DNA of 64,000 bases, taken from NCBI RefSeq assembly GCF_041260155.1, contig NC_091946.1:34997620-35061619 (forward strand), read 5' to 3'. The notes under the pieces are model-generated. The model was given only the letters and a program-made list of their open reading frames with translations, did no database searches and had not been told where the DNA came from. Source of the stretch: Ptychodera flava (taxonomy: Eukaryota > Hemichordata > Enteropneusta > Ptychoderidae). Made by a program: the position numbers and the translations under genes. Of the stretch, positions 1 to 64,000 are shown piece by piece. Each line of letters begins with the position of its first letter. Position 1 is the first letter of the stretch.

Positions 1-2781
1 GCTGTTGAAATTGTGCCGGTACATATGAAGTAAAAGTCGGTGTCACGTTTTGTTCATTTAATAGTTCACAATGAAATAAGTTGTATTTTGGCTGTAGACT
101 GCATGAACAACATCACTTCACTCACAGTGCAAGTCAATCGCTCGAAGAAGCCTCACATATGCAGTTTTACACATTTTACATGTAGACATCGCGATAAGAC
201 ACACTCCATATGCATGGTAGCCTTACAGAGTGAAAGATAGATAGTTTAAAGTATTACTTACCTGAGAGATTTGCTGCTTTTTTCCTGATCGAAATTGGGA
301 GGCCTATGTCGTACGTAGCGCTTCCGTGTCGGTATCGGTGTTAGATGTTTTTCCAGTGAAAGGGGAGTTCACAATGGCGCTCCGGCTGTTCCAACAACTA
401 TTTTCCTCCTGTCGGTGAATTTATAATAAACCTTGCTTGCGCTCTTCATATAGAAGTACAAGATGGAAACCGTTTTCCATGAAAAGCGGAAAAATCTGAA
501 AATTTTCTGGTTTTAAAAATTTCAAAAAAAAAATCAGAATATAACGAAAAATCAATAACACACCGGTCGTGACGCGGTGACAACACAACGAAAGTGCGAT
601 GGCCCAATGGTTGCTCGGAACATTGGTGACGCCGCCAGCGGTTGCTATGATTAAAGTTCGACAGTTGTGACAGGTGGCCGAAAGTAAAGTGAACACTGTT
701 TGCACTGTACACAAACCTACTTCGCTACTTAATACCAAACTGGCATAAACTTACCCGAAACAAAAGACAGGGCAAAGAAATAGAGTTGCTCCTTTTCATT
801 ATTTTGATCATCACAGCAAACTTTGTAACATGAAAAAGCCAAATCAGCTTGTTTTTTACAATCGCGGAATAACATGCGTTCTACTGGTTGGATGACTTTA
901 AAGTAATTGAGAAGGTAACTAGACAACTTATAATTTACTTAGTTTTTTTAACTTTCATGCAGACAAACTGGGCCTGCTTAAAGCAAGAATTACATTTTTG
1001 CATGGAAGTATTATAACACGAAAAACGTAGCGCGTTAATTTCAAACCGTAATTTTTCCTAACGCATAGGCCTTATATATCCTTCAATAAAAGTAAAATAA
1101 GCTGAAACTCTGAAGTTGTATGTCAAATAAGGCTATTCACACATAAAACGAGGTCACTTTGAGTGTCCATTGTATAAAACCTTCATAAGAGAATACTGTC
1201 ACGCCAGAAGCTTTCTTGGTAGTTAGCACAAGCTGTCTCAAGGATATGTCTTTTGTGCACATACTCCTGGATGAAGACAATGGTACAAAGAAAGGCATGT
1301 GAGGTGAAGCACCCACACAACTTTTATTCTTGAAACGATCAAAATAATAGTTGCTGTTTTGGTGTCGTTTAACTGGCTACGGGAAATTGCAAGTATGCGC
1401 ACTCAAAAACGAAGTACCGGTATGTGAACACTCAGGACCGGTTGCCGATCACAGGCGTTTCATAACGTCGGAACGTAGCATAAACTCACAGCATAAACTT
1501 TTACAAACTACCCGGTCCACATAACGCCTGTGTTGCCGATCGACAGAGAAACTTCACAGGAAATGTCGAAGGAGATTTGTTTGGATTCACCATGGAAACC
1601 GCGTTTTAAATAGTGAAATGATTTCCGATATCGTGTCCTTGCATTGACCGATTTTTATGACGTCTCGCGCCGTGCTTTACCCTTGACCTCAGTTCAAAGA
1701 TATTTCACAAACGAACATGCTCTCAGGGGGCGTTATTGATACCGGAACACCATCGTTTGCCATGGAGATGTAAACAAAGTACGTCTCACCGCTTCCAACA
1801 GCCACGCAGCAAACACGACCTTGTACGTCAGTCCATCCCACCTGTTGTCGTCATGACTACGGAACTTAACCAAACTAAGAAATGGAGGGCGGGCGATCGA
1901 TAACATTTGATCATGAATAAATAAGTCTTTTCTATTATTTCGTGGTGACGGGGAAAAATCATGCGCACGTTGTTGATAGGGAAGCTGAAGTGATAAGGCC
2001 TGGAAATGACAAAAGAGCTGCTCAATATAACATGGTAAAGTAATCATCAGTGTTTGAAAAAAGCCATTGCACATAAGCTATTCATGCAAGCCAAAGGTTA
2101 AGAGAGGAAAGAATAGGTGGAAAAGTGCTTGAATGAGTTGAGGGTATGGCGAGAGGAGATTTTAAGAAGTATTGTGTAGCACAGTGACATAGAAAAGTAT
2201 TCAATAATTCTTTCTATTTTAGTTTTTACCACAATAGAACTGATGTGATGTTGGATGTGCATACAGGGTAAAGATTGAATGAAAATCTGTGATTCGGTAA
2301 TGAAAAGATGAATGAATGAGAATGGATCATGACTTTCACTTCCTGATAAGCTACACCACACGTTTTCCATTGGTGGTACCACCACATTCAGGCTTTTGCT
2401 GGGCAGTGCCATCTCCATGTCTGAACACTGTTGATCAATGCCTATTAAACTTCCCCATGGATTGACGACATGAACATATTCTAAATAAAATAATGTTCAC
2501 AATAACAAACAATACATTTGATATGCTCTTGTAAAGAACTGTGAAATAAATGTGTTTTACAAACCACTACTTGATACCATTATCCAGAAGAGAAAAAATA
2601 TTTCTGAGATTTTGTTGGTAGATAACAGAAATGGTTATCAAACATATTTTACAATATGGTAAATTTTCGAAATATTTTATGATCTTGAATATCCAGGAAG
2701 TGCAAGCATGGGCATGTGTCACAGGACAGAAACAAATGGTAAACATTATTTCACATTCATGTAGTCAACGGTAATTGAATA
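1..2781. other. No supported gene
   Basis: No open frame here shows a recognisable domain or a coherent exon chain. The longer minus-strand frames (about 1733-2074 and 2098-2418) are of low complexity and match no family I know. The only gene-like signal is a strong minus-strand splice donor near 256-261, listed separately. Confidence 0.5.
262..430 (-). other. Possible non-coding first exon of a gene leaving the window
   Basis: Read on the minus strand, the sequence ends in CTCTCAG followed by GTAAGT (donor at 261-256). The ~150 bases before it are comparatively CpG-rich and contain no ATG, as expected of a 5' untranslated exon whose coding part would lie to the left of the window. This is inference from one splice signal and base composition; there is no homology support. 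Confidence 0.2.
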
Positions 2782-3078
2782 GCGCTGTTCACGGTTACAG
2801 GTTTGTTACTAAATATAGCTGTACGCGCGCGACATCGCACACGCAGCTTGAAATGCGGACAAATTTTATCAATGTTGCATACATGGCCGTTTTTGCAGCT
2901 AGTACTCAGAGTCGTTAATATGTTTTTTAGTATTCATTGTTACACTAGCAGTCACCCACTGAGATGTATTTTCGTCGTTCTTGCATGCGTAATTTTCAAA
3001 AGCGTTATCTGAACATGCGGACAAATATTTATTTTTGCATATTAATAAGAGAACAGTGACGTAAACTGTGAACGGCCC
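2782..3078. mobile_element. MITE family A, copy 1 (TA target site)
   Basis: This ~297-bp element lies between TA dinucleotides. Its imperfect terminal inverted repeats begin GCGCTGTTCACGGTTAC on the left and, reverse-complemented, GGGCCGTTCACAGTTTAC on the right. A second copy lies in the opposite orientation at 25607-25892 and aligns along its whole length, which fixes the boundaries. It has no coding capacity. The TA duplication would fit a Tc1/mariner-type non-autonomous element, but that is inference. Confidence 0.75.
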
Positions 3079-3080
3079 TA

Positions 3081-5290
3081 TTGAGAAGAACCCATCACAT
3101 ATGGAACATAAGAAAATTCACTTAGTGAAGTATTTGCAGAAAACCTCTGAAAAAAATATCGAAAATCGGCAAAAGTGTACACTTGATTTTAAGGAGTTAT
3201 CTTTACTTTTACTTGAGTAGAGCGCCCCGAGTAACTTTCTCTTTCTTGCCATAAAGAGACTTACTACTGGTATTTTGGAACGACCAAAGTATGTCATCAT
3301 GTCTACGGTCGTTTTAGTTGTCACCATATGGCAGCTTAATCTCTCAAGCTAATAGAAACCATTCAGTTAGTTCACACCATCTGTACACATGTTGTGTTTA
3401 CTGTGTTGCTTTGACAAGGGTGTCAACAATTGTCAGTACCAGTAGCATTGTATGCTTGCAAGGTACACTCTCACTCTGTAAATACTGGGGAACCCTTTAG
3501 GATCAAAATGGAGGATAGAAAACAAAAGAAATCTGTCTTTCAGGTCATATTAAACTGAAGAGAACCAATTAACACATCACGGAGACATTTAACTTACATT
3601 TGTAAATCGTCCACAGAAATAACAAAACCTTACTAAAAAAGACATTGGTTTTTGTCACAAATCTTCACACTATAAGTTTCACATTAGTTTCGCATGACGC
3701 AGTGAATAAAGTGACGTTAGGTTTACAAAGTTTTCTCATTAGCACTTGCGAAAGATCTATTGACATATGTATATATATATTGAATGAACAGGAGTTTATT
3801 ACTGAACACAAACCATGCTTGATTAGTTTTATGACCTTAACGTCTTTTCAGTGGAATTCAAAATAAACTGATGGAAACTAAAGTCTAGAAAAGCAATTTG
3901 TCCCTTTGGAGGCTGATAAAAACAGCGCTTCGCTATCTTGCATTGACCATTAAGTGAGATAAAAGAGGTCTCTTCGCTTTCAGGTCAAGAAGCATTTAAC
4001 TAGACCATTCTGTCTGCAAGACATACAACTGTTGGCGGGTCAATGGAAACTGAGGGAAAAGGTCAGGGTGAAAAGTTTGAATAAGAATGCTGCCACCTAG
4101 TTGCCAACATAGCTCCACTGTAGTCTTTCACTGAAACAGTAATGTAGTGAGTCAGGGTATACAAAAATAAAATAAGAAGTCAACTATAATTGCTATTCTC
4201 TTGATTTTTTGACAAGAAATAAGTTAAAAAATAGAATACCAGCCAAATATTTATGACTGAAGATCAATGTGAATGAAGATATATATAACAAGGATGCCAC
4301 AGATTAATTGGCAAAAAATTCATCTTGGTCAGATCAGAACAAAATCATCTCTGGGAAACCTATCAGCCAAATTAAAGAAAAATTCCAAATGCTGTTTTCA
4401 CCATCATTTGAACAAACCTGAATGAGGGCTCTTTAGAAATAAACAGGCCACATTTCCAATTCATGTCTCTGAGAAGGTGAATTTTGAAGAAAAATGATGA
4501 ACCACTAGTATTATGAAATTGTGCATGCAAAGTTTATGCTAACTTTCACAAATGAGAATGAAGCCATTTGTAGAAAGCTACATATCATATTTAAAGATAT
4601 ACTGTCACCTGTTCCACTTTTGCCACAGTTACCATAGAAAGAAAATCTAACCAATCATAGATTTTAAGCGGGTGACCGCTTTTTAAAAACGGCACACTCA
4701 CATGGGCATTTTGAATACCAAGGAACGCCCCTTTGACCATGTATGGGCATATTTAGATTACCAGTGAGTGTATACGTTTAAAAACAAAACATACAGCTTA
4801 AACAGACCATGGCTCTTGTCCTTGTGGAAAAAATGACTACATCTGGCACTTGTCGACAATTTCTAAACAGACAACTTTTATTCAACATATTTTGCAGTGT
4901 ACAATAATTTTGTTGATACATTTACAACTAGGAAATTGTAAAAAACTTTGCACATTTTAGGTATCAGTTGTATGACTGTGTGGGGAAAAATACCACAAAA
5001 ACTTAAAATATATGCTACCTCGAAGCGAATGAACTAGAATGGGCAGAGTATACTCTCATGTAAATTGTTCATTCATAGTACATGTAGTTAATTTCCAAGG
5101 TCACCCATAAAACAAGAGAACAGTTGTACAATGTTTGGAGACAAATAGACACCAAAAAAGTTTACTTGAAACACATCTTGAAGCCCGCTACATACTTTAA
5201 CAAGATTTTGAATGAAATGAATGGTCCTTATGGGCTGAAGATCTATCGCTTGATTGAACTACTCTAGGGACACAGAATCCTTTACCAATG
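3081..5290. other. Unannotated AT-rich stretch
   Basis: I see no gene, no repeat shared with other parts of the window, and no convincing splice-site chain. Short open frames near 3318-3500 and 3645-3866 have no recognisable features. Confidence 0.5.
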
Positions 5291-5360
5291 TAGTCCGTGG
5301 GCTAGAGGGGGTCTACGTGCACCCCCCCCACAGGATAACAAACCTGTATTTTTCAGAACC

Positions 5361-8230
5361 CTTGGGATCCCTAGAATACGAAATGGAATTTTAACAGGAA
5401 AAATATAGGGACGCAATAGCTGTTATGGTCATGTTTTGAAGGGTACCGCAAAATCACGATTTTCCAAGCCAAATGCATTTTCGTCAAATCTGTTTTCTTG
5501 TAAGTCATGTGCTGAGCTCTTTTTTTAACATAACCTCACTTGTTTGGTATCATTAGAAAGGGAATTTATTCCTCTTTAAGATGACATATTGCATTATGCA
5601 ATATCTTCTACAGTTTTTGTCAAATATAACCAAAACTTACCCCTTACCCCAAAATTTAACATTGCAAATTACAGTAAAACTCAAATTCTACCAATTTTTT
5701 AGCTGGGCATAATAAAATATGCATTGCTTTGTCTGAAATCTGTTTTATTTGATACAAGGACATGTCAGAAATATGAAATAGACTTTTAACAGAAAAAATA
5801 TTGGGAATCTACAGCTGTAACAGTCATATTTTGAAGGGTACCGCAAAATAACAGTGTTGCAGATTTGCATGCATTTTTGTTAAAACTGTCTTCCTATAAG
5901 TTATCTGCTGAGCTTGTTTTTGGATATAACCTGGCTTGTTAGGTATCATTAGAAAGATAATTTACTAATCTTTGAAATGACATATTGTAACATGCAATAT
6001 CGTGTGTAGTTTTCATGATATGTAACCAAAACTTACCCCATACCCCAAAGTTTACATTGAAAATTTCAGTCATAGCTAAAACCAAATTCTACCATTTTTT
6101 AGCTTGACACAAAAAATCTGGCCGTTTTTGCTATGAAATCTATTTTATTTGGTACAGAGACATGTCAGAAATATGAAATAGACTTTTAACAGAAAAAATA
6201 TTGGGAATCTACAGCTGTAACAGTCATATTTTGAAGGGTACCGCAAAATAACAGTGTTGCAGATTTGCATGCATTTTTGTTAAAACTGTCTTCCTATAAG
6301 TTATCTGCTGAGCTTGTTTTTGGATATAACCTGGCTTGTTAGGTATCATTAGAAAGATAATTTACTAATCTTTGAAATGACATATTGTAACATGCAATAT
6401 CGTGTGTAGTTTTCATGATATGTAACCAAAACTTACCCCATACCCCAAAGTTTACATTGAAAATTTCAGTCATAGCTAAAACCAAATTCTACCATTTTTT
6501 AAGCTTGACACAAAAAATCTGGCCGTTTTTGCTATGAAATCTATTTTATTTGGTACAGGGACATGTCAGAAATATGAAATAGACTTTTAACAGAAAAAAT
6601 ATTGGGAATCTACAGCTGTAACAGTCATATTTTGAAGGGTACCGCAAAGTAACAGTGTTGCAGATTTGCATGCATTTTTGTTTAATTTGTCTTCCTATAA
6701 GTTATCTGCTGAGCTTGTTTTTGAATATAACCTGGCTTGTTAGGTATCATTAGAAAGATAATTTACTAATCTTTAGAATGACATATTGTAACATGCAATA
6801 TCGTGTGTAGTTTTCATGATATATAACCAAAACTTACCCCATACCCCAAAGTTTACATTGAAAAATGCAGTCATAGCTAAAACCAAATTCTACCATTTTT
6901 TTAGCTTGACACAAAAAATCTGGCCGTTTTTGCTATGAAATCTGTTTTATTTGGTACAGAGATATATCAGAAACATGAAATAGACTTTTAACAGAAAAAT
7001 ATTGGGAATCTACAGCTGTAACAGTCATATTTTGAAGGGTACCGCAAAATAACAGTGTTGCAGATTTGCATGCATTTTTGTTAAAACTGTCTTCCTATAA
7101 GTTATCTGCTGAGCTTGTTTTTGGATATAACCTGGCTTGTTAGGTATCATTAGAAAGATAATTTACTAATCTTTGAAATGACATATTGTAACATGCAATA
7201 TCGTGTGTAGTTTTCATGATATGTAACCAAAACTTACCCCATACCCCAAAGTTTACATTGAAAATTTCAGTCATAGCTAAAACCAAATTCTACCATTTTT
7301 TTAGCTTGACACAAAAAATCTGGCCGTTTTTGCTATGAAATCTATTTTATTTGGTACAGAAACATGTCAGAAATATGAAATAGACTTTTAACAGAAAGAA
7401 TATTGGTATTCTATGGCTGTAACAGGCATATTCTGTGGAGTACTGCAAAATCACAGCAGTGCAGACTCATATGTGTTTTTGTTAACTTTGTCCCATTGTA
7501 GGTCTTCTGCTGCGCTTATTTTATTACATAACCATGTTTATTTGGTATCATTAAAAAGCTAATTTACTACTGTTCTAAATGACATATTGTTATATGCCAT
7601 GTCTGATATAATTTTCATGGAATATGACGAAAACTTACCCCATACCACAAAGTTTATATCGAAAATTACTTTCGTAGCTATCGTCAAATTCTACCAATTT
7701 TCTAGCTAGACATAACAAATAAGGCAATGCTTTATATGAAATCTTTTTATTTGGTACTGAGGAATGTCAGAAATATGAAATAGACTTTTAACAGAAAAGA
7801 TATTGGGACTCTACAGCTGTAACAGTCATATTTTGAAGGGTCTCGCAAAATCACAGTATTGCCAACTCGCTTGCTTTTTTGTTAAATGTGTCTTCTTATA
7901 AGTCATCTGCTGAGCTTGATTTTTGACATAACCTGGCTTGTTAGGTATCAATAGAAAGGTAATTTACTAGTATTTAAAATGACATATCGTAATATGCAAT
8001 GTCTTGTTTAGGTTTCATGAAATAGGACCAAAACTTACCCCATACCCCAAGTTTACACAGCAAATTACTGCAAATCTGAAACTCTACCTTTTTTACAATT
8101 TATTAACTTTATATACCAAAGGCAATGCTTGTATGCAATCTATGAAATCTGTGATTTTGTTAAAAAAGTATGTCACAAATATGAAACTAACTTTTAACAG
8201 GAACATAATATGATTTTGTAGCCTTTTGGA
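5361..8230 (+). repeat. Left arm array, about eight ~400-bp units
   Basis: The landmark CATGTCAGAAATATGAAATA recurs, with small variations, at 5761, 6161, 6562, 6963, 7363, 7763 and 8169, a period of 400-406 bp; the outermost unit starts near 5361. The units between 6161 and 7363 are nearly identical to each other. Those nearer the centre (from 7363 on) are clearly more diverged. Each unit contains the marker words TTGAAGGGTACCGCAAAAT and ACTTACCCCATACCCCAAAG. Confidence 0.9.
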
Positions 8231-8304
8231 TCATATTTGGAAGGGTACCCAGGTATCAGGGCAAATTTGCCGAAACACATACATTTGCAGTATATGGGTT
8301 CCCC

Positions 8305-11300
8305 CTCCAAAAATGATCCAAATGGCTACTAAATTGTATCATCTTCCCGTTATAAGTTAATTTTATACTTGTGACATACTTTTGTAACAAATAAATCAGA
8401 TTTTAAACAAGAATTGCCTTTTGTATTATGTGCAGCAAAAATGGTAGAATTTAAGATAAGCCGTAATTTGCGATTTGAACTTTTTGGGTATGGGGTAAAG
8501 TTTGACCATATTCCAGGAAACCTATGAATGACATTGTATATGACAATATGTCATCTTAAAGAAAAATAAATTGCCCTACTAATGATACCTCACAAGCCAG
8601 GTTGTGTCACAAAATAAGTTCAGCAGATGACTTACAAGAAGAAGAATTTAACAAAAAAGGTGCCAGTTTGCGGTACTGCGATTTTGCATTTCCCTTCAAA
8701 ATATGGCTGTTACAACCATACAGTCCAAATATTTTTTCTGTTAAAAGTCTATTTCACATTTCTGACATGACCCAGTACCATATACAACAGATTTAATACC
8801 GAAACAGAGCTATTTTATCATGTCTAGCTAAAAATTCACGGAATTTGATCACGTTATCTATGACAGTAAATTCAATATAAACCTTGGGTAATGGGGTACG
8901 TTTTGGTCATATTCCATGAAAAATATACAAGATATTGCCTGTTACAATATGTCATTGTAAAGAATATTTAATTACCTTTTCAATGATACTAAACAAACCC
9001 AGTTATAATCAATAACAAGCTTAGTAGACGACTTATAAGATGACAGATTTAACAAAAACGCATACGAATCAGGAATACTGAGATTTTGCTGTACCCTTAA
9101 AAATACAGCTGTTACAGCTATAGAATCCTAATATTTTTTCTGTTAAAAGTTCATTTCATATTTCTGATATGGCAAAATACAAAATAAAACAGATTTCATA
9201 CAAAAAATTGTCTAATTTTTTATGTCTGCGTAAAAAATTGCTTGAATTTGACAGTAGCTATGACAGTAGTTTTCGATGTAAATTTTGGGGTATGGGGTAA
9301 GTTTTGGTCATATTTCATAAAAATCTGTACAAGATATTGGCATGTTACAATATGTCATTTTAAAGACTAGTAAATAATCTTACTAATGATACCTAACAAC
9401 TTACATTATATTCTATAAGAAGCTCAGCAGATGACTTAAAAGACGATAGAATCAACAAAAATGCACACAAGTCAGGAATACTGAGATTTCCTGTACCCTT
9501 CAAAATCTGACTGTTACAGCTGTAGATTCCCAATATTTTTTCTGTTAAAAGTCTATTTCATATTTCTGATATGTTCCTGTACCAAATAAAATAGATTTCA
9601 TAGCAAAAACGGCCAGATTTTTTGTGTCAAGCTAAAAAAGTGGTAGAATTTGGTTTTAGCTATGACTGCATTTTCAATGTAAACTTTGGGGTATGGGGTA
9701 AGTTTTGGTTATATATCATGAAAACTACACACGATATTGCATGTTACAATATGTCATTCTAAAGATTAGTAAATTATCTTTCTAATGATACCTAACAAGC
9801 CAGGTTATATTCAAAAACAAGCTCAGCAGATAACTTATAGGAAGACAAATTAAACAAAAATGCATGCAAATCTGCTACACTATGATTTTGCGGTACCCTT
9901 CAAAATATGACTGTTACAGCTGTAGATTCCCAATATTTTTTCTGTTAAAAGTCTATTTCATATTTCTGACATGTCCCTGTACCAAATAAAACAGATTTCA
10001 TAGCAAAAACGGCCAGATTTTTGTGTCAAGCTAAAAAAAAATGGTAGAATTTGGTTTTAGCTATGACTGAAATTTTCAATGTAAACTTTGGGGTATGGGG
10101 TAAGTTTTGGTTATATATCATGAAAACTACACAAGATATTGCATGTTACAATATGTCATTTTAAAGACTAGTAGATTATCCTTCTAATGATACCTAACAA
10201 ACCAGGTTATATTCAAAAACAAGCTCAGCAGATAACTTATAAGAAGACAGTTTTAACAAAAATGCATGCAAATCTGCAACACTGTTATTTTGCGGTACCC
10301 TTCAAAATATGACTGTTACAGCTGTAGATTCCCAATATTTTTTCTGTTAAAAGTCTATTTCATATTTCTGACATGTCTCTGTACCAAATAAAATAGATTT
10401 CATAGCAAAAACGGCCAGATTTTTTGTGTCAAGCTAAAAAAATGGTAGAATTTGGTTTTAGCTATGACTGAAATTTTCAATGTAAACTTTGGGGTATGGG
10501 GTAAGTTTTGGTTATATATCATGAAAACTACACACGATATTGCATGTTACAATATGTCATTCTAAACATTAGTAAATTATCTTTCTAATGATACCTAACA
10601 AGCCAGGTTATATTCAAAAACAAGCTCAGCAGATAACTTATAGGAAGACAAATTAAACAAAAATGCATGCAAATCTGCAACACTGTTACTTTGCGGTACC
10701 CTTCAAAATATGACTGTTACAGCTGTAGATCCCAATATTTTTCTGTTAAAAGTCTATTTCATATTTCTGACATGTCTCTGTACCAAATAAAATAGATTTC
10801 ATAGCAAAAACGGCCAGATTTTTTGTGTCAAGCTAAAAAAATGTAGAATTTGGTTTTAGCTATGACTGAAATTTTCAATGTAAACTTTGGGGTATGGGGT
10901 AAGTTTTGGTTACATATCATGAAAACTACACACGATATTGCATGTTACAATATGTCATTTCAAAGATTAGTAAATTATCTTTCTAATGATACCTAACAAG
11001 CCAGGTTATATCCAAAACAAGCTCAGCAGATAACTTATAGGAAGACAGTTTTAACAAAAATGCATGCAAATCTGCAACACTGTTATTTTGCGGTACCCTT
11101 CAAAATATGACTGTTACAGCTGTAGATTCCCAATATTTTTTCTGTTAAAAGTCTATTTCATATTTCTGACATGTCCTTGTATCAAATAAAACAGATTTCA
11201 GACAAAGCAATGCATATTTTATTATGCCCAGCTAAAAAATTGGTAGAATTTGAGTTTTACTGTAATTTGCAATGTTAAATTTTGGGGTAAGGGGTAAGTT

Positions 11301-11565
11301 TTGGTTATATTTGACAAAAACTGTAGAAGATATTGCATAATGCAATATGTTATCTTAAAGAGGAATAAATTCCCTTTCTAATGATACCAAACAAGTGAGG
11401 TTATGTTAAAAAATGAGCTCAGCACATGACTTACAAGAAGACAGATTTGACGAAAATGCATTTGGCTTGGAAAATCGTGATTTTGCGGTACCCTTCAAAA
11501 CATGACCATAACAGCTATTGCGTCCCTATATTTTTCTGTTAAAATTCCATTCGTATTCTAGGGAT
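8305..11565 (-). repeat. Right arm array, about nine ~400-bp units in inverse orientation
   Basis: The reverse-complement landmark TTCTGACATG or a variant recurs near 8760, 9162, 9564, 9964, 10366, 10765 and 11164, again 400-402 bp apart, with a degenerate unit near 8380 and the outermost near 11537. The right arm therefore has one unit more than the left. The innermost mirror is centred near 8272: the segment 8165-8232 pairs with 8310-8387. Confidence 0.88.
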
Positions 11566-11640
11566 CCCAAGGGTTCTGAAAAATACAGGTTTGTTATCCT
11601 GTGGGGGGGTGCACGTAGACCCCCTCTAGCCCACGGACTA

Positions 11641-13416
11641 ATGGATTTTCAATGTTAGTAGTCTTCATGACGATACCATATTACTGTTTTAAAGCAGTGT
11701 TAGAATTGTACTTCCATGTTTGTAACTATTGAGCATACCAAGGGAAACATACAGCTTGAACTAGAACAATCATCGTTTTCTAGCAGTGAGAGTTGTCCAC
11801 GATGAACCTAAACACATAAATGTATCAAGAAGTATTACAGAAGGAGTGAAAAAAGAATAATGTACTTCACTGAGAACATTTGAATATTTGTCGGGAAAAT
11901 CTGGTACATAAGTTCTTCTACACGTTCAGACAATGGCCAAGTTTGGTTCTGAGTGCATGATGAAGAAACCAAAATGACAGCTGCACATTTTCCTAGCATT
12001 CAACGGGGATTAGATTATTGAGGAGTGACTTGCAACTCTTTCACATCCATATCCCTGTTTAGCAATCAAACTGCAACATAGAATAAGACTCTGCTACTAT
12101 TTACAAGGTGAAAGCTGAGAATATACAGTTGTCATATGACAGTTATTATCGAGAAAACTGAGAAGCATAAATGACCATAATCAACGTTAAGTTTACTTTG
12201 TTCTAAATCTGAACAACATATCTCGATTTATGTGTCTAAAATAGTTAAATTCTTGATGGCCTGTGAACTGTTTTTGTACACTTTAATAACATCTTAACAA
12301 TTGCACTTGGCAGATTCAAAATACTTGAAACCTTAAACTAACCTAAAGATATCTTTTCCTTTGGTATGGTAAGACCACACCCTTCTGATACACTGTAAAT
12401 ATTTACATCATAGAAATATACAAAAAGGTCATTCTATGAAAAATGCTGATAGTGAAAGTTCTGGGTATGTTCAGAACAAGTTTTATATTATTAAGAAAGC
12501 AGGTACCCAGAGCAGATATGGCACTCTCTTGGAAAAGTGTAGTGGTACAGTTAAAATACTACAAGTAAGGAACATGAATATAGATAAAGATAATTTGATC
12601 GTAACAGCAGATCAGTGCTTTTGTCAAGGGCAGGTACATCTCACCAGGGCTCCCTGGTTATTTTACAAGAATTCCTATAGTGTGTCAATGTAACTATGTG
12701 AGTGGATATTAACTAGCAATGGTATTTGAGTTCCCACAGCATTTACCTGTGTTCAGAAAGATTAGCAAAATCACTGCAAATTTTCCAGATGTGTACAAGA
12801 AACATTCTCACCTTGAACCAGAATACACATACTAATTGCAAAGCAAACCTAAATTTCTCTCTGCACTCATTAAACAGGTCAGTTTGTTGCAATGGCAACG
12901 GCAGAAGCATGATCTCTTATGAAGTTTAAAGGCAGCATCTATGTACGCAATGTGCAAAATTCAAACATTTGAAAACAACTTTGAGTATGTTTGTGTTTTA
13001 TACTTTGTTTTTTTTCTTAAAAAATGCCGTTTCAGTTTACATGATAAATAATGTGAGCTAAGCAACAATTTGCTGCAATTCCAGATACAGAGATAAATGC
13101 GATAGAATTGTGTCTGTAAGTTCAGAGTGGATGAGGTAGCAAGGTAAATATGATCATTATATGCAGTTACTTTTACTGGTTACTTTCTTCACAACGATAA
13201 CATAAATGTAGTTAAATCTAATTTTTCTATTCTAGATATGAGCCCCTGCAAACTACACCACAAGTGCTGTCAGTGACTTTGTTGATCGGCCAATGAACAG
13301 AAAGAATGAATATGACTGATACCCTACGAGTGAGATGATTGGTCAGCTATGTACAAGTCCAACGAATCACAAACATTGCACCTTCTAGTCCGGAAATGAA
13401 GCATTCTTTCTAACCA
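11641..13416. other. Downstream flank and probable 3' UTR of BLZF1
   Basis: No gene is recognised. The part nearest 13416 should include the 3' untranslated region of the minus-strand BLZF1 gene, but I could not place a convincing polyadenylation signal. The open frame at 12436-12693 has no recognisable domain. Confidence 0.4.
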
Positions 13417-16400
13417 CTAGACAATCTGGATCTCACCAGTACAGTCTTTGCAGCAATTCACAGTAAGGTTTTCGTACTTGGTCATGGGATGAAATCTATT
13501 GATCTTCACCTTGTGGGGTTTGGATGTACCACTACTTGAAGTGGACGCCTCGCCATCGTCGATTGTGTCTGTACATGCTTTGTCCAGCTTCTTGTTTACA
13601 ATTATCTGCAATTAAGAGGCAGCACAAAATGGTCACAAGGTCATACTCAGGATGCATGCACAATATTTCAGCATGCCAAGCCACAGATACATTGCGTACA
13701 TATGCTGTATGTAAAGTACATAAATGCTGTGCACTATAACATTTGAATACAACCTTAACAAATATTATACCGCAAATTATTTCATAACTATTGGGAAACA
13801 AAATGACCCTTTCAAACAAAAATGATTGTAAACAGCTCAGGCTGATAAAGTTCAGCAACTATTCTTCCTTCGATAAAAATTTTAATTTTCTGTCAACATT
13901 ACACAGTATACTACAGGTACTGCACTCAAATTATTTTTTTTTGCACTTTATTATCTGTAGATATCACATTTACAGAATACAAATGCGTGACAAAAATGCA
14001 GTGATAGTCTTCAAATAATCCATTATTTAGTTCGAGGCATATGATAGAGACATTTCCTTGTTATTAATTCTTCGAGCTCTGCAATTATGTATCATAAACG
14101 ACATCACAGCTGCACTATGCTAGTATTAAGATTATTAGTATAACCAAACATGAAACTGTTCCATAAATAAGCTTCATAATTCTTTATGGAGTGAATATGA
14201 AGCACGCGTGACATCATGATGAAATCATTCATGACTGCGAGGTACAAAGTACTTACATCTTTGGCCAACATTTCTGCCGGGGTCCACTCAACAAGGGAAT
14301 GGCACTGTGCAGACACAGCAGAGACCGATTTCTTTTTGCTGCCAGAACCAACATCACCAAGGAGATGTTCGGATATTGTTGCAGCCAACTGATGGTTGAC
14401 CAGGGATAGGGTCATCACGTTTGTTGACGTGTGTGCTGGTTCCTGGGACAGTGTATGACTGCGCTGTAGTGCATCTGACAGGTACTGCAATTTCCTAGTT
14501 TGGAAAATAGTAACATAACTCATGTTAAAAGTCAACTTACATCTTCAGGTACTATTTGTACATGAGGAAGAGGCCTACGAAGAATTTGGTTTACAATGCC
14601 ACTTCATAGGTTAATGACTCTGCCGGCAAGGGAGAAAGTAAAAATGTCTATTGACGAGGTCGTAAGTGTATTGGATAATGTCAATTCAACTCTTGTATTT
14701 CTCTATGTTTTGCCTGTGTTACTCATCTCACGCCTAAACGCCTACACAGTACATATAGTAGTTATTCAGGTATGTTCCATGAAAATCAGGCTTGCAAGGA
14801 TTCATTATGTGCCACTGTCCTGTATTTTTTTATCCCTGCCACAATGCTAATTGCCAACATTAAAAAAATACGGAGTACATTGTTTTACAGTTATAATGTA
14901 TCATTTTTTATTGCATGTAAGATTTCACAGCAGTAATTTTTTGGGATATCATTGTTTTTTTCAAATGGCCAGAATGGACAAAACAGAACATAACCATATG
15001 AAAAAGATTTGGAACTGAAATTCTGTTATTTTTTAATGGATGTACATATTCACATATAACCATGATCACTGTACAGATTCAGACCTAAGGTACAAATATT
15101 CTTGATTTTCAAACTACAACTTACTTGTTTGATTCCATCATATGTGATCTCATTTCATCTCTTTCATTTAGTAATTTTTCAGTGGCAAGACGTGCTTCTT
15201 CATACATTAGGGTTGCTCGTCCCTTCCATCCAACTAGATCATCAACTTGTACCCTGAAAATAAAAATGTACAAATACGATGTAGATACAGTACCAACTGG
15301 AATTGTTTGTGTCAGGACAAAAAAGGAAAACAGGAAAGATTTAAAAATATAAGCAGAAAGCAGGGTTGATTGAAATGAAAATAAGGTATTCATAAGGTGG
15401 TTTATTATTTGACATTCAATATTATGCTGTCTGTCCGGTATCCATTATTTTGTATATGCATAAACTGGTTGTCAGTCTTACAACCAAATGAAGTAAATTC
15501 TATACTTGTGTGTTGTGCAAAGAGGTTTCAAGACACAGCAGAAGGCAACAAAGCTATATTCTGTACACAGAATAATGGAGCCAGTCTGTCACTACATTGG
15601 AACAAGTATGGATTTCATCTAGCTTGCACACTAACGAACAAGACATGAAAGTGGGCTGCAGAGGGCGCTCTACACCTCAGGCACTGTCACTGAGCAGCGA
15701 TCTGAGTGAAATTTGATTTTGTGTGGAATGCAATTGCACATGAGTAAGTTACTGTGGAATGTCATTCAACAGTAAAATACAAAGAGGGCAGTTTATCAAT
15801 TCACAAGTTGAAGCATGTAATGACACGATAATATCCAAATTCAGTTTTCTGAATAGTCCAAAGACTGCTGTTTCATAACAAGTGACTTTGGACTCAAATA
15901 ATTACTAGAATCAACAGTGTATTTGGGGTTTTTTTCACATTTTTTGTTTTTCGTTTTTCATTTTGACTTCATCTTCATTGGCAACTGTCGAGAATGAATT
16001 TTAAAAAGTCCAATATTTCACTGGCTGTGAAGTTTGCAAGAAATACAAATGACCAAACTCTTTCCTCACCTGCTTCCTAGAAATTTACTTCTCCATACAT
16101 CACACTGGATATCTAGCTGTTGTATTGTTTCTCTCTCTTCTGTGAGTGTCTGTATCGTGTTTTCTAGGTCCTCTGCCAGTCTTATCTTGTCCCGCGTCAA
16201 GTCTTCAAGTTGTTGGAACAAGTCTGCCCCAACCGATGCCACTAACAGTCTCTTTATTTCTTTGTTTATCTGTAAATAAAATAAATACTTTTCAGGTACA
16301 GTCATTCAAAAGCAACATTAAACTCGCAATACTGATAATATTTCCATGAAACGCATCAATGAGAAAAACACGATACCATCATGTAAGTCAGTAAAATTCA

Positions 16401-19400
16401 TGTTGATGTATGTTGGAATTAGAAAAGTCAGCAAAAAATTAAGTTGTCACGGGTCTTAAAATGGTCAAATCTGTCAATTTCTTTCAATATGGACATGTAA
16501 TGTGTTACTGCCAGTCTGGATTTCATAGTCTTGATTTGATGGGAACATATAAACATGACGGGAAAAAAAAAAATTTTGCTTGCTGCAGGATCACATTTAA
16601 ATTCCACTGGTAGGACACATGTACAAGTCTACATGGCAGTCATTGACTGTAAAAATTGCTTTCTAACACCTGATGATTACAATTCCCTTGTGCTCAATCA
16701 CATTGGGGAAGGACTTACAATGCATTCAAGTTACTTTGAAGGACAGTCAATATTTCTAGTTCTCAGTAATACATATACACCTGTATGTATGTGGAAGTCT
16801 AAAGGGTCAAAAGTGGATGTTGTTGGGCTCAAAAGATACTTGTATATTAAAGGGCCAGTAATGCTAACTTTTGAAGATTTCGTCATTATCTTTATTTTGT
16901 ATGCCAATTGCAATTTCTTATTCTACTCCCAAAAGAATGTTGAAACACTCACTATTTAGCGTTTCAACTAGCACTGTAATTGTTTAATTCTAGTCTAGAC
17001 CATAATTCACTTGTCAACAGTAAAAATGCAGTCTGTACATGTACAGACTGAGTTGACAAGTTGAATACTGTGTAACTCAACATGCTTGGGGGAGTAGAAC
17101 AAGAAATTATGGTTGACATTAAAAAACAAAACAAGTGAAAAAACTCATCAAAAGATAGCATTTACTGGCCCTTTAATACAGAATCCTGAAGCTGGAAGGT
17201 ACACTTCTCAGTAATTGAGCTTCAAACACAAAGCTTTCCCCGCCACAGTATCGTCCTTGTTACTCATGTACCGGGTACACTGTACATGTAGAGGTCCAAC
17301 CACACTATGGATACAAGTGGAAATAAGCCACATTGTATTGAAAAGTAAAGGTGAATGCAGCATCCATACCTTGACTTGTTCCTGGAGTTTGTACTCCAGG
17401 GAACTCCTCTCTGCCTTCAGTTTCTTCACATCATTTTCCAAGGTGATGATTTTCACCAGTTGTTCATCATGCAGGGACTGTCTGACATCAGGAAGGAGGG
17501 ACACAAGGGAGATCTCCTTGGAAAGTTTAGGAATTCGTGATTCCAGTTTGGAAGGAGCACTCCTTTCGTCTGACACATATTCCATGCCATCTCCGGCAAG
17601 CCTAGGAGTCTGATTTGGATCTATACCTATGTGAAGAAAATATATGACGGTAAAAATAATCAAAGAACCTAGAAAAAACATTACTTTAAGAAAGTGGAAA
17701 AGGCTATACATGTGTTTGGTGTTAATTCTTCTGGATGACAGTTTCTTCGAACCCATATGAAACTTTCAATGTGAAAATAACCATCACTTGTATCAAAGAA
17801 AGTTGTTTTTTGTTGTCCTTATCGTGAGTTTACTGAGACCATGGTCATGCTTGGGTAATTATCAGATCAGACGTCTAGTAGCGTAATCACTGCACCATGA
17901 TCTGCCAATTATATCAAGAACCCTATCACAGACACTTCAGTCAGTATAAAGATAATTTATCATTCCTTTCAGAATTGTCACTGCCTTAAATCTACATTCT
18001 GATAAGACTTTTTACTGGTAAAAAGACATTTCACACACTTTCAGCAAATGAGCTGGAGAATCCCACAATTCTAAATAGCATTGGGAAACTAAACCTCTCT
18101 GCTTGTGACTTGTATTCTGTAAGTCAATTATTATCCAACACATGGTTTTGCCATGCCCAATTCCACTGAATTCCGTCATTTAACTTACATGTACGTCAGT
18201 CAGCAGTGTTTTGTTTGCAGAATTAAATTCACAATGTAAAGGCTAAAATCACAATAACTGCTGAACTGAATTTTATTAGATTTACATGTATACTATCCCC
18301 ATATAACAGTAACAATGATGTGGTCATCAAACGAAATTGACAAGCTTATATGATTCATTCAATGTCTTTGTTCCTACTAACTGATTTCTATTTACACTTG
18401 CTGTCAAAAACCACATTTATAAAGACAAACAGCAATGACACTATTATTCCTTTATAAAAATGAATACTTTCATACAAATTTCTGTTCAAAAAAGTCATGG
18501 AATTAACAGTTATCTAACCATTTTCCTAGCACAAAGGATGTCATACTACAATCCTGAATAACCGAATGTTCCTGCATAAAGGAGATGACATACATGGCAC
18601 AAGTTGGGACAGATGCTGCTATTTTAATACCCATTGTAGTGGCTCATTCCGCTAACAGCTCATTGAGTCTGCTTTTCTCTGTGTAATGATTTGATACACA
18701 TTTTAATGACCTCCTAACAATGTTGCTGCAATGCCAGAATAACCCTTTGAGTTGAACACTGAACAACGATCACGTGAAATGACAACTACGAGAACTAAAC
18801 CCAAACATTTTCATAAATAATTGTAACAAAATTTTCTGTTCAGATTAGTGTAAAGTATTTCCCTTCCAGTTTGTAGGACCTTTCTTGATAAAGTCAAGTA
18901 TTTTATTGCAGATATACTGATTCCATCTTTTCCCGCTTCCTTTCCCTGTTGGTACATGTAGATTCACCTGACCTATTAAACAATGAGACTCAGTCACTGT
19001 ACTGCAATTTTTAAGTATAAGTAGGGTTCCCCACAGGAGGATGTTGAGGGATGGCCCACCTTCTGCATTGTAAGCAGCCTATTCATAACCATACAGAGGA
19101 TAAATTTTCACAACAAACAAATATATAAATTATGCAGTGCAAATTAGCCGCCCACCTGTTTTTTTCCAGCTGTGGTGAACATGGGTGAAAGAGTTTAAAG
19201 TGTTATTAATATTCTGAAAAAGAAACACATACAGATCCTGGGACTAATGTTTTTTATCTATGGTTTCAAGCTGCAGTACACGTAGTTGCAATACAGGCTG
19301 ACCTGGTTAGGTACCAGTATGCAGTAGATAGGGACAAGGGTGAGCCGCTCAATAAGCCAAGGCCTATAAGTCTAACGCTGGGCTGGTACAGTTATCTATT

Positions 19401-20250
19401 TCAGCAAACAATTCACAGACTAGAGGATCTGGCAGTGTTTTGCTCACCCATGGGTAAAATTTTGTATGAAATTTTTAAAGGCTTCAGAGTATAGTTATAA
19501 TCAAGTAATGCATATCTTAAACCCTAATAGCCTTCTGATAACTGTCAAGAGTGTACATGTCTTTATCCTACTGGGTTGATTTTGGTTGAATACATACATC
19601 CTTCTTTTGAAGATCTTTTTAAAGAGAAGGTCCAGATTAATGGAAAGAACCATTCCCATATCCCAACTCCATATATTTACTTATTCTTTCTTGATTAGGG
19701 CCCATTGGGACCCCATTATTTTATATTAAATGGTTTAGGAGTTAAAGGTATAGAGTTTGCTGTGGAAAAAGGATGTGTGAACTTAATATCAATAATTCAT
19801 ATTCTACTTGTAAGGGAAATAGTGGTTTGAAGTCTGCCTCAAAAAGGAGTAAACGCTAGTCATTTTAGCGAATACAGTCCAACAGAACCTTTACTTATCA
19901 CATTTGTATCACTGAACTAGATTGCTTGCCTTGAGCAGAAGGGTGTTAGACAAGTTCAAATCTTTGACAAATCACACCAGAAATAATTGATGTGAAGCAG
20001 TCGCTAAGTACAACCACCACTTGAGGTTTCTGCTGCTTTGTACATGTCTTTTTTTAATCATTGTTATCACCACAACTACTACTACTACAAGTACGACTAC
20101 TACAACTCCTACTGAACAATTATAAATGTAAGTTTACTCACCTCTGTCCATAACTTGAGCTGCAACTCCCTGAGATATACTTTTTTCATAGCCTTGTGCC
20201 ACTTGTGGTTTCATTCCAACAACTGGGTTACTGTAACGTTTGGTGCTCAT
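13417..20250 (-). CDS. BLZF1: Golgin-45 (BLZF1) orthologue, six coding exons
   Basis: Golgin-45 is a coiled-coil tether of medial Golgi cisternae that binds Rab2 and the PDZ domains of GRASP55. Coding exons, 5' to 3' on the minus strand, are 20250-20142, 17626-17370, 16269-16070, 15253-15125, 14494-14257 and 13605-13417. All have GT-AG borders and their phases fit, giving 373 residues against about 400 in human. Exon 3 encodes LLVASVGADL and IQCDVWRSKFLGSR (residues ~130-189), near-identical to the vertebrate protein. Exon 5 encodes LVNHQLAATISEHLLGDVG. The C-terminus, RFHPMTKYENLTVNCC then KDCTGEIQIV, keeps the cysteine pair known in the mammalian protein to share a zinc ion with GRASP55, and a hydrophobic C-terminal residue for the PDZ groove. 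Residues ~80-235 are heptad-rich coiled coil. The first ATG is preceded by an acceptor AG about 8 bases upstream, suggesting an untranslated leader exon further up. Intron 1 (17627-20141) and the others show nothing but one MITE. Confidence 0.95.
16847..17176. mobile_element. Hairpin MITE with TTAA ends in a BLZF1 intron
   Basis: The perfect terminal repeat TATTAAAGGGCCAGTAA occurs on the left and its reverse complement on the right. Weaker inverted similarity continues inward for ~100 bp, and a perfect 22-bp palindrome sits at 17029-17050 in the centre. TTAA at both borders suggests a TTAA-targeting superfamily (piggyBac or Kolobok type). It lies between BLZF1 coding exons 2 and 3 and encodes nothing. 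Confidence 0.75.
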
Positions 20251-20390
20251 AGTCACCTCTGCAACAACAAATATAATATGTTGACAGTTGAACAATTTCA
20301 ATTTTTTTCGGATCATCAGGGCCTCACTTGCACTTTTTTGATCCAAGTTCTTACTGTAAAACTCTCCCGCCAAGACTCATCTGCAACAAG

Positions 20391-20852
20391 GTACACTAGA
20401 CCAAAAGGGGTATTCTCCCGATCGGAAGACTTCCTAAAAATATTGTTATATGTATTTTGATACGGTATTCAATGACAGTTTTCTCCAAAATGATAGAATT
20501 CTCCCGATCAGGAGGCTTTGTCCAAAATGTGTAAGTTACAAAGTGTCAATGAATGAATTCTGGAACATGACGTTACGTACAAATGGAGTTGATCCACATT
20601 GCGGAAATAAATTTTTCATGTAAGTGACAATTTTCTGTACGCCTTTTCTACAGAAGGTATCACTATTATTGAATAAATTTGAAAATATACAAAGAAAGCA
20701 ATGGTGAACCTTTTCAGAATATGGTAAGCCCACCCTCAAATTTGATAATGAACAAACTGATACACTTTTCTGAATGCGCAAATGTTTATGATTAGGAGGT
20801 CAAGTTTTTTCCCGATCGGGAGAAACACCCTCCTTTTTAGGTCAAGTGTGCT
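20391..20852. mobile_element. MITE with CCCGATCGG-bearing inverted ends, just upstream of BLZF1
   Basis: The left end reads CACTAGACC, then AAAAGGGG, then TTCTCCCGATCGG. The right end, reverse-complemented, reads CACTTGACC, AAAAAGGAGG and TCTCCCGATCGGG. The ends are therefore inverted over ~40 bp with a few mismatches. A further TTCTCCCGATCAGG lies inside near 20498. No target duplication is obvious. It sits ~140 bp upstream of the BLZF1 start codon, in the leader intron or promoter region. Confidence 0.6.
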
Positions 20853-21991
20853 TTGCTGTGCTATCACTCAATGAAGTCAAGTTTGTCAAAAATATTAATA
20901 TTATGATCATGATAGACAGTAGGAATCGAATGTCTATGGTTGGACAACGTACATGTGCTATGGATCGAGGTAACGCCATTTACAAGAACATGAAGTAAGT
21001 TTCTCCATTCTCCGGTTCAAAATTTCGTGTATGCATGGTTCAGGCGTAAAATTGTCTTGCCAGGAAATTTACTCACTAGATTACATTTCATTTCAATGGA
21101 AAACAAAAAGCTATGACACCTTCATAATCCTCTTACACAGACAAGAACATACTCGATCCTGGGATCGAATCCCCTACCCGACCACTGAGATTTAAATGCC
21201 GGAATAGAAGAAAGTGTGAGGCAGTATGTGCCAGACTTCCACGTTCATGATATTATTGTTATTACATATATTTTGAAATGGGTGGAAATCATCCGCGTGT
21301 TGTTCGCGAAACAAGCGGAACCGGCCATGATTGCGGAGGTCACAAGTGCTGCCCTACAAGTGTCCACACCAGTGACACCGATCTGAGGGCCGTCTCTTCT
21401 GGCCCTGCTATAACTTCACGGCTGCTCCATCGAAACTTACCTATTTCTGCCGTTAATACTGTATCAAATTTGTGCTGTCAATTCATTTGAAGTGTTATTT
21501 TACATGCTGCTGAAGCGTCGAGCTCGACAACCTGAAGTCGAATTACAAACTGTAAATCATAGAATTGCGTTGTGTACACATCCCAAAACGAGGTCGAAGT
21601 GGAGCGCCAGCTAGTGGTAAGTTAGTGAAAATAAAAACGTAACTGAGGTTAGACTTGAATTCGGATTTCAATTCGCCTGAATGACGACAATTATTTGTAT
21701 GCTTTTCAAGCTAGCTGAATTTGTTGAACTTTTTATCACATATCATTGAAGTTCTTTTAGTTAAAACTAGATAATTAAAATATTTACAGGACGATTTTAC
21801 TGTTCGTCACTGAGCTCTGATATTACGTAAAAAGGTTATCAGAAAAATTCGGACAATTTTGCCACACACAACAAAAGAGCGTACTTTTTAATTCATTGCA
21901 CTTACACAGTGTACCTGTGTACATATGGAACATGTGGTTAAATATGTGAACCACAACTTACACATTAAATGCAATAACTCTGAATTGCGAT
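20853..21991. other. Upstream flank of BLZF1, no gene seen
   Basis: This stretch probably holds the BLZF1 promoter and leader exon on the minus strand, but no specific element can be proved from sequence. The frame at 21278-21490 shows no domain. Confidence 0.35.
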
Positions 21992-22404
21992 TACAATCAT
22001 TTTCAGTAATAGAGCGCGAAGCCACTGCAGTGAACTGCAATAAAACTGCTTACACTAATTAGTTTCAGCTGTAGCCGTGGCCACTTTGGTGTTGAACAAG
22101 GCTACTTGATACAGACAAAAAGTCTGCTTGTACAAAGGCAAAACTAGCTCTGTCTGAGGCTCGGGTTGTAAATGAGAGTTTACGATTGGCACCCTGTGTT
22201 CAAGATTAAGATACAATGTAATATTACCATGCACTGGTCCATGTACAAATCTTTTTTATTTCAACTTCCCCAGACAAACTGTCTGCATGGGACATACAAT
22301 GTTGTCGAATTTGCCAGCTGGCTACAGCTGAAACTAATTAGTGTGAGCAGTTTTATAGCAGTTCACTGCAGTGGCTTCGCGCTCTATTACTGAAAATGGT
22401 TGTA
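21992..22404. mobile_element. 413-bp MITE with ~95-bp inverted ends
   Basis: The left arm starts TACAATCATTTTCAGTAATA and runs through GAGCGCGAAGCCACTGCAG to the CAGCTGTAGCC region. The right arm is its reverse complement with only a few mismatches, ending GAAAATGGTTGTA. The centre is unrelated to either arm. It is non-coding, and the superfamily is unknown because no clear target duplication is visible. Confidence 0.75.
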
Positions 22405-23304
22405 TTTTCTGCATTTACCTTACAAAAAAGAGAAAGTATGTTGGCGGCTTTTACAGAGATTGACAATTATACTCACGAAATTAGCAAGGATAACTTCCAC
22501 TTTAAGTTTGTCGTTTTTTTTATAGATGACCATGTTTTTTTCTATATGTACCATACATTTGTTGGAAATTGTTATTTTTTTTCTATCCCTTGCACTGACT
22601 GGGCATTCACCGTCATAAATAAAATTATTGAAAACAATTCATCAAATTGACAATCAATGTAAAATTCGTTCACTATTTCTGTTATTCACTCAAAGCAAAA
22701 ACATGTTGATTGTCTTTCTCATGAACTTTACTGATGATTAATAATTTTCACACCTATACATGACTTGAACAAACCAGGATAAAAAAGCAATCTATTTTAG
22801 AACAATAACATATCAAGTAAATATCAAAAAAACTATTTACCCATGACAACGTAAGAGGCATAATTATACATGAGAACTCATCAATCTTGTAAAATTTCTA
22901 AGATGTACATCATAGAGACAATTCTTACTGAAAAACGTCTACATAAGTAAAACAAATAAATGTACAAAGAAACTTTAATGTAGTTGTGACTGTCCCACTG
23001 TTAAATCTCATCGATATGATCATAAAATATGTTTAAAAAATTAAAACTGGAATAAACTCTTTCATTAATCATAAAGTAGTAATTGTCATAGTTAACGTTA
23101 GTTAGAAAACCATTGTGTTAGACAAAAAATGCGGCAGAAAAAAGAGAGGGTCAACCATATAGCCAAAAAAAACAAAGAGATGGGTCGACTTGTTGATCTA
23201 TTTATAAATCAGTTACTACTTGTATGGTCACCATGATAACTTGAAGTCTTCTCTATACTCTCATTCTAATAAATGAATTACGTTCCACTCTATTCATTCA
23301 TTAA
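22405..23304. other. Nothing recognised
   Basis: AT-rich sequence without a gene. It contains one copy (23177-23211) of a 35-bp sequence that recurs almost exactly at 30844-30878. Confidence 0.45.
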
Positions 23305-23684
23305 GGCCAAAAAATTAAATTGTGCTGTTCCAATATCATGGTTTTCAAAAATAGGGTAGGTATGTCGGCAGGAATTTTTTTTCCAAAATATTTTCAATTT
23401 TAAATATGCATTTTCAGGGGGTCAAACACTGGCCACAAAATTTCCAGAAAAATTGTATCATACCACGGTTAGAGTAACCGTGATCATACATATAAAAGAA
23501 AACAAACATAAAGACATCCTCGTTCAAGCAAAAATCAAATGCCAAGTAACGAACTCGTAATTTTACTGGTTTTTTCTTTCTTTTTTCTACTTCCGTGTTT
23601 ACGTCGCTCTAAAAAGTTTAGGGTTGGCAGGTAAAAATAGTGTAGGTCGGGTTATCGGAACGCCACAACTTTTTTTGTTCGGCC
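23305..23684. mobile_element. PIF/Harbinger-like MITE with TAA duplication
   Basis: TAA (23302-23304 and 23685-23687) flanks a 380-bp element whose ends are GGCCAAAAAATTAAATTGTG and, reverse-complemented, GGCCGAACAAAAAAAGTTGTG-like sequence, both continuing into GTTCC. A three-base TWA duplication with GGCC-type termini is the hallmark of PIF/Harbinger. No transposase is encoded. Confidence 0.75.
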
Positions 23685-23726
23685 TAATGATGGATCAGCC
23701 AGGGGTGGCAGCTTTATTACAGACAC

Positions 23727-23767
23727 CACAGAGTAATATCATAGACTGTCTATGATATTACTCTGTG
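23727..23767. repeat. Perfect 20-bp palindrome with one-base centre
   Basis: Both arms read CACAGAGTAATATCATAGAC when the right one is reverse-complemented, separated by a single T at 23747. There is no mismatch. It lies between a Harbinger-like MITE and the composite foldback region. Confidence 0.95.
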
Positions 23768-24335
23768 CAGACACGTAGGGAAAAACATACAGAACACATT
23801 ATACCATGGTGCGGAAGCAGATGGCGGACGCAAATGAAATGAAATACCCGCGTCACATGTGCATGCCGTCCAGGAAAAAACAGAGGTAAAAAACCTAAGA
23901 TAAGGGAAATTCTCTGGAAACCTGTGTCCGAAAACAATGCACAACACAGGACCACGGGATTGTGTCGAACTTCACCACTTTTGTTCACTCCCTCAATACA
24001 AAGACAAAACAACATCTTTGTTTTTGATGATAACTTGGACGAACCCGTCAGTAGGCTGCTGAGGTGAGTGTCTGGCTAGAGTAGACTGAATATCTAATAA
24101 TTCCTAACTTTCCACTAATAGCTCCGTAGCCCCGCCCACACACTATTTATCAATGCCATATGTCAAATTCATAACGCGAAGACATCGAACAGCGAGAAAT
24201 TATATATACTGAGCTTTAATATAGAAATAACGTGCGACGCGCTGACCATTAACGTTTATTATATTTTATTACACCTCACTCATTCAGCGTGCACTGCCAT
24301 TGGTTAAACACGACTCACGTGACATGTAAAAGTAT

Positions 24336-24520
24336 ACACATATTGACTGGCCATGAGGGCAACAGCATACGTCTGTACCCCGAGGGACTGTGAGTCACCC
24401 CCAAAAACAGACTGTTTCCGGAGGTCGTAGGCCGAGGGAAACAGTCTGTTTTTGGGGGTGACTCACAGGCCCGAGGGGTTAAAGACGTATGCTGTTGCCC
24501 TCATGCCAGTCAATATGTGT
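24336..24520. repeat. 185-bp GC-rich hairpin
   Basis: The arms of ~85 bp start ACACATATTGACTGG and include GAGGGCAACAGCATACGTC and GAGTCACCCCCAAAAACAG. They differ by a handful of positions. The loop near 24428 is the asymmetric word GTCGTAGGCCGAGGG, similar to the loop of the hairpin at 25497. Further inverted similarity links 24519-24545 with 24983-25008 (GTTTTGTAACACACCTCATC). Confidence 0.85.
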
Positions 24521-24840
24521 TTTGTAACACACCTCATCCGTAGCCATGCATAAGAACGTACTATACACAAAACTTGTCGCATGTAGGTCTATGATGTAAT
24601 ATGTTGGAGTGGTTCAATAAGAAACAGTCTTTCCTAAAAAGATCGCAATACTTCTGCAAAACGTTCAATGCACCTTTGATTATAATTTTGTCCGTATCGA
24701 GTCCTTGTTGGAAACCAAAGCATTCAATTCTTCTTCAGAAATTAGGATAAACTAAGAAATGTCTGGATTATCGTTTCGATCGGGCGCAGACGACATCTTT
24801 GTTTACATTCCGGTGCGCGTTCGCGTCAAATATCGTTTTT

Positions 24841-24915
24841 GACGTCAGCGGGCATCATTTTTCGGAACTGATGCCTGGCAGGCAACAGTTCCAACAAATG
24901 ATGCCTGATGACGTC
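24841..24915. repeat. 75-bp hairpin with GACGTC ends
   Basis: GACGTCAGCGGGCATCATTT on the left pairs with AAATGATGCCTGATGACGTC on the right, and GGAACTGATGCCTG pairs with CAGGCAACAGTTCC around the centre. The word GATGATGCCC recurs in the neighbouring tandem repeat and in the hairpin at 25497. Confidence 0.75.
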
Positions 24916-25008
24916 GTTTACGTGGATCAGCACAAAAAGAACGCATCCCACGTGACTATCAATTGGCGAATTAGAATACAGACTGCGGATGAGGTGTGTT
25001 ACAAAACG

Positions 25009-25071
25009 TGATGATGCCCTCTGCGAATGTGATGATGCCCTCTGCGAACTTGATGATGCCCTCTGCATTTG
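25009..25071 (+). repeat. 21-bp tandem repeat, three copies
   Basis: The unit TGATGATGCCCTCTGCGAA is repeated three times with a 21-bp period and minor changes. It carries the GATGATGCCCTC word shared with the adjacent hairpins. Confidence 0.9.
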
Positions 25072-25164
25072 ATATTACATGGATGACGTCATTTTACTTA
25101 CTGCGCATCCTTTCTGCGCAAAACAAATTGTCGTTCGCTTGTTGTACTTTGCAGTTGGCAACTT

Positions 25165-25430
25165 ATGGCTGCGAAACGTCATGCAGAGCTGTCACCGGCA
25201 CAGTTAGACGGTATTTTGATGCAAGTAAACAGCAAACGAACGAAAATGGCAACAAGGAATGCAATTTTTTTTGTTCAGCGACTATGCAAGCAACAAATTT
25301 GGATACGCCACCAAGGAGATCGGCAAACTTTAGCAGCAACCCTAGACTCCGCACTGACAACATTTTCGCTGAGGTCCGGACTCGGAAGGCGAACTGTACT
25401 CGAAGAAGTCTTTGTGTTTTTGTTTCTTTG
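25165..25430 (+). pseudogene. Crypton-like tyrosine recombinase N-terminal fragment
   Basis: The start MAAKRHAELSPAQLDGIL, then NSKRTKMATRNAIFFVQ, fits the N-terminal region of Crypton-derived proteins (DUF3504, KIAA1958/ZMYM/QRICH1 relatives), which typically begin MAAKRF-like and continue with a helix reading N-S-K-N-T-K-x-A-T. A second conserved block, FAEVRTRKANCTRRSL (25367-25414), is in a different frame from the first, so at least one frameshift separates them. The catalytic domain (R-H-x-x-R-Y) is absent. In Cryptons this protein carries out site-specific recombination for transposition; this copy cannot. The fragment stops before the hairpin at 25497. Recognition is from family memory, without a search. 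Confidence 0.6.
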
Positions 25431-25457
25431 CATGTTTGCTTGTTCGGTGTAATAAAA

Positions 25458-25932
25458 ATAATAACACATGAGAGCTTGGGCAATATCACGATTTTTTGCC
25501 TGCCCTCGGGCTGGTGGTCATGATCGAAATACTGATGATGCCCTCGCCTACGGCTCGGGCATCATCAGTATTTCGATCATGACCACCATCCCTTGGGCAG
25601 GCAATAGGCCGTTCACAGTTTACGTCACTGTTCGCTCATTAATATGCAAAAATAAATATTTGTCCGCATTTTTAGATTAAATTACCCGTGCAAGAACGAC
25701 GAAAATACATCTCAGTGGGCGACTGCTAGTGTAACAGTAAATACTAAAAAACATATTCACGACTTAGAGTACAAGCTGCAAAAACAGCCACGCATGCAAC
25801 ATTGATAAAATTTGTCCGCATTTCAAGCTGCGTGTTCGATGTCGCGCGCGTAGAGCTATATTTAGTAACAAACCTGTAACCGTGAACAGCGCTATAAATC
25901 GTGATCTTGCCCTCGCTCTCATGTGTTATTAT
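25458..25932. mobile_element. Foldback element split by MITE A
   Basis: ATAATAACACATGAGAGC followed by GGGCAATATCACGATTT (25458-25494) is inverted at 25896-25932. Just inside the left arm is a 107-bp hairpin (25497-25603) with arms TGCCTGCCC to GATGATGCCCTCG and the loop CCTACGG. MITE A (25607-25892) was inserted after the hairpin and separates it from the right arm. Without MITE A the element would be ~185 bp. Confidence 0.7.
25607..25892. mobile_element. MITE family A, copy 2 (inverse of copy 1)
   Basis: 286 bp flanked by TA, with left end GGCCGTTCACAGTTTACG and right end CTGTAACCGTGAACAGCGC. It aligns end to end with the reverse complement of 2782-3078. It interrupts the foldback element at 25458-25932, so it is younger than that element. 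Confidence 0.8.
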
Positions 25933-25999
25933 TTAATATCATGCTACCATACGCCATTCTGATTGGACGAGAGCTCATTCCAGCGATTCTAAAATACGT

Positions 26000-26425
26000 T
26001 AATGGTCAGAGCGGAGTCTGTTATTTCCATTATATTATCAACGAACCGGAGAAACCCGTCAAAATTTGCGAAAAATTTCTGAGCGAACGACAACTGGGCC
26101 CCAGATCTGAGCAATACGCGACGCACTGTCACGCGCGCTGTAAAATATTGGCAAATCCGGAGAAATTTTCAGAAAAAATTATCTCAACTTGGCCCACAAG
26201 TGCTCCATTTTATTTTGTGATTGATTATGATTTACGTTTGAGCTGTAAAGTTACTATACTTCACCGTCCAGTGGAGGAGGGTGGATACTTTGAGTTGTTT
26301 ATCCTATTATTCATATTCACGGGCATGTAAACAGACTGTGTATTTGTGGTCAGTCACGTGGTTCAGCTCGACCTATCAAAATGCGACAGGCAGCGCATGG
26401 TAATATAATCTTGGATAAGAGTCAC
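26000..26425 (+). repeat. Dispersed repeat C, copy 1
   Basis: From GTTAATGGTCAG onward this stretch matches 28243-28655 in the same orientation with many small differences. Shared words include GAGTCTGTTATTTCCAT, TTGTGATTGATTATGAT, AGCTGTAAAGTTACTAT and GTCACGTGGTTCAGCTCGAC, and both end at GCATGGTAATATAAT. The open frame across it is not conserved in the second copy, so I do not call it coding. Confidence 0.75.
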
Positions 26426-26437
26426 CCTCTCGTGTTG

Positions 26438-27921
26438 TTCTTGACCGTGGAGTGACGTCAGAAGGTGAAACGCACGCAAGGGCGTGGGTGGTTGGAGGAA
26501 TTTGAGCGGGGGTCACTCAAAAATTGAAAACTTCAAGAGGGGTTGCTCAAAATGTGGAGATGAAGAAGGGGGGTTAGGCCTACTCAATTTTTTGTGCGAA
26601 ATAAATTGAAGCACCTCTCAGATTGCACCTTTTTCACCCATCAATTTCTCAAAATTTTCGATGCGACAGGGGGGGGGACACCCCTCTCGTGCTCATGCTC
26701 TCCGGTTTTACTGGTAAGAAACAGATTGAAAATACCTCTCAGATTGCACTAGCCTGCACCATTGCACACATCAATTTCTCAAAATTTTAACAGGATCTAG
26801 GACAAAACTGAACTGTTGTGAATTCATCCTTTATTACCACAGAAACATATATTTTAATCGACCTCAGTTCAATGAAGCAAAAGTCCCCGCCGCAGGAGTG
26901 TATACACGAGATTTTGGTACAATGCGCGACATATAGCAAATGAGTTTCGACAAGGAAATTGCCCCCAAACATACAAATATGCATATTTCATCAACATTTC
27001 AACAAATACGGCCAAGTTTTTTTGAAAATTAGGTTTTGTTACAAATAGGGTTGATTGTTACATTTAGGGGTGATACAGGACCCCTCTCCCCCAGCTCTCC
27101 CCGTCTGGATGTTCTAACAGTTTTAGTAAAAAAATACAAATTAAAACACCTCTGAGATTGCTCCAGACTGCACTATTGCACACATCAATATCTAAAAATT
27201 TTCCATGCAAGATAGGGGAAAGGCCCCTCTGACACTTTGCCCCTCAGGTTCTCGCGTGTTCTCCCTCTGCACTTTCAAATTCAGCCATACCCTCGTGAAA
27301 ACCCTGTCATCATGATACCCATCCAAATTAAACAATATGCTGAATGTATATGGTTAGATACTGGTTATAGCATGAGCTTTTATATCTGTATTTTGTTGTG
27401 ACTTTGAATTTCATTTTGACGATGGTTTTCACCTTTTTCAACCGTCATACGATAACCGATGATAATCTAGCAGGGTAAGCTTACATCAGAATTTGAAAGG
27501 TCTTTACCATTGCTATAATTTTGTAATTTTACAAATACATGTATATCAGTATTTCACTTTTCTAAGGTGGGAATGGGTCAGTCAAAATTTCTGAGGTAGG
27601 GGGTTACTCAAATTCATCATGGTTGGCGGGGGTACTCGAAATTCGGAGTTTTCGATGAAATTCCTCCGACCCCCAGGCCGTAAATAATGACGGCTCCCTA
27701 AGAGAGGTGAATGGAAGATCAGACTATACAGAAGAGTGATTGAAACAAAAATTGTGACAAAAAGTCGAACTAAACGTTATGTCATTCATAAATGTTGAAA
27801 CTTTAAATATTGTTTGGGTGGTTGAAAAATCTAAACTTCCATAATATATTTGTTTCACTGCGCTGTGATGCAAAAAATGCTGTAAGAACCTGCAAGTACC
27901 CGGATGGCCTGTGGTCGATAA
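26438..27921. mobile_element. MITE family B, copy 2, split by a ~1.2-kb insertion
   Basis: The left piece starts TTCTTGACCGTGGAGTGACG (to ~26479). The remainder resumes near 27702 (GAGGTGAATGGAAGATCAGA) and ends GATGGCCTGTGGTCGATAA. The intact family member at 35355-35616 shows these two pieces are normally contiguous. Confidence 0.75.
26480..27701. mobile_element. Element inserted into MITE B, with inverted ends and a three-copy module
   Basis: The ends show inverted similarity: GGTGGTTGGAGGAATTT on the left and AAATTCCTCCGACCCCCAGG on the right. A module of ~100 bp containing ACCTCTCAGATTGCAC and CATCAATTTCTCAAAATTTT occurs three times (about 26600, 26730 and 27140), with G/C-run-rich spacers between. 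No protein is encoded. The exact borders are uncertain by ~20 bp. Confidence 0.5.
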
Positions 27922-28097
27922 TTTGTTAAATTGCTGGAATTTCTCTTCTAAAAGCTATTTAGGCCTAAGTCAGATGATTATATTCCGATGCAACGAAACA
28001 AATGATAAATATTTTTGACAGGTATGTCATTGATGCAATTTTCATGACAGTACATTCCTTTTATGTTCATTCAGTCGAAATCGAAACTGAAAACCAA

Positions 28098-28284
28098 AAT
28101 ATAGAAATGACGGGCGACGCGCTGACCATTAACGTTTAAAGCTTATTTATGGGCAAGGGCGAGAGGAAAGCCAAAAATTAACGGGCGAGGCTTGCCGAGC
28201 CCGTTAATTTTGGCTTTCCTCTCTCGCCCGCGCCCATAAATAGACGTTAATGGTCAGCGCGGAGTCTGTTATTTCCATAATATT
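28098..28284. mobile_element. Short hairpin element sharing ends with 24218-26036
   Basis: The ends AATATAGAAATGACGGGCG and ACGTTAATGGTCAGCGC / TTATTTCCATAATATT are inverted relative to each other and match those of the composite element. The centre (28144-28252) is a GC-rich hairpin with arms TTATGGGC...GAGAGGAAAGCC and the loop GAGGCTTGCCGA. It is probably the minimal form of the family. Confidence 0.7.
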
Positions 28285-28655
28285 ATCAACGAATCCCCCC
28301 AAAACCGTCAAACTTTACGAAAATTTCCCATGCGAACGACAACGGAGCCCCAGAACTTGTCAGCGAGTAGTGCGAGCGCTGCAAATATTTTGTAAATCCG
28401 GAGATTTTTTGAAAAAAGTGTCTAAACTTGGCCCACAAATGATTTTTTGTGATTGATTATGATCTTTGTACAAATCACAATTTTCGTTTTAGCTGTAAAG
28501 TTACTATGTTTACGATATTATTCATATTCACGGGTATGTAAACAGACCATTACTGTGCAGACCATTACTGTGTATATTTGAGGGCAGTCACGTGGTTCAG
28601 CTCGACCAATTAAAGTGCGATGGACAGGGCATGGTAATATAATGGTTATTCGATT
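28243..28655 (+). repeat. Dispersed repeat C, copy 2
   Basis: Second copy of the sequence at 26000-26425, diverged but colinear. In both places it directly follows the right inverted end of the 24218/28098-type element, so it may be the outer part of that element's right arm rather than an independent repeat. Confidence 0.7.
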
Positions 28656-28708
28656 TCCGTGTATTACGTCATAACGTAATGAAAAAGCGTTCGCGAATCA
28701 GCAGCTGA

Positions 28709-29534
28709 GTCAATGCACAGTCCCTTGGTGGGCTACTCAGCTCTGGGGCTATTCGCCCCATAGACGAGTATACAGAAGCCACAGGGTACAGGGGACAGTC
28801 CCCTGGGGTGGAGAGGACGGTGTTGAGTTTTTTTGTGCAACGGTTTACCTTATTTGATTTTATTAATTTTGACTATGATATTTCAAATAAAGAGGTCAAC
28901 TCTACACCCTCTGACTGCTTTATTATTACTGACAAGTCCTTATCTCCTCTCCAACTTGTGTATACACCTCTGTAATTGCTCCGAAAACATTGCCAACTTA
29001 CTAATCCGCTGTCCGTATCAGCGGATTAAGTGATTGAGTCAACACCACAGCCCTGTGGGACGGCTGTGGTGTTGACTTAATAAGCTAATCCGCTGATACG
29101 CTCAGTCATTAACAAGTTGGCAATGTTTGCGCAGCAATTAGAGTGGTATGTGCACTGGTTGAAGAGGAGATAAGGAATTGTAGGTATTGGAAACACAGTC
29201 AGACAGTTTGGAGTCGAAAGCAAGTTGGTAATGTTTTTGGAGCAATTACAGTGGTGTATACATAAGTTTGAGAGGAGATAAGGACTTGTCGGTAATAATA
29301 AAGCAGTCAGACGGTGTGAGTTGAACTCTTTATTTGAAATATCACAGTCAAAATTAATAAAATCAAATAAGGTAAACCGTTGCACAGAAAACACCTTCCT
29401 CCCCACCCCAGGGGACTGTCCCCTGTACCCTATGCAGAAGCGAGAAACACCCTCGCTTCTGTACACTCGTCTATGGGGCGAATGGTCCCAGAGCTGAATA
29501 GCCCACCAAACGACTGTGAGTCAATGGCATTGAC
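28709..29534. mobile_element. 826-bp foldback element with unequal arm sub-repeats
   Basis: Starting with GTCAATGC on both outer ends, the arms fold along nearly their whole length: CTATTCGCCCCATAGACGAG pairs with its complement near 29470, the stretch from TTGTGCAACGGTTTACC to CAAATAAAGAG (28836-28895) with 29320-29385, and CAACACCACAGCC around the centre near 29055. The ~110-bp block containing CTTATCTCCTCT and ATTGCTCCGAAAACATTG occurs once in the left arm but twice in the right. A further partial copy lies at 30885-31095. Confidence 0.85.
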
Positions 29535-29697
29535 CTCTGCCTACAGGAACAAGTGTACATGCAGGGGCAGCTATCCATAATCAACGATGACATGGAGGTA
29601 AGCGATCGTCACTGTTAATACAAAATAACAGCTTTCTCAGACACGTACATTTCACGTCTGTAAGCTTATTACTTATGGGTACGAGCACCACAGGCAC

Positions 29698-30120
29698 ACG
29701 CCTCGTCGCTCAATCGGTACTAACACAGTGAACAGAGTGAAAAGGCAACGACGGAGTCGTTTCGCGATCGGCAGATCGTCCATGTAGCCGACACGAACAC
29801 GAAGTGTCTGTTACCGGCTACCAAAAACTATGGAAAATAGTAAAGAATGAGCTACAAAATCACTATCAGTTTTAAGTTGCAGGTAGAATAAGTCTGTGCC
29901 TTAGTATAAAATACTATAAAATTCGTAGAAAGTGAAGAACCAGCTGAAAGTTAGTCGAGGGGACCTTGACCGCATATTATTTGCATCTCATTGTCGGCTA
30001 CATGGACTGTGTGCCTCGCGAATCGGTACTAATTCACGCTAAACACAGAGATAATCATAAAGGACACACGACACGTCGCTTTGGTATCGGTACCGATTCC
30101 CAGTAAACAGAGAAAGAAAA
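29698..30120. repeat. Three-copy motif cluster and 14-bp inverted pair
   Basis: A motif of roughly TCGC..ATCGGTACTAA followed 10-20 bp later by AAACAGAG occurs near 29702, 30013 and 30083. The perfect inverted pair CCATGTAGCCGACA (29780-29793) and its complement (29992-30005) frames the space between the first two. It looks like another element with sub-repeats, but I could not define its borders. Confidence 0.45.
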
Positions 30121-30275
30121 GGTGTGCATCAAACGGGCCAGAATACTGAAAACTGCCGACGATGGCAAATGTTCACGCAGCGATTTCGCCGCATAATTTT
30201 CACTAAAACTTACCAAAATGTGGCGGGTAGAGGCTATAGGTCAAAGGTCATAGCGTCAAAATTTGCAAAACGTTA

Positions 30276-30811
30276 GGGGCTGTCGATAATAAAAGGTAAC
30301 GCGCGACAAATGTAATTTTTTCGTTGGGGGGGGGGAGGGGTAAAAGCTCATTTCGTTTTGTCTGCGTCAAAATCGCATAATGATTTTCTATTGTTTTCGA
30401 AGTGCGACTTTGCAGCGAGAACGCAAAACTGCCTTCGTGTTCATCCAGAACAGAATGACCACATACGGAGACAGAAAAGACAACGAAAAGACATGAATGT
30501 GAAATAAAAACTTGTATGCTTTTTCAACGTGAAACATGTACGCGAAAAAATTTCCTACGTGCGAAATACATAAAAATGTTCTGTCTTAAAAAGTGAAACG
30601 CGTAAAGTGGAGATTTATTAATAATGTGCCCTTCCGGTATTTTTTCATGGGCGTGCGGATCGGAGGGTGCGTGTCGGTTTGTCAGAAACGGCATCATATT
30701 ACGAAATTGATTTCGCATCAGAACTTTCGTTTTATGGGGGGAGGGAGGGGGTTTCAAGTAAAACGAAGGAATTACGTTTCTTGTGCGTCAGCTTTTATTA
30801 TCGACGGCCCC
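30276..30811. mobile_element. PIF/Harbinger-like MITE with TTA duplication
   Basis: TTA at 30273-30275 and 30812-30814 flanks a 536-bp element. The left end is GGGGCTGTCGATAATAAAAG; the right end, reverse-complemented, is GGGGCCGTCGATAATAAAAG. Similarity extends a further ~30 bp on both sides. The TWA target and G-rich termini fit PIF/Harbinger. The overlapping open frames inside have no transposase or Myb-like features. Confidence 0.78.
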
Positions 30812-30843
30812 TTATAGGCTAAAAAGGAAGCATTTGCATGACC

Positions 30844-31095
30844 GAGATGGGTCGACTTGTTGATCTATTGATAAATCAAAGGGGGAAGAAATCAGTCCCC
30901 TGGGGTGGGCAGGGAGGGTTTTTTTGTGCAACGGTTTACCTTATTTGATTTTATTAATTTTGACTGTGATATTTCAAATAAAGAGTACACTTAAAGCCGT
31001 CTGACTGCTTTCTTTATTAGCCTACTACAAGTAATTTTATTAATTTTGACTGTGGTATTTCAAATAAAGATTTCGACTCCACACCGTCTTTTTAG
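30844..31095 (+). mobile_element. Fragment of the 28709 foldback family
   Basis: After a 35-bp sequence shared with 23177-23211, the stretch CAGTCCCCTGGGGTGG ... GTGCAACGGTTTACC ... CAAATAAAGA repeats the left arm of 28709-29534. Here the TTTTATTAATTTTGACTGTG block is itself duplicated (about 30950 and 31038). Confidence 0.7.
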
Positions 31096-32007
31096 TAATT
31101 GACTGACCCGTCATTTTCTTAAGCGTGACCTTATACTAGCGTTCTGACCAGTACTTTCATGTGCATTTTGTGTGACTTTGTCATGCTGTTTCGGCACCGC
31201 TTTTAAACTTTTGCCGTGTCGGCGGCTATTGCTGTCGATAAACTTGTGTCAGATTTGAAGCTTTTCTTACAGTCTCTTACCATGTTCTCACAAAGATTAA
31301 AGCATGTACGTGAATGTAGTTGACAGTATACTTTTTAGTACTTAGATTTGTAACATTATGCCCCAGGACTAGTTCCCACAGGTAGCCTAGAGCGGTGACG
31401 AAATGTCTTGGGTCGCGTTGCCAAAACGACTGTGGGCCTGAAATTAGGAGGCCGAAATGTCTTAGGCTGAAATGACTTGGTACCGAAACGTCTAGAAACC
31501 GCAAAGCCCACCACTATCCTGTGTTTAGGTCTATGTTGTTGCTGGCCAACGAGATAACAGACAGTTGAATTTGTTCTTGTGTGGCTCTCCAAAATCCACC
31601 CAATTTTAGTCCCTCGTTTACAGTGGAATTAATACCCCCATTTTAGAACTTAGTTGGCAAGTAATGGAAGTGCCCCCACCCCCGAAATTTTGCCCTCCAA
31701 CTGAAAATTTGGCCTATTTTGCTAGACTCAGAATTTGGCCTGCAACTACTCAGTTTGATGGTAAAAACCATACTTTCCAAGGTAAGTTTCACAGGAGTCA
31801 TAACACAAAGGACCAGAAATGAATTGAAAATGCTCACATGTTTCATTATATATTGCAGTTGTGCGTAAATTTAAACTTTTGCCACATGTTTGCAACTTAA
31901 TTGATATTGTTATGATCAACATCACGAACAATATTCAGCACAGATGAATTCTAATCTAAAGTTCATAAAGTATACAAATATGTAACTAGCTGAAATAAAA
32001 ATACTAA
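31096..32007. other. No gene seen; short GAAATGTCTT motif cluster
   Basis: Around 31398-31495 the word GAAATGTCTT or a close variant (GAAATGACTT, GAAACGTCTA) occurs four times at irregular spacing. Otherwise I see nothing to annotate. Confidence 0.4.
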
Positions 32008-32780
32008 ATTTCTTTGACTGCTGTGATTGTATCATTACTTTATATAGCAAATGTAATTGCCTCTGATCAAGTCCTTCAAGCTATATATGCCAAACTGTGA
32101 AAGCTCAGTAGATATGAAAATTATAAATTGACTGACATGAAAATGCAAATGACTTTCAATATTGTTTTAGCCTGATATCATAGATGTACACAGAATGTTT
32201 TGTCAACTTTGATCAAGTAAATCCCAGTATATATCCCCAATTAGGAAAGTTCATTAAATATGCAAATTTAGGAATTGACTGAAGTAAAAATATTTAATGA
32301 CTGTCAATAATGTTGTATCATAGTATCTTTAATGTACATAGCAAGTTTCGTCAACTTTGGTCAAGTCAATACAGATAAAGAAGGAATTGGCTGAAGTAAA
32401 ATGCTTATTGACTTTCAATAATTTTGTATCATAGTATCTTTAATGTAAATAGCAAGTTCCTTTTATTTTGGTCGAGTCAATTCAAATATAAATCCCTAAT
32501 TTCAAAAGTTTATTTAATATAAATTGGGAATTGGATGAAGTAAAAATGCTCAATGACTTTCAAGAATATTGTATCAGTATTTGCAATATATGTAGCAAAT
32601 TTCATCAACTTTGGTCTAGTTAATACAGATATATCTCTAATTAGGAAAGTTCATTAAATATGCAAATTAGGAATTGGCTGAATTAAAAAAGCTTCATGAC
32701 TTTCAATAATGTTGTTTTATAGTATCTTTAATATATTTAGCAAGATTCATCAACTTTGGTCTAGTCAATTCTAGTCAATT
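32008..32780 (+). repeat. Degenerate tandem array, about six ~110-150-bp units
   Basis: Units begin TGACTTTCAATAAT-like and contain ATAGTATCTTTAATGTA, TAGCAAGTTTCATCAACTTTGG and GGAATTGGCTGAAGTAAAA. Starts fall near 32010, 32150, 32300, 32410, 32553 and 32697. The units differ in length because the GTTCATTAAATATGCAAATT part is missing from one. Confidence 0.8.
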
Positions 32781-34178
32781 CTTGAAAAGTGGGTATTACA
32801 AATGTAAATACATATAGCAGGATATCTTGTGTTTGGCCCAACCCTTTTTGTCTTAAGAAAATTACCTGTGGTCAAGATGATATTATTATTATTTAGCTTA
32901 CTTGATCACAGCTATCAACACCAAGGTCTCAATATTCAATATAATCATGTGTATGCTACTGCATGCTATTTATTCAAAAGCTACACATAATATTATATAT
33001 ATACAGGGATTACCCTGGCTCAAGAATGGCATGAGATAAAATCGCACATGAAAAAAAACAGTGGGAGAATTTCAAAGTCTGTGGGAACCGGACCCAACTT
33101 TCCTGATTTTCTGCATATTGGTTAATTTGCATAACAATACACTCAGTGAGACAGTGTTCGGACGACCTCAGTTTTCAGACATTTAATGACATGCTGTTCG
33201 TTATACTCACTTCGCTCCGTCTTGATAGCGTTTTACAAGTCATGCTAAAGCATATTAAGTCAGGTGATGCTGCCGTCCCGTTTTGGATTTTTTTTTGGTA
33301 AAAGCTATTTCGGGCGCTACAAACTTGGTGAAGTTAGCCACACCGTACAATACGAGGTGTAGAACGCAACACACAGGGACAGCCCGTGTCCGATATCTAG
33401 AAGCGCTATACACGTTGAAATATAGTTGCGTCATCCGTGATTAAACGTAACTAATTATCACGAAATATTAGGTTTTTAATAAGAGTTAGTGGTCTGTGGT
33501 ATGTAGATATCAACTTCTTGTGATAACTGACGAGCTTATTTCGTGCCGGGCAGTGCCCTTTGTGTCGCCGGGCAGTGCCGGGCATTGCCGGGCAGTTTTT
33601 AGTAGGACCCCGCAGGGCTATAGTCATTTATGAAACGGCTTTGGGCGAAATTCACTACCCTGTCCGAAAACTGTCACACTGAGTTAAGTTGTAATCGGAG
33701 GCGATCGAATCCATACTTTCTAGTGCGGAGTAACGGAAGTACAGTAGTCCAGAATAGTGCATTTGCATTTTTTCTTCGCACTACCACTCATACTGGACAC
33801 GAATATTCCTTCGAAAGCGCCATTTTGAGCGACGACAACACACTGTACAGCAGCAATGAACACTTGCTGTATCGACTCCAATGATTTGTCAATGAACGCA
33901 AAACTTCCTGTTGGCAACCAATCACAAATGCTGTTGAAAAGGTAACTCTGCAACAGCTTTTTTCTAGCGTAATTATAGCGCTCTCTACGGCGACACAATG
34001 AGTGGTTCTGTACTGAAAACCTGTCAAATGTTACCGATGAATTTAGATCGCGTAAAGGTATCACGTACGCGCCATTTGAATTATCGGCGCGACTTTTTTG
34101 CCCAATTGATTTTTCTGAATGCGATTTTTCTGATTTTTTAGCGTAAATATCGCGTTATCGCGCCCCAAAGTGATCCTG
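32781..34178. other. No gene seen; GCCGGGCAGT minisatellite
   Basis: At 33545-33594 the word GCCGGGCAGT or a close variant is repeated four to five times. Nothing else is recognisable; the frames at 33630-34064 overlap on both strands and show no domain. Confidence 0.4.
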
Positions 34179-34246
<68 letters not shown>

Positions 34247-34267
34247 TACACACACACACACACACAC
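34179..34267. repeat. (AT)n-(AC)n microsatellite
   Basis: About 56 bases of alternating AT run directly into about 33 bases of alternating CA with two interruptions. Confidence 0.97.
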
Positions 34268-34396
34268 TTAGCCGGCTATTGAACCACTCTTTTTGGAGTG
34301 GAGATTTAGCCGACTGGTTCTGTCTCTGGCCTCTCAGCTAGGCGACTGATGCCGTATGTTGTGGGTTCGAATCCGATTGAAAACTATCCGTATACA
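34266..34396 (+). mobile_element. tRNA-Leu-like SINE, copy 1
   Basis: The head resembles tRNA-Leu, with an A box near TTAGCCGACTGG and the B box GGGTTCGAATCC. It is preceded by the shared leader CTATTGAACCACTCTTTTTG and followed by GATTGAAAACTATCCGTAT. A second copy is at 39709. The tRNA-like part lacks a closed acceptor stem, so it is a SINE head and not a functional tRNA gene. Confidence 0.75.
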
Positions 34397-34744
34397 TACA
34401 CTTTTACGGATATTAACAAAACAATACTGATTTTATTTCACATTTGGTAAATGTATTTAGAGAGCCTATATGGTGAGTCTGAGGCGCCTGTAATCTGTAT
34501 TTAAAATTAATATGTATGTGCCAATGTATGTCCTTCAAAATCAAAAACTCCATAACTGCAGCACCAACCATCTTAGTACTTGGTGTACAGGTGCAATCAG
34601 GGGTGGAGATGTGAATTTGTTCAAATGAACATGTCAGTGTCAAAAATGTGCAAATGAAGTAAAAAAGAGAAATCCAGCAAACTGCTAAAACTCTGTAACC
34701 ACTGGCTAGATTTGATTGGATCTTGGTATGCAGGTTGTTATGGT

Positions 34745-35350
34745 GACTTTAGTTAGATTTGCTAAAATTGTGATGAAATTTTGATAGTTGTATTTTTGCG
34801 CAATTTTTACCGTTTTCAGTCAAAAAATCTTCCCTGAAGACACTCCTTCCATTGCCTTGAAACTTGCTATGCATGATCCTTGGGTTGATCTCTGTCAGAT
34901 TTGTTCAAATTGTGGTGAAATTTTCATATGTGCTAGGGCAATTTTTCCCATTTTTGGTCAAGAAATCATTTTCTTCCAAAGTTCTTTGTTAATTGCTTTG
35001 AAACTTGACACTTTAGATCCTAGGGTTGTCTTCTGTTCTTAAAATTGTGGTGAAATTTTCGTATTTTAATTTTTTGGCAATTTTTGTCATTTTTGGTCAA
35101 AAAATAATTTCCCTGATTTAAATATTCTGATGTTTTTGGGCAATTTTTTTGTCATTTTTGGTCAAAAATTTTCCCTGAATTAAATATTCTGATTGCTTTA
35201 ACTTGGTATGAATGTACCTAGAGGCAACCGTAGTTGAGTATCTTCAATTGTTGTTGAATGTTTTCATATTCGTATTTTTTCGGGCAATTTTTCCCATTTT
35301 TGGTCAAAAATCATTGTCTCTGAAATCACTCGTCCGATTGTTTAGAAACT
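34745..35350 (+). repeat. Degenerate tandem repeat of GGGCAATTTTTCCCATTTTTGG-type units
   Basis: The words GGCAATTTTT.CCATTTTTGG and GGTCAAAAAATC recur near 34797, 34938, 35080, 35140 and 35282. The ~140-bp spacers contain GAAACTTGGTATG-like and AAATTGTGGTGAAATTTTC words. It ends where MITE B begins. Confidence 0.65.
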
Positions 35351-35354
35351 TGGT

Positions 35355-35616
35355 ATTCTCGACCGCGGAGTGACGTCAGTAGGTGAAACACATACGAGCG
35401 AGGTGAATGAGAGATCAGACGATACAGAAGAGCGAATGATACAGAAATTGTGTGGAAAAAACCAGAACTAAAAGTTATATCATTTATGTATATTGAAACT
35501 TTGAATATTGGTTTGATGGTTGAAAAATCCGAACTTCAATTATTTGTTTTCACGGCGCTGTGACGCAAAAATGATGTAAGAACCCGCAAGTACCCAGATG
35601 GCCCGCGGTCGAGAAT
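35355..35616. mobile_element. MITE family B, copy 1 (intact)
   Basis: A 262-bp element with perfect 14-bp terminal repeats: ATTCTCGACCGCGG at the left and its complement at the right. The split copy at 26438-27921 aligns with it throughout. No clear target duplication. Confidence 0.8.
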
Positions 35617-35812
35617 GCATGTTCCCAGGGGTAAACATCGTTAAGTATACTCACTCTGGACTGCCACATCCAATCAAATGTGAGCCAAGTGTCATTGATG
35701 CTATGTTTATAAATAAATATTATTACATTGTCAACAATTTTTGCCACATACCGTAAGTGGACTACCAGCTAAGCACCTTCAATATTTGATTATAAAAGCT
35801 TCATAACTGTTT

Positions 35813-37198
35813 CAGTGTTCTCCCTAGGATCAAGGGCAAGCATGTCGGAAATTTGCATAAAATTTACATAATTAATATGCATACATTAACATATATTTAA
35901 ATACATACACATATAAAAACAGTCACTGCAATTGTAGTCATTTAATATGCCTTTTATTTCACTTACACACTGCTGCATGAACATACATATCAGGGGCACC
36001 ATGAACTGAAATAAATTCATACAACAGTCCAACTTCAGTTGTAAAAATTCAACTCGTACTCTCCTTGCATGGAGAAACATTTGCGATGAAACATTGCGTC
36101 ACTTGTTTACGAAATTATACAGAGCAACGAAGCCACACAATCAGGGCTGTGTACCCCAGCGAGTTTTTGAGCACATATAACACGTTACGGTCACGGTCCC
36201 AATGAATAGAGGAACTGTTACGGTTTACCACAACAGAAAATTCAGACGTATTTACACGGATGATCGTCACCAAAATCATGAAACACCTGTCGTTTTAATA
36301 ACTTGCCTCCTTAGCGAACCTGAAACGAGACCTGAACTTGAAAACAGCGCGAAACGCTCAAAGCCCACACATCGACTGCCATCTTGGAAATCACCCGACC
36401 TGTTTACGTCACATGGCACAGTAGACATCATTTCGCGACCAAAAAGTTAGTCCAAACTCATGTTTTTTAAAAACTTTGTGCGAAATAAAAAAAAAGATGA
36501 CAAGAATGCAAAAGAACGATTGCAGAATTAGCCAAAAAAAAAACTTGTAAAATGACAGTGACCCCAACATCGCGAAACTAGGTCAAGTCAGCGTAGCGTA
36601 ATATGACGTACACGTAACGTTGCAGCCCACGAACTCTACCGTTTGCTTGCTCTGATACTTTCACCGTTTGTCTCAACAACAAGAACAGAAAAATAATTAA
36701 AATACAAATTTACATTCGCAATGCTGCCATGGAGATTTCATGTAGACAAACCGTCATCAGGTATAGACGCCTTATAAACCTTTTTTGAGGGTCGCTATTT
36801 TGACCGATAGCTTTGACCACCAGCATTTTCACGGCGTCGACGTCACTGTAAATTCTCTCACGATAAACGGCCATTAACACGGCGCTCAACCAACATGATC
36901 AAGTCACGGCCACACCGATGTGCTGCTCGTCCGGTGTTTTTCAACACCTATGTACGTGTCAATTGATTAATGTAAACCCGTCAATCGACATGAAAAGTCT
37001 ATTCAGGACTAAAAACGATGTTGATAAGGCTAGTTTTGGCAGATGTCCCATGCCAATGAATACACTGAGCTGTCAAGTGGGGCTGTCAATCAGGGTGTCG
37101 GGAAAAATCTGAAGCGTCACGGCATTGTAGCAAGCGTCACGGCAATCAAGGCAAGCGTCACGGAGACGTGATGCTTGAAGGGCCTAGGGAGAACACTG
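35813..37198. mobile_element. hAT-like non-autonomous element upstream of UNC93A
   Basis: The left end is CAGTGTTCTCCCTAGG and the right end is the exact complement, CCTAGGGAGAACACTG; similarity continues to AAGCATG. CAGTGTTCYCC-type termini are typical of hAT elements. An 8-bp target duplication is not evident, which lowers confidence. Near the right end AAGCGTCACGG is repeated three times (37112-37164). No hAT transposase is encoded. The element ends 247 bp before the UNC93A start codon. Confidence 0.6.
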
Positions 37199-37445
37199 TT
37201 TAAATTAAACTGTTTTCAATCAAGATGATGTACTGCCATAGAAACTACCATAGAAACACATACAGACATTTTGTTTTGCATTACCATACTACATGTACAT
37301 GTACATGTAGACTGTTCACTTGTGCCATTGTGGCCTTTGCCAGTTAGTGCTGCTCAAACATATCACCAGACAAGCATAGCTCAAGGAAAGACATAATGTT
37401 GAAAATAATAAGTCCATCATTTTTTGTTAGATTTCAGGAGGAGGT

Positions 37446-40400
37446 ATGCCGAGTATTGAAAACCTTAGAACAAGTTCTGACCAACATGAAGAAGCCATGG
37501 ACCAAAGAAACAATAATCAGCAGGCATTCCTAGCTGAACATGAAGAAATACAGAGCTACTGTGATAGCGATAACAGTGAACATGACAAGTCAGGAAAGAG
37601 AACTCAAGAGAGCAAGGAGAAACCAAAGACATGGTTAATCTGGAAAAACACCTTGTGTTTATCAATAGCGTATTTCCTCCTGTTTGGTGCTTACATGGGA
37701 CTCCAGATTCTGCAGAGCAGCATTAACTGTGTAGCTGGCTTGGGATTCGTGTCTTTGGTGGTGGTCTATGCATGCATGCTTTTTTCTGGCCTCTTCTCAC
37801 CGCCGCTTGTAATCGGCTGGCTTGGAGTAAAGAGGACAATTGTATTGAGTATGATTCCATATATAGTTTTTACAGCAGCCAACTTTAAACCTCAGTGGTA
37901 TACAATGATTCCAGCATCTGCCATTGTTGGACTTGCTGCCCCAATCATTTGGACTGCCCAAGGGATATATGTGGCTACAGCTGGCCGAAAACTGTCTGCT
38001 GTCACAGGCAAACCATCAGATCTCTTGATACGTAGAAAGATGACCGTGTTCTTTGGAATAGCCTTTCTTTCAAGTCCTGTTTTCCTTCTTGTTCCCTCAT
38101 TTATTTACTCAAGTGACTCCCCGAAAAATGAGACGGGGCCCTCACTAAACCACTCTTTCGAAAGTCAAGCTACTTGTGGTGCAAGTGACTGCCAAGAAAT
38201 GCAGGGTAACAAGACCACTTTTTGTGATCCTCCAGACAAAAACCTGACAAATATCCTCCTTGGATTTTATCTTTCTATGGGCTTTGCTGCAGTTGCTACT
38301 GTTGTATTCCTTGTGGATCAAATGGCTGAAAATGGGATGGCAAAACAGGTGACACTGAAGAAACTTTGAGCAACTTTACACCTCTTGGGAAATTATAAAA
38401 TGCTATTGCTTCTTCTTCTGCCATGTTACACTGGGTTAGAGGCTGCATTTTTCAGCGGTGATTTTCCTAAGGTATAAAGCACTTTAGTTGCCAAACTAAC
38501 ATTGGAACAGAACCATTTTATTTGTCTTGATTAAGTTATTTGTCTAAGATTCTTACATATTGAGTTCTAACTGATGTTATTAGATGAACAGTATGCCAAG
38601 TATCTGTCAGCACCTCCCGACATTCAAAGTGGGCATTCGTAAATGACAAACAATCTGGACTTTGGTCAGATTAATTCATCCATGTACACGGTAAATACCA
38701 ATTAGCAATGAGTAATGCATTCAAACATTCTTACATTATGTTCAGCCATGCAAAAAACAATCACTGCACTATGTACAAAACTAACACAGCTATTTCTTTT
38801 CTTCCTCCACAGTCTTATGTCTCCTGTATTATTGGTATAGACATGGTTGGATATATCATGTCTGCTTCGGGATTTTCCTCCCTGTTTGGATTCTGCCTTC
38901 TAAATATAACAGCAAAGAGACTTGGACGGGTTATCCCTATGATTGCAGCTCTGGTGATCTGGCTTGCATGCTATGCTATGTTATTGTTCTGGCCTCCTGA
39001 CTCATCTGGTACTAAATTGGTATTCTTGATTGCCATACTTTGGGGACTTGCCGAGAGTGTCTTAGTAACACAGTATTCATGTAAGTTAAAACCTAAAACA
39101 TTACCAATTATTTGTCAGCATTGCATGTTAATTATAATGACCTTAGGTTAAGTTTAGGTTAAGTTTTTGGAATACTTTAACTTGATAGAAAACATAATGT
39201 TACTATATGAGCTATGAGCTGTAGACAGGTTTAGTATGTATTAGTACAGCATGCAAGAAGCAACTTTAGTAAGCATACGGTTATACTTTACATGATATAT
39301 CAAAGTCTTTTCTTTGTTACAATATCAATGTGACTTTAAAGATACTTTGTTGGTATTTTTGGAGCATGCCCATTACATTGACAAGAATTTACCTATAGCA
39401 GTATTGATGTCGGTTTTTAACTGTAGTTGATCCCATAAAAGTATGGTAGTTTTAACAGTCACTTTTTTAATGTTTTGTTTTATTCAAGGAGTGTGTTCTG
39501 GGTAATAGACTCATTTACTGAACAATTAAGTCTTGCAGATATTTGCCTTCAGAGTTGTAACCAACGAGTAATGCATGGTCAATACTATCTTTTTGCTTCT
39601 TCGCTTCGATGAAGTTTGTATTTGCGATGTGTGATAGTGAGCATGCGTGCGTGAGTGCTTCACGAACTCTACAACGTGTGGAGCAGTCTCAGTCAGAAAA
39701 ATGTAACAACTTAGCCGCTATTGAACCACTCTTTTTTGGGAGTGGAGATTTAGCCGAGCGGTTCTCTCTGTGGCCTCTCCGCTGGGCGACTGATGCTGTA
39801 TGTTGTGGGTGCGAACCCGATTGAAAACTAGCCGTATTTGCTGCTTGGTTTTTATTCCCCACGGACAAAGTACAGGGGACTTATACATTAAATAGCATCG
39901 ATCCACACCAAGATCTCAAATAGGGCAAGGCTGATTTCTTTCCAACTTGGCACAAGGATAACATACCACCACACGCGTACGCACTTCGTTTTTATGAGAC
40001 CATATAAGGCAATCAGGTGGCGATTGTTATGTATGAATGTATGTTTCCGCTGCCTTCTCAGTTGTGCCAGCATGTGTATGCACTTCTTTTTTGACCATCA
40101 GGCAGCCATTTTTTTAAGTATGAATGTACATTTGTACTGCCATCTCAGATGTACATGAACAGATTTCTAGCAAATTTTGTAAATGCATTATGGCTTACAT
40201 ATGCATGTTGATTTGTTTTTTGGTATGCTCAAATATAGCCACTAGGCGGCCATATTGATATATTTGCATCCGTATGTGTGATTATGCAGATACTTACATT
40301 TTGTATTACATCAGCTCGTTTGTTTAAATTTGTACAAGGACAAAATGACAATGATCCTTACATGAGAGTTTTGCAATGCAATTAAATATGGCCATCTGGC

Positions 40401-42843
40401 AGCCAATTTTGTAAAATATTTCAATTTCAATAATGGGCATTTCTTTGCCATTTTTGGATACATATAAAACATGGCCAATACAAGGCTGTTGTTAGTCAGC
40501 ACATGTGCGCCATTTTGTAACATAAAAAGATCCAAAATGGCTATTGGAGAGCAATTGATCACGAGTTCGGGTCAGGATAACTGCTATCCATACTGAATAC
40601 TGTTATACAACACCTTAACATAATGACAAGTATGTTGGCATCAGTATCCTGATCATATAATTTGAAAATGACTATTTCAAATATGCTAGTTTGATTTTCA
40701 GACATCAAAGCAATGGCTTCTTTGAAGCGACTGCAAATAAGATAATTTCAACTATTTCAGGCCTACCATAGAAATTATGTGTAAAGACTCAGAAACATAC
40801 AGTAAAGGTAGCAAACCTTGCACGTGTAACATCCCATCCATAAGGTGTAGCCTCTGAGACCTCAAAGTGAAGCAAAAATCCGTAAAGTGGAGCCTCCGAA
40901 ACTTGCAAGTGTAACATTAATTTCCTTCCTTGACGCTCAACATGCATATATTAGAAAGTGTTTCTCAACACCTATCTGTTTCAATATTAACAAATCAGAG
41001 GACCAAGATTTTTAGCTTCAGAAATAGAGATCTACAGCTTCCCTTCTTTCAGTGGGTTAAGTTTCATGAGAAGAAAATAACTGGTAAGGCATATAAGGCC
41101 TCCATTAAACTTTACAGGTTTTGTTATTAGAAAGCAATAATATTATGATACACAGACGATATGTACAGAGAAAATACTGCAACTACACATGCTAGATAGC
41201 ATGTTAAATGTTCATACAAACCTTCATTATGTTTCACTTCTGCTTGATCTCGATACATGGTATTTAATATCACTGTATAATGGTCCAATAAAGATATTGT
41301 CTGTCACTGTAACACTTGAATCTAAGATACAAAAGATATTACACATTTTAATCTGTTTTTTAAACAATCAAATGTTATGTACAGTATGAGTTCACCAATC
41401 TTATTCTCCATTCACTACTTTGTGTCTATGGAAGTTAAAGCATTCTACATCATGCTACACTAGTGTAAGTCACACTTTTGCGTGTCCTCAGCAGTACAGC
41501 GGTTGCAATTCATTCTGGTACCTCCATGTCAGATGCACATCATCAACACCCACTTACTGATGTCAAAAATCTACATTTTCTTACAAATAATGACAGAGTT
41601 GCTAGGGGCTTGCACAATAACCATTTATGTCTAGTAGAAAATCTAAACTAGATCAATGTTGCTTGGTTAAAATTATATGGAAGGCGAAAAAGGGGATCAG
41701 AACTGCCATTCATGTGTGTATATGGTACCACCGGCCTGGTATGGTAAACTGCATCAGTCTCAGACCAACCAAGCCACAACTGAAACTTCAACGAAGTACT
41801 CTGAAAGAACTGCATTAAATTCTGACTTGAAACTTTTACCTGTAATTTTTTGTCTTCATATTTGTTCATTGATAGCAGTTTTGAAAACCAAAACATTTCT
41901 AACGTGGTAAAATTGTGTAAAATCGCTTACCTTCACCGGCAACGGAGTACCACTGGTCACAGGCAATACCGGATAAAGCCCCCCTGGCCACTACTTGAGA
42001 TTTAACAAAGTACTCCGAAAGAACTACATTCAATTCTGACTTGAAACTTTCGTCAGTAGTTCTTAGTCTTCATAGTTGATTTTTGATAGCAGTTTTGTAA
42101 ACAAAAACGTTTCTAACATGGAAAAATTAGCGTAAAAACGCTTACCTGCGTCGGCGGTGGAAGTGGATGAAGATCGTCACAAGTGGTCAAGGAAGGAAAT
42201 TAATGTTACACTTGCAAGTTTCAGAGACTCCACTTCACAGATTTTTGCTTCTCTTTCAGGTCTCGGCGGCTACACTTTATGGATAGGATATTACACTTGC
42301 AAGTTTCAGTACCTTTACTGTATGTTTCTGAGGCTTTACACATAATTTCTATGGTAGGCAGGAACTTACAGGAGCTTAGTTATTGAAGATAACTTGTGAT
42401 TTAAAGAGTGGATGGGGGAACCAAGTTACTCATCATCTGAAATCTATTCTGCCTGCCAAACTTCTGTTAACCTCTCATTAGATATAAACGTATTTTTTGA
42501 TGGTAATGTACATTCATATTTTGCTCTTAGGTCAACTTTATTTGAAATTTATCTTTGATTCTTCTTTACAGCTGTATTTGCAATAATTTTTCCAAAACAA
42601 CAAGAGGCAGCCTTTGCAAATATCTCACTTTGGAGGGCAGTTGGAGGCACCATTGGTTTTTCAACGAGTCTATTCATGTGCGTTTATGTCAAGATAATAC
42701 TGTTGGTTACCTTACTTGTTGTATCCTGGATGCTGTACTTTATCATGGAAGTCCTCCATCGTCGTGAGCTTCACGACAAAATCAAAACATTACAACTGCA
42801 AGAACTCAAGTACTCAAGAGAACCAGAAGATAAATTTAAATAA
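37446..42843 (+). CDS. UNC93A: UNC93A-like membrane protein, three coding exons, one in-frame TGA
   Basis: UNC93 proteins are 11-12-pass membrane proteins related to the major facilitator fold. UNC93A itself is a poorly understood plasma-membrane protein, whereas UNC93B traffics nucleic-acid-sensing Toll-like receptors. Exons are 37446-38471, 38813-39080 and 42572-42843, all GT-AG and in phase, 522 codons in total. A ~65-residue hydrophilic N-terminus is followed by NTLCLSIAYFLLFGAYMGLQ (TM1), then WLGVK, NFKPQWYTMIPAS, a glycosylated loop with CGASDC, and, in exon 3, FPKQQEAAFANISLWRAVGG, matching human FxxxKEAAFANYRLW. Codon 308 (38367-38369) is TGA where the neighbouring paralogue has serine, and the frame after it (ATLHLLGNYKMLLLLLLPC) stays conserved. 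An in-phase alternative donor CAG/GTGACA at 38349 would skip the TGA but lose 41 codons, including one membrane segment. An acceptor (TTTCAG) lies just before the start, implying a leader intron. Alternatives are a pseudogene, a polymorphic null, or a sequencing error. Confidence 0.88.
39709..39840 (+). mobile_element. tRNA-Leu-like SINE, copy 2, in UNC93A intron 2
   Basis: Leader CTATTGAACCACTC, A box TTTAGCCGAGCGG and B box GGTGCGAACCC. It aligns with 34266-34396 through GATTGAAAACTAGCCGTA. The following ~700 bp (to ~40560) repeats words such as CATCAGGCAGCCATTTT, CACTAGGCGGCCATATT and CATCTGGCAGCCAATTT at ~130-150-bp spacing, and may be its tail or a separate degenerate array. Confidence 0.72.
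40762..42358. mobile_element. 1.6-kb element with ~175-bp inverted ends in UNC93A intron 2
   Basis: The left arm starts CCTACCATAGAAATTATGTG and runs to TTAATTTCCTTCCTTGAC (~40935). The right arm (from ~42183) is its reverse complement at roughly 85-90% identity by eye. CAGG flanks both ends (40758-40761 and 42359-42362), a candidate 4-bp target duplication. Each arm holds two copies of a CTTGCAAGTGTAACAT word. The interior contains a ~210-bp direct duplication (from ~41790 and ~42005) with GTACTCYGAAAGAACT and GATAGCAGTTTTG. No transposase is visible. Confidence 0.75.
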
Positions 42844-44275
42844 TTGAGAAAACAAACATTCCGAGAGTATATGTTATGTGGACGCTAAGAAGTTAATGTG
42901 TAATCCACAAAATTAAAATCTTGTCACAGCAATATTTTTACATATTTAGAAATTTACAAGATGGAAATTTCACGAAAGAAATACAAAACTTATCACCAGA
43001 ATGAAGACTTTGGAAGAGATATTATATATTCAAGAAATTATTGCAGCTCCCTGTTCAGACTGTTAGGGTAGTTTAAAATTGACTCGATATTGATGAAAGA
43101 TTATTTAAAACTGTAACAATTATCAGCAACTTCTAGCTTGAACAAGACAGGCAGCTACCATGAAAATACCCTTTAAAGAAGGAGTCGCATACACTGTGTA
43201 CCATTGTCATTTTGGTGTTACAGTACCTCTGATATAAACTCGGTCCAAGTCCATGAATAAAAACCAATTTAGTGAATGCAGTGTTGTAGAGTAATTGCTA
43301 CAGTTTTTCCTGACCTCGTTGTGGAGTTTTCCAACCAGGTTGTGGTGGAGTTACCACGAGATTCACAGGAGAAATTCACTGCCAATCACATTCACTCCAC
43401 GCATGTACAAATGCTTTACCAAAAACTGGAGAGTTCACCTCTCTTAAGCATGTTCAGATATGTTGCTCTGTACAATTCAGTGAAGATTGCACAGGACTAT
43501 TGTGGCTATCTCTGTCAAAGTGTTTCAGACAAAAAAGTGATATTAATGCTTTGGAACTTGCTGAAATAACTATTTTTTCACAATCAGTGACTTGAACCAA
43601 ACCTAGGTTTGAATGGGCACCCGAGCAGTTTGACAGCGATGTCTTAGCTAGACAGGGCCATATGTTGCGAATTTTAATTCTGTTGAGAAATTACTGAACT
43701 CATTATGATGTGTCAGAAAGTTTACAAGAAAATTTACAGTGTATGTAAGGCCTGTTGGAAGAAGCATTTTTATGGTAGCTGCCAGTTTCTCACAAATCAT
43801 AGGTCACTAAATTTGCAATTTCAAGTAAAATTGTAGCAATGTCAATTAAACTTCTAAATGTCTCAGCCAACTAAATGGCAGGCTGTGATAATTTCTGTGG
43901 TCATTAAACCGGAAAATAATGCCAAAGGTTTCAAAATTGAAAGAACACATACTGCCTAATGGCCACCAACTACCGGTACATATCAATCTATGAGTCATGA
44001 AGAGGGTAGTAAAATATAATGAGTCGGGGTAGCTGCTGCCAATCATGATCAGATACCATAGATTTTTTTCAAATTTGTATGTTGTAATCTGTTGGCTATG
44101 GTCTTGCCCGATAAGTACACGTTGTTTTTCCAGAACGATACCTGTAGGAAATCATTCATTTGGGAATGTTTTCATTTTTTCCTTTTTGCACCCATCAATA
44201 TTTTACAACAAGGCAGGGGTGTGCAGGCCTAACAAATTCCCCACCCAATGGTTAAAAAATATGTCAAATGCCCAA
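42844..44275. other. UNC93A (+) 3' UTR and intergenic sequence
   Basis: AATAAA at 43256-43261 is a plausible polyadenylation signal for the plus-strand UNC93A gene, giving a ~430-base 3' UTR. The frame at 43276-43569 beyond it has no recognisable domain. Confidence 0.5.
43256..43261 (+). promoter_or_regulatory. Candidate polyadenylation signal AATAAA
   Basis: First canonical hexamer in suitable distance after the UNC93A stop codon at 42841-42843. Confidence 0.45.
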
Positions 44276-44550
44276 GGGCTGGGCCCAGTGGTTAGGGTAA
44301 CGGATTCACTGTCAGAGGGTGGTGAGTTCGAGACCCGGTTCAAGACCCGGTAGGTCCAGAGTAACGGACTCACTGTCGGAGGATGGTGAGTTCGAGACTC
44401 CAGCACGGTGTTGTGCTCTTGAGCAAGGCACTTTACTCCTCAGTGCTCCATTGGGGGTTAGTGGGTTATTACCTCATCCTGTAATTGGGCTAATGCCTGT
44501 TGGATGATAGACTGAATAAAAAAAATTAAAAAAAATAAAAAAAAAAAATG
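44276..44550 (+). mobile_element. tRNA-derived SINE with duplicated head and A-rich tail
   Basis: The head CAGTGGTTAGGGTAACGGA ... GTGAGTTCGAGACCCGG has A-box and B-box character and is followed by a second, similar head (GAGTAACGGACTCACTGTC ... GTGAGTTCGAGACTCC). The body includes TGTGCTCTTGAGCAAGGC then ACTTTACTCC, a core word common in metazoan SINEs. It ends in AATAAAAAAAATTAAAA-type A-rich sequence. No clear target duplication was found. Confidence 0.8.
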
Positions 44551-46414
44551 TAGATATTCTAGGCCTTGGTATCACTTATATTAAAACTAGCATTTTGTGG
44601 CATTGTCAAGTTCCTCCTGCGGAATGTATTATGACATTCAAATTTCCGTGTCATGATAGATTTCAATCAATTTCCTATGTTGCCCTGCACTCCCCAACCC
44701 CCTGATAGAAAGCCTTGATAGTTGCATTATAGCCTGCTTTGACTCTGAGAAAATTATTAAGTCTGCTGAATTCACGAAGCACCTTGAAAACAAAAAATAT
44801 TTAATGGTTTCAGATTTTGAATAGGAAAGGGTTGGTCACAACAAATGTATTCTTTTACTTTGCCTTTATGTCAAATAAACCCATTGTATACCCGTCTGTT
44901 TTTATCTTGTGACTGTTTTCTATAATAGGAGAGCTGCAAAGTCTGCTACACAGGATTCATGATTCCACGGTCCTTCCATCACTTACAACCGGGATAATTT
45001 GAAAGATATTTGTGGACAATACCTTTTCCAACCCCTGTGAATTCGATAGGCATAAAGCATGAGCTTACTAACCGCTCAGTTCACACTCGACGGCTTGCCT
45101 TATGCCAGGTACCTGTCCAGCATCATGTATGGCTAACAATGATCAAATCATATACTGCTGTGTTTGTACCGATAAGGAATGGCAGGGCAAGACAAGTTAA
45201 TTGAGTGGGTTCAAAACAAGGTGCATTTGCTGTAAACGTTTCTCAATGTAATTCATTTGACAAGTGTTTGACAGTAAACATTTTGGACCAAAATACTGAA
45301 AAGTGTATGCACATAATTGACAGCCTCAACAGAGCCATCCAACTCTGACAATGCAGGGTACGATCGTGTGCTGAGTGTGATTGGTGAATTGAATCGCACT
45401 TCACCATGCCAAACTCATAAGGCTACATTTAAAGAAAATTCTTTGTTTGTCGTGCCATGATTTTTGAAAAACCTACCAACCAGCCAGGGCAAAGAACAAA
45501 CACAGACAAAAAAACAAGTGTATTATAGCATAAGCTCATTATTTAGTTGGTTTTCTTTGGAAAAATGATATTTTTATTTGTAATAGTGTTAACATTGTGT
45601 TTGCTTTCTTAATCTTCTCTGAAAACCTATAAAAGTTAAAACTCTTGGGTAGCAAAGACTTCAAAATCAAATCACTTTTCAGTTTTTCTACTCATTTGCA
45701 TATTTCTTGTCATTATAAAATCAGATTCACACCAACTGTTCCGCATGCATCTACAGACCAAATAGAATGGGTGCTTTTCAAGTTTTGCAGTTAGTCTATT
45801 CTAGAAATACACTATTTGGGGTTTTTGAAATAAACAGCAACAATTGTCCTAAAAATACAGTATTGCATGTTTCTTTTTGATTTGAACAAAACTTATGCAG
45901 ATCATCCCGAAGGACATTGTATCGAATTTCAAAGCGACCTGAGAAATGATCTCAAACAGAGGAGAAGATTGCCAAAAAACAGGAAACATAAGCGAAAGAA
46001 TACAAATACAAAAAATTCACCACCATTTCAAAAAACCTGAGTTCGCACCCTGTATCCAAATTATACGGTCAACAGTTGATAAATGAGTGTTTGGCATACA
46101 TCGGTGCCAATGACATATCGGTCTCTATTGTATATAAATGTTCCAAGGCCTGTAGGGTCACCGTACGACGGAGTTCTTAGTATAACAAGGTTTTCGTGAT
46201 TGGACTTATGAAAATACCACAATATGTGAATGTTCCATCGTTGAATTATTCTGTGATAATGCATAATGTTGATCTGGAAACATGTGGCATATGTTGATCT
46301 TTTTCAATGAAATTGCTATCAGTAATCTAACAGAAAAAACTAAGACACAATAAATCCATATCGTTGATCTATATTTTGTAATAGTACTTTAAAGTACACC
46401 TATACCAATAGTCT
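44551..46414. other. Intergenic space between convergent UNC93A genes
   Basis: It should contain the 3' UTR of the minus-strand UNC93A gene near 46414. I see no further gene, and no repeats shared with other parts of the window. Confidence 0.45.
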
Positions 46415-49400
46415 TTAAATATAAGAGCCATGTTTGAGCGGGCCAGTAGCTTTTATGTCATGCTTGTCCTTGGGTTTCTCGCTATCCTTAGACATTTTGG
46501 AAATGATGAACTCTAATACGAAGTACAAAGCGAAGGAAAACACAAGTAGTATGATCAGGATCACAATCTTCATGTAAACACACATAAACAAACTTGTGGA
46601 AAATCCGACGATGGATCCGAAAGCAAACGACAGGTAGAAGTTCGCGAACGCTGCCTCCTGATCATTCGGGAACGTTATCGCAAAAATTGCTGTAAGAAAA
46701 TAGAGAGAAATGATATTTGCAGTTGGGCTGTTTTTCTGGGAAATATTGAATCGCTTTTGAATCAGAAAAGCTAATGTGTACAATGACTTTGTATGTAAAT
46801 AGTAGAGAGTGATTTGTTGTATCTTTAAAGGAGTACATTGCTCTAGACTTCTTTTAGCAACACATTCTTCTGTAGAGTACTGTGTACGTGTATTTTATCT
46901 AAAAAAACATGAACACGAGTCTTTCATAATGCTGTCACTTCACATGATAGAATGACTTTGAATAAACCATCGACTTTTCATGTATAGTTATGCTATCACC
47001 TTACAGAAACCCTATGATACTATAAGTCTTGCTTCCGGACCCCAAAGTCACACGGTATTTCCTTGACATGACTGTAAAAGTTGTGTTGCCTCAAAATCGC
47101 AATGATGCTTTCATTTCGATTTTACATAATCACTTTATTTTTGACTGAATAACTAGATATTTTATGACGACTTCTGAGTATCACGTTATAATTAAAAGAT
47201 AGTGTGTAATGTAAGACATTGTGGCAAATTAAGTAAATGTGTCCAAAATGTTTGAATTCATACCATATCTGGCTAAATGATTTAATGATGGAATCTGTGT
47301 TTACTTAAAAATTGTCTCACACATACAGAAAGAAAATATGCCAAATGATTGACTCTTACTAGAAGTTACACACTTACATGTGATCTCGACCATTGAAGCA
47401 CTATATGCAATACCGCATAGTGCAGAGATTGAAAACACCATGATAGTATCCCATTCGTTGGAAGACCAAACCAAGAGTATCGAGCAGGAAGCCAACCAGA
47501 TTAGGAGGGCCGCAATCATCGGAATAACTCTCCCAAGCCTCTTCCCGACCAAGCTTAGAAAGCAGAAGCCCACCATACTTGAAAGACCATTACATGTGAC
47601 GACATAGCCAACCATATCGACGCCAAGAAGACAGGAAGCGTAAGACTTGAAATAAAAGAACAGTGATAAGATTTTCGCAAATTACTTGGTGCTAGATTAT
47701 GGGATTAGAAAAAAGTGAGAAATGCGCACTGTTATGTAATGGATACTGCAACTGATCTACCACACAAGGGCTTATCAAATGCGCCACTTACATTGTTATG
47801 TACAGCACGCAATTTGTGATGTACACATTGTGATGCTTTTGTTCATACAATTACTTGCGCTGTCATGTTTGTGTTGAACATACTGATTGGTCGAAAAAGT
47901 TTCACAACGATAATCAAGTACGCAGTCATCCAGTACACTACGGCGGCATAAATGTAAAACTGTAACAAAATCTAAGTAACGACAACATTTCAGGAACAAG
48001 GGTATATACATTTTGAAGATCCAAATGTTGATGAAAAATACGCAGGAAAAACTTTCACCCTTTACCTCTCCCTCTATAAGAGAGGAATTTACTCTTTGCA
48101 ATGTAGAGACTATTTTGCCTGACTTTACCCCAAACCATTTTTCCATGTACAGTGTGCCTTTCTATCAAAATAAGACAGTTTTACTACAACAAATCATCAA
48201 GAAGTGAAGAAAACATGTGTTACATGAATCGCAGTATGGCAAAGATGAGTATAAGGGCAAGTAATACCACCAGTGCATGACTTTCTTGTTTTTCACAATA
48301 ACATATATGTGCCAAACGTGAAAACATTCAAGCCAATCCTTAAGTAATGTTGTTGAGGAATGTTGACAATTTGTTCCTCACCTTCGTAAAATCACCGCCA
48401 AAAAACGCGCCTACATATCCGCTATGCGCCGGAAGAAGTATAAGTAAAAGCATTCTATAATTTTTCCACAATCGAATCGTTGCTGAGAGCCTACTAAACG
48501 GTCCGTTTTGAGTGTTTTCCTCGCTTGGACTTGTCAGCTTATTAAAGTTGTCAACTAAAAGTAAAACTATGGCAACTGCAGCTATGCAGGCACAGACGAA
48601 AACTCCAAGCATAATATTGGTCAGCTGTTTATCAGGTGGGTTGCAGAACGTTGTAATGTTTCCCTGCGTCTCTTGACAGTCTTTTGCACCACAAGTGTAA
48701 GTTTCAATTCCGAAAGTTTCATCTTCGTTAGTTCGGTTTGTCTCAGACATGCTGGAATATAACAGGGATGGGATAAGTGAACCGACTGGAACACTAGCAT
48801 AATATATGGATAAAAAGACAGCCAAATTTTGATTTATTGACGCGTCGACTGATTTTCCTGTTAGAGCGGATAATCTTCGACCAGCCGCAGACACATACGT
48901 TGATTGCGCTGTCCATACATTAGGTGCAGCAAAACCGAGCAGAGTGGATGCTGGAATCATTGTATACCATTGTGGATGAAAGTTTGCCACGGTGAAACAG
49001 ATATAGGGAATAATAGACACAGCAATCGTCACTTTGACGCCCAGCCAGCCAATCACAAGTGGCGGAGTGAAGAGACCAGACACTAACATACAAGTGTACA
49101 CGACAGTCAGGGAAACAAACCCTAGCCCAGCCACACAGTTTATAGTACTCTGTAAGTTCTGAAGACCCAGGAATGCTGTAAACAGAAGAAAATACGCGAG
49201 TGCCAACCAAACCGTGTTCTTCCAGACTTGTCGCGGTTTCACTAGTCTTCTAACAGCTTCTCTTCCTTTCCTCTCAGACTTTTTTGTCTCATAAAAATTC
49301 AGTGACATGAAGCTCTCTGTATCTTCCGCCTCTGCGAGTGGTGCTACGTTTCCTCTTTCAACCGTATTTCCGAAAAGTGGCTTCTTTGAAACTGTGATGT

Positions 49401-49437
49401 CATCTCCAAATTTAAGGTTATCCGATATCTCGGACAT
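46415..49437 (-). CDS. UNC93A: UNC93A-like membrane protein, three coding exons, intact
   Basis: Coding exons on the minus strand are 49437-48382, 47645-47378 and 46689-46415. Donors and acceptors are GT-AG, phases fit, and the total is 533 codons, 532 residues (human UNC93A 457). The N-terminal ~80 residues are hydrophilic. Membrane segments start at NTVWLALAYFLLFTAFLGLQ. Family signatures include WLGVK, NFHPQWYTMIPAS, CGAKDC in a loop with N-glycosylation sites (NRT, NIT), KRLGRVIPMIAALLIWLA and FPNDQEAAFANFYLSFAFGS. Exon boundaries and phases are the same as in the plus-strand copy, and the conserved membrane core is about two thirds identical by eye, so the two arose by local duplication with inversion. 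An acceptor (TTTAGCAG) abuts the ATG, again implying a leader intron. Function is inferred from family only. Confidence 0.93.
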
Positions 49438-49441
49438 CCTG

Positions 49442-50496
49442 CTAAAAAAGAAAATATATGATTACATTTGAGCATAGGGCCTTTACCTTCTCAAAGCAGC
49501 ACAGATTAACTGTGTGGACGAGTAACAAATGCTTAAAGTATTAACAGTTGCATGCTGAATGTGTAAAACTACAAATTGATCAGCGTTTGATCAAACGTTG
49601 TAATTGAACCCATGATAGTGTAAAAAAGTGACGATGAGTAGTCACTCTTATCAGTAACAACGTGGCCAATAATGGATGTAAGACCTAAATTTTATGGTTT
49701 GACAAAAGCAGTGCATTAGTTTCATCGTAGTCTTACCACTCTGCATAATTTGCACACTTTTTTGCAAGTTTTAGAATAAATGTTCACCCTGTCAGTCAGT
49801 AAATCGTTGATGTCATCGAAGTTTCAGCGTTTCTTAAAAAGTCAAGAATCATGAACATTGCAGTAAAATGTCAACTGCCAGGTACAAGTTTTGTTAATTT
49901 AATACACACAAGATAAAAAGCATTGAGTTGATGTCAATCATCCGAAATAATTTTTTTCCATTGACATGTGCTTCGCTGATGGAAATTTATGAATTGTTAA
50001 CGTAAACTTTGTCAGATGAAAATTTTTGAAACTTCCAAGACATCGAATGCCAAAAATATAATGTATAGAAATTCGGTCCACCCTAAGTGGTTTTCTTTAG
50101 ATCTTTCAAAATGCCCTAACAGAGCAAAACTTAATATTGCAAAAAAATCAGTTCATTTCATGATACAAACTAATGTGTTTCCGAGCAATATTATCTAGGA
50201 GTTAGGTTAAGCCTATAACAAAAGCAGATGGAAAAGCAGATAAAAAGGAATCAAAATGGTGATTTTCGGTAAAAAATATTAGTAGCTTTAAGTTGAATAT
50301 GACAGAGGGTTATGGTCAACTATCATGAATTAACATTGATTAACTGTGATAATAGATGAATGCAGTCCAATTCAATTCATCAATGAATTCAATTTATATG
50401 TATTTGACGCATCCTTTGCTGACTCGTGGTAACATTGTCACGAGAGCGACACCTGTCGTTTTTATGAAAATAAGATAAAATGGGGTCACAAGAATA
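49442..50496. other. Upstream flank of the minus-strand UNC93A gene
   Basis: Presumably holds its leader exon and promoter on the minus strand. No specific element can be supported. Confidence 0.4.
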
Positions 50497-50656
50497 GGTG
50501 CGTGCAGCTTTGCTTGGATAGTCGATCGAAGGCCCGGGATAGAATTCAAAGTGTGAGGCCGAAGGACGAACCGAGGATAGTACCGAGGTTCGGCCTTCGA
50601 CCTAACACTTCGATCCCAGGCCTTCGACCGACTATCCAGGCATCGCTGCACTCACC
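50497..50656. repeat. 160-bp GC-rich hairpin
   Basis: Left arm GGTGCGTGCAGC ... GGATAGTCGATCGAAGGC ... GAGGCCGAAGGACGAACC pairs with the right arm ending GACCGACTATCC ... GCATCGCTGCACTCACC, with several mismatches. The loop region is CGAGGATAGTACCGAGG. Weak inverted similarity (GTCACAAG) extends on both sides. The arm sequence is unrelated to the hairpins at 24-28 kb, but size, GC content and layout are alike. Confidence 0.8.
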
Positions 50657-51575
50657 CGTGGTCACAAGGACATCGTGGATGCAATTTTTTATCTGACCCA
50701 TTTTTACATGAAAATGGCCTCATTAACGTCCAAAAGTAGACTTGAAAAGACAACAATAACACATGTAGATCCCTAAATTTGATTTAATCATGTGTAGAAA
50801 TTGAACTTTGAATACAGTATCTATCCTTCGTAACAGCTGACACATTGCAAAATGATTTCTACCATGTTCGGCACTTCGACTTTAACGCAGTTGCTCAAGG
50901 TTGGTGGTCAGCACATTCTACATTGTCAATACATTCGTCATGTGCATATACGTGTAAGAGAGTGGCGTATTCGACTTTTGAGCCATAAATTTGTTCTGCC
51001 TATTGTCATTAAGAAAACTGACACTCGGAAAACATGCACTGAATATAGATTGAAATACCTTTCTTTCCATTCACATACGTGGGAGCGCTGATATTGACCT
51101 CAGCTTGGACAGCATGGAAACATTGACCTCAATCGGTACATAAACTATGAACCATTGACAGAGGGGCACACGTGCTGAATGAGCACAAATTGGGAATTGT
51201 GAGTCTTGATCACACTACGGTCAAAGTCAACTACTACAAATAAACAAAGGCCTAAACGAATGGCATATTTACATATACAGGCTAGACCCCATATCATGGT
51301 TTTCATAGCCTTTGTAACTAGCTCAGTTTAACTGTCAATATCGTTTCAAAAGTTAGTCTCTAAAATGACTGTTTTTATCACTGGAGGGGTAAGGAACCTG
51401 TGATTATTTACAGTCGGAGATGGTCGGAAGAATTGCCAAGGACATTCAGAAATTTTGAGTAGAGCCCCGACCAATATTCAACCCCCTCCCCTTTCTGGCT
51501 CGAAATTTTGCGTAAGTTCTTCACCCCCAAAAAAGGATGAGTGCGCGCGCGAGCGCGGACTCACACATTATTTAA

Positions 51576-51704
<129 letters not shown>

Positions 51705-52877
51705 TAGGTATATATGTATTACCATATTCAACACTTCTTTAACGCAGGTCTCAAGGTTAGTATATTCTCCCTTGTCATTTTATTCTTCATGTGAATGTAC
51801 GTGTAAGAATTCGAAGGCGTCGTATTCGACTTTGGTGCAATATATGATCGTAAAGTTGAAATAGAAATTCAACTTCGAATACAATGTTTATTCTTCGTGA
51901 CAGCTGACACGCTGCACACGCACATTCCTACCATTCTCAGCACTTCAACTTCAACTCAGTTTTCAGTGTTGGTCAGCACATTCTACATTGTCAATATGTT
52001 CGTCATGTGAATATAAGTGCAAGAAAATGTCCTTTTCGACTTGCCATAAATCTGTCTACTTTCATGAAGAAAAAAATGACATTCGGAAAACATGCAGTGA
52101 ATAGGCTATAGATTAAAATACCTTTCTTTCCATACACATACGTTGGAGCGCTGATATTGACCTCTACTTGGACAGCATGGAAACATTGACCTCAATCAGT
52201 ACATAAACTATGAACCATTGACAGCGGGGCACACGTGCTGAATGAGCACAAATTGGGAATTCTGGGTCTTGATCACACTACGGTCAAAGTCAACTATTAC
52301 AAATAAATAAAGGCCTAAACGAACGGCATATTTACATATACAGGCTGACCTCATATCGTTGTTTTCATAGCCTTTGTAACTCGCTCAACTTAACTGTCAA
52401 TATCCTTTCAAAAGTTAGTCTCTAAAATGACTGTTTTTATCACTGGAGGGGTAAGGAACTACTTTGATAGCATGGAAACATTGACCTCAATCGGTACATA
52501 AACTATGAACCATTGACAGAGGGGCACATGTGCTGAATGAGCACAAATTAGGAATTCTTGGTCTTGATCACATTACGGTCAGAGTCAACTACTACAAATA
52601 AACAAAGGCCTAAACGAACTGCATATTTACATATACAGACTAGACCCCATATCATTGTTTTCATAGCCTTTGTATTAAACTCGCTCAACTTAACTGTCAA
52701 TATCGTTTCAAATGTTAGTCTCTAAAAAGACCGTATTTATCACTGAAGGGGTAAAGAACCTGTGATTATTTACGGTCGGAGATGGTCGGAAGAATTGCCA
52801 AGGACATTCAGAAATTTTGAGTAGGGCCCGCCGCAAAAATTGATGAGTGCGGGCGCGCGAGCGCGGACACACACATT

Positions 52878-52909
52878 ATTAGCTCACGTGTTCACACACG
52901 TGAGCTAAT
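52878..52909. repeat. Hairpin with CACGTG in each arm
   Basis: ATTAGCTCACGTG and its perfect complement are separated by six bases (TTCACA). It lies at the junction between a repeat copy and the following microsatellite. Confidence 0.9.
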
Positions 52910-52918
52910 GTCAGAGCG

Positions 52919-52919
52919 A

Positions 52920-52952
<33 letters not shown>

Positions 52953-53009
52953 TGTGTGTGTGTGTGTGTGTGTGTGTGAGTGTGTGTCTGTCTGTCTGTC
53001 AGTCTGTCT
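52919..53009 (+). repeat. (GT)n-(GTCT)n microsatellite
   Basis: About 60 bases of GT followed by GTCT units. The next ~150 bp (AACTCAAAAACGCCTGAACA and onward) form a unique-looking repeat tail. Confidence 0.97.
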
Positions 53010-53575
53010 TTTTACACGATAACTCAAAAACGCCTGAACAGATTCAAGTCAGATTTAGTAGACAGGTACCATATGCTACTTGCAAGAACTGATTAGATTT
53101 TGGTTAGTGTGGCTTGCATATTAATGAAGTTATGCAAAATCATTTTTTTCATATAATGGTTTCCCTATGGAGACAGTAATCACAGTGCCGACATATATCA
53201 AGAAATACTGCACACAATTTCATGAAACTTTAAACAGATGACAATCTTAGGACACTATGGGGGGTCATGTATTTTTCAAACAGCTCAGAGGGGATCACTA
53301 AATTTTCTTGAGTATCCGTCCCGTCAAAAAGCAGTTTAAGTGTTCAGAAATATTCGGGAAGATAAAAATGATTCGCTGCATGATTTCATTCTCTGAAGTC
53401 ATTTAACTGTAAATCTAAACAAAAGTATAATTATCTGTCACATGAACATCTTGACTTGGCAACTCTGAGGCTTGTCTTATTGTAAATCGAGCTCACTTAG
53501 GGCAATGAACAATTCCCATTACTTATATATTAGAGATATAGCAAGTTTGTCAGGGAAATTATTTTACAGTTACCT

Positions 53576-54240
53576 GTAGACTACTAGTACCATGAAAAGT
53601 GATATTATACTTTTAGGTGAAATTCCAATATCATAATTGTTGTCAACATCTGAACTTTCAAATATCCTATTTGAGTCAAGTACATTTGTATCAATTATCA
53701 CACACCTATAACAGCACTAATTAATTTAGTTTAGCATTGTTTTCTCATAGAATCCGATGTATAGTGAATCAACATTTCGGTGAAATTCTAAAATCCAATT
53801 TCCATTTGTAACCACCCAAGTCTAATCAAGTAAATTAATATTAATAATCGAGAGTAAATAAATACACAGATTTACCCATTTTTGTACTGGAAAAAAAATA
53901 TTCATAGTTTCCTCATAGACTACCATGTACAGTGAATCTACATTTCGGTGAAATTCCAAAATCCAATTTCTGGTGAACACATCCATTTGTTACCACCCTA
54001 GTCTAATCAAGGACATAAATATTAATAATCGAGAGTACATAAATACACATATTTACCTATTTTTTATTCATAGTTTCCTCATAGACTCCCATGTATAGTG
54101 GATGAACATTTCCAGTGAAATTCCTGAATCAGATTTCTTGTACACATAATATGCATCTTTCATCAGCATATTCTAATCAAGAAGAATTATGTTAATTATT
54201 CAACGTCTGTATATGTCCAAGTATAGCAAGTTTTTTATTG
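53576..54240 (+). repeat. ~165-bp tandem array, four units
   Basis: Units start near 53576, 53741, 53909 and 54071 with TTCCTCATAGACTACCATG-like sequence, followed by AGTGAATC, CATTTCGGTGAAATTC and, later, TCTAATCAAG and TATTAATAATCGAGAGTA. The second and third units are the most alike. Confidence 0.8.
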
Positions 54241-54259
54241 GAAAAAAAATATTCACAAT

Positions 54260-54322
54260 TTAAATATGCAAATGAACCCTTAATTAACTTGAAGTTAATT
54301 TAGGGTTCATTTGCATATTTAA
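54260..54322. repeat. AT-rich hairpin with ~30-bp arms
   Basis: AAATATGCAAATGAACCC and TTAATTAACTT on the left pair with AAGTTAATTTAGGGTTC and ATTTGCATATTT on the right, with one or two mismatches. Confidence 0.88.
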
Positions 54323-54795
54323 TGAACTTTGTAATTACGTATATAACTCTGAAATTACGATACTTAATTCGGTTAAACCTGCTACAGATATTGATCTGAT
54401 AAATATCTAATTATACTGCGAAGCATGGGACAGTGTCAAATTAATAAATAGCTCATTTGCCTATTTTATGAAGTTTTGTAACTAGCACACCTAAATTAAC
54501 TGTCAGTATCACTTCAAAAGTTCGCCTTCCGGGGACAGTTTTTTAACTGAAGGGGTTTTATTTACAGTCGGAGGTGGTCGTAAGAATTGCCAAGGACATT
54601 CAGAGATTTTGAGTAGGGACAACACCAATTTTCAAGGTCTCCCCTTTGTTGGCTCAAAATTTTGCGTGACTCCTCCGCCGCAAAAAAGGATGAGTACTCG
54701 CAGGGGAGCGAGGCACACTCCAAGGTGGAAAATGCAAAAAATTAGCTCAATCACACTTATTTTAGAGATAGAACAGGTGTGAAGAGATTTGTACA

Positions 54796-55197
54796 TTGCT
54801 GAAGCACAAAGGCAGCTTTCTGACACATTCTTCTATAAATATCTCGACGCCAACATCACTAACAAACACAATAGTATCGTCAAAACGTACTATAAGTGAC
54901 CTAGTTCATGATAACCCCCTGCCTGACAATGCAAAATCCTTGGTCATCTTGCATGCCAGCATGTCTCACTTTTACCTATTACACAATTTCATAAAACCGG
55001 TAATCCCGGCAGCCCCATTGTCTCTGATGTTCCTGTCCTACCAAACTCATATCAACATCTCTGGACAATATTTTCGCTGGCATCATGAATATACTCCCCA
55101 CTTTTGCAAAAGACACGTCTCATGCCATCCTGATCTTCAACAACTTCAAGTTCACAGGTACTCATAGATATATCGTTACACTTGATGTTAAGGCTAT
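54796..55197 (+). mobile_element. Penelope-like element reverse transcriptase fragment
   Basis: Peptide-level similarity to Penelope-like reverse transcriptases is visible in pieces: AQRQLSDTFFYKYLDANI near the start, a DLVHDNPLPDNAKSL block, a SHFYLL block corresponding to the family's RFYLLPKIHKP motif, and YIVTLDVKA close to the right end. The fragment is old and broken, lacks the rest of the element including the GIY-YIG endonuclease, and is cut off by the 5' LTR at 55198. Confidence 0.7.
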
Positions 55198-55754
55198 TGT
55201 TATGTAGATCATTTCCCCCAGACTCATTACCTTAGTTTAATTAATCTAGAACACACTTAAGGTAACTATCCTTCATGACCTTGAAGTCAATTAGTCATGT
55301 TTACAACTTTCTGGAAATTCAATTAGTCACAAATGGAGATATTTTATAGCAGTAATTAGCATATCAAAACAAAATCGAGATTATTCTTATATTCTCTTTT
55401 CCATTTGAGTATAAATAGGGGACTGCATAGTTTTCAGTCAAACATTTGGGATTTTGTCACTTGCGCGTTACTTCAAGACTTTGGAAACTTCAGCAGTATT
55501 AATTTCAAGACTTTTCAAGACCTTCACAGCAACGCTGAATTTATTCTGTGGACTTTGTGTAACCTTAAGCCTGGAAGCTAAGGACTGCATCGGTCTGTCT
55601 CAGTGTCTGACTCTGGAGCCTAGTGCAGTCCCAGTTAAGAAGCCTGTAAACTATTACAATTTGTACATTATCCCTTGACTTTTTTTTGTGAGAAATTTTG
55701 TTTTAAAAGGAAATTGCTGAGTTCATCGTTTTGTTTTGTGTCTCTCAGGTAACA
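55198..55754 (+). repeat. 5' LTR of the Gmr1-like element
   Basis: It begins TGTTATGTAGATCATTTCCC and ends CAGGTAACA (TG...CA). It contains a TATA box and is followed by a primer-binding-site-like sequence. Its first ~150 bp match the start of the 3' LTR. Confidence 0.85.
55410..55417 (+). promoter_or_regulatory. TATA box in the 5' LTR
   Basis: TATAAATA followed by GGGGACTGC, about 210 bp inside the LTR, at the place expected for the U3 promoter. Confidence 0.65.
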
Positions 55755-55758
55755 AAAT

Positions 55759-55777
55759 TAGGGGGGTCGTCCTGGAG
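55759..55777 (+). other. Primer-binding-site-like sequence
   Basis: AGGGGGGTCGTCCTGG follows the LTR by a few bases and resembles the tRNA-Pro-type binding site (TGGGGGCTCGTCCGGGA) used by several Gypsy elements and gammaretroviruses. Confidence 0.55.
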
Positions 55778-55989
55778 TTGAACATTTTGAGCCAGTTGAC
55801 AGCATTTTGCCAGCCTTTATCAAACTACTGTATATTGTGAACTCAGCGATTTTCATCATAGCAGAATTCAAGCCAGACAAATTTATGGAGGACGTTGATC
55901 AGGATACATTTGATTCCCTAAGAAAAGACAAACTAATTTGAACTGCCCAATTTCCTTAAAGTAGAAGTCAAAAGGTCTATGCGCAAGAG

Positions 55990-57120
55990 GGAAGTACAGT
56001 ACAATATTGTAAAAAATTTAGTTAATTTAGGCCACTTTGAGGAGTCCACTTTGAATGATCATATGCCTGAATCCACCATACAGTCCACCATAGAACTCAA
56101 AAAATTAGAAATGCAGGCAGATTTGGAGTTTGAGAATTTGGCATTAGAAAAATAAAAATTTCAAATGGAAAAAAGACAGAGAAAGAAAGATAGGCAGGAA
56201 GATTAGAAATGGAAGAAAGACAGAAAAAAAATTACAAGTGGAAGAAAGACAAAGAGAGAAAGAGAGAGAGGAAAAAAGAAAAGGAACGACAATTAGAAGA
56301 GCATCGACTACAGTTAGAAATGAAACGTTTAGAGCTTTGACAGTCAGGAAAATTCTCCACCTCTGACAATTTTGACGTCACTAAACATTTCAGGTTAGTT
56401 CCCCCTTTCAAGAAAAGGAAGTTGACAGATAATTGCTCAGAGTCTGAATTGGCCTGGGAAGTCCTGGTCTATGCTTTTGCAGAGTGCTTTGGTACATGGT
56501 GGCTAAAGCCAGAGAAATTGACATTCAGTTGTCAGTAGAGCAGGCTTCGGATTATGATACTGTAAAGGAATTAATACACAAGGGTTATGAGTTGGTGTCT
56601 GAAGCTTACCGTCAGAAATTTATGGATTGTGAGAAAGCGAAGGATCAAACGTATGTTGAATTTGCTCAAACAAAGGAACAACTATCGTCGGTGTTCTTTT
56701 GAAAAGGTTTGTCAAGATGAGACAGCTTATTTTGATTGAGGAATTTAAAAGGTGCATTCGGAGTGACATCAAGACATTTATCAATGAACAAAAGGCAGAT
56801 ATATTGGACGTTGCTGCACATTTGGCCGATGATTATTCATTGACCCAAAATTCTTCATTTATCAGAAAACAATCCCAGTCCTTTTCATACCAAAATCGTG
56901 CAGGGAAATTTAACTCTTCCTTTTCATCAAAGAATTTCTCAAAAAAGAGTAGAAAATCAAATGACAACAGTTCACAGAATTCAAGTAACACTCCTACATC
57001 ATAAGATCCCAAGTCTGAATCTACTTCTGGCAAACAATTTGGTGCACTTTCTTGTAATTATTGTAAGAAAGACGGCAATTTAATGTTAGATTGTCTCAAA
57101 TGGAAAAAAAACGTGAAGAT
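55990..57120 (+). mobile_element. gag region of the Gmr1-like element
   Basis: A Glu/Lys-rich coiled-coil stretch (~56090-56340) is followed by a capsid segment with AYRQKF and TYVEFAQTKEQ words near 56600-56690, which is SCAN-domain-like, and by a zinc-knuckle-like region near 57045-57090. The SCAN domain of vertebrate zinc finger proteins is thought to derive from Gmr1-like gag, so the similarity supports the family assignment. Broken. Confidence 0.7.
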
Positions 57121-57929
57121 CAGAGTGGTCAAAGTGGATCTGAGCCCACCGGCTTTATTTCTTAATCATCTCAATTAGAGTCTAACAAAGTGTGCAACAC
57201 ACTTTCTGACGTTAAACCCCTCTTATACTCAATTAATGATGTCAAGGTCAATTCTTCTCAACATAGCATTATGGGTATTTTCGAACCATTTATTCACGAT
57301 GGTTTAATATCACTTTCTAGCTGGCAGGGTACGCTTACCCATTCCGGACACCTGGTACCACCACTATTTTGTGGTTCAAGATGACCCAATTGCCTTTGTC
57401 ATTTTCAATATGTTCCTCGGATCTGGTAAATTTCTTAGTTACCTTGAATGATAACGATTATTGGACCTGATTTGATGTCTATTGTCTTCTGCTGCCCCTG
57501 TCAAAATTTTAAGAGATACCTGATGTCATAGTCTCTTTAGTTGGCAGATGCCCATCCGTTTTCTGAAAAGCCATTTTCAGGTTCTAAAGTTCTTATTATG
57601 GGGTAGATTGTAGTAACTACATTCCTGTTCCTCTCCATAATGTCCATTTGCCTTCGGACTTTGTTTCTAGACCTGTGACTTTAGATATTAGGCCTTTTTG
57701 CCTTTTGAAGGGATTCACCTTCTCCTTAGAAACGACCGTGCTGAGGACAACGTCATTACAAATCCACTTAAGACCGATAAACTTGGTTTAGATCAGGATC
57801 AATAGCCAACTGAGCAGGAAATTTTTGAATGTATCCTGCATGTGCTGTTACTTGAGTCATGTCAAAAAAATACTTCTAAGAATCAAAGAATCAAAATATT
57901 ATAAAAAATAACGTCACACTTTTCTTTCA

Positions 57930-59230
57930 CAATGAAACCTTTCTTAGTAAGGTGTAGATTTGTAGTAGATTTGAAACTTCCAGAAAAAATTCTTACCAAG
58001 GTCAGACATTTTCTAGGTCAAATCTTATTGCAGAACAACACAAAGACCCTGACATTTTGTGATTTTGACAGGGTTGTTGACGAAGTTGAAACTTCAGATA
58101 GTCATGTTTGTTATTATGCAAAGTCTGGTATTCTCATGTGTAAATGGATACCTCCAGATGTCTTAGTTGATGACGATTGGGCTATAAAACATCACATTGT
58201 GGTTCCAAAGTCCTATTGTGTTGAAGTATTACGCCTGGCCCATGAAACCCCCTGGGCTGGTCATTCAGGAGTCAGGAAGACTTATCATAAAATTCTTAGT
58301 CACTTTTATTGGCCTAATCTCAGGCAGGGTGTAGCACATTTCTGTAAAACCTGTCACACATGTCAAATGGTGGGAAAACCAAATCAGACTATTCCAAAGG
58401 CCCTTTTACAGTCAATTCCTGCATTTCAAGAACCATGTAGTAGGATACTCATAGACTGTGTTGGGCTCTTACCAAACACAAGATTATGAAATGAGTACAT
58501 ATTGACAATGATGTGTACATCTTGTCGGTTCCCAGAAGCCATACCACTGAGAAATATAAAGGCAAAGACTACAGTGAGAGCGTTGGCCAAATTTTTCACT
58601 TTATTTGGCCCTCCTCATCGTGTCCAGTCCGATCAAGGCGCCAACTTTATGTTGGTAATTTTTCAACAAGTCATGGATCAGTTGGGCATTAAAGAATATA
58701 GGTCCTCAACCTACCAGCAAGAAAGTCAGGGTGCTCTCGAGCGATTTCATCAAACTTAGAAAAATATGATCAGGTCCTACTGTTTGACACAGAGAAGCAG
58801 TGGGATGAAGGAATTCATTTTCTGCTCTTTGCTGTTAGAGAGTCAATTCAAGAGTCTCTTTGTTTTAGCACCTTTGAGAGCTCGTATTGGACATATAGTC
58901 CTTGGCCCAAAGAGAAATTATCAGCCTACAATGATTGTTTGAATGTTTTACAACATGTGTAAGAATTACGTTCAAATCTTACAAAGGCATGTGAATTAGC
59001 CACAGAAAACATTGAATCATCTCAGCCGTCCATGAAAGTAAAATATGATAAAAACACTTCAAAACCGAAATTTGAACTTGATCAAAAAGTTCTTGTTCTT
59101 TGTCCGATTCCTGGCAAACCACTGCATGCTCGTTACATTCGTCCTTATGTAATTAATAAGAAATTAAGCTATTTAAATTACATCATAATAACACCTAACA
59201 GGCGAAACAAAAGCAGTTATGCCACATAAA
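57930..59230 (+). mobile_element. Integrase region of the Gmr1-like element
   Basis: The zinc-binding N-terminal module is recognisable around 58235-58370 (HETPWAGHSG, KTCHTCQ). The catalytic core follows around 58500-58760 (VQSDQGANF, ALERFHQT), and a C-terminal GPY/F-like module lies around 59090-59220 (VLVLCPIPGKPLHARYI). It lies upstream of the reverse transcriptase. Broken. Confidence 0.85.
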
Positions 59231-59439
59231 TATGCTTAAGCCATATTTAGATAGGAATAAGCCTACTGTATCCCAACCTGTCAGTGCAGTCAGTTCATAC
59301 CATTATTAAGGTAGCAATAGTGAAACTGACGTGGGTGAAAGTACTCTAAATTCAAAGTTGGGATCGGTCAAACTGCAGATTTCAAAAATCCTAGAGAATC
59401 TTGAGTCTAAGTCGGCACACCTCCAGCCGTCACAGCAAT

Positions 59440-60616
59440 ATCAGGTAAAAAAACTGATCCACGAATATGTACACTTCTTCCAAGATGTTCCAACGAAGAC
59501 AAGCATCATCTATTATGATGTTGATGTCGGTGACAGTAAACCTGTAAAACGACATCCATAAAGACTGAATCCAACAAAAGCGAAATATCTCCAGGAAGTC
59601 AAATACCTGCTGGATAATGACTTTATTGAACCCAGTAAAAGAAACTGGAGTTCGTCGTGCATACTTGTGTAAAAACCAGATCAAAGTTATCGTATGTGCG
59701 CGGACTACTGGAATGTGAACACTCTCACAAAGACAGACACTTTCCCAATCCCGAGGATAGATGACTGCATCGATGGAGTGGGAAAAGCCAAGTATGTGAC
59801 AAAATTTGCCCTATTCAAGGGATTTTGGCAAGACCATCTGACAGATCGTCCCCGTGAAATATCCGTCTTTGTTACACCAGACAGATTGTTCCAGTACAAG
59901 GTAATGCCATTTGGAATGAAGGACTCTCTGGCTACATTCCAATGGATGATAAACGGCGTCATATCCGGACTAGAAGAGTTGAAGCTTACATCGACGATGA
60001 ATAATTGTAATAATAATTGGTTTATTTACCCGATTTGAAAAAGTCAGTTACATGACACATGAACTCGAGAGGGAGAAAATAACAAAGTAGAGAGTCAATG
60101 GGGAGTCGGGAAATAGCTTACAGCTAGTCTAGCCCAAACCCAGTCATGGTAGCTTGTCTGAAAAACAGAGTTTAATAGCAAAGGGGGTTCATGATAACAA
60201 TAACAAATAGTTCTTTAAGTAAATAAAAGAAAAGTGCTGAAATAAATGATGTCCTGTACAGTGACAGCTGGGAGGAACACATCAAACTCATGCGGAAATT
60301 CTTTGAGAGACTGAGTAAAACAATGTTGACTGTCAACTTCGCCAAATTTCAGTTTGGTTGGCCAAGGATGACTTACCTTGGACGTACTGTAGAACAGGGT
60401 GAGATAAAACCTGTTGATGCCAAAATCAGTGCCATTTTAAGCTTTGCCATATCAAATTGCAAGAGACGGCTGATGCACTTTCTAGGTGTGGTTGGTTACT
60501 ACAGAAAATTCTGTTCAAATTTCTCCACCATTACTGAGCCTTTGACTAACTTACTTAAAAAAGAAAGTAAAGTTTGTTTGGGTCAGAACAATGCGATCAG
60601 GAATTTGATAACTTAA
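59440..60616 (+). mobile_element. Reverse transcriptase region of the Gmr1-like element
   Basis: Gypsy-type reverse transcriptase words are visible: RMCADYWNVNTLT, FPIPRIDD, VMPFGMKDSLATFQ, MTYLGRTVEQGEI and FLGVVGYYRKF. A ~240-bp unrelated sequence interrupts it at about 60003-60247. Broken. Confidence 0.85.
60003..60247. mobile_element. Small insertion within the reverse transcriptase region
   Basis: About 240 bp rich in AATAA-type words separate reverse-transcriptase-like sequence on both sides. It includes AGCTAGTCTAGCCCAAACCC and CCATTGACTCTCT-type (reverse strand) words, with no coding potential. It may be a reverse-oriented SINE or another short element; I could not assign a family. 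Confidence 0.55.
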
Positions 60617-63120
60617 AGCCATACTTCAAAGTGCTCCAGTCTTGTCTGTACCAGCTTTCAGTTTGCCATTTAGCTGTAGATGTTACTGATGCAGCTGCCG
60701 GTGCTGTTTTATTACAAAAGGATAGTCATTGGATAGATCGTCCTGCTTGCTATTTTTCACGCAAATTTAACAAATCACAGAGAAACTACTCTACCATATA
60801 AAATGAATGTTTATCTTTGATAGTAGCTTTACAGCATTTTAAAATTTATGTTACTTCTTCAAATCACCTAACATTGGTTTATATTGATCACAACGCTGTT
60901 GTTTTTCTGCAGAAATTAAAAGGCAAAAATCAGAGATTGTTAAAATGGAGTTTAATGTTACACGATACAGTACGATCCCTTGACATCATATATATATCGA
61001 GGGGAGAGACAATTTAAAGAGGCACTCCCACTTGGTAACATTTTCAAAACACATTTTTTTAATGCCAACGGTCGATATTTGACGTGGCGACTGCGCACGG
61101 ATCGCGAGATATCGATAAAAACATGTCATTTCCCGAGCGTATTTTTCACATCCCGAAGTTTCTGATTATTACCCGAAATCCCCTGAAGGTTTGTTGTTGT
61201 GCTGGTGGACGATATTCTAGGGAGTCCAAAAACGTTTGAATGACGCTCACTGTGAAGACTTTATATTACATCATTATCACAGGCGCACGACGTATTTTAA
61301 AATCACTTGTCTGTCATTTTAATGTTGAAACATGCATTTTATTAAAATCTGTGCGAAAGGAAATCGTGCGGGCAGCTATTGAGACATAAAGTGAACTGAG
61401 TGCCCCATGCACGGCTGTGGCCGCTCAGCTCTACTGTTAACGTTACTAACTTTATACAAATGGCGAATTTTAAAATCACTTGTCTACAATTTTAATGTTG
61501 AAACATGCATTTTATTGATAACTGTGCGAACGGAAATCATGCAGGCAGCTTTTGAGACATACAGTGAGCAGCGCCCAGAACAGGGCTGTAGCCGCTCGGC
61601 TGTCTTGTACACATTACCCTAAAGGTACTAAAGTATTTGGAACATAATTTTTAAATTAGACAAAATTAATGGTTATTGGCCATCGTCGAGATTCAAACTT
61701 CAATTCAATCAAAGGAATACTTACAAAAATCGATCGATCAGCTTCCTAACTCGTAAAGTCAATATCGGCCCTATCTACGGTGATAATTAGCGCAATGTTT
61801 TTTTATGGACAAGTCCCGTGCCAGCGCCATTTTCAAAGTGTGCAGCTTGAAGTTGACGCATGCGCATACTTTCCTTTTCGACCAAACGTCATTGTTATTC
61901 GTACTGAGGAATAGCCTTCAAAATGGCGGTGTCATGGGAGTTGTCCGGAGGTAAAATTTAGCGACTTACGAGCAATTTCATGGCCCGGTGCAGTTTTTTT
62001 GTTTCAAGAACCCAGTCGGTCGATTTAGTACCACGCATGCGACAACACAGAGAAGTTTGAATCCCCAGGGTTGCCAACAACGTTTTATTTTACGGATTTT
62101 ATTTAAATTATTTTCCCAATACTTTCGTACCTTTAAGTAATGTGTACAAGACAGCCGAGCGGCCACAGCCGTGTTCTGGGCGCTGCTCACAGTATGTCTC
62201 AAAAGCTGTCCGCATGATTTCTGTTTGCACAGTTATTAATAAAATGCATGTTTCACCATTCAATTACAGACAAGTGGTTTTAAAATTCGCCGAGTGTATA
62301 AGTAATAGCAGAGCTAAACGACCACAGCCGTCCACTGCACTGATGGGCACTGTTTACTGTATGCCTAAAAAAATCTGGCCGCACAATTTCCGTTTGCACA
62401 TTTGTTTATAAAATGCATGTTTCAACATTAAAAATTCAGATAAGTGATTTAAAATTCGTCGTGCGCCTATGATCATTATGCCTTTACCTAAGGTAATTTT
62501 TTCAAAACTTCTCCTTAGTTTTTGTCGTTTTCATTATTCTCAATCAGATGTATTAGATTTTTAAGCAATACCACATAGATATCAGTTTTTACGTGTAAAG
62601 TATTAGCCGCCTGTGATGACTACATTTTGTCATCTGCCACACAGTTATGCGTGGTTCGAAGCATACCACGCGGCGGCCGCTATGTATCAACCAACCGTAA
62701 CTGTGCTGGTCACCTATGCGAATTCTGGTGGAATCAGCAAACTTTGTTTTTCGTTTTTTTGCCGAGTCAGTGAGACTCGGCTTTCTCCCACAGGACATGA
62801 CCGATCACCGACGCGAGTGGTACTGTGGCGTACAGATAGCAGCGTCAGCGTAGACTCGTACTCCATAGCTTAGTTGACAATGGCCCCAGTGCCGAACGTT
62901 CGATGTTCGGAATCTGAATTTAGGTGGGCCGCCGGAATTCAAACTTTTACCTTTTTGAGGACATGTTTTTTTCGATATCTCATGATCCGCGCGCAGTCGC
63001 CACGTCAAATATCGACCGTTGGTATTAAAAAATGTTTTTTAAAAATGTTACCAAGTGGGAGTGCCACTTTAATTGCAGACTGTCTCTCTCGTATTAAGAG
63101 CTTATTGTTGTTCACACGTT
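60617..63120 (+). mobile_element. RNase H region of the Gmr1-like element, interrupted by a foldback element
   Basis: RNase H similarity is seen from about 60630 (LAVDVTDAAAGAVLLQKD, CYFSRKFNKSQRNYST) to ~61010, and its last part (IADCLSR, the usual end of this domain) appears only after the 2.06-kb insertion, at 63073-63110. Broken. Confidence 0.8.
61014..63072. mobile_element. 2.06-kb foldback element with TTAA ends, inside the LTR element
   Basis: The ends TTAAAGAGGCACTCCCAC and, reverse-complemented, TTAAAGTGGCACTCCCAC continue as inverted repeats of ~112 bp with about nine mismatches. Further inverted blocks follow inward: each arm contains two ~170-bp modules with TTGAAACATGCATTTTATT and GTGCGAACGGAAATCATGC-like words (61299 and 61470 in the left arm; 62238 and 62408 in the right). 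The centre (~61660-62090) is unique. TTAA at both ends suggests a TTAA-targeting superfamily (Kolobok or piggyBac type). No transposase is seen. Confidence 0.82.
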
Positions 63121-63172
63121 TTATAACACATTTGTAAAAGAAAGATTTTTCTTTAAAGTTTTTCTTTTTCTT

Positions 63173-63183
63173 GAAGAGGGGTG
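63173..63183 (+). other. Polypurine tract before the 3' LTR
   Basis: GAAGAGGGGTG directly precedes the TGTTATGTAG start of the 3' LTR, the normal place for plus-strand priming. Confidence 0.65.
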
Positions 63184-63345
63184 TGTTATGTAGGTCATTT
63201 CCCCCAACACTCATGACCTGAGTTTAATTAATCTAGAACATTCTTAAGGTCACTGTCCTTCATGATCTTGAAGTCAATTAGCCATATTTACAACTTTCTG
63301 AAAATTCAATTAGTCACAAGTGGAGATATTTTTAGAGCAGAAGAG
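63184..63345 (+). repeat. 3' LTR of the Gmr1-like element, partial
   Basis: Aligns with the first ~150-160 bp of the 5' LTR (shared words TTTAATTAATCTAGAACA and CTTGAAGTCAATTAG), after which the similarity stops. Confidence 0.82.
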
Positions 63346-64000
63346 GTCTCTTCCTACTTCCACGACTCTTCCTACCTCCATGAAGAGTGAATGCTCACTC
63401 GACGATATGTCGATGGGAATCACTGCACATATAGTATCTAATCATAACACAGTCCAGGTAGATGTCAACCTGAACCTCATGTCTGCTGCCTTTGTCGCCA
63501 AACTGAATATTGTATATTCCAGCATTTTGTAGAGAGAGAACAAGAAACTGCATTTGATACATTGCATAGAAATATTGAAAAAGCTATCAACAGTTGCAGA
63601 TCCTGCCCCGTTACTGAGACTATTTGTTTTCATTTCCGAAAAATCAATGATATTCATGCATTTTAACAGTTTTTCGAGACAAAAGTCATTAAATGCAACA
63701 AAACGGTTCTCGATTTTGTTTAATTATTACTAACATTAGAACCATTGGATGACATAAAAATGTTATTTATTTTTCATTGAATTACCTTGCTACTAAGCCT
63801 TGGATTCGGAAAATGTCAAAAATTAAAGGGAAACAAAATATTTTAAGGTCCCCCTCCCCTTATAACAGAGCTAAACTTTCAAGCCCCCCCTCTATTACTA
63901 CCCTCAAGAGTTTCCGAAACCCCCCCCCACATTTATTGTGGACGCAGCCTAAGAACAGCTTTGATTTTGTGACAGGGGTGTAATCGGCTAAAGAACCAAA
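63346..64000. other. Nothing recognised
   Basis: A short stretch repeats TCTTCCTAC and CTTCCTACCTCC words near 63350-63385. The frame at 63320-63532 has no domain I know. C-runs near 63850-63930 look low-complexity. Confidence 0.4.

What the first reader, a model, noticed from the sequence alone, without database searches (positions are those of the whole stretch)
5291..11640. Giant foldback element made of mirror-image ~400-bp satellite arrays
Two arms of ~3 kb, each an array of ~400-bp units in opposite orientation, are bounded by near-identical ends with a plausible short target duplication. A transposon whose arms are satellite arrays of such long units is unusual: known foldback elements have far shorter sub-repeats. 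It could be a route by which satellite DNA is dispersed.
Basis: seen in the sequence. Interest (0 to 1): 0.8.

Follow-up and report, generated by a model that had tools for sequence, protein, structure and literature searches.

The report
Large foldback transposon with satellite-like arms
A 6.35-kb stretch of eukaryotic DNA is a near-complete palindrome whose two arms are mirror-image rows of 400-letter repeats; it is most likely an unusually large member of a known class of mobile DNA, the foldback elements, which can give rise to satellite DNA.

Summary
5291-11640 (6,350 bp) is a palindrome with arms of 2,976 and 3,358 bp and a loop of about 16 bp. Each end is a 95-98-bp flanking domain (95 of 95 aligned bases identical, 3 gap columns); the rest is ~400-bp units, 7 plus a fragment (left) and 8 plus a fragment (right). 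The outermost units match each other (99.2%) far better than any other unit; the innermost pieces are also partners (about 82%). So the inverted layout is old, and the outer arms were homogenised later. No ORF exceeds 78 codons. Best reading: a non-autonomous foldback DNA transposon. Proof of mobility is missing: the only candidate target duplication is 3 bp, no second copy lies in the window, and the source genome is not held. Two other foldback-like elements in the window (61278-62471, 28716-29518), unrelated in sequence, have exact 8-bp target duplications and repeated units in their arms, so the architecture recurs here. It is a large new member of a known kind.

The parts
5291..11640 (.). 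whole foldback-like element, 6,350 bp, palindromic to its centre
5288..5290 (+). candidate 3-bp target duplication ATG, left copy (weak)
11641..11643 (+). candidate 3-bp target duplication ATG, right copy (weak)
5291..5388 (+). left flanking domain (98 bp); its first 47 bp are 64% G+C against 31% in the unit arrays; no similarity to the unit above shuffles
   Evidence: tip hairpin weak, z -1.97, 8 of 200 shuffles as good
11546..11640 (-). right flanking domain (95 bp), 95 of 95 aligned bases identical to the left one, 3 gap columns
5389..5783 (+). unit L1 (outermost variant; 99.2% to R1 in pairwise alignment, 73-80% to the other full units)
5784..7385 (+). core units L2-L5 (5784-6183, 6184-6584, 6585-6985, 6986-7385)
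7386..8191 (+). inner diverged units L6 (7386-7785) and L7 (7786-8191)
8192..8266 (+). L8p, innermost unit fragment; partner of R9p (59 of 72 aligned bases identical)
8267..8282 (.). central loop, 16 bp
8283..8355 (-). R9p, innermost unit fragment of the right arm
8356..9550 (-). inner diverged units R8 (8356-8746), R7 (8747-9148), R6 (9149-9550)
9551..11150 (-). core units R5, R4, R3, R2; R3 is a mosaic of the L4 type and the L2 type
11151..11545 (-). unit R1, mirror partner of L1

Best explanation
A non-autonomous class II (terminal-inverted-repeat) transposon of foldback architecture. Inferred mechanism: a transposase made elsewhere recognises the ~95-bp flanking domains and moves the whole palindrome by cut-and-paste. 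Both arms are arrays of a ~400-bp unit. The inverted layout arose early (the innermost pieces are old mirror partners). Later the core units multiplied inside the arms by unequal exchange, and sequence was copied between the two arms (gene conversion or repair through a hairpin or cruciform), which kept the outer ~0.9 kb 99% alike while the inner part drifted to about 80%. Shown: palindrome, end domains, unit arrays, pairing of the outermost and the central pieces, mixing of core unit types across the arms, absence of long ORFs. Inferred: transposition, trans-acting transposase, gene conversion. The superfamily cannot be assigned.
For: End domains alike at 95 of 95 aligned bases and different in composition from units and flanks. 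Outer 888 aligned bp: 883 identical, 5 gap columns. L1 and R1 are a clade (98/100 and 100/100). The central fragments L8p and R9p are specific partners: score 39.5, against 17.5 for R9p with the best of 15 other unit starts and a maximum of 24.5 in 500 shuffles. L7 and R8 are sisters at 95/88 or 90/86. Left-arm units as one clade are rejected (log-likelihood 301.6 lower). R3 carries L4-type bases up to alignment column 251 and L2-type bases from column 294. Longest ORF 78 aa of 21 listed at 50 aa or more. Two other foldback-like elements in the window have exact, non-palindromic 8-bp flanking duplications.
Against: No second copy: 0 hits outside the element in the window. Candidate duplication only 3 bp, met by 2.0-5.7% of random end pairs. 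The L7-R8 pairing is moderate: by raw identity L7 is nearer to core units (80.4%) than to R8 (76.5%), and a test of unit order does not single out the observed order (tied for best with 2 of the other 23 permutations). No flanking domain-unit similarity above shuffles and no significantly conserved block in the unit, so nothing supports the units as extra transposase sites. The element's small ORFs were not searched against family libraries.
Confidence: 0.75

Rival explanations
1. Not a mobile element: a local satellite array plus a piece of its flank was duplicated in inverted orientation in place (replication template switching), giving a palindrome with matching ends.
For: One copy in the window, no convincing target duplication, no transposase in or near it seen.
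Against: The inverted repeat stops abruptly at both ends at a G+C-rich tip unlike the flanks (64% against 36%), as transposon ends do. The outermost and the central pieces have very different ages (99% against 82%), so a single recent duplication does not explain it.
Confidence: 0.17
2. Assembly artefact: a folded-back chimeric read or mis-joined repeat copies.
For: Palindromes are a known product of chimeric reads (recalled); L2, L3, L5 and R2 are almost identical, so the number of units could be mis-assembled.
Against: A folded-back read gives arms alike up to the centre; here the inner units differ by about 18-20%, the arms differ by one unit, and the loop is unique.
Confidence: 0.03
3. A genuine genomic satellite was captured by a small inverted-repeat transposon, rather than the units having arisen inside the element.
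For: Flanking domain and unit share no detectable sequence, unlike Tetris, where a 37-bp stretch is shared (PMC4079207).
Against: Not testable without the genome; mirror pairing from centre to ends fits amplification inside the element at least as well.
Confidence: 0.3

Closest known systems
Tetris, foldback transposon of Drosophila virilis (PMC4079207; abstract and the first parts of the Results and Discussion sections seen)
   Same: Long inverted arms made of a flanking domain followed by tandem units of a few hundred bp; no coding capacity; arms with varying unit number; units high in A+T.
   Different: Units ~220 bp, arms up to 1,735 bp, a middle domain between the arms, 8-10-bp target duplications, and a 37-bp stretch shared by flanking domain and unit. 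Here: ~400-bp units, arms of 3.0-3.4 kb, a 16-bp loop, 3-bp candidate duplication, no shared stretch found.
Galileo, subfamily F, Drosophila mojavensis (PMC3573991; passages seen)
   Same: Long inverted ends with direct tandem repeats of ~210 bp whose number differs between the two ends of one copy.
   Different: P superfamily, inverted ends to about 1.26 kb, two or three units, 7-bp duplications; a transposase is known for the family.
TCAST transposon-like elements of Tribolium castaneum (PMC3411249; passages seen)
   Same: Satellite sequence in opposite orientation inside the terminal inverted repeats; non-autonomous; 3-bp target duplication (ACT).
   Different: At most 1,181 bp, one near-complete monomer plus a 121-bp piece, 306 bp of non-satellite DNA between; not arrays.
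Tm1, Mutator/foldback family of root-knot nematodes (PMC3169594; passages seen)
   Same: Composite inverted ends of several domains with tandem repeats.
   Different: 13-15-bp units, 9-bp target duplications, a Mutator-like transposase.
Two neighbours in this window: 61278-62471 and 28716-29518
   Same: Inverted arms with repeated units.
   Different: No significant sequence similarity to this element (best cross-match E = 0.10); 8-bp duplications, tips starting CACAG/CATAG.

Membership tests
Foldback (FB-like) DNA transposon | long inverted arms that can fold back on each other | tested here: met
Foldback (FB-like) DNA transposon | arms internally repetitive (tandem sub-repeats) | tested here: met
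Foldback (FB-like) DNA transposon | distinct flanking domain at the outer ends | tested here: met
Foldback (FB-like) DNA transposon | target-site duplication | tested here: inconclusive
   ATG only; 2.0% by chance at given ends, 5.7% with one base of freedom; 8-bp scan does not find this element
Foldback (FB-like) DNA transposon | several dispersed copies with varying unit number | not testable with these tools
   no genome held; 0 other copies in the window
Mutator, P or hAT superfamily | 7-10-bp target duplication and a related transposase | tested here: not met
   7-10 bp flanks do not match for this element; no transposase seen; the two neighbours do have 8 bp
Tetris-like (flanking domain and unit share sequence) | shared stretch between flanking domain and unit | tested here: not met
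   four comparisons; 39 to 256 of 300 shuffles reach the score

The most novel reading that the evidence does not exclude
This genome runs a general process that builds tandem arrays inside the inverted arms of unrelated transposons (400-, ~173- and 108-bp units in three sequence-unrelated elements within 64 kb), and arm-to-arm copying from the ends inward keeps such giant palindromes foldable, making them nurseries and carriers of satellite DNA.
Probability: 0.22. Interest if true: 0.6.

Novelty: new member of a known kind. Interest (0 to 1): 0.4.

Why it matters
How satellite arrays start and spread is an open question, and foldback transposons are one documented source (Tetris). This copy records the order of events: an old inverted core, multiplication of middle units, and recent homogenisation of the outer arms. 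Its mobility and any satellite offspring can be tested at once in the source genome. If other copies show the same gradient, arm-to-arm conversion in a transposon palindrome could be measured.

Tried and rejected
Rejected: artefact by folded-back read (inner arms differ); coding element (longest ORF 78 aa); known structured RNA (0 Rfam matches at gathering scores in the window); unit derived from the flanking domain (no similarity above shuffles); conserved protein-binding boxes in the unit (longest invariant run 9 bp reached by 313 of 5,000 shuffles; best 20-, 30- and 50-bp windows by 836, 3,838 and 1,374).

Led nowhere: exact scans for element words: end word, unit word and flanking-domain word in viral contigs (0 each), unit word and end word in genome contigs (0 each); one 401-bp unit against phages, distant mode (no match). 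These collections are viral or prokaryotic and exact scans miss diverged copies, so the zeros say little. An automatic arm extension ran past the true ends into the flanks and was replaced by ends read from the sequence and checked. TRF finds no tandem array in the neighbour 61278-62471 (0 rows), whose units were found only by pairwise repeat search. The test of unit order was uninformative for the inner units. Paper searches gave no foldback of this size; this is not a claim that none is in print.

Full report
Observation. Repeat finders show inverted arms and two head-to-tail arrays of ~400-bp units, 5375-8057 (6.7 copies) and 8543-11551 (7.5 copies). The ends are TAGTCCGTGGGC... at 5291 and its reverse complement at 11640. 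Each arm begins with a flanking domain of 98 or 95 bp, 95 of 95 aligned bases identical with 3 gap columns; its outer 47 bp are 64% G+C, against 31% in the unit arrays and 36% in 2 kb of flank on each side.

Anatomy. Cutting at the unit start gives 7 full units plus a fragment on the left and 8 plus a fragment on the right. The two fragments are the centre of the palindrome: 8192-8266 pairs with 8283-8355 around a 16-bp loop. Their local score is 39.5; 500 shuffles reach at most 24.5, and the right fragment scores at most 17.5 with the start of any of 15 other units, while the left fragment reaches up to 30.5 with core units. The central strand folds with z -6.67 (0 of 200 shuffles as good); the tip hairpin is weak, z -1.97, 8 of 200.

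History read from the units. Pairwise identities across the arms, outside to inside: flanking domain 100%, L1-R1 99.2%, L2-R2 99.5%, L3-R3 97.2%, L4-R4 95.8%, L5-R5 96.5%, L6-R6 79.6%, L7-R8 81.9%, L8p-R9p 81.9% (in the multiple alignment the figures for diverged pairs are some points lower). L1 and R1 are 73-80% like the other full units, so their likeness is specific to their mirrored place. Trees unite L1 with R1 (98/100; 100/100) and L7 with R8 (95/88; 90/86). One clade of left-arm units is strongly rejected (log-likelihood 301.6 lower). Core types are mixed across the arms: L2, L3, L5 with R2 (82/76, 84/75) and L4 with R3 and R5 (97/94); R3 is a mosaic of the two types. Against this: by raw identity L7 is nearer to core units (80.4%) than to R8 (76.5%), and a permutation of the four non-core right units leaves the observed order tied with two of the other 23. 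The outer and central partnership is firm; the L7-R8 partnership is moderate.

Mobility. The element has no ORF longer than 78 aa among 21 listed at 50 aa or more. A direct repeat of ATG abuts both ends, but 2.0% of random end pairs in this window do as well, 5.7% if ends may shift by one base. No second copy lies in the window. No genome is held, and exact scans of viral and prokaryotic collections were empty, as expected for eukaryotic DNA. That the source is a eukaryote, probably an animal, is inferred from UNC-93-like and gypsy-like domains found in 4 of 8 open frames scanned.

Neighbours. A scan for 8-bp direct repeats abutting 14-bp inverted tips (up to 2 mismatches, 120-7,000 bp apart) gives 54 pairs in the window. 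52 have a palindromic 8-mer, which inverted arms produce by themselves, and 48 of the 54 lie in the main element; the two with a non-palindromic word are 61278-62471 (ATCATTAT) and 28716-29518 (AGTCAATG). Ten shuffled windows gave one pair in all. Both have repeated units in their arms: about 173 bp (left arm, 88% over 104 bp) and 169 bp (right arm, 84% over 63 bp) in the first, though TRF reports no array there; 108 bp in the second, two units on the right (75%) and one on the left. They share no significant sequence with the main element (best E 0.10). Foldback architecture with unit arrays thus occurs three times in 64 kb. No control for how often this happens in other windows was run.

Comparison. 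Tetris has a flanking domain and ~220-bp units in arms up to 1,735 bp, and its authors show that it supplied units for satellite arrays (PMC4079207). Galileo F has ~210-bp units in numbers that differ between the ends (PMC3573991). TCAST transposon-like elements carry inverted satellite segments and a 3-bp duplication (PMC3411249). The present element is larger in unit, arm and unit number than the figures seen there and has almost no middle, but the kind is known. Paper searches were by word in an open-access library, so larger examples may exist in print.

Verdict. Most likely a large non-autonomous foldback transposon of unassigned superfamily, with inter-arm homogenisation inferred. Interest 0.4; new member of a known kind.

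Noticed in passing
61278-62471: Second foldback-like element, 1,194 bp, exact 8-bp duplication ATCATTAT, tips CACAGGCGCACGACG/CATAGGCGCACGACG, two units of ~170 bp per arm; the inner pair is more alike across the arms (92%) than the outer pair (82%).
   Followed up: partly
28716-29518: Third foldback-like element, 803 bp, exact 8-bp duplication AGTCAATG, 108-bp units (one left, two right); a related fragment lies at 30893-31089.
   Followed up: partly
61014-61127 and 62960-63072: Inverted pair (92%) that encloses the element at 61278-62471.
   Followed up: no
40756-42364: Inverted pair of 179 bp, 89%, 1,251 bp apart; no exact flanking duplication found at the ends tried.
   Followed up: partly
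37431-38366 (+) and 48343-49461 (-): Two diverged UNC-93-like genes or gene pieces in opposite orientation (Pfam PF05978).
   Followed up: no
57905-60616: Gypsy-like retrotransposon pieces: integrase zinc-binding domain at 57905-58486, reverse transcriptase at 59673-60035.
   Followed up: no
50795-52829 and 32061-32775: Further direct repeats: 50795-51397 again at 51862-52459 (87%), and a 111-148-bp tandem array at 32099-32769.
   Followed up: no
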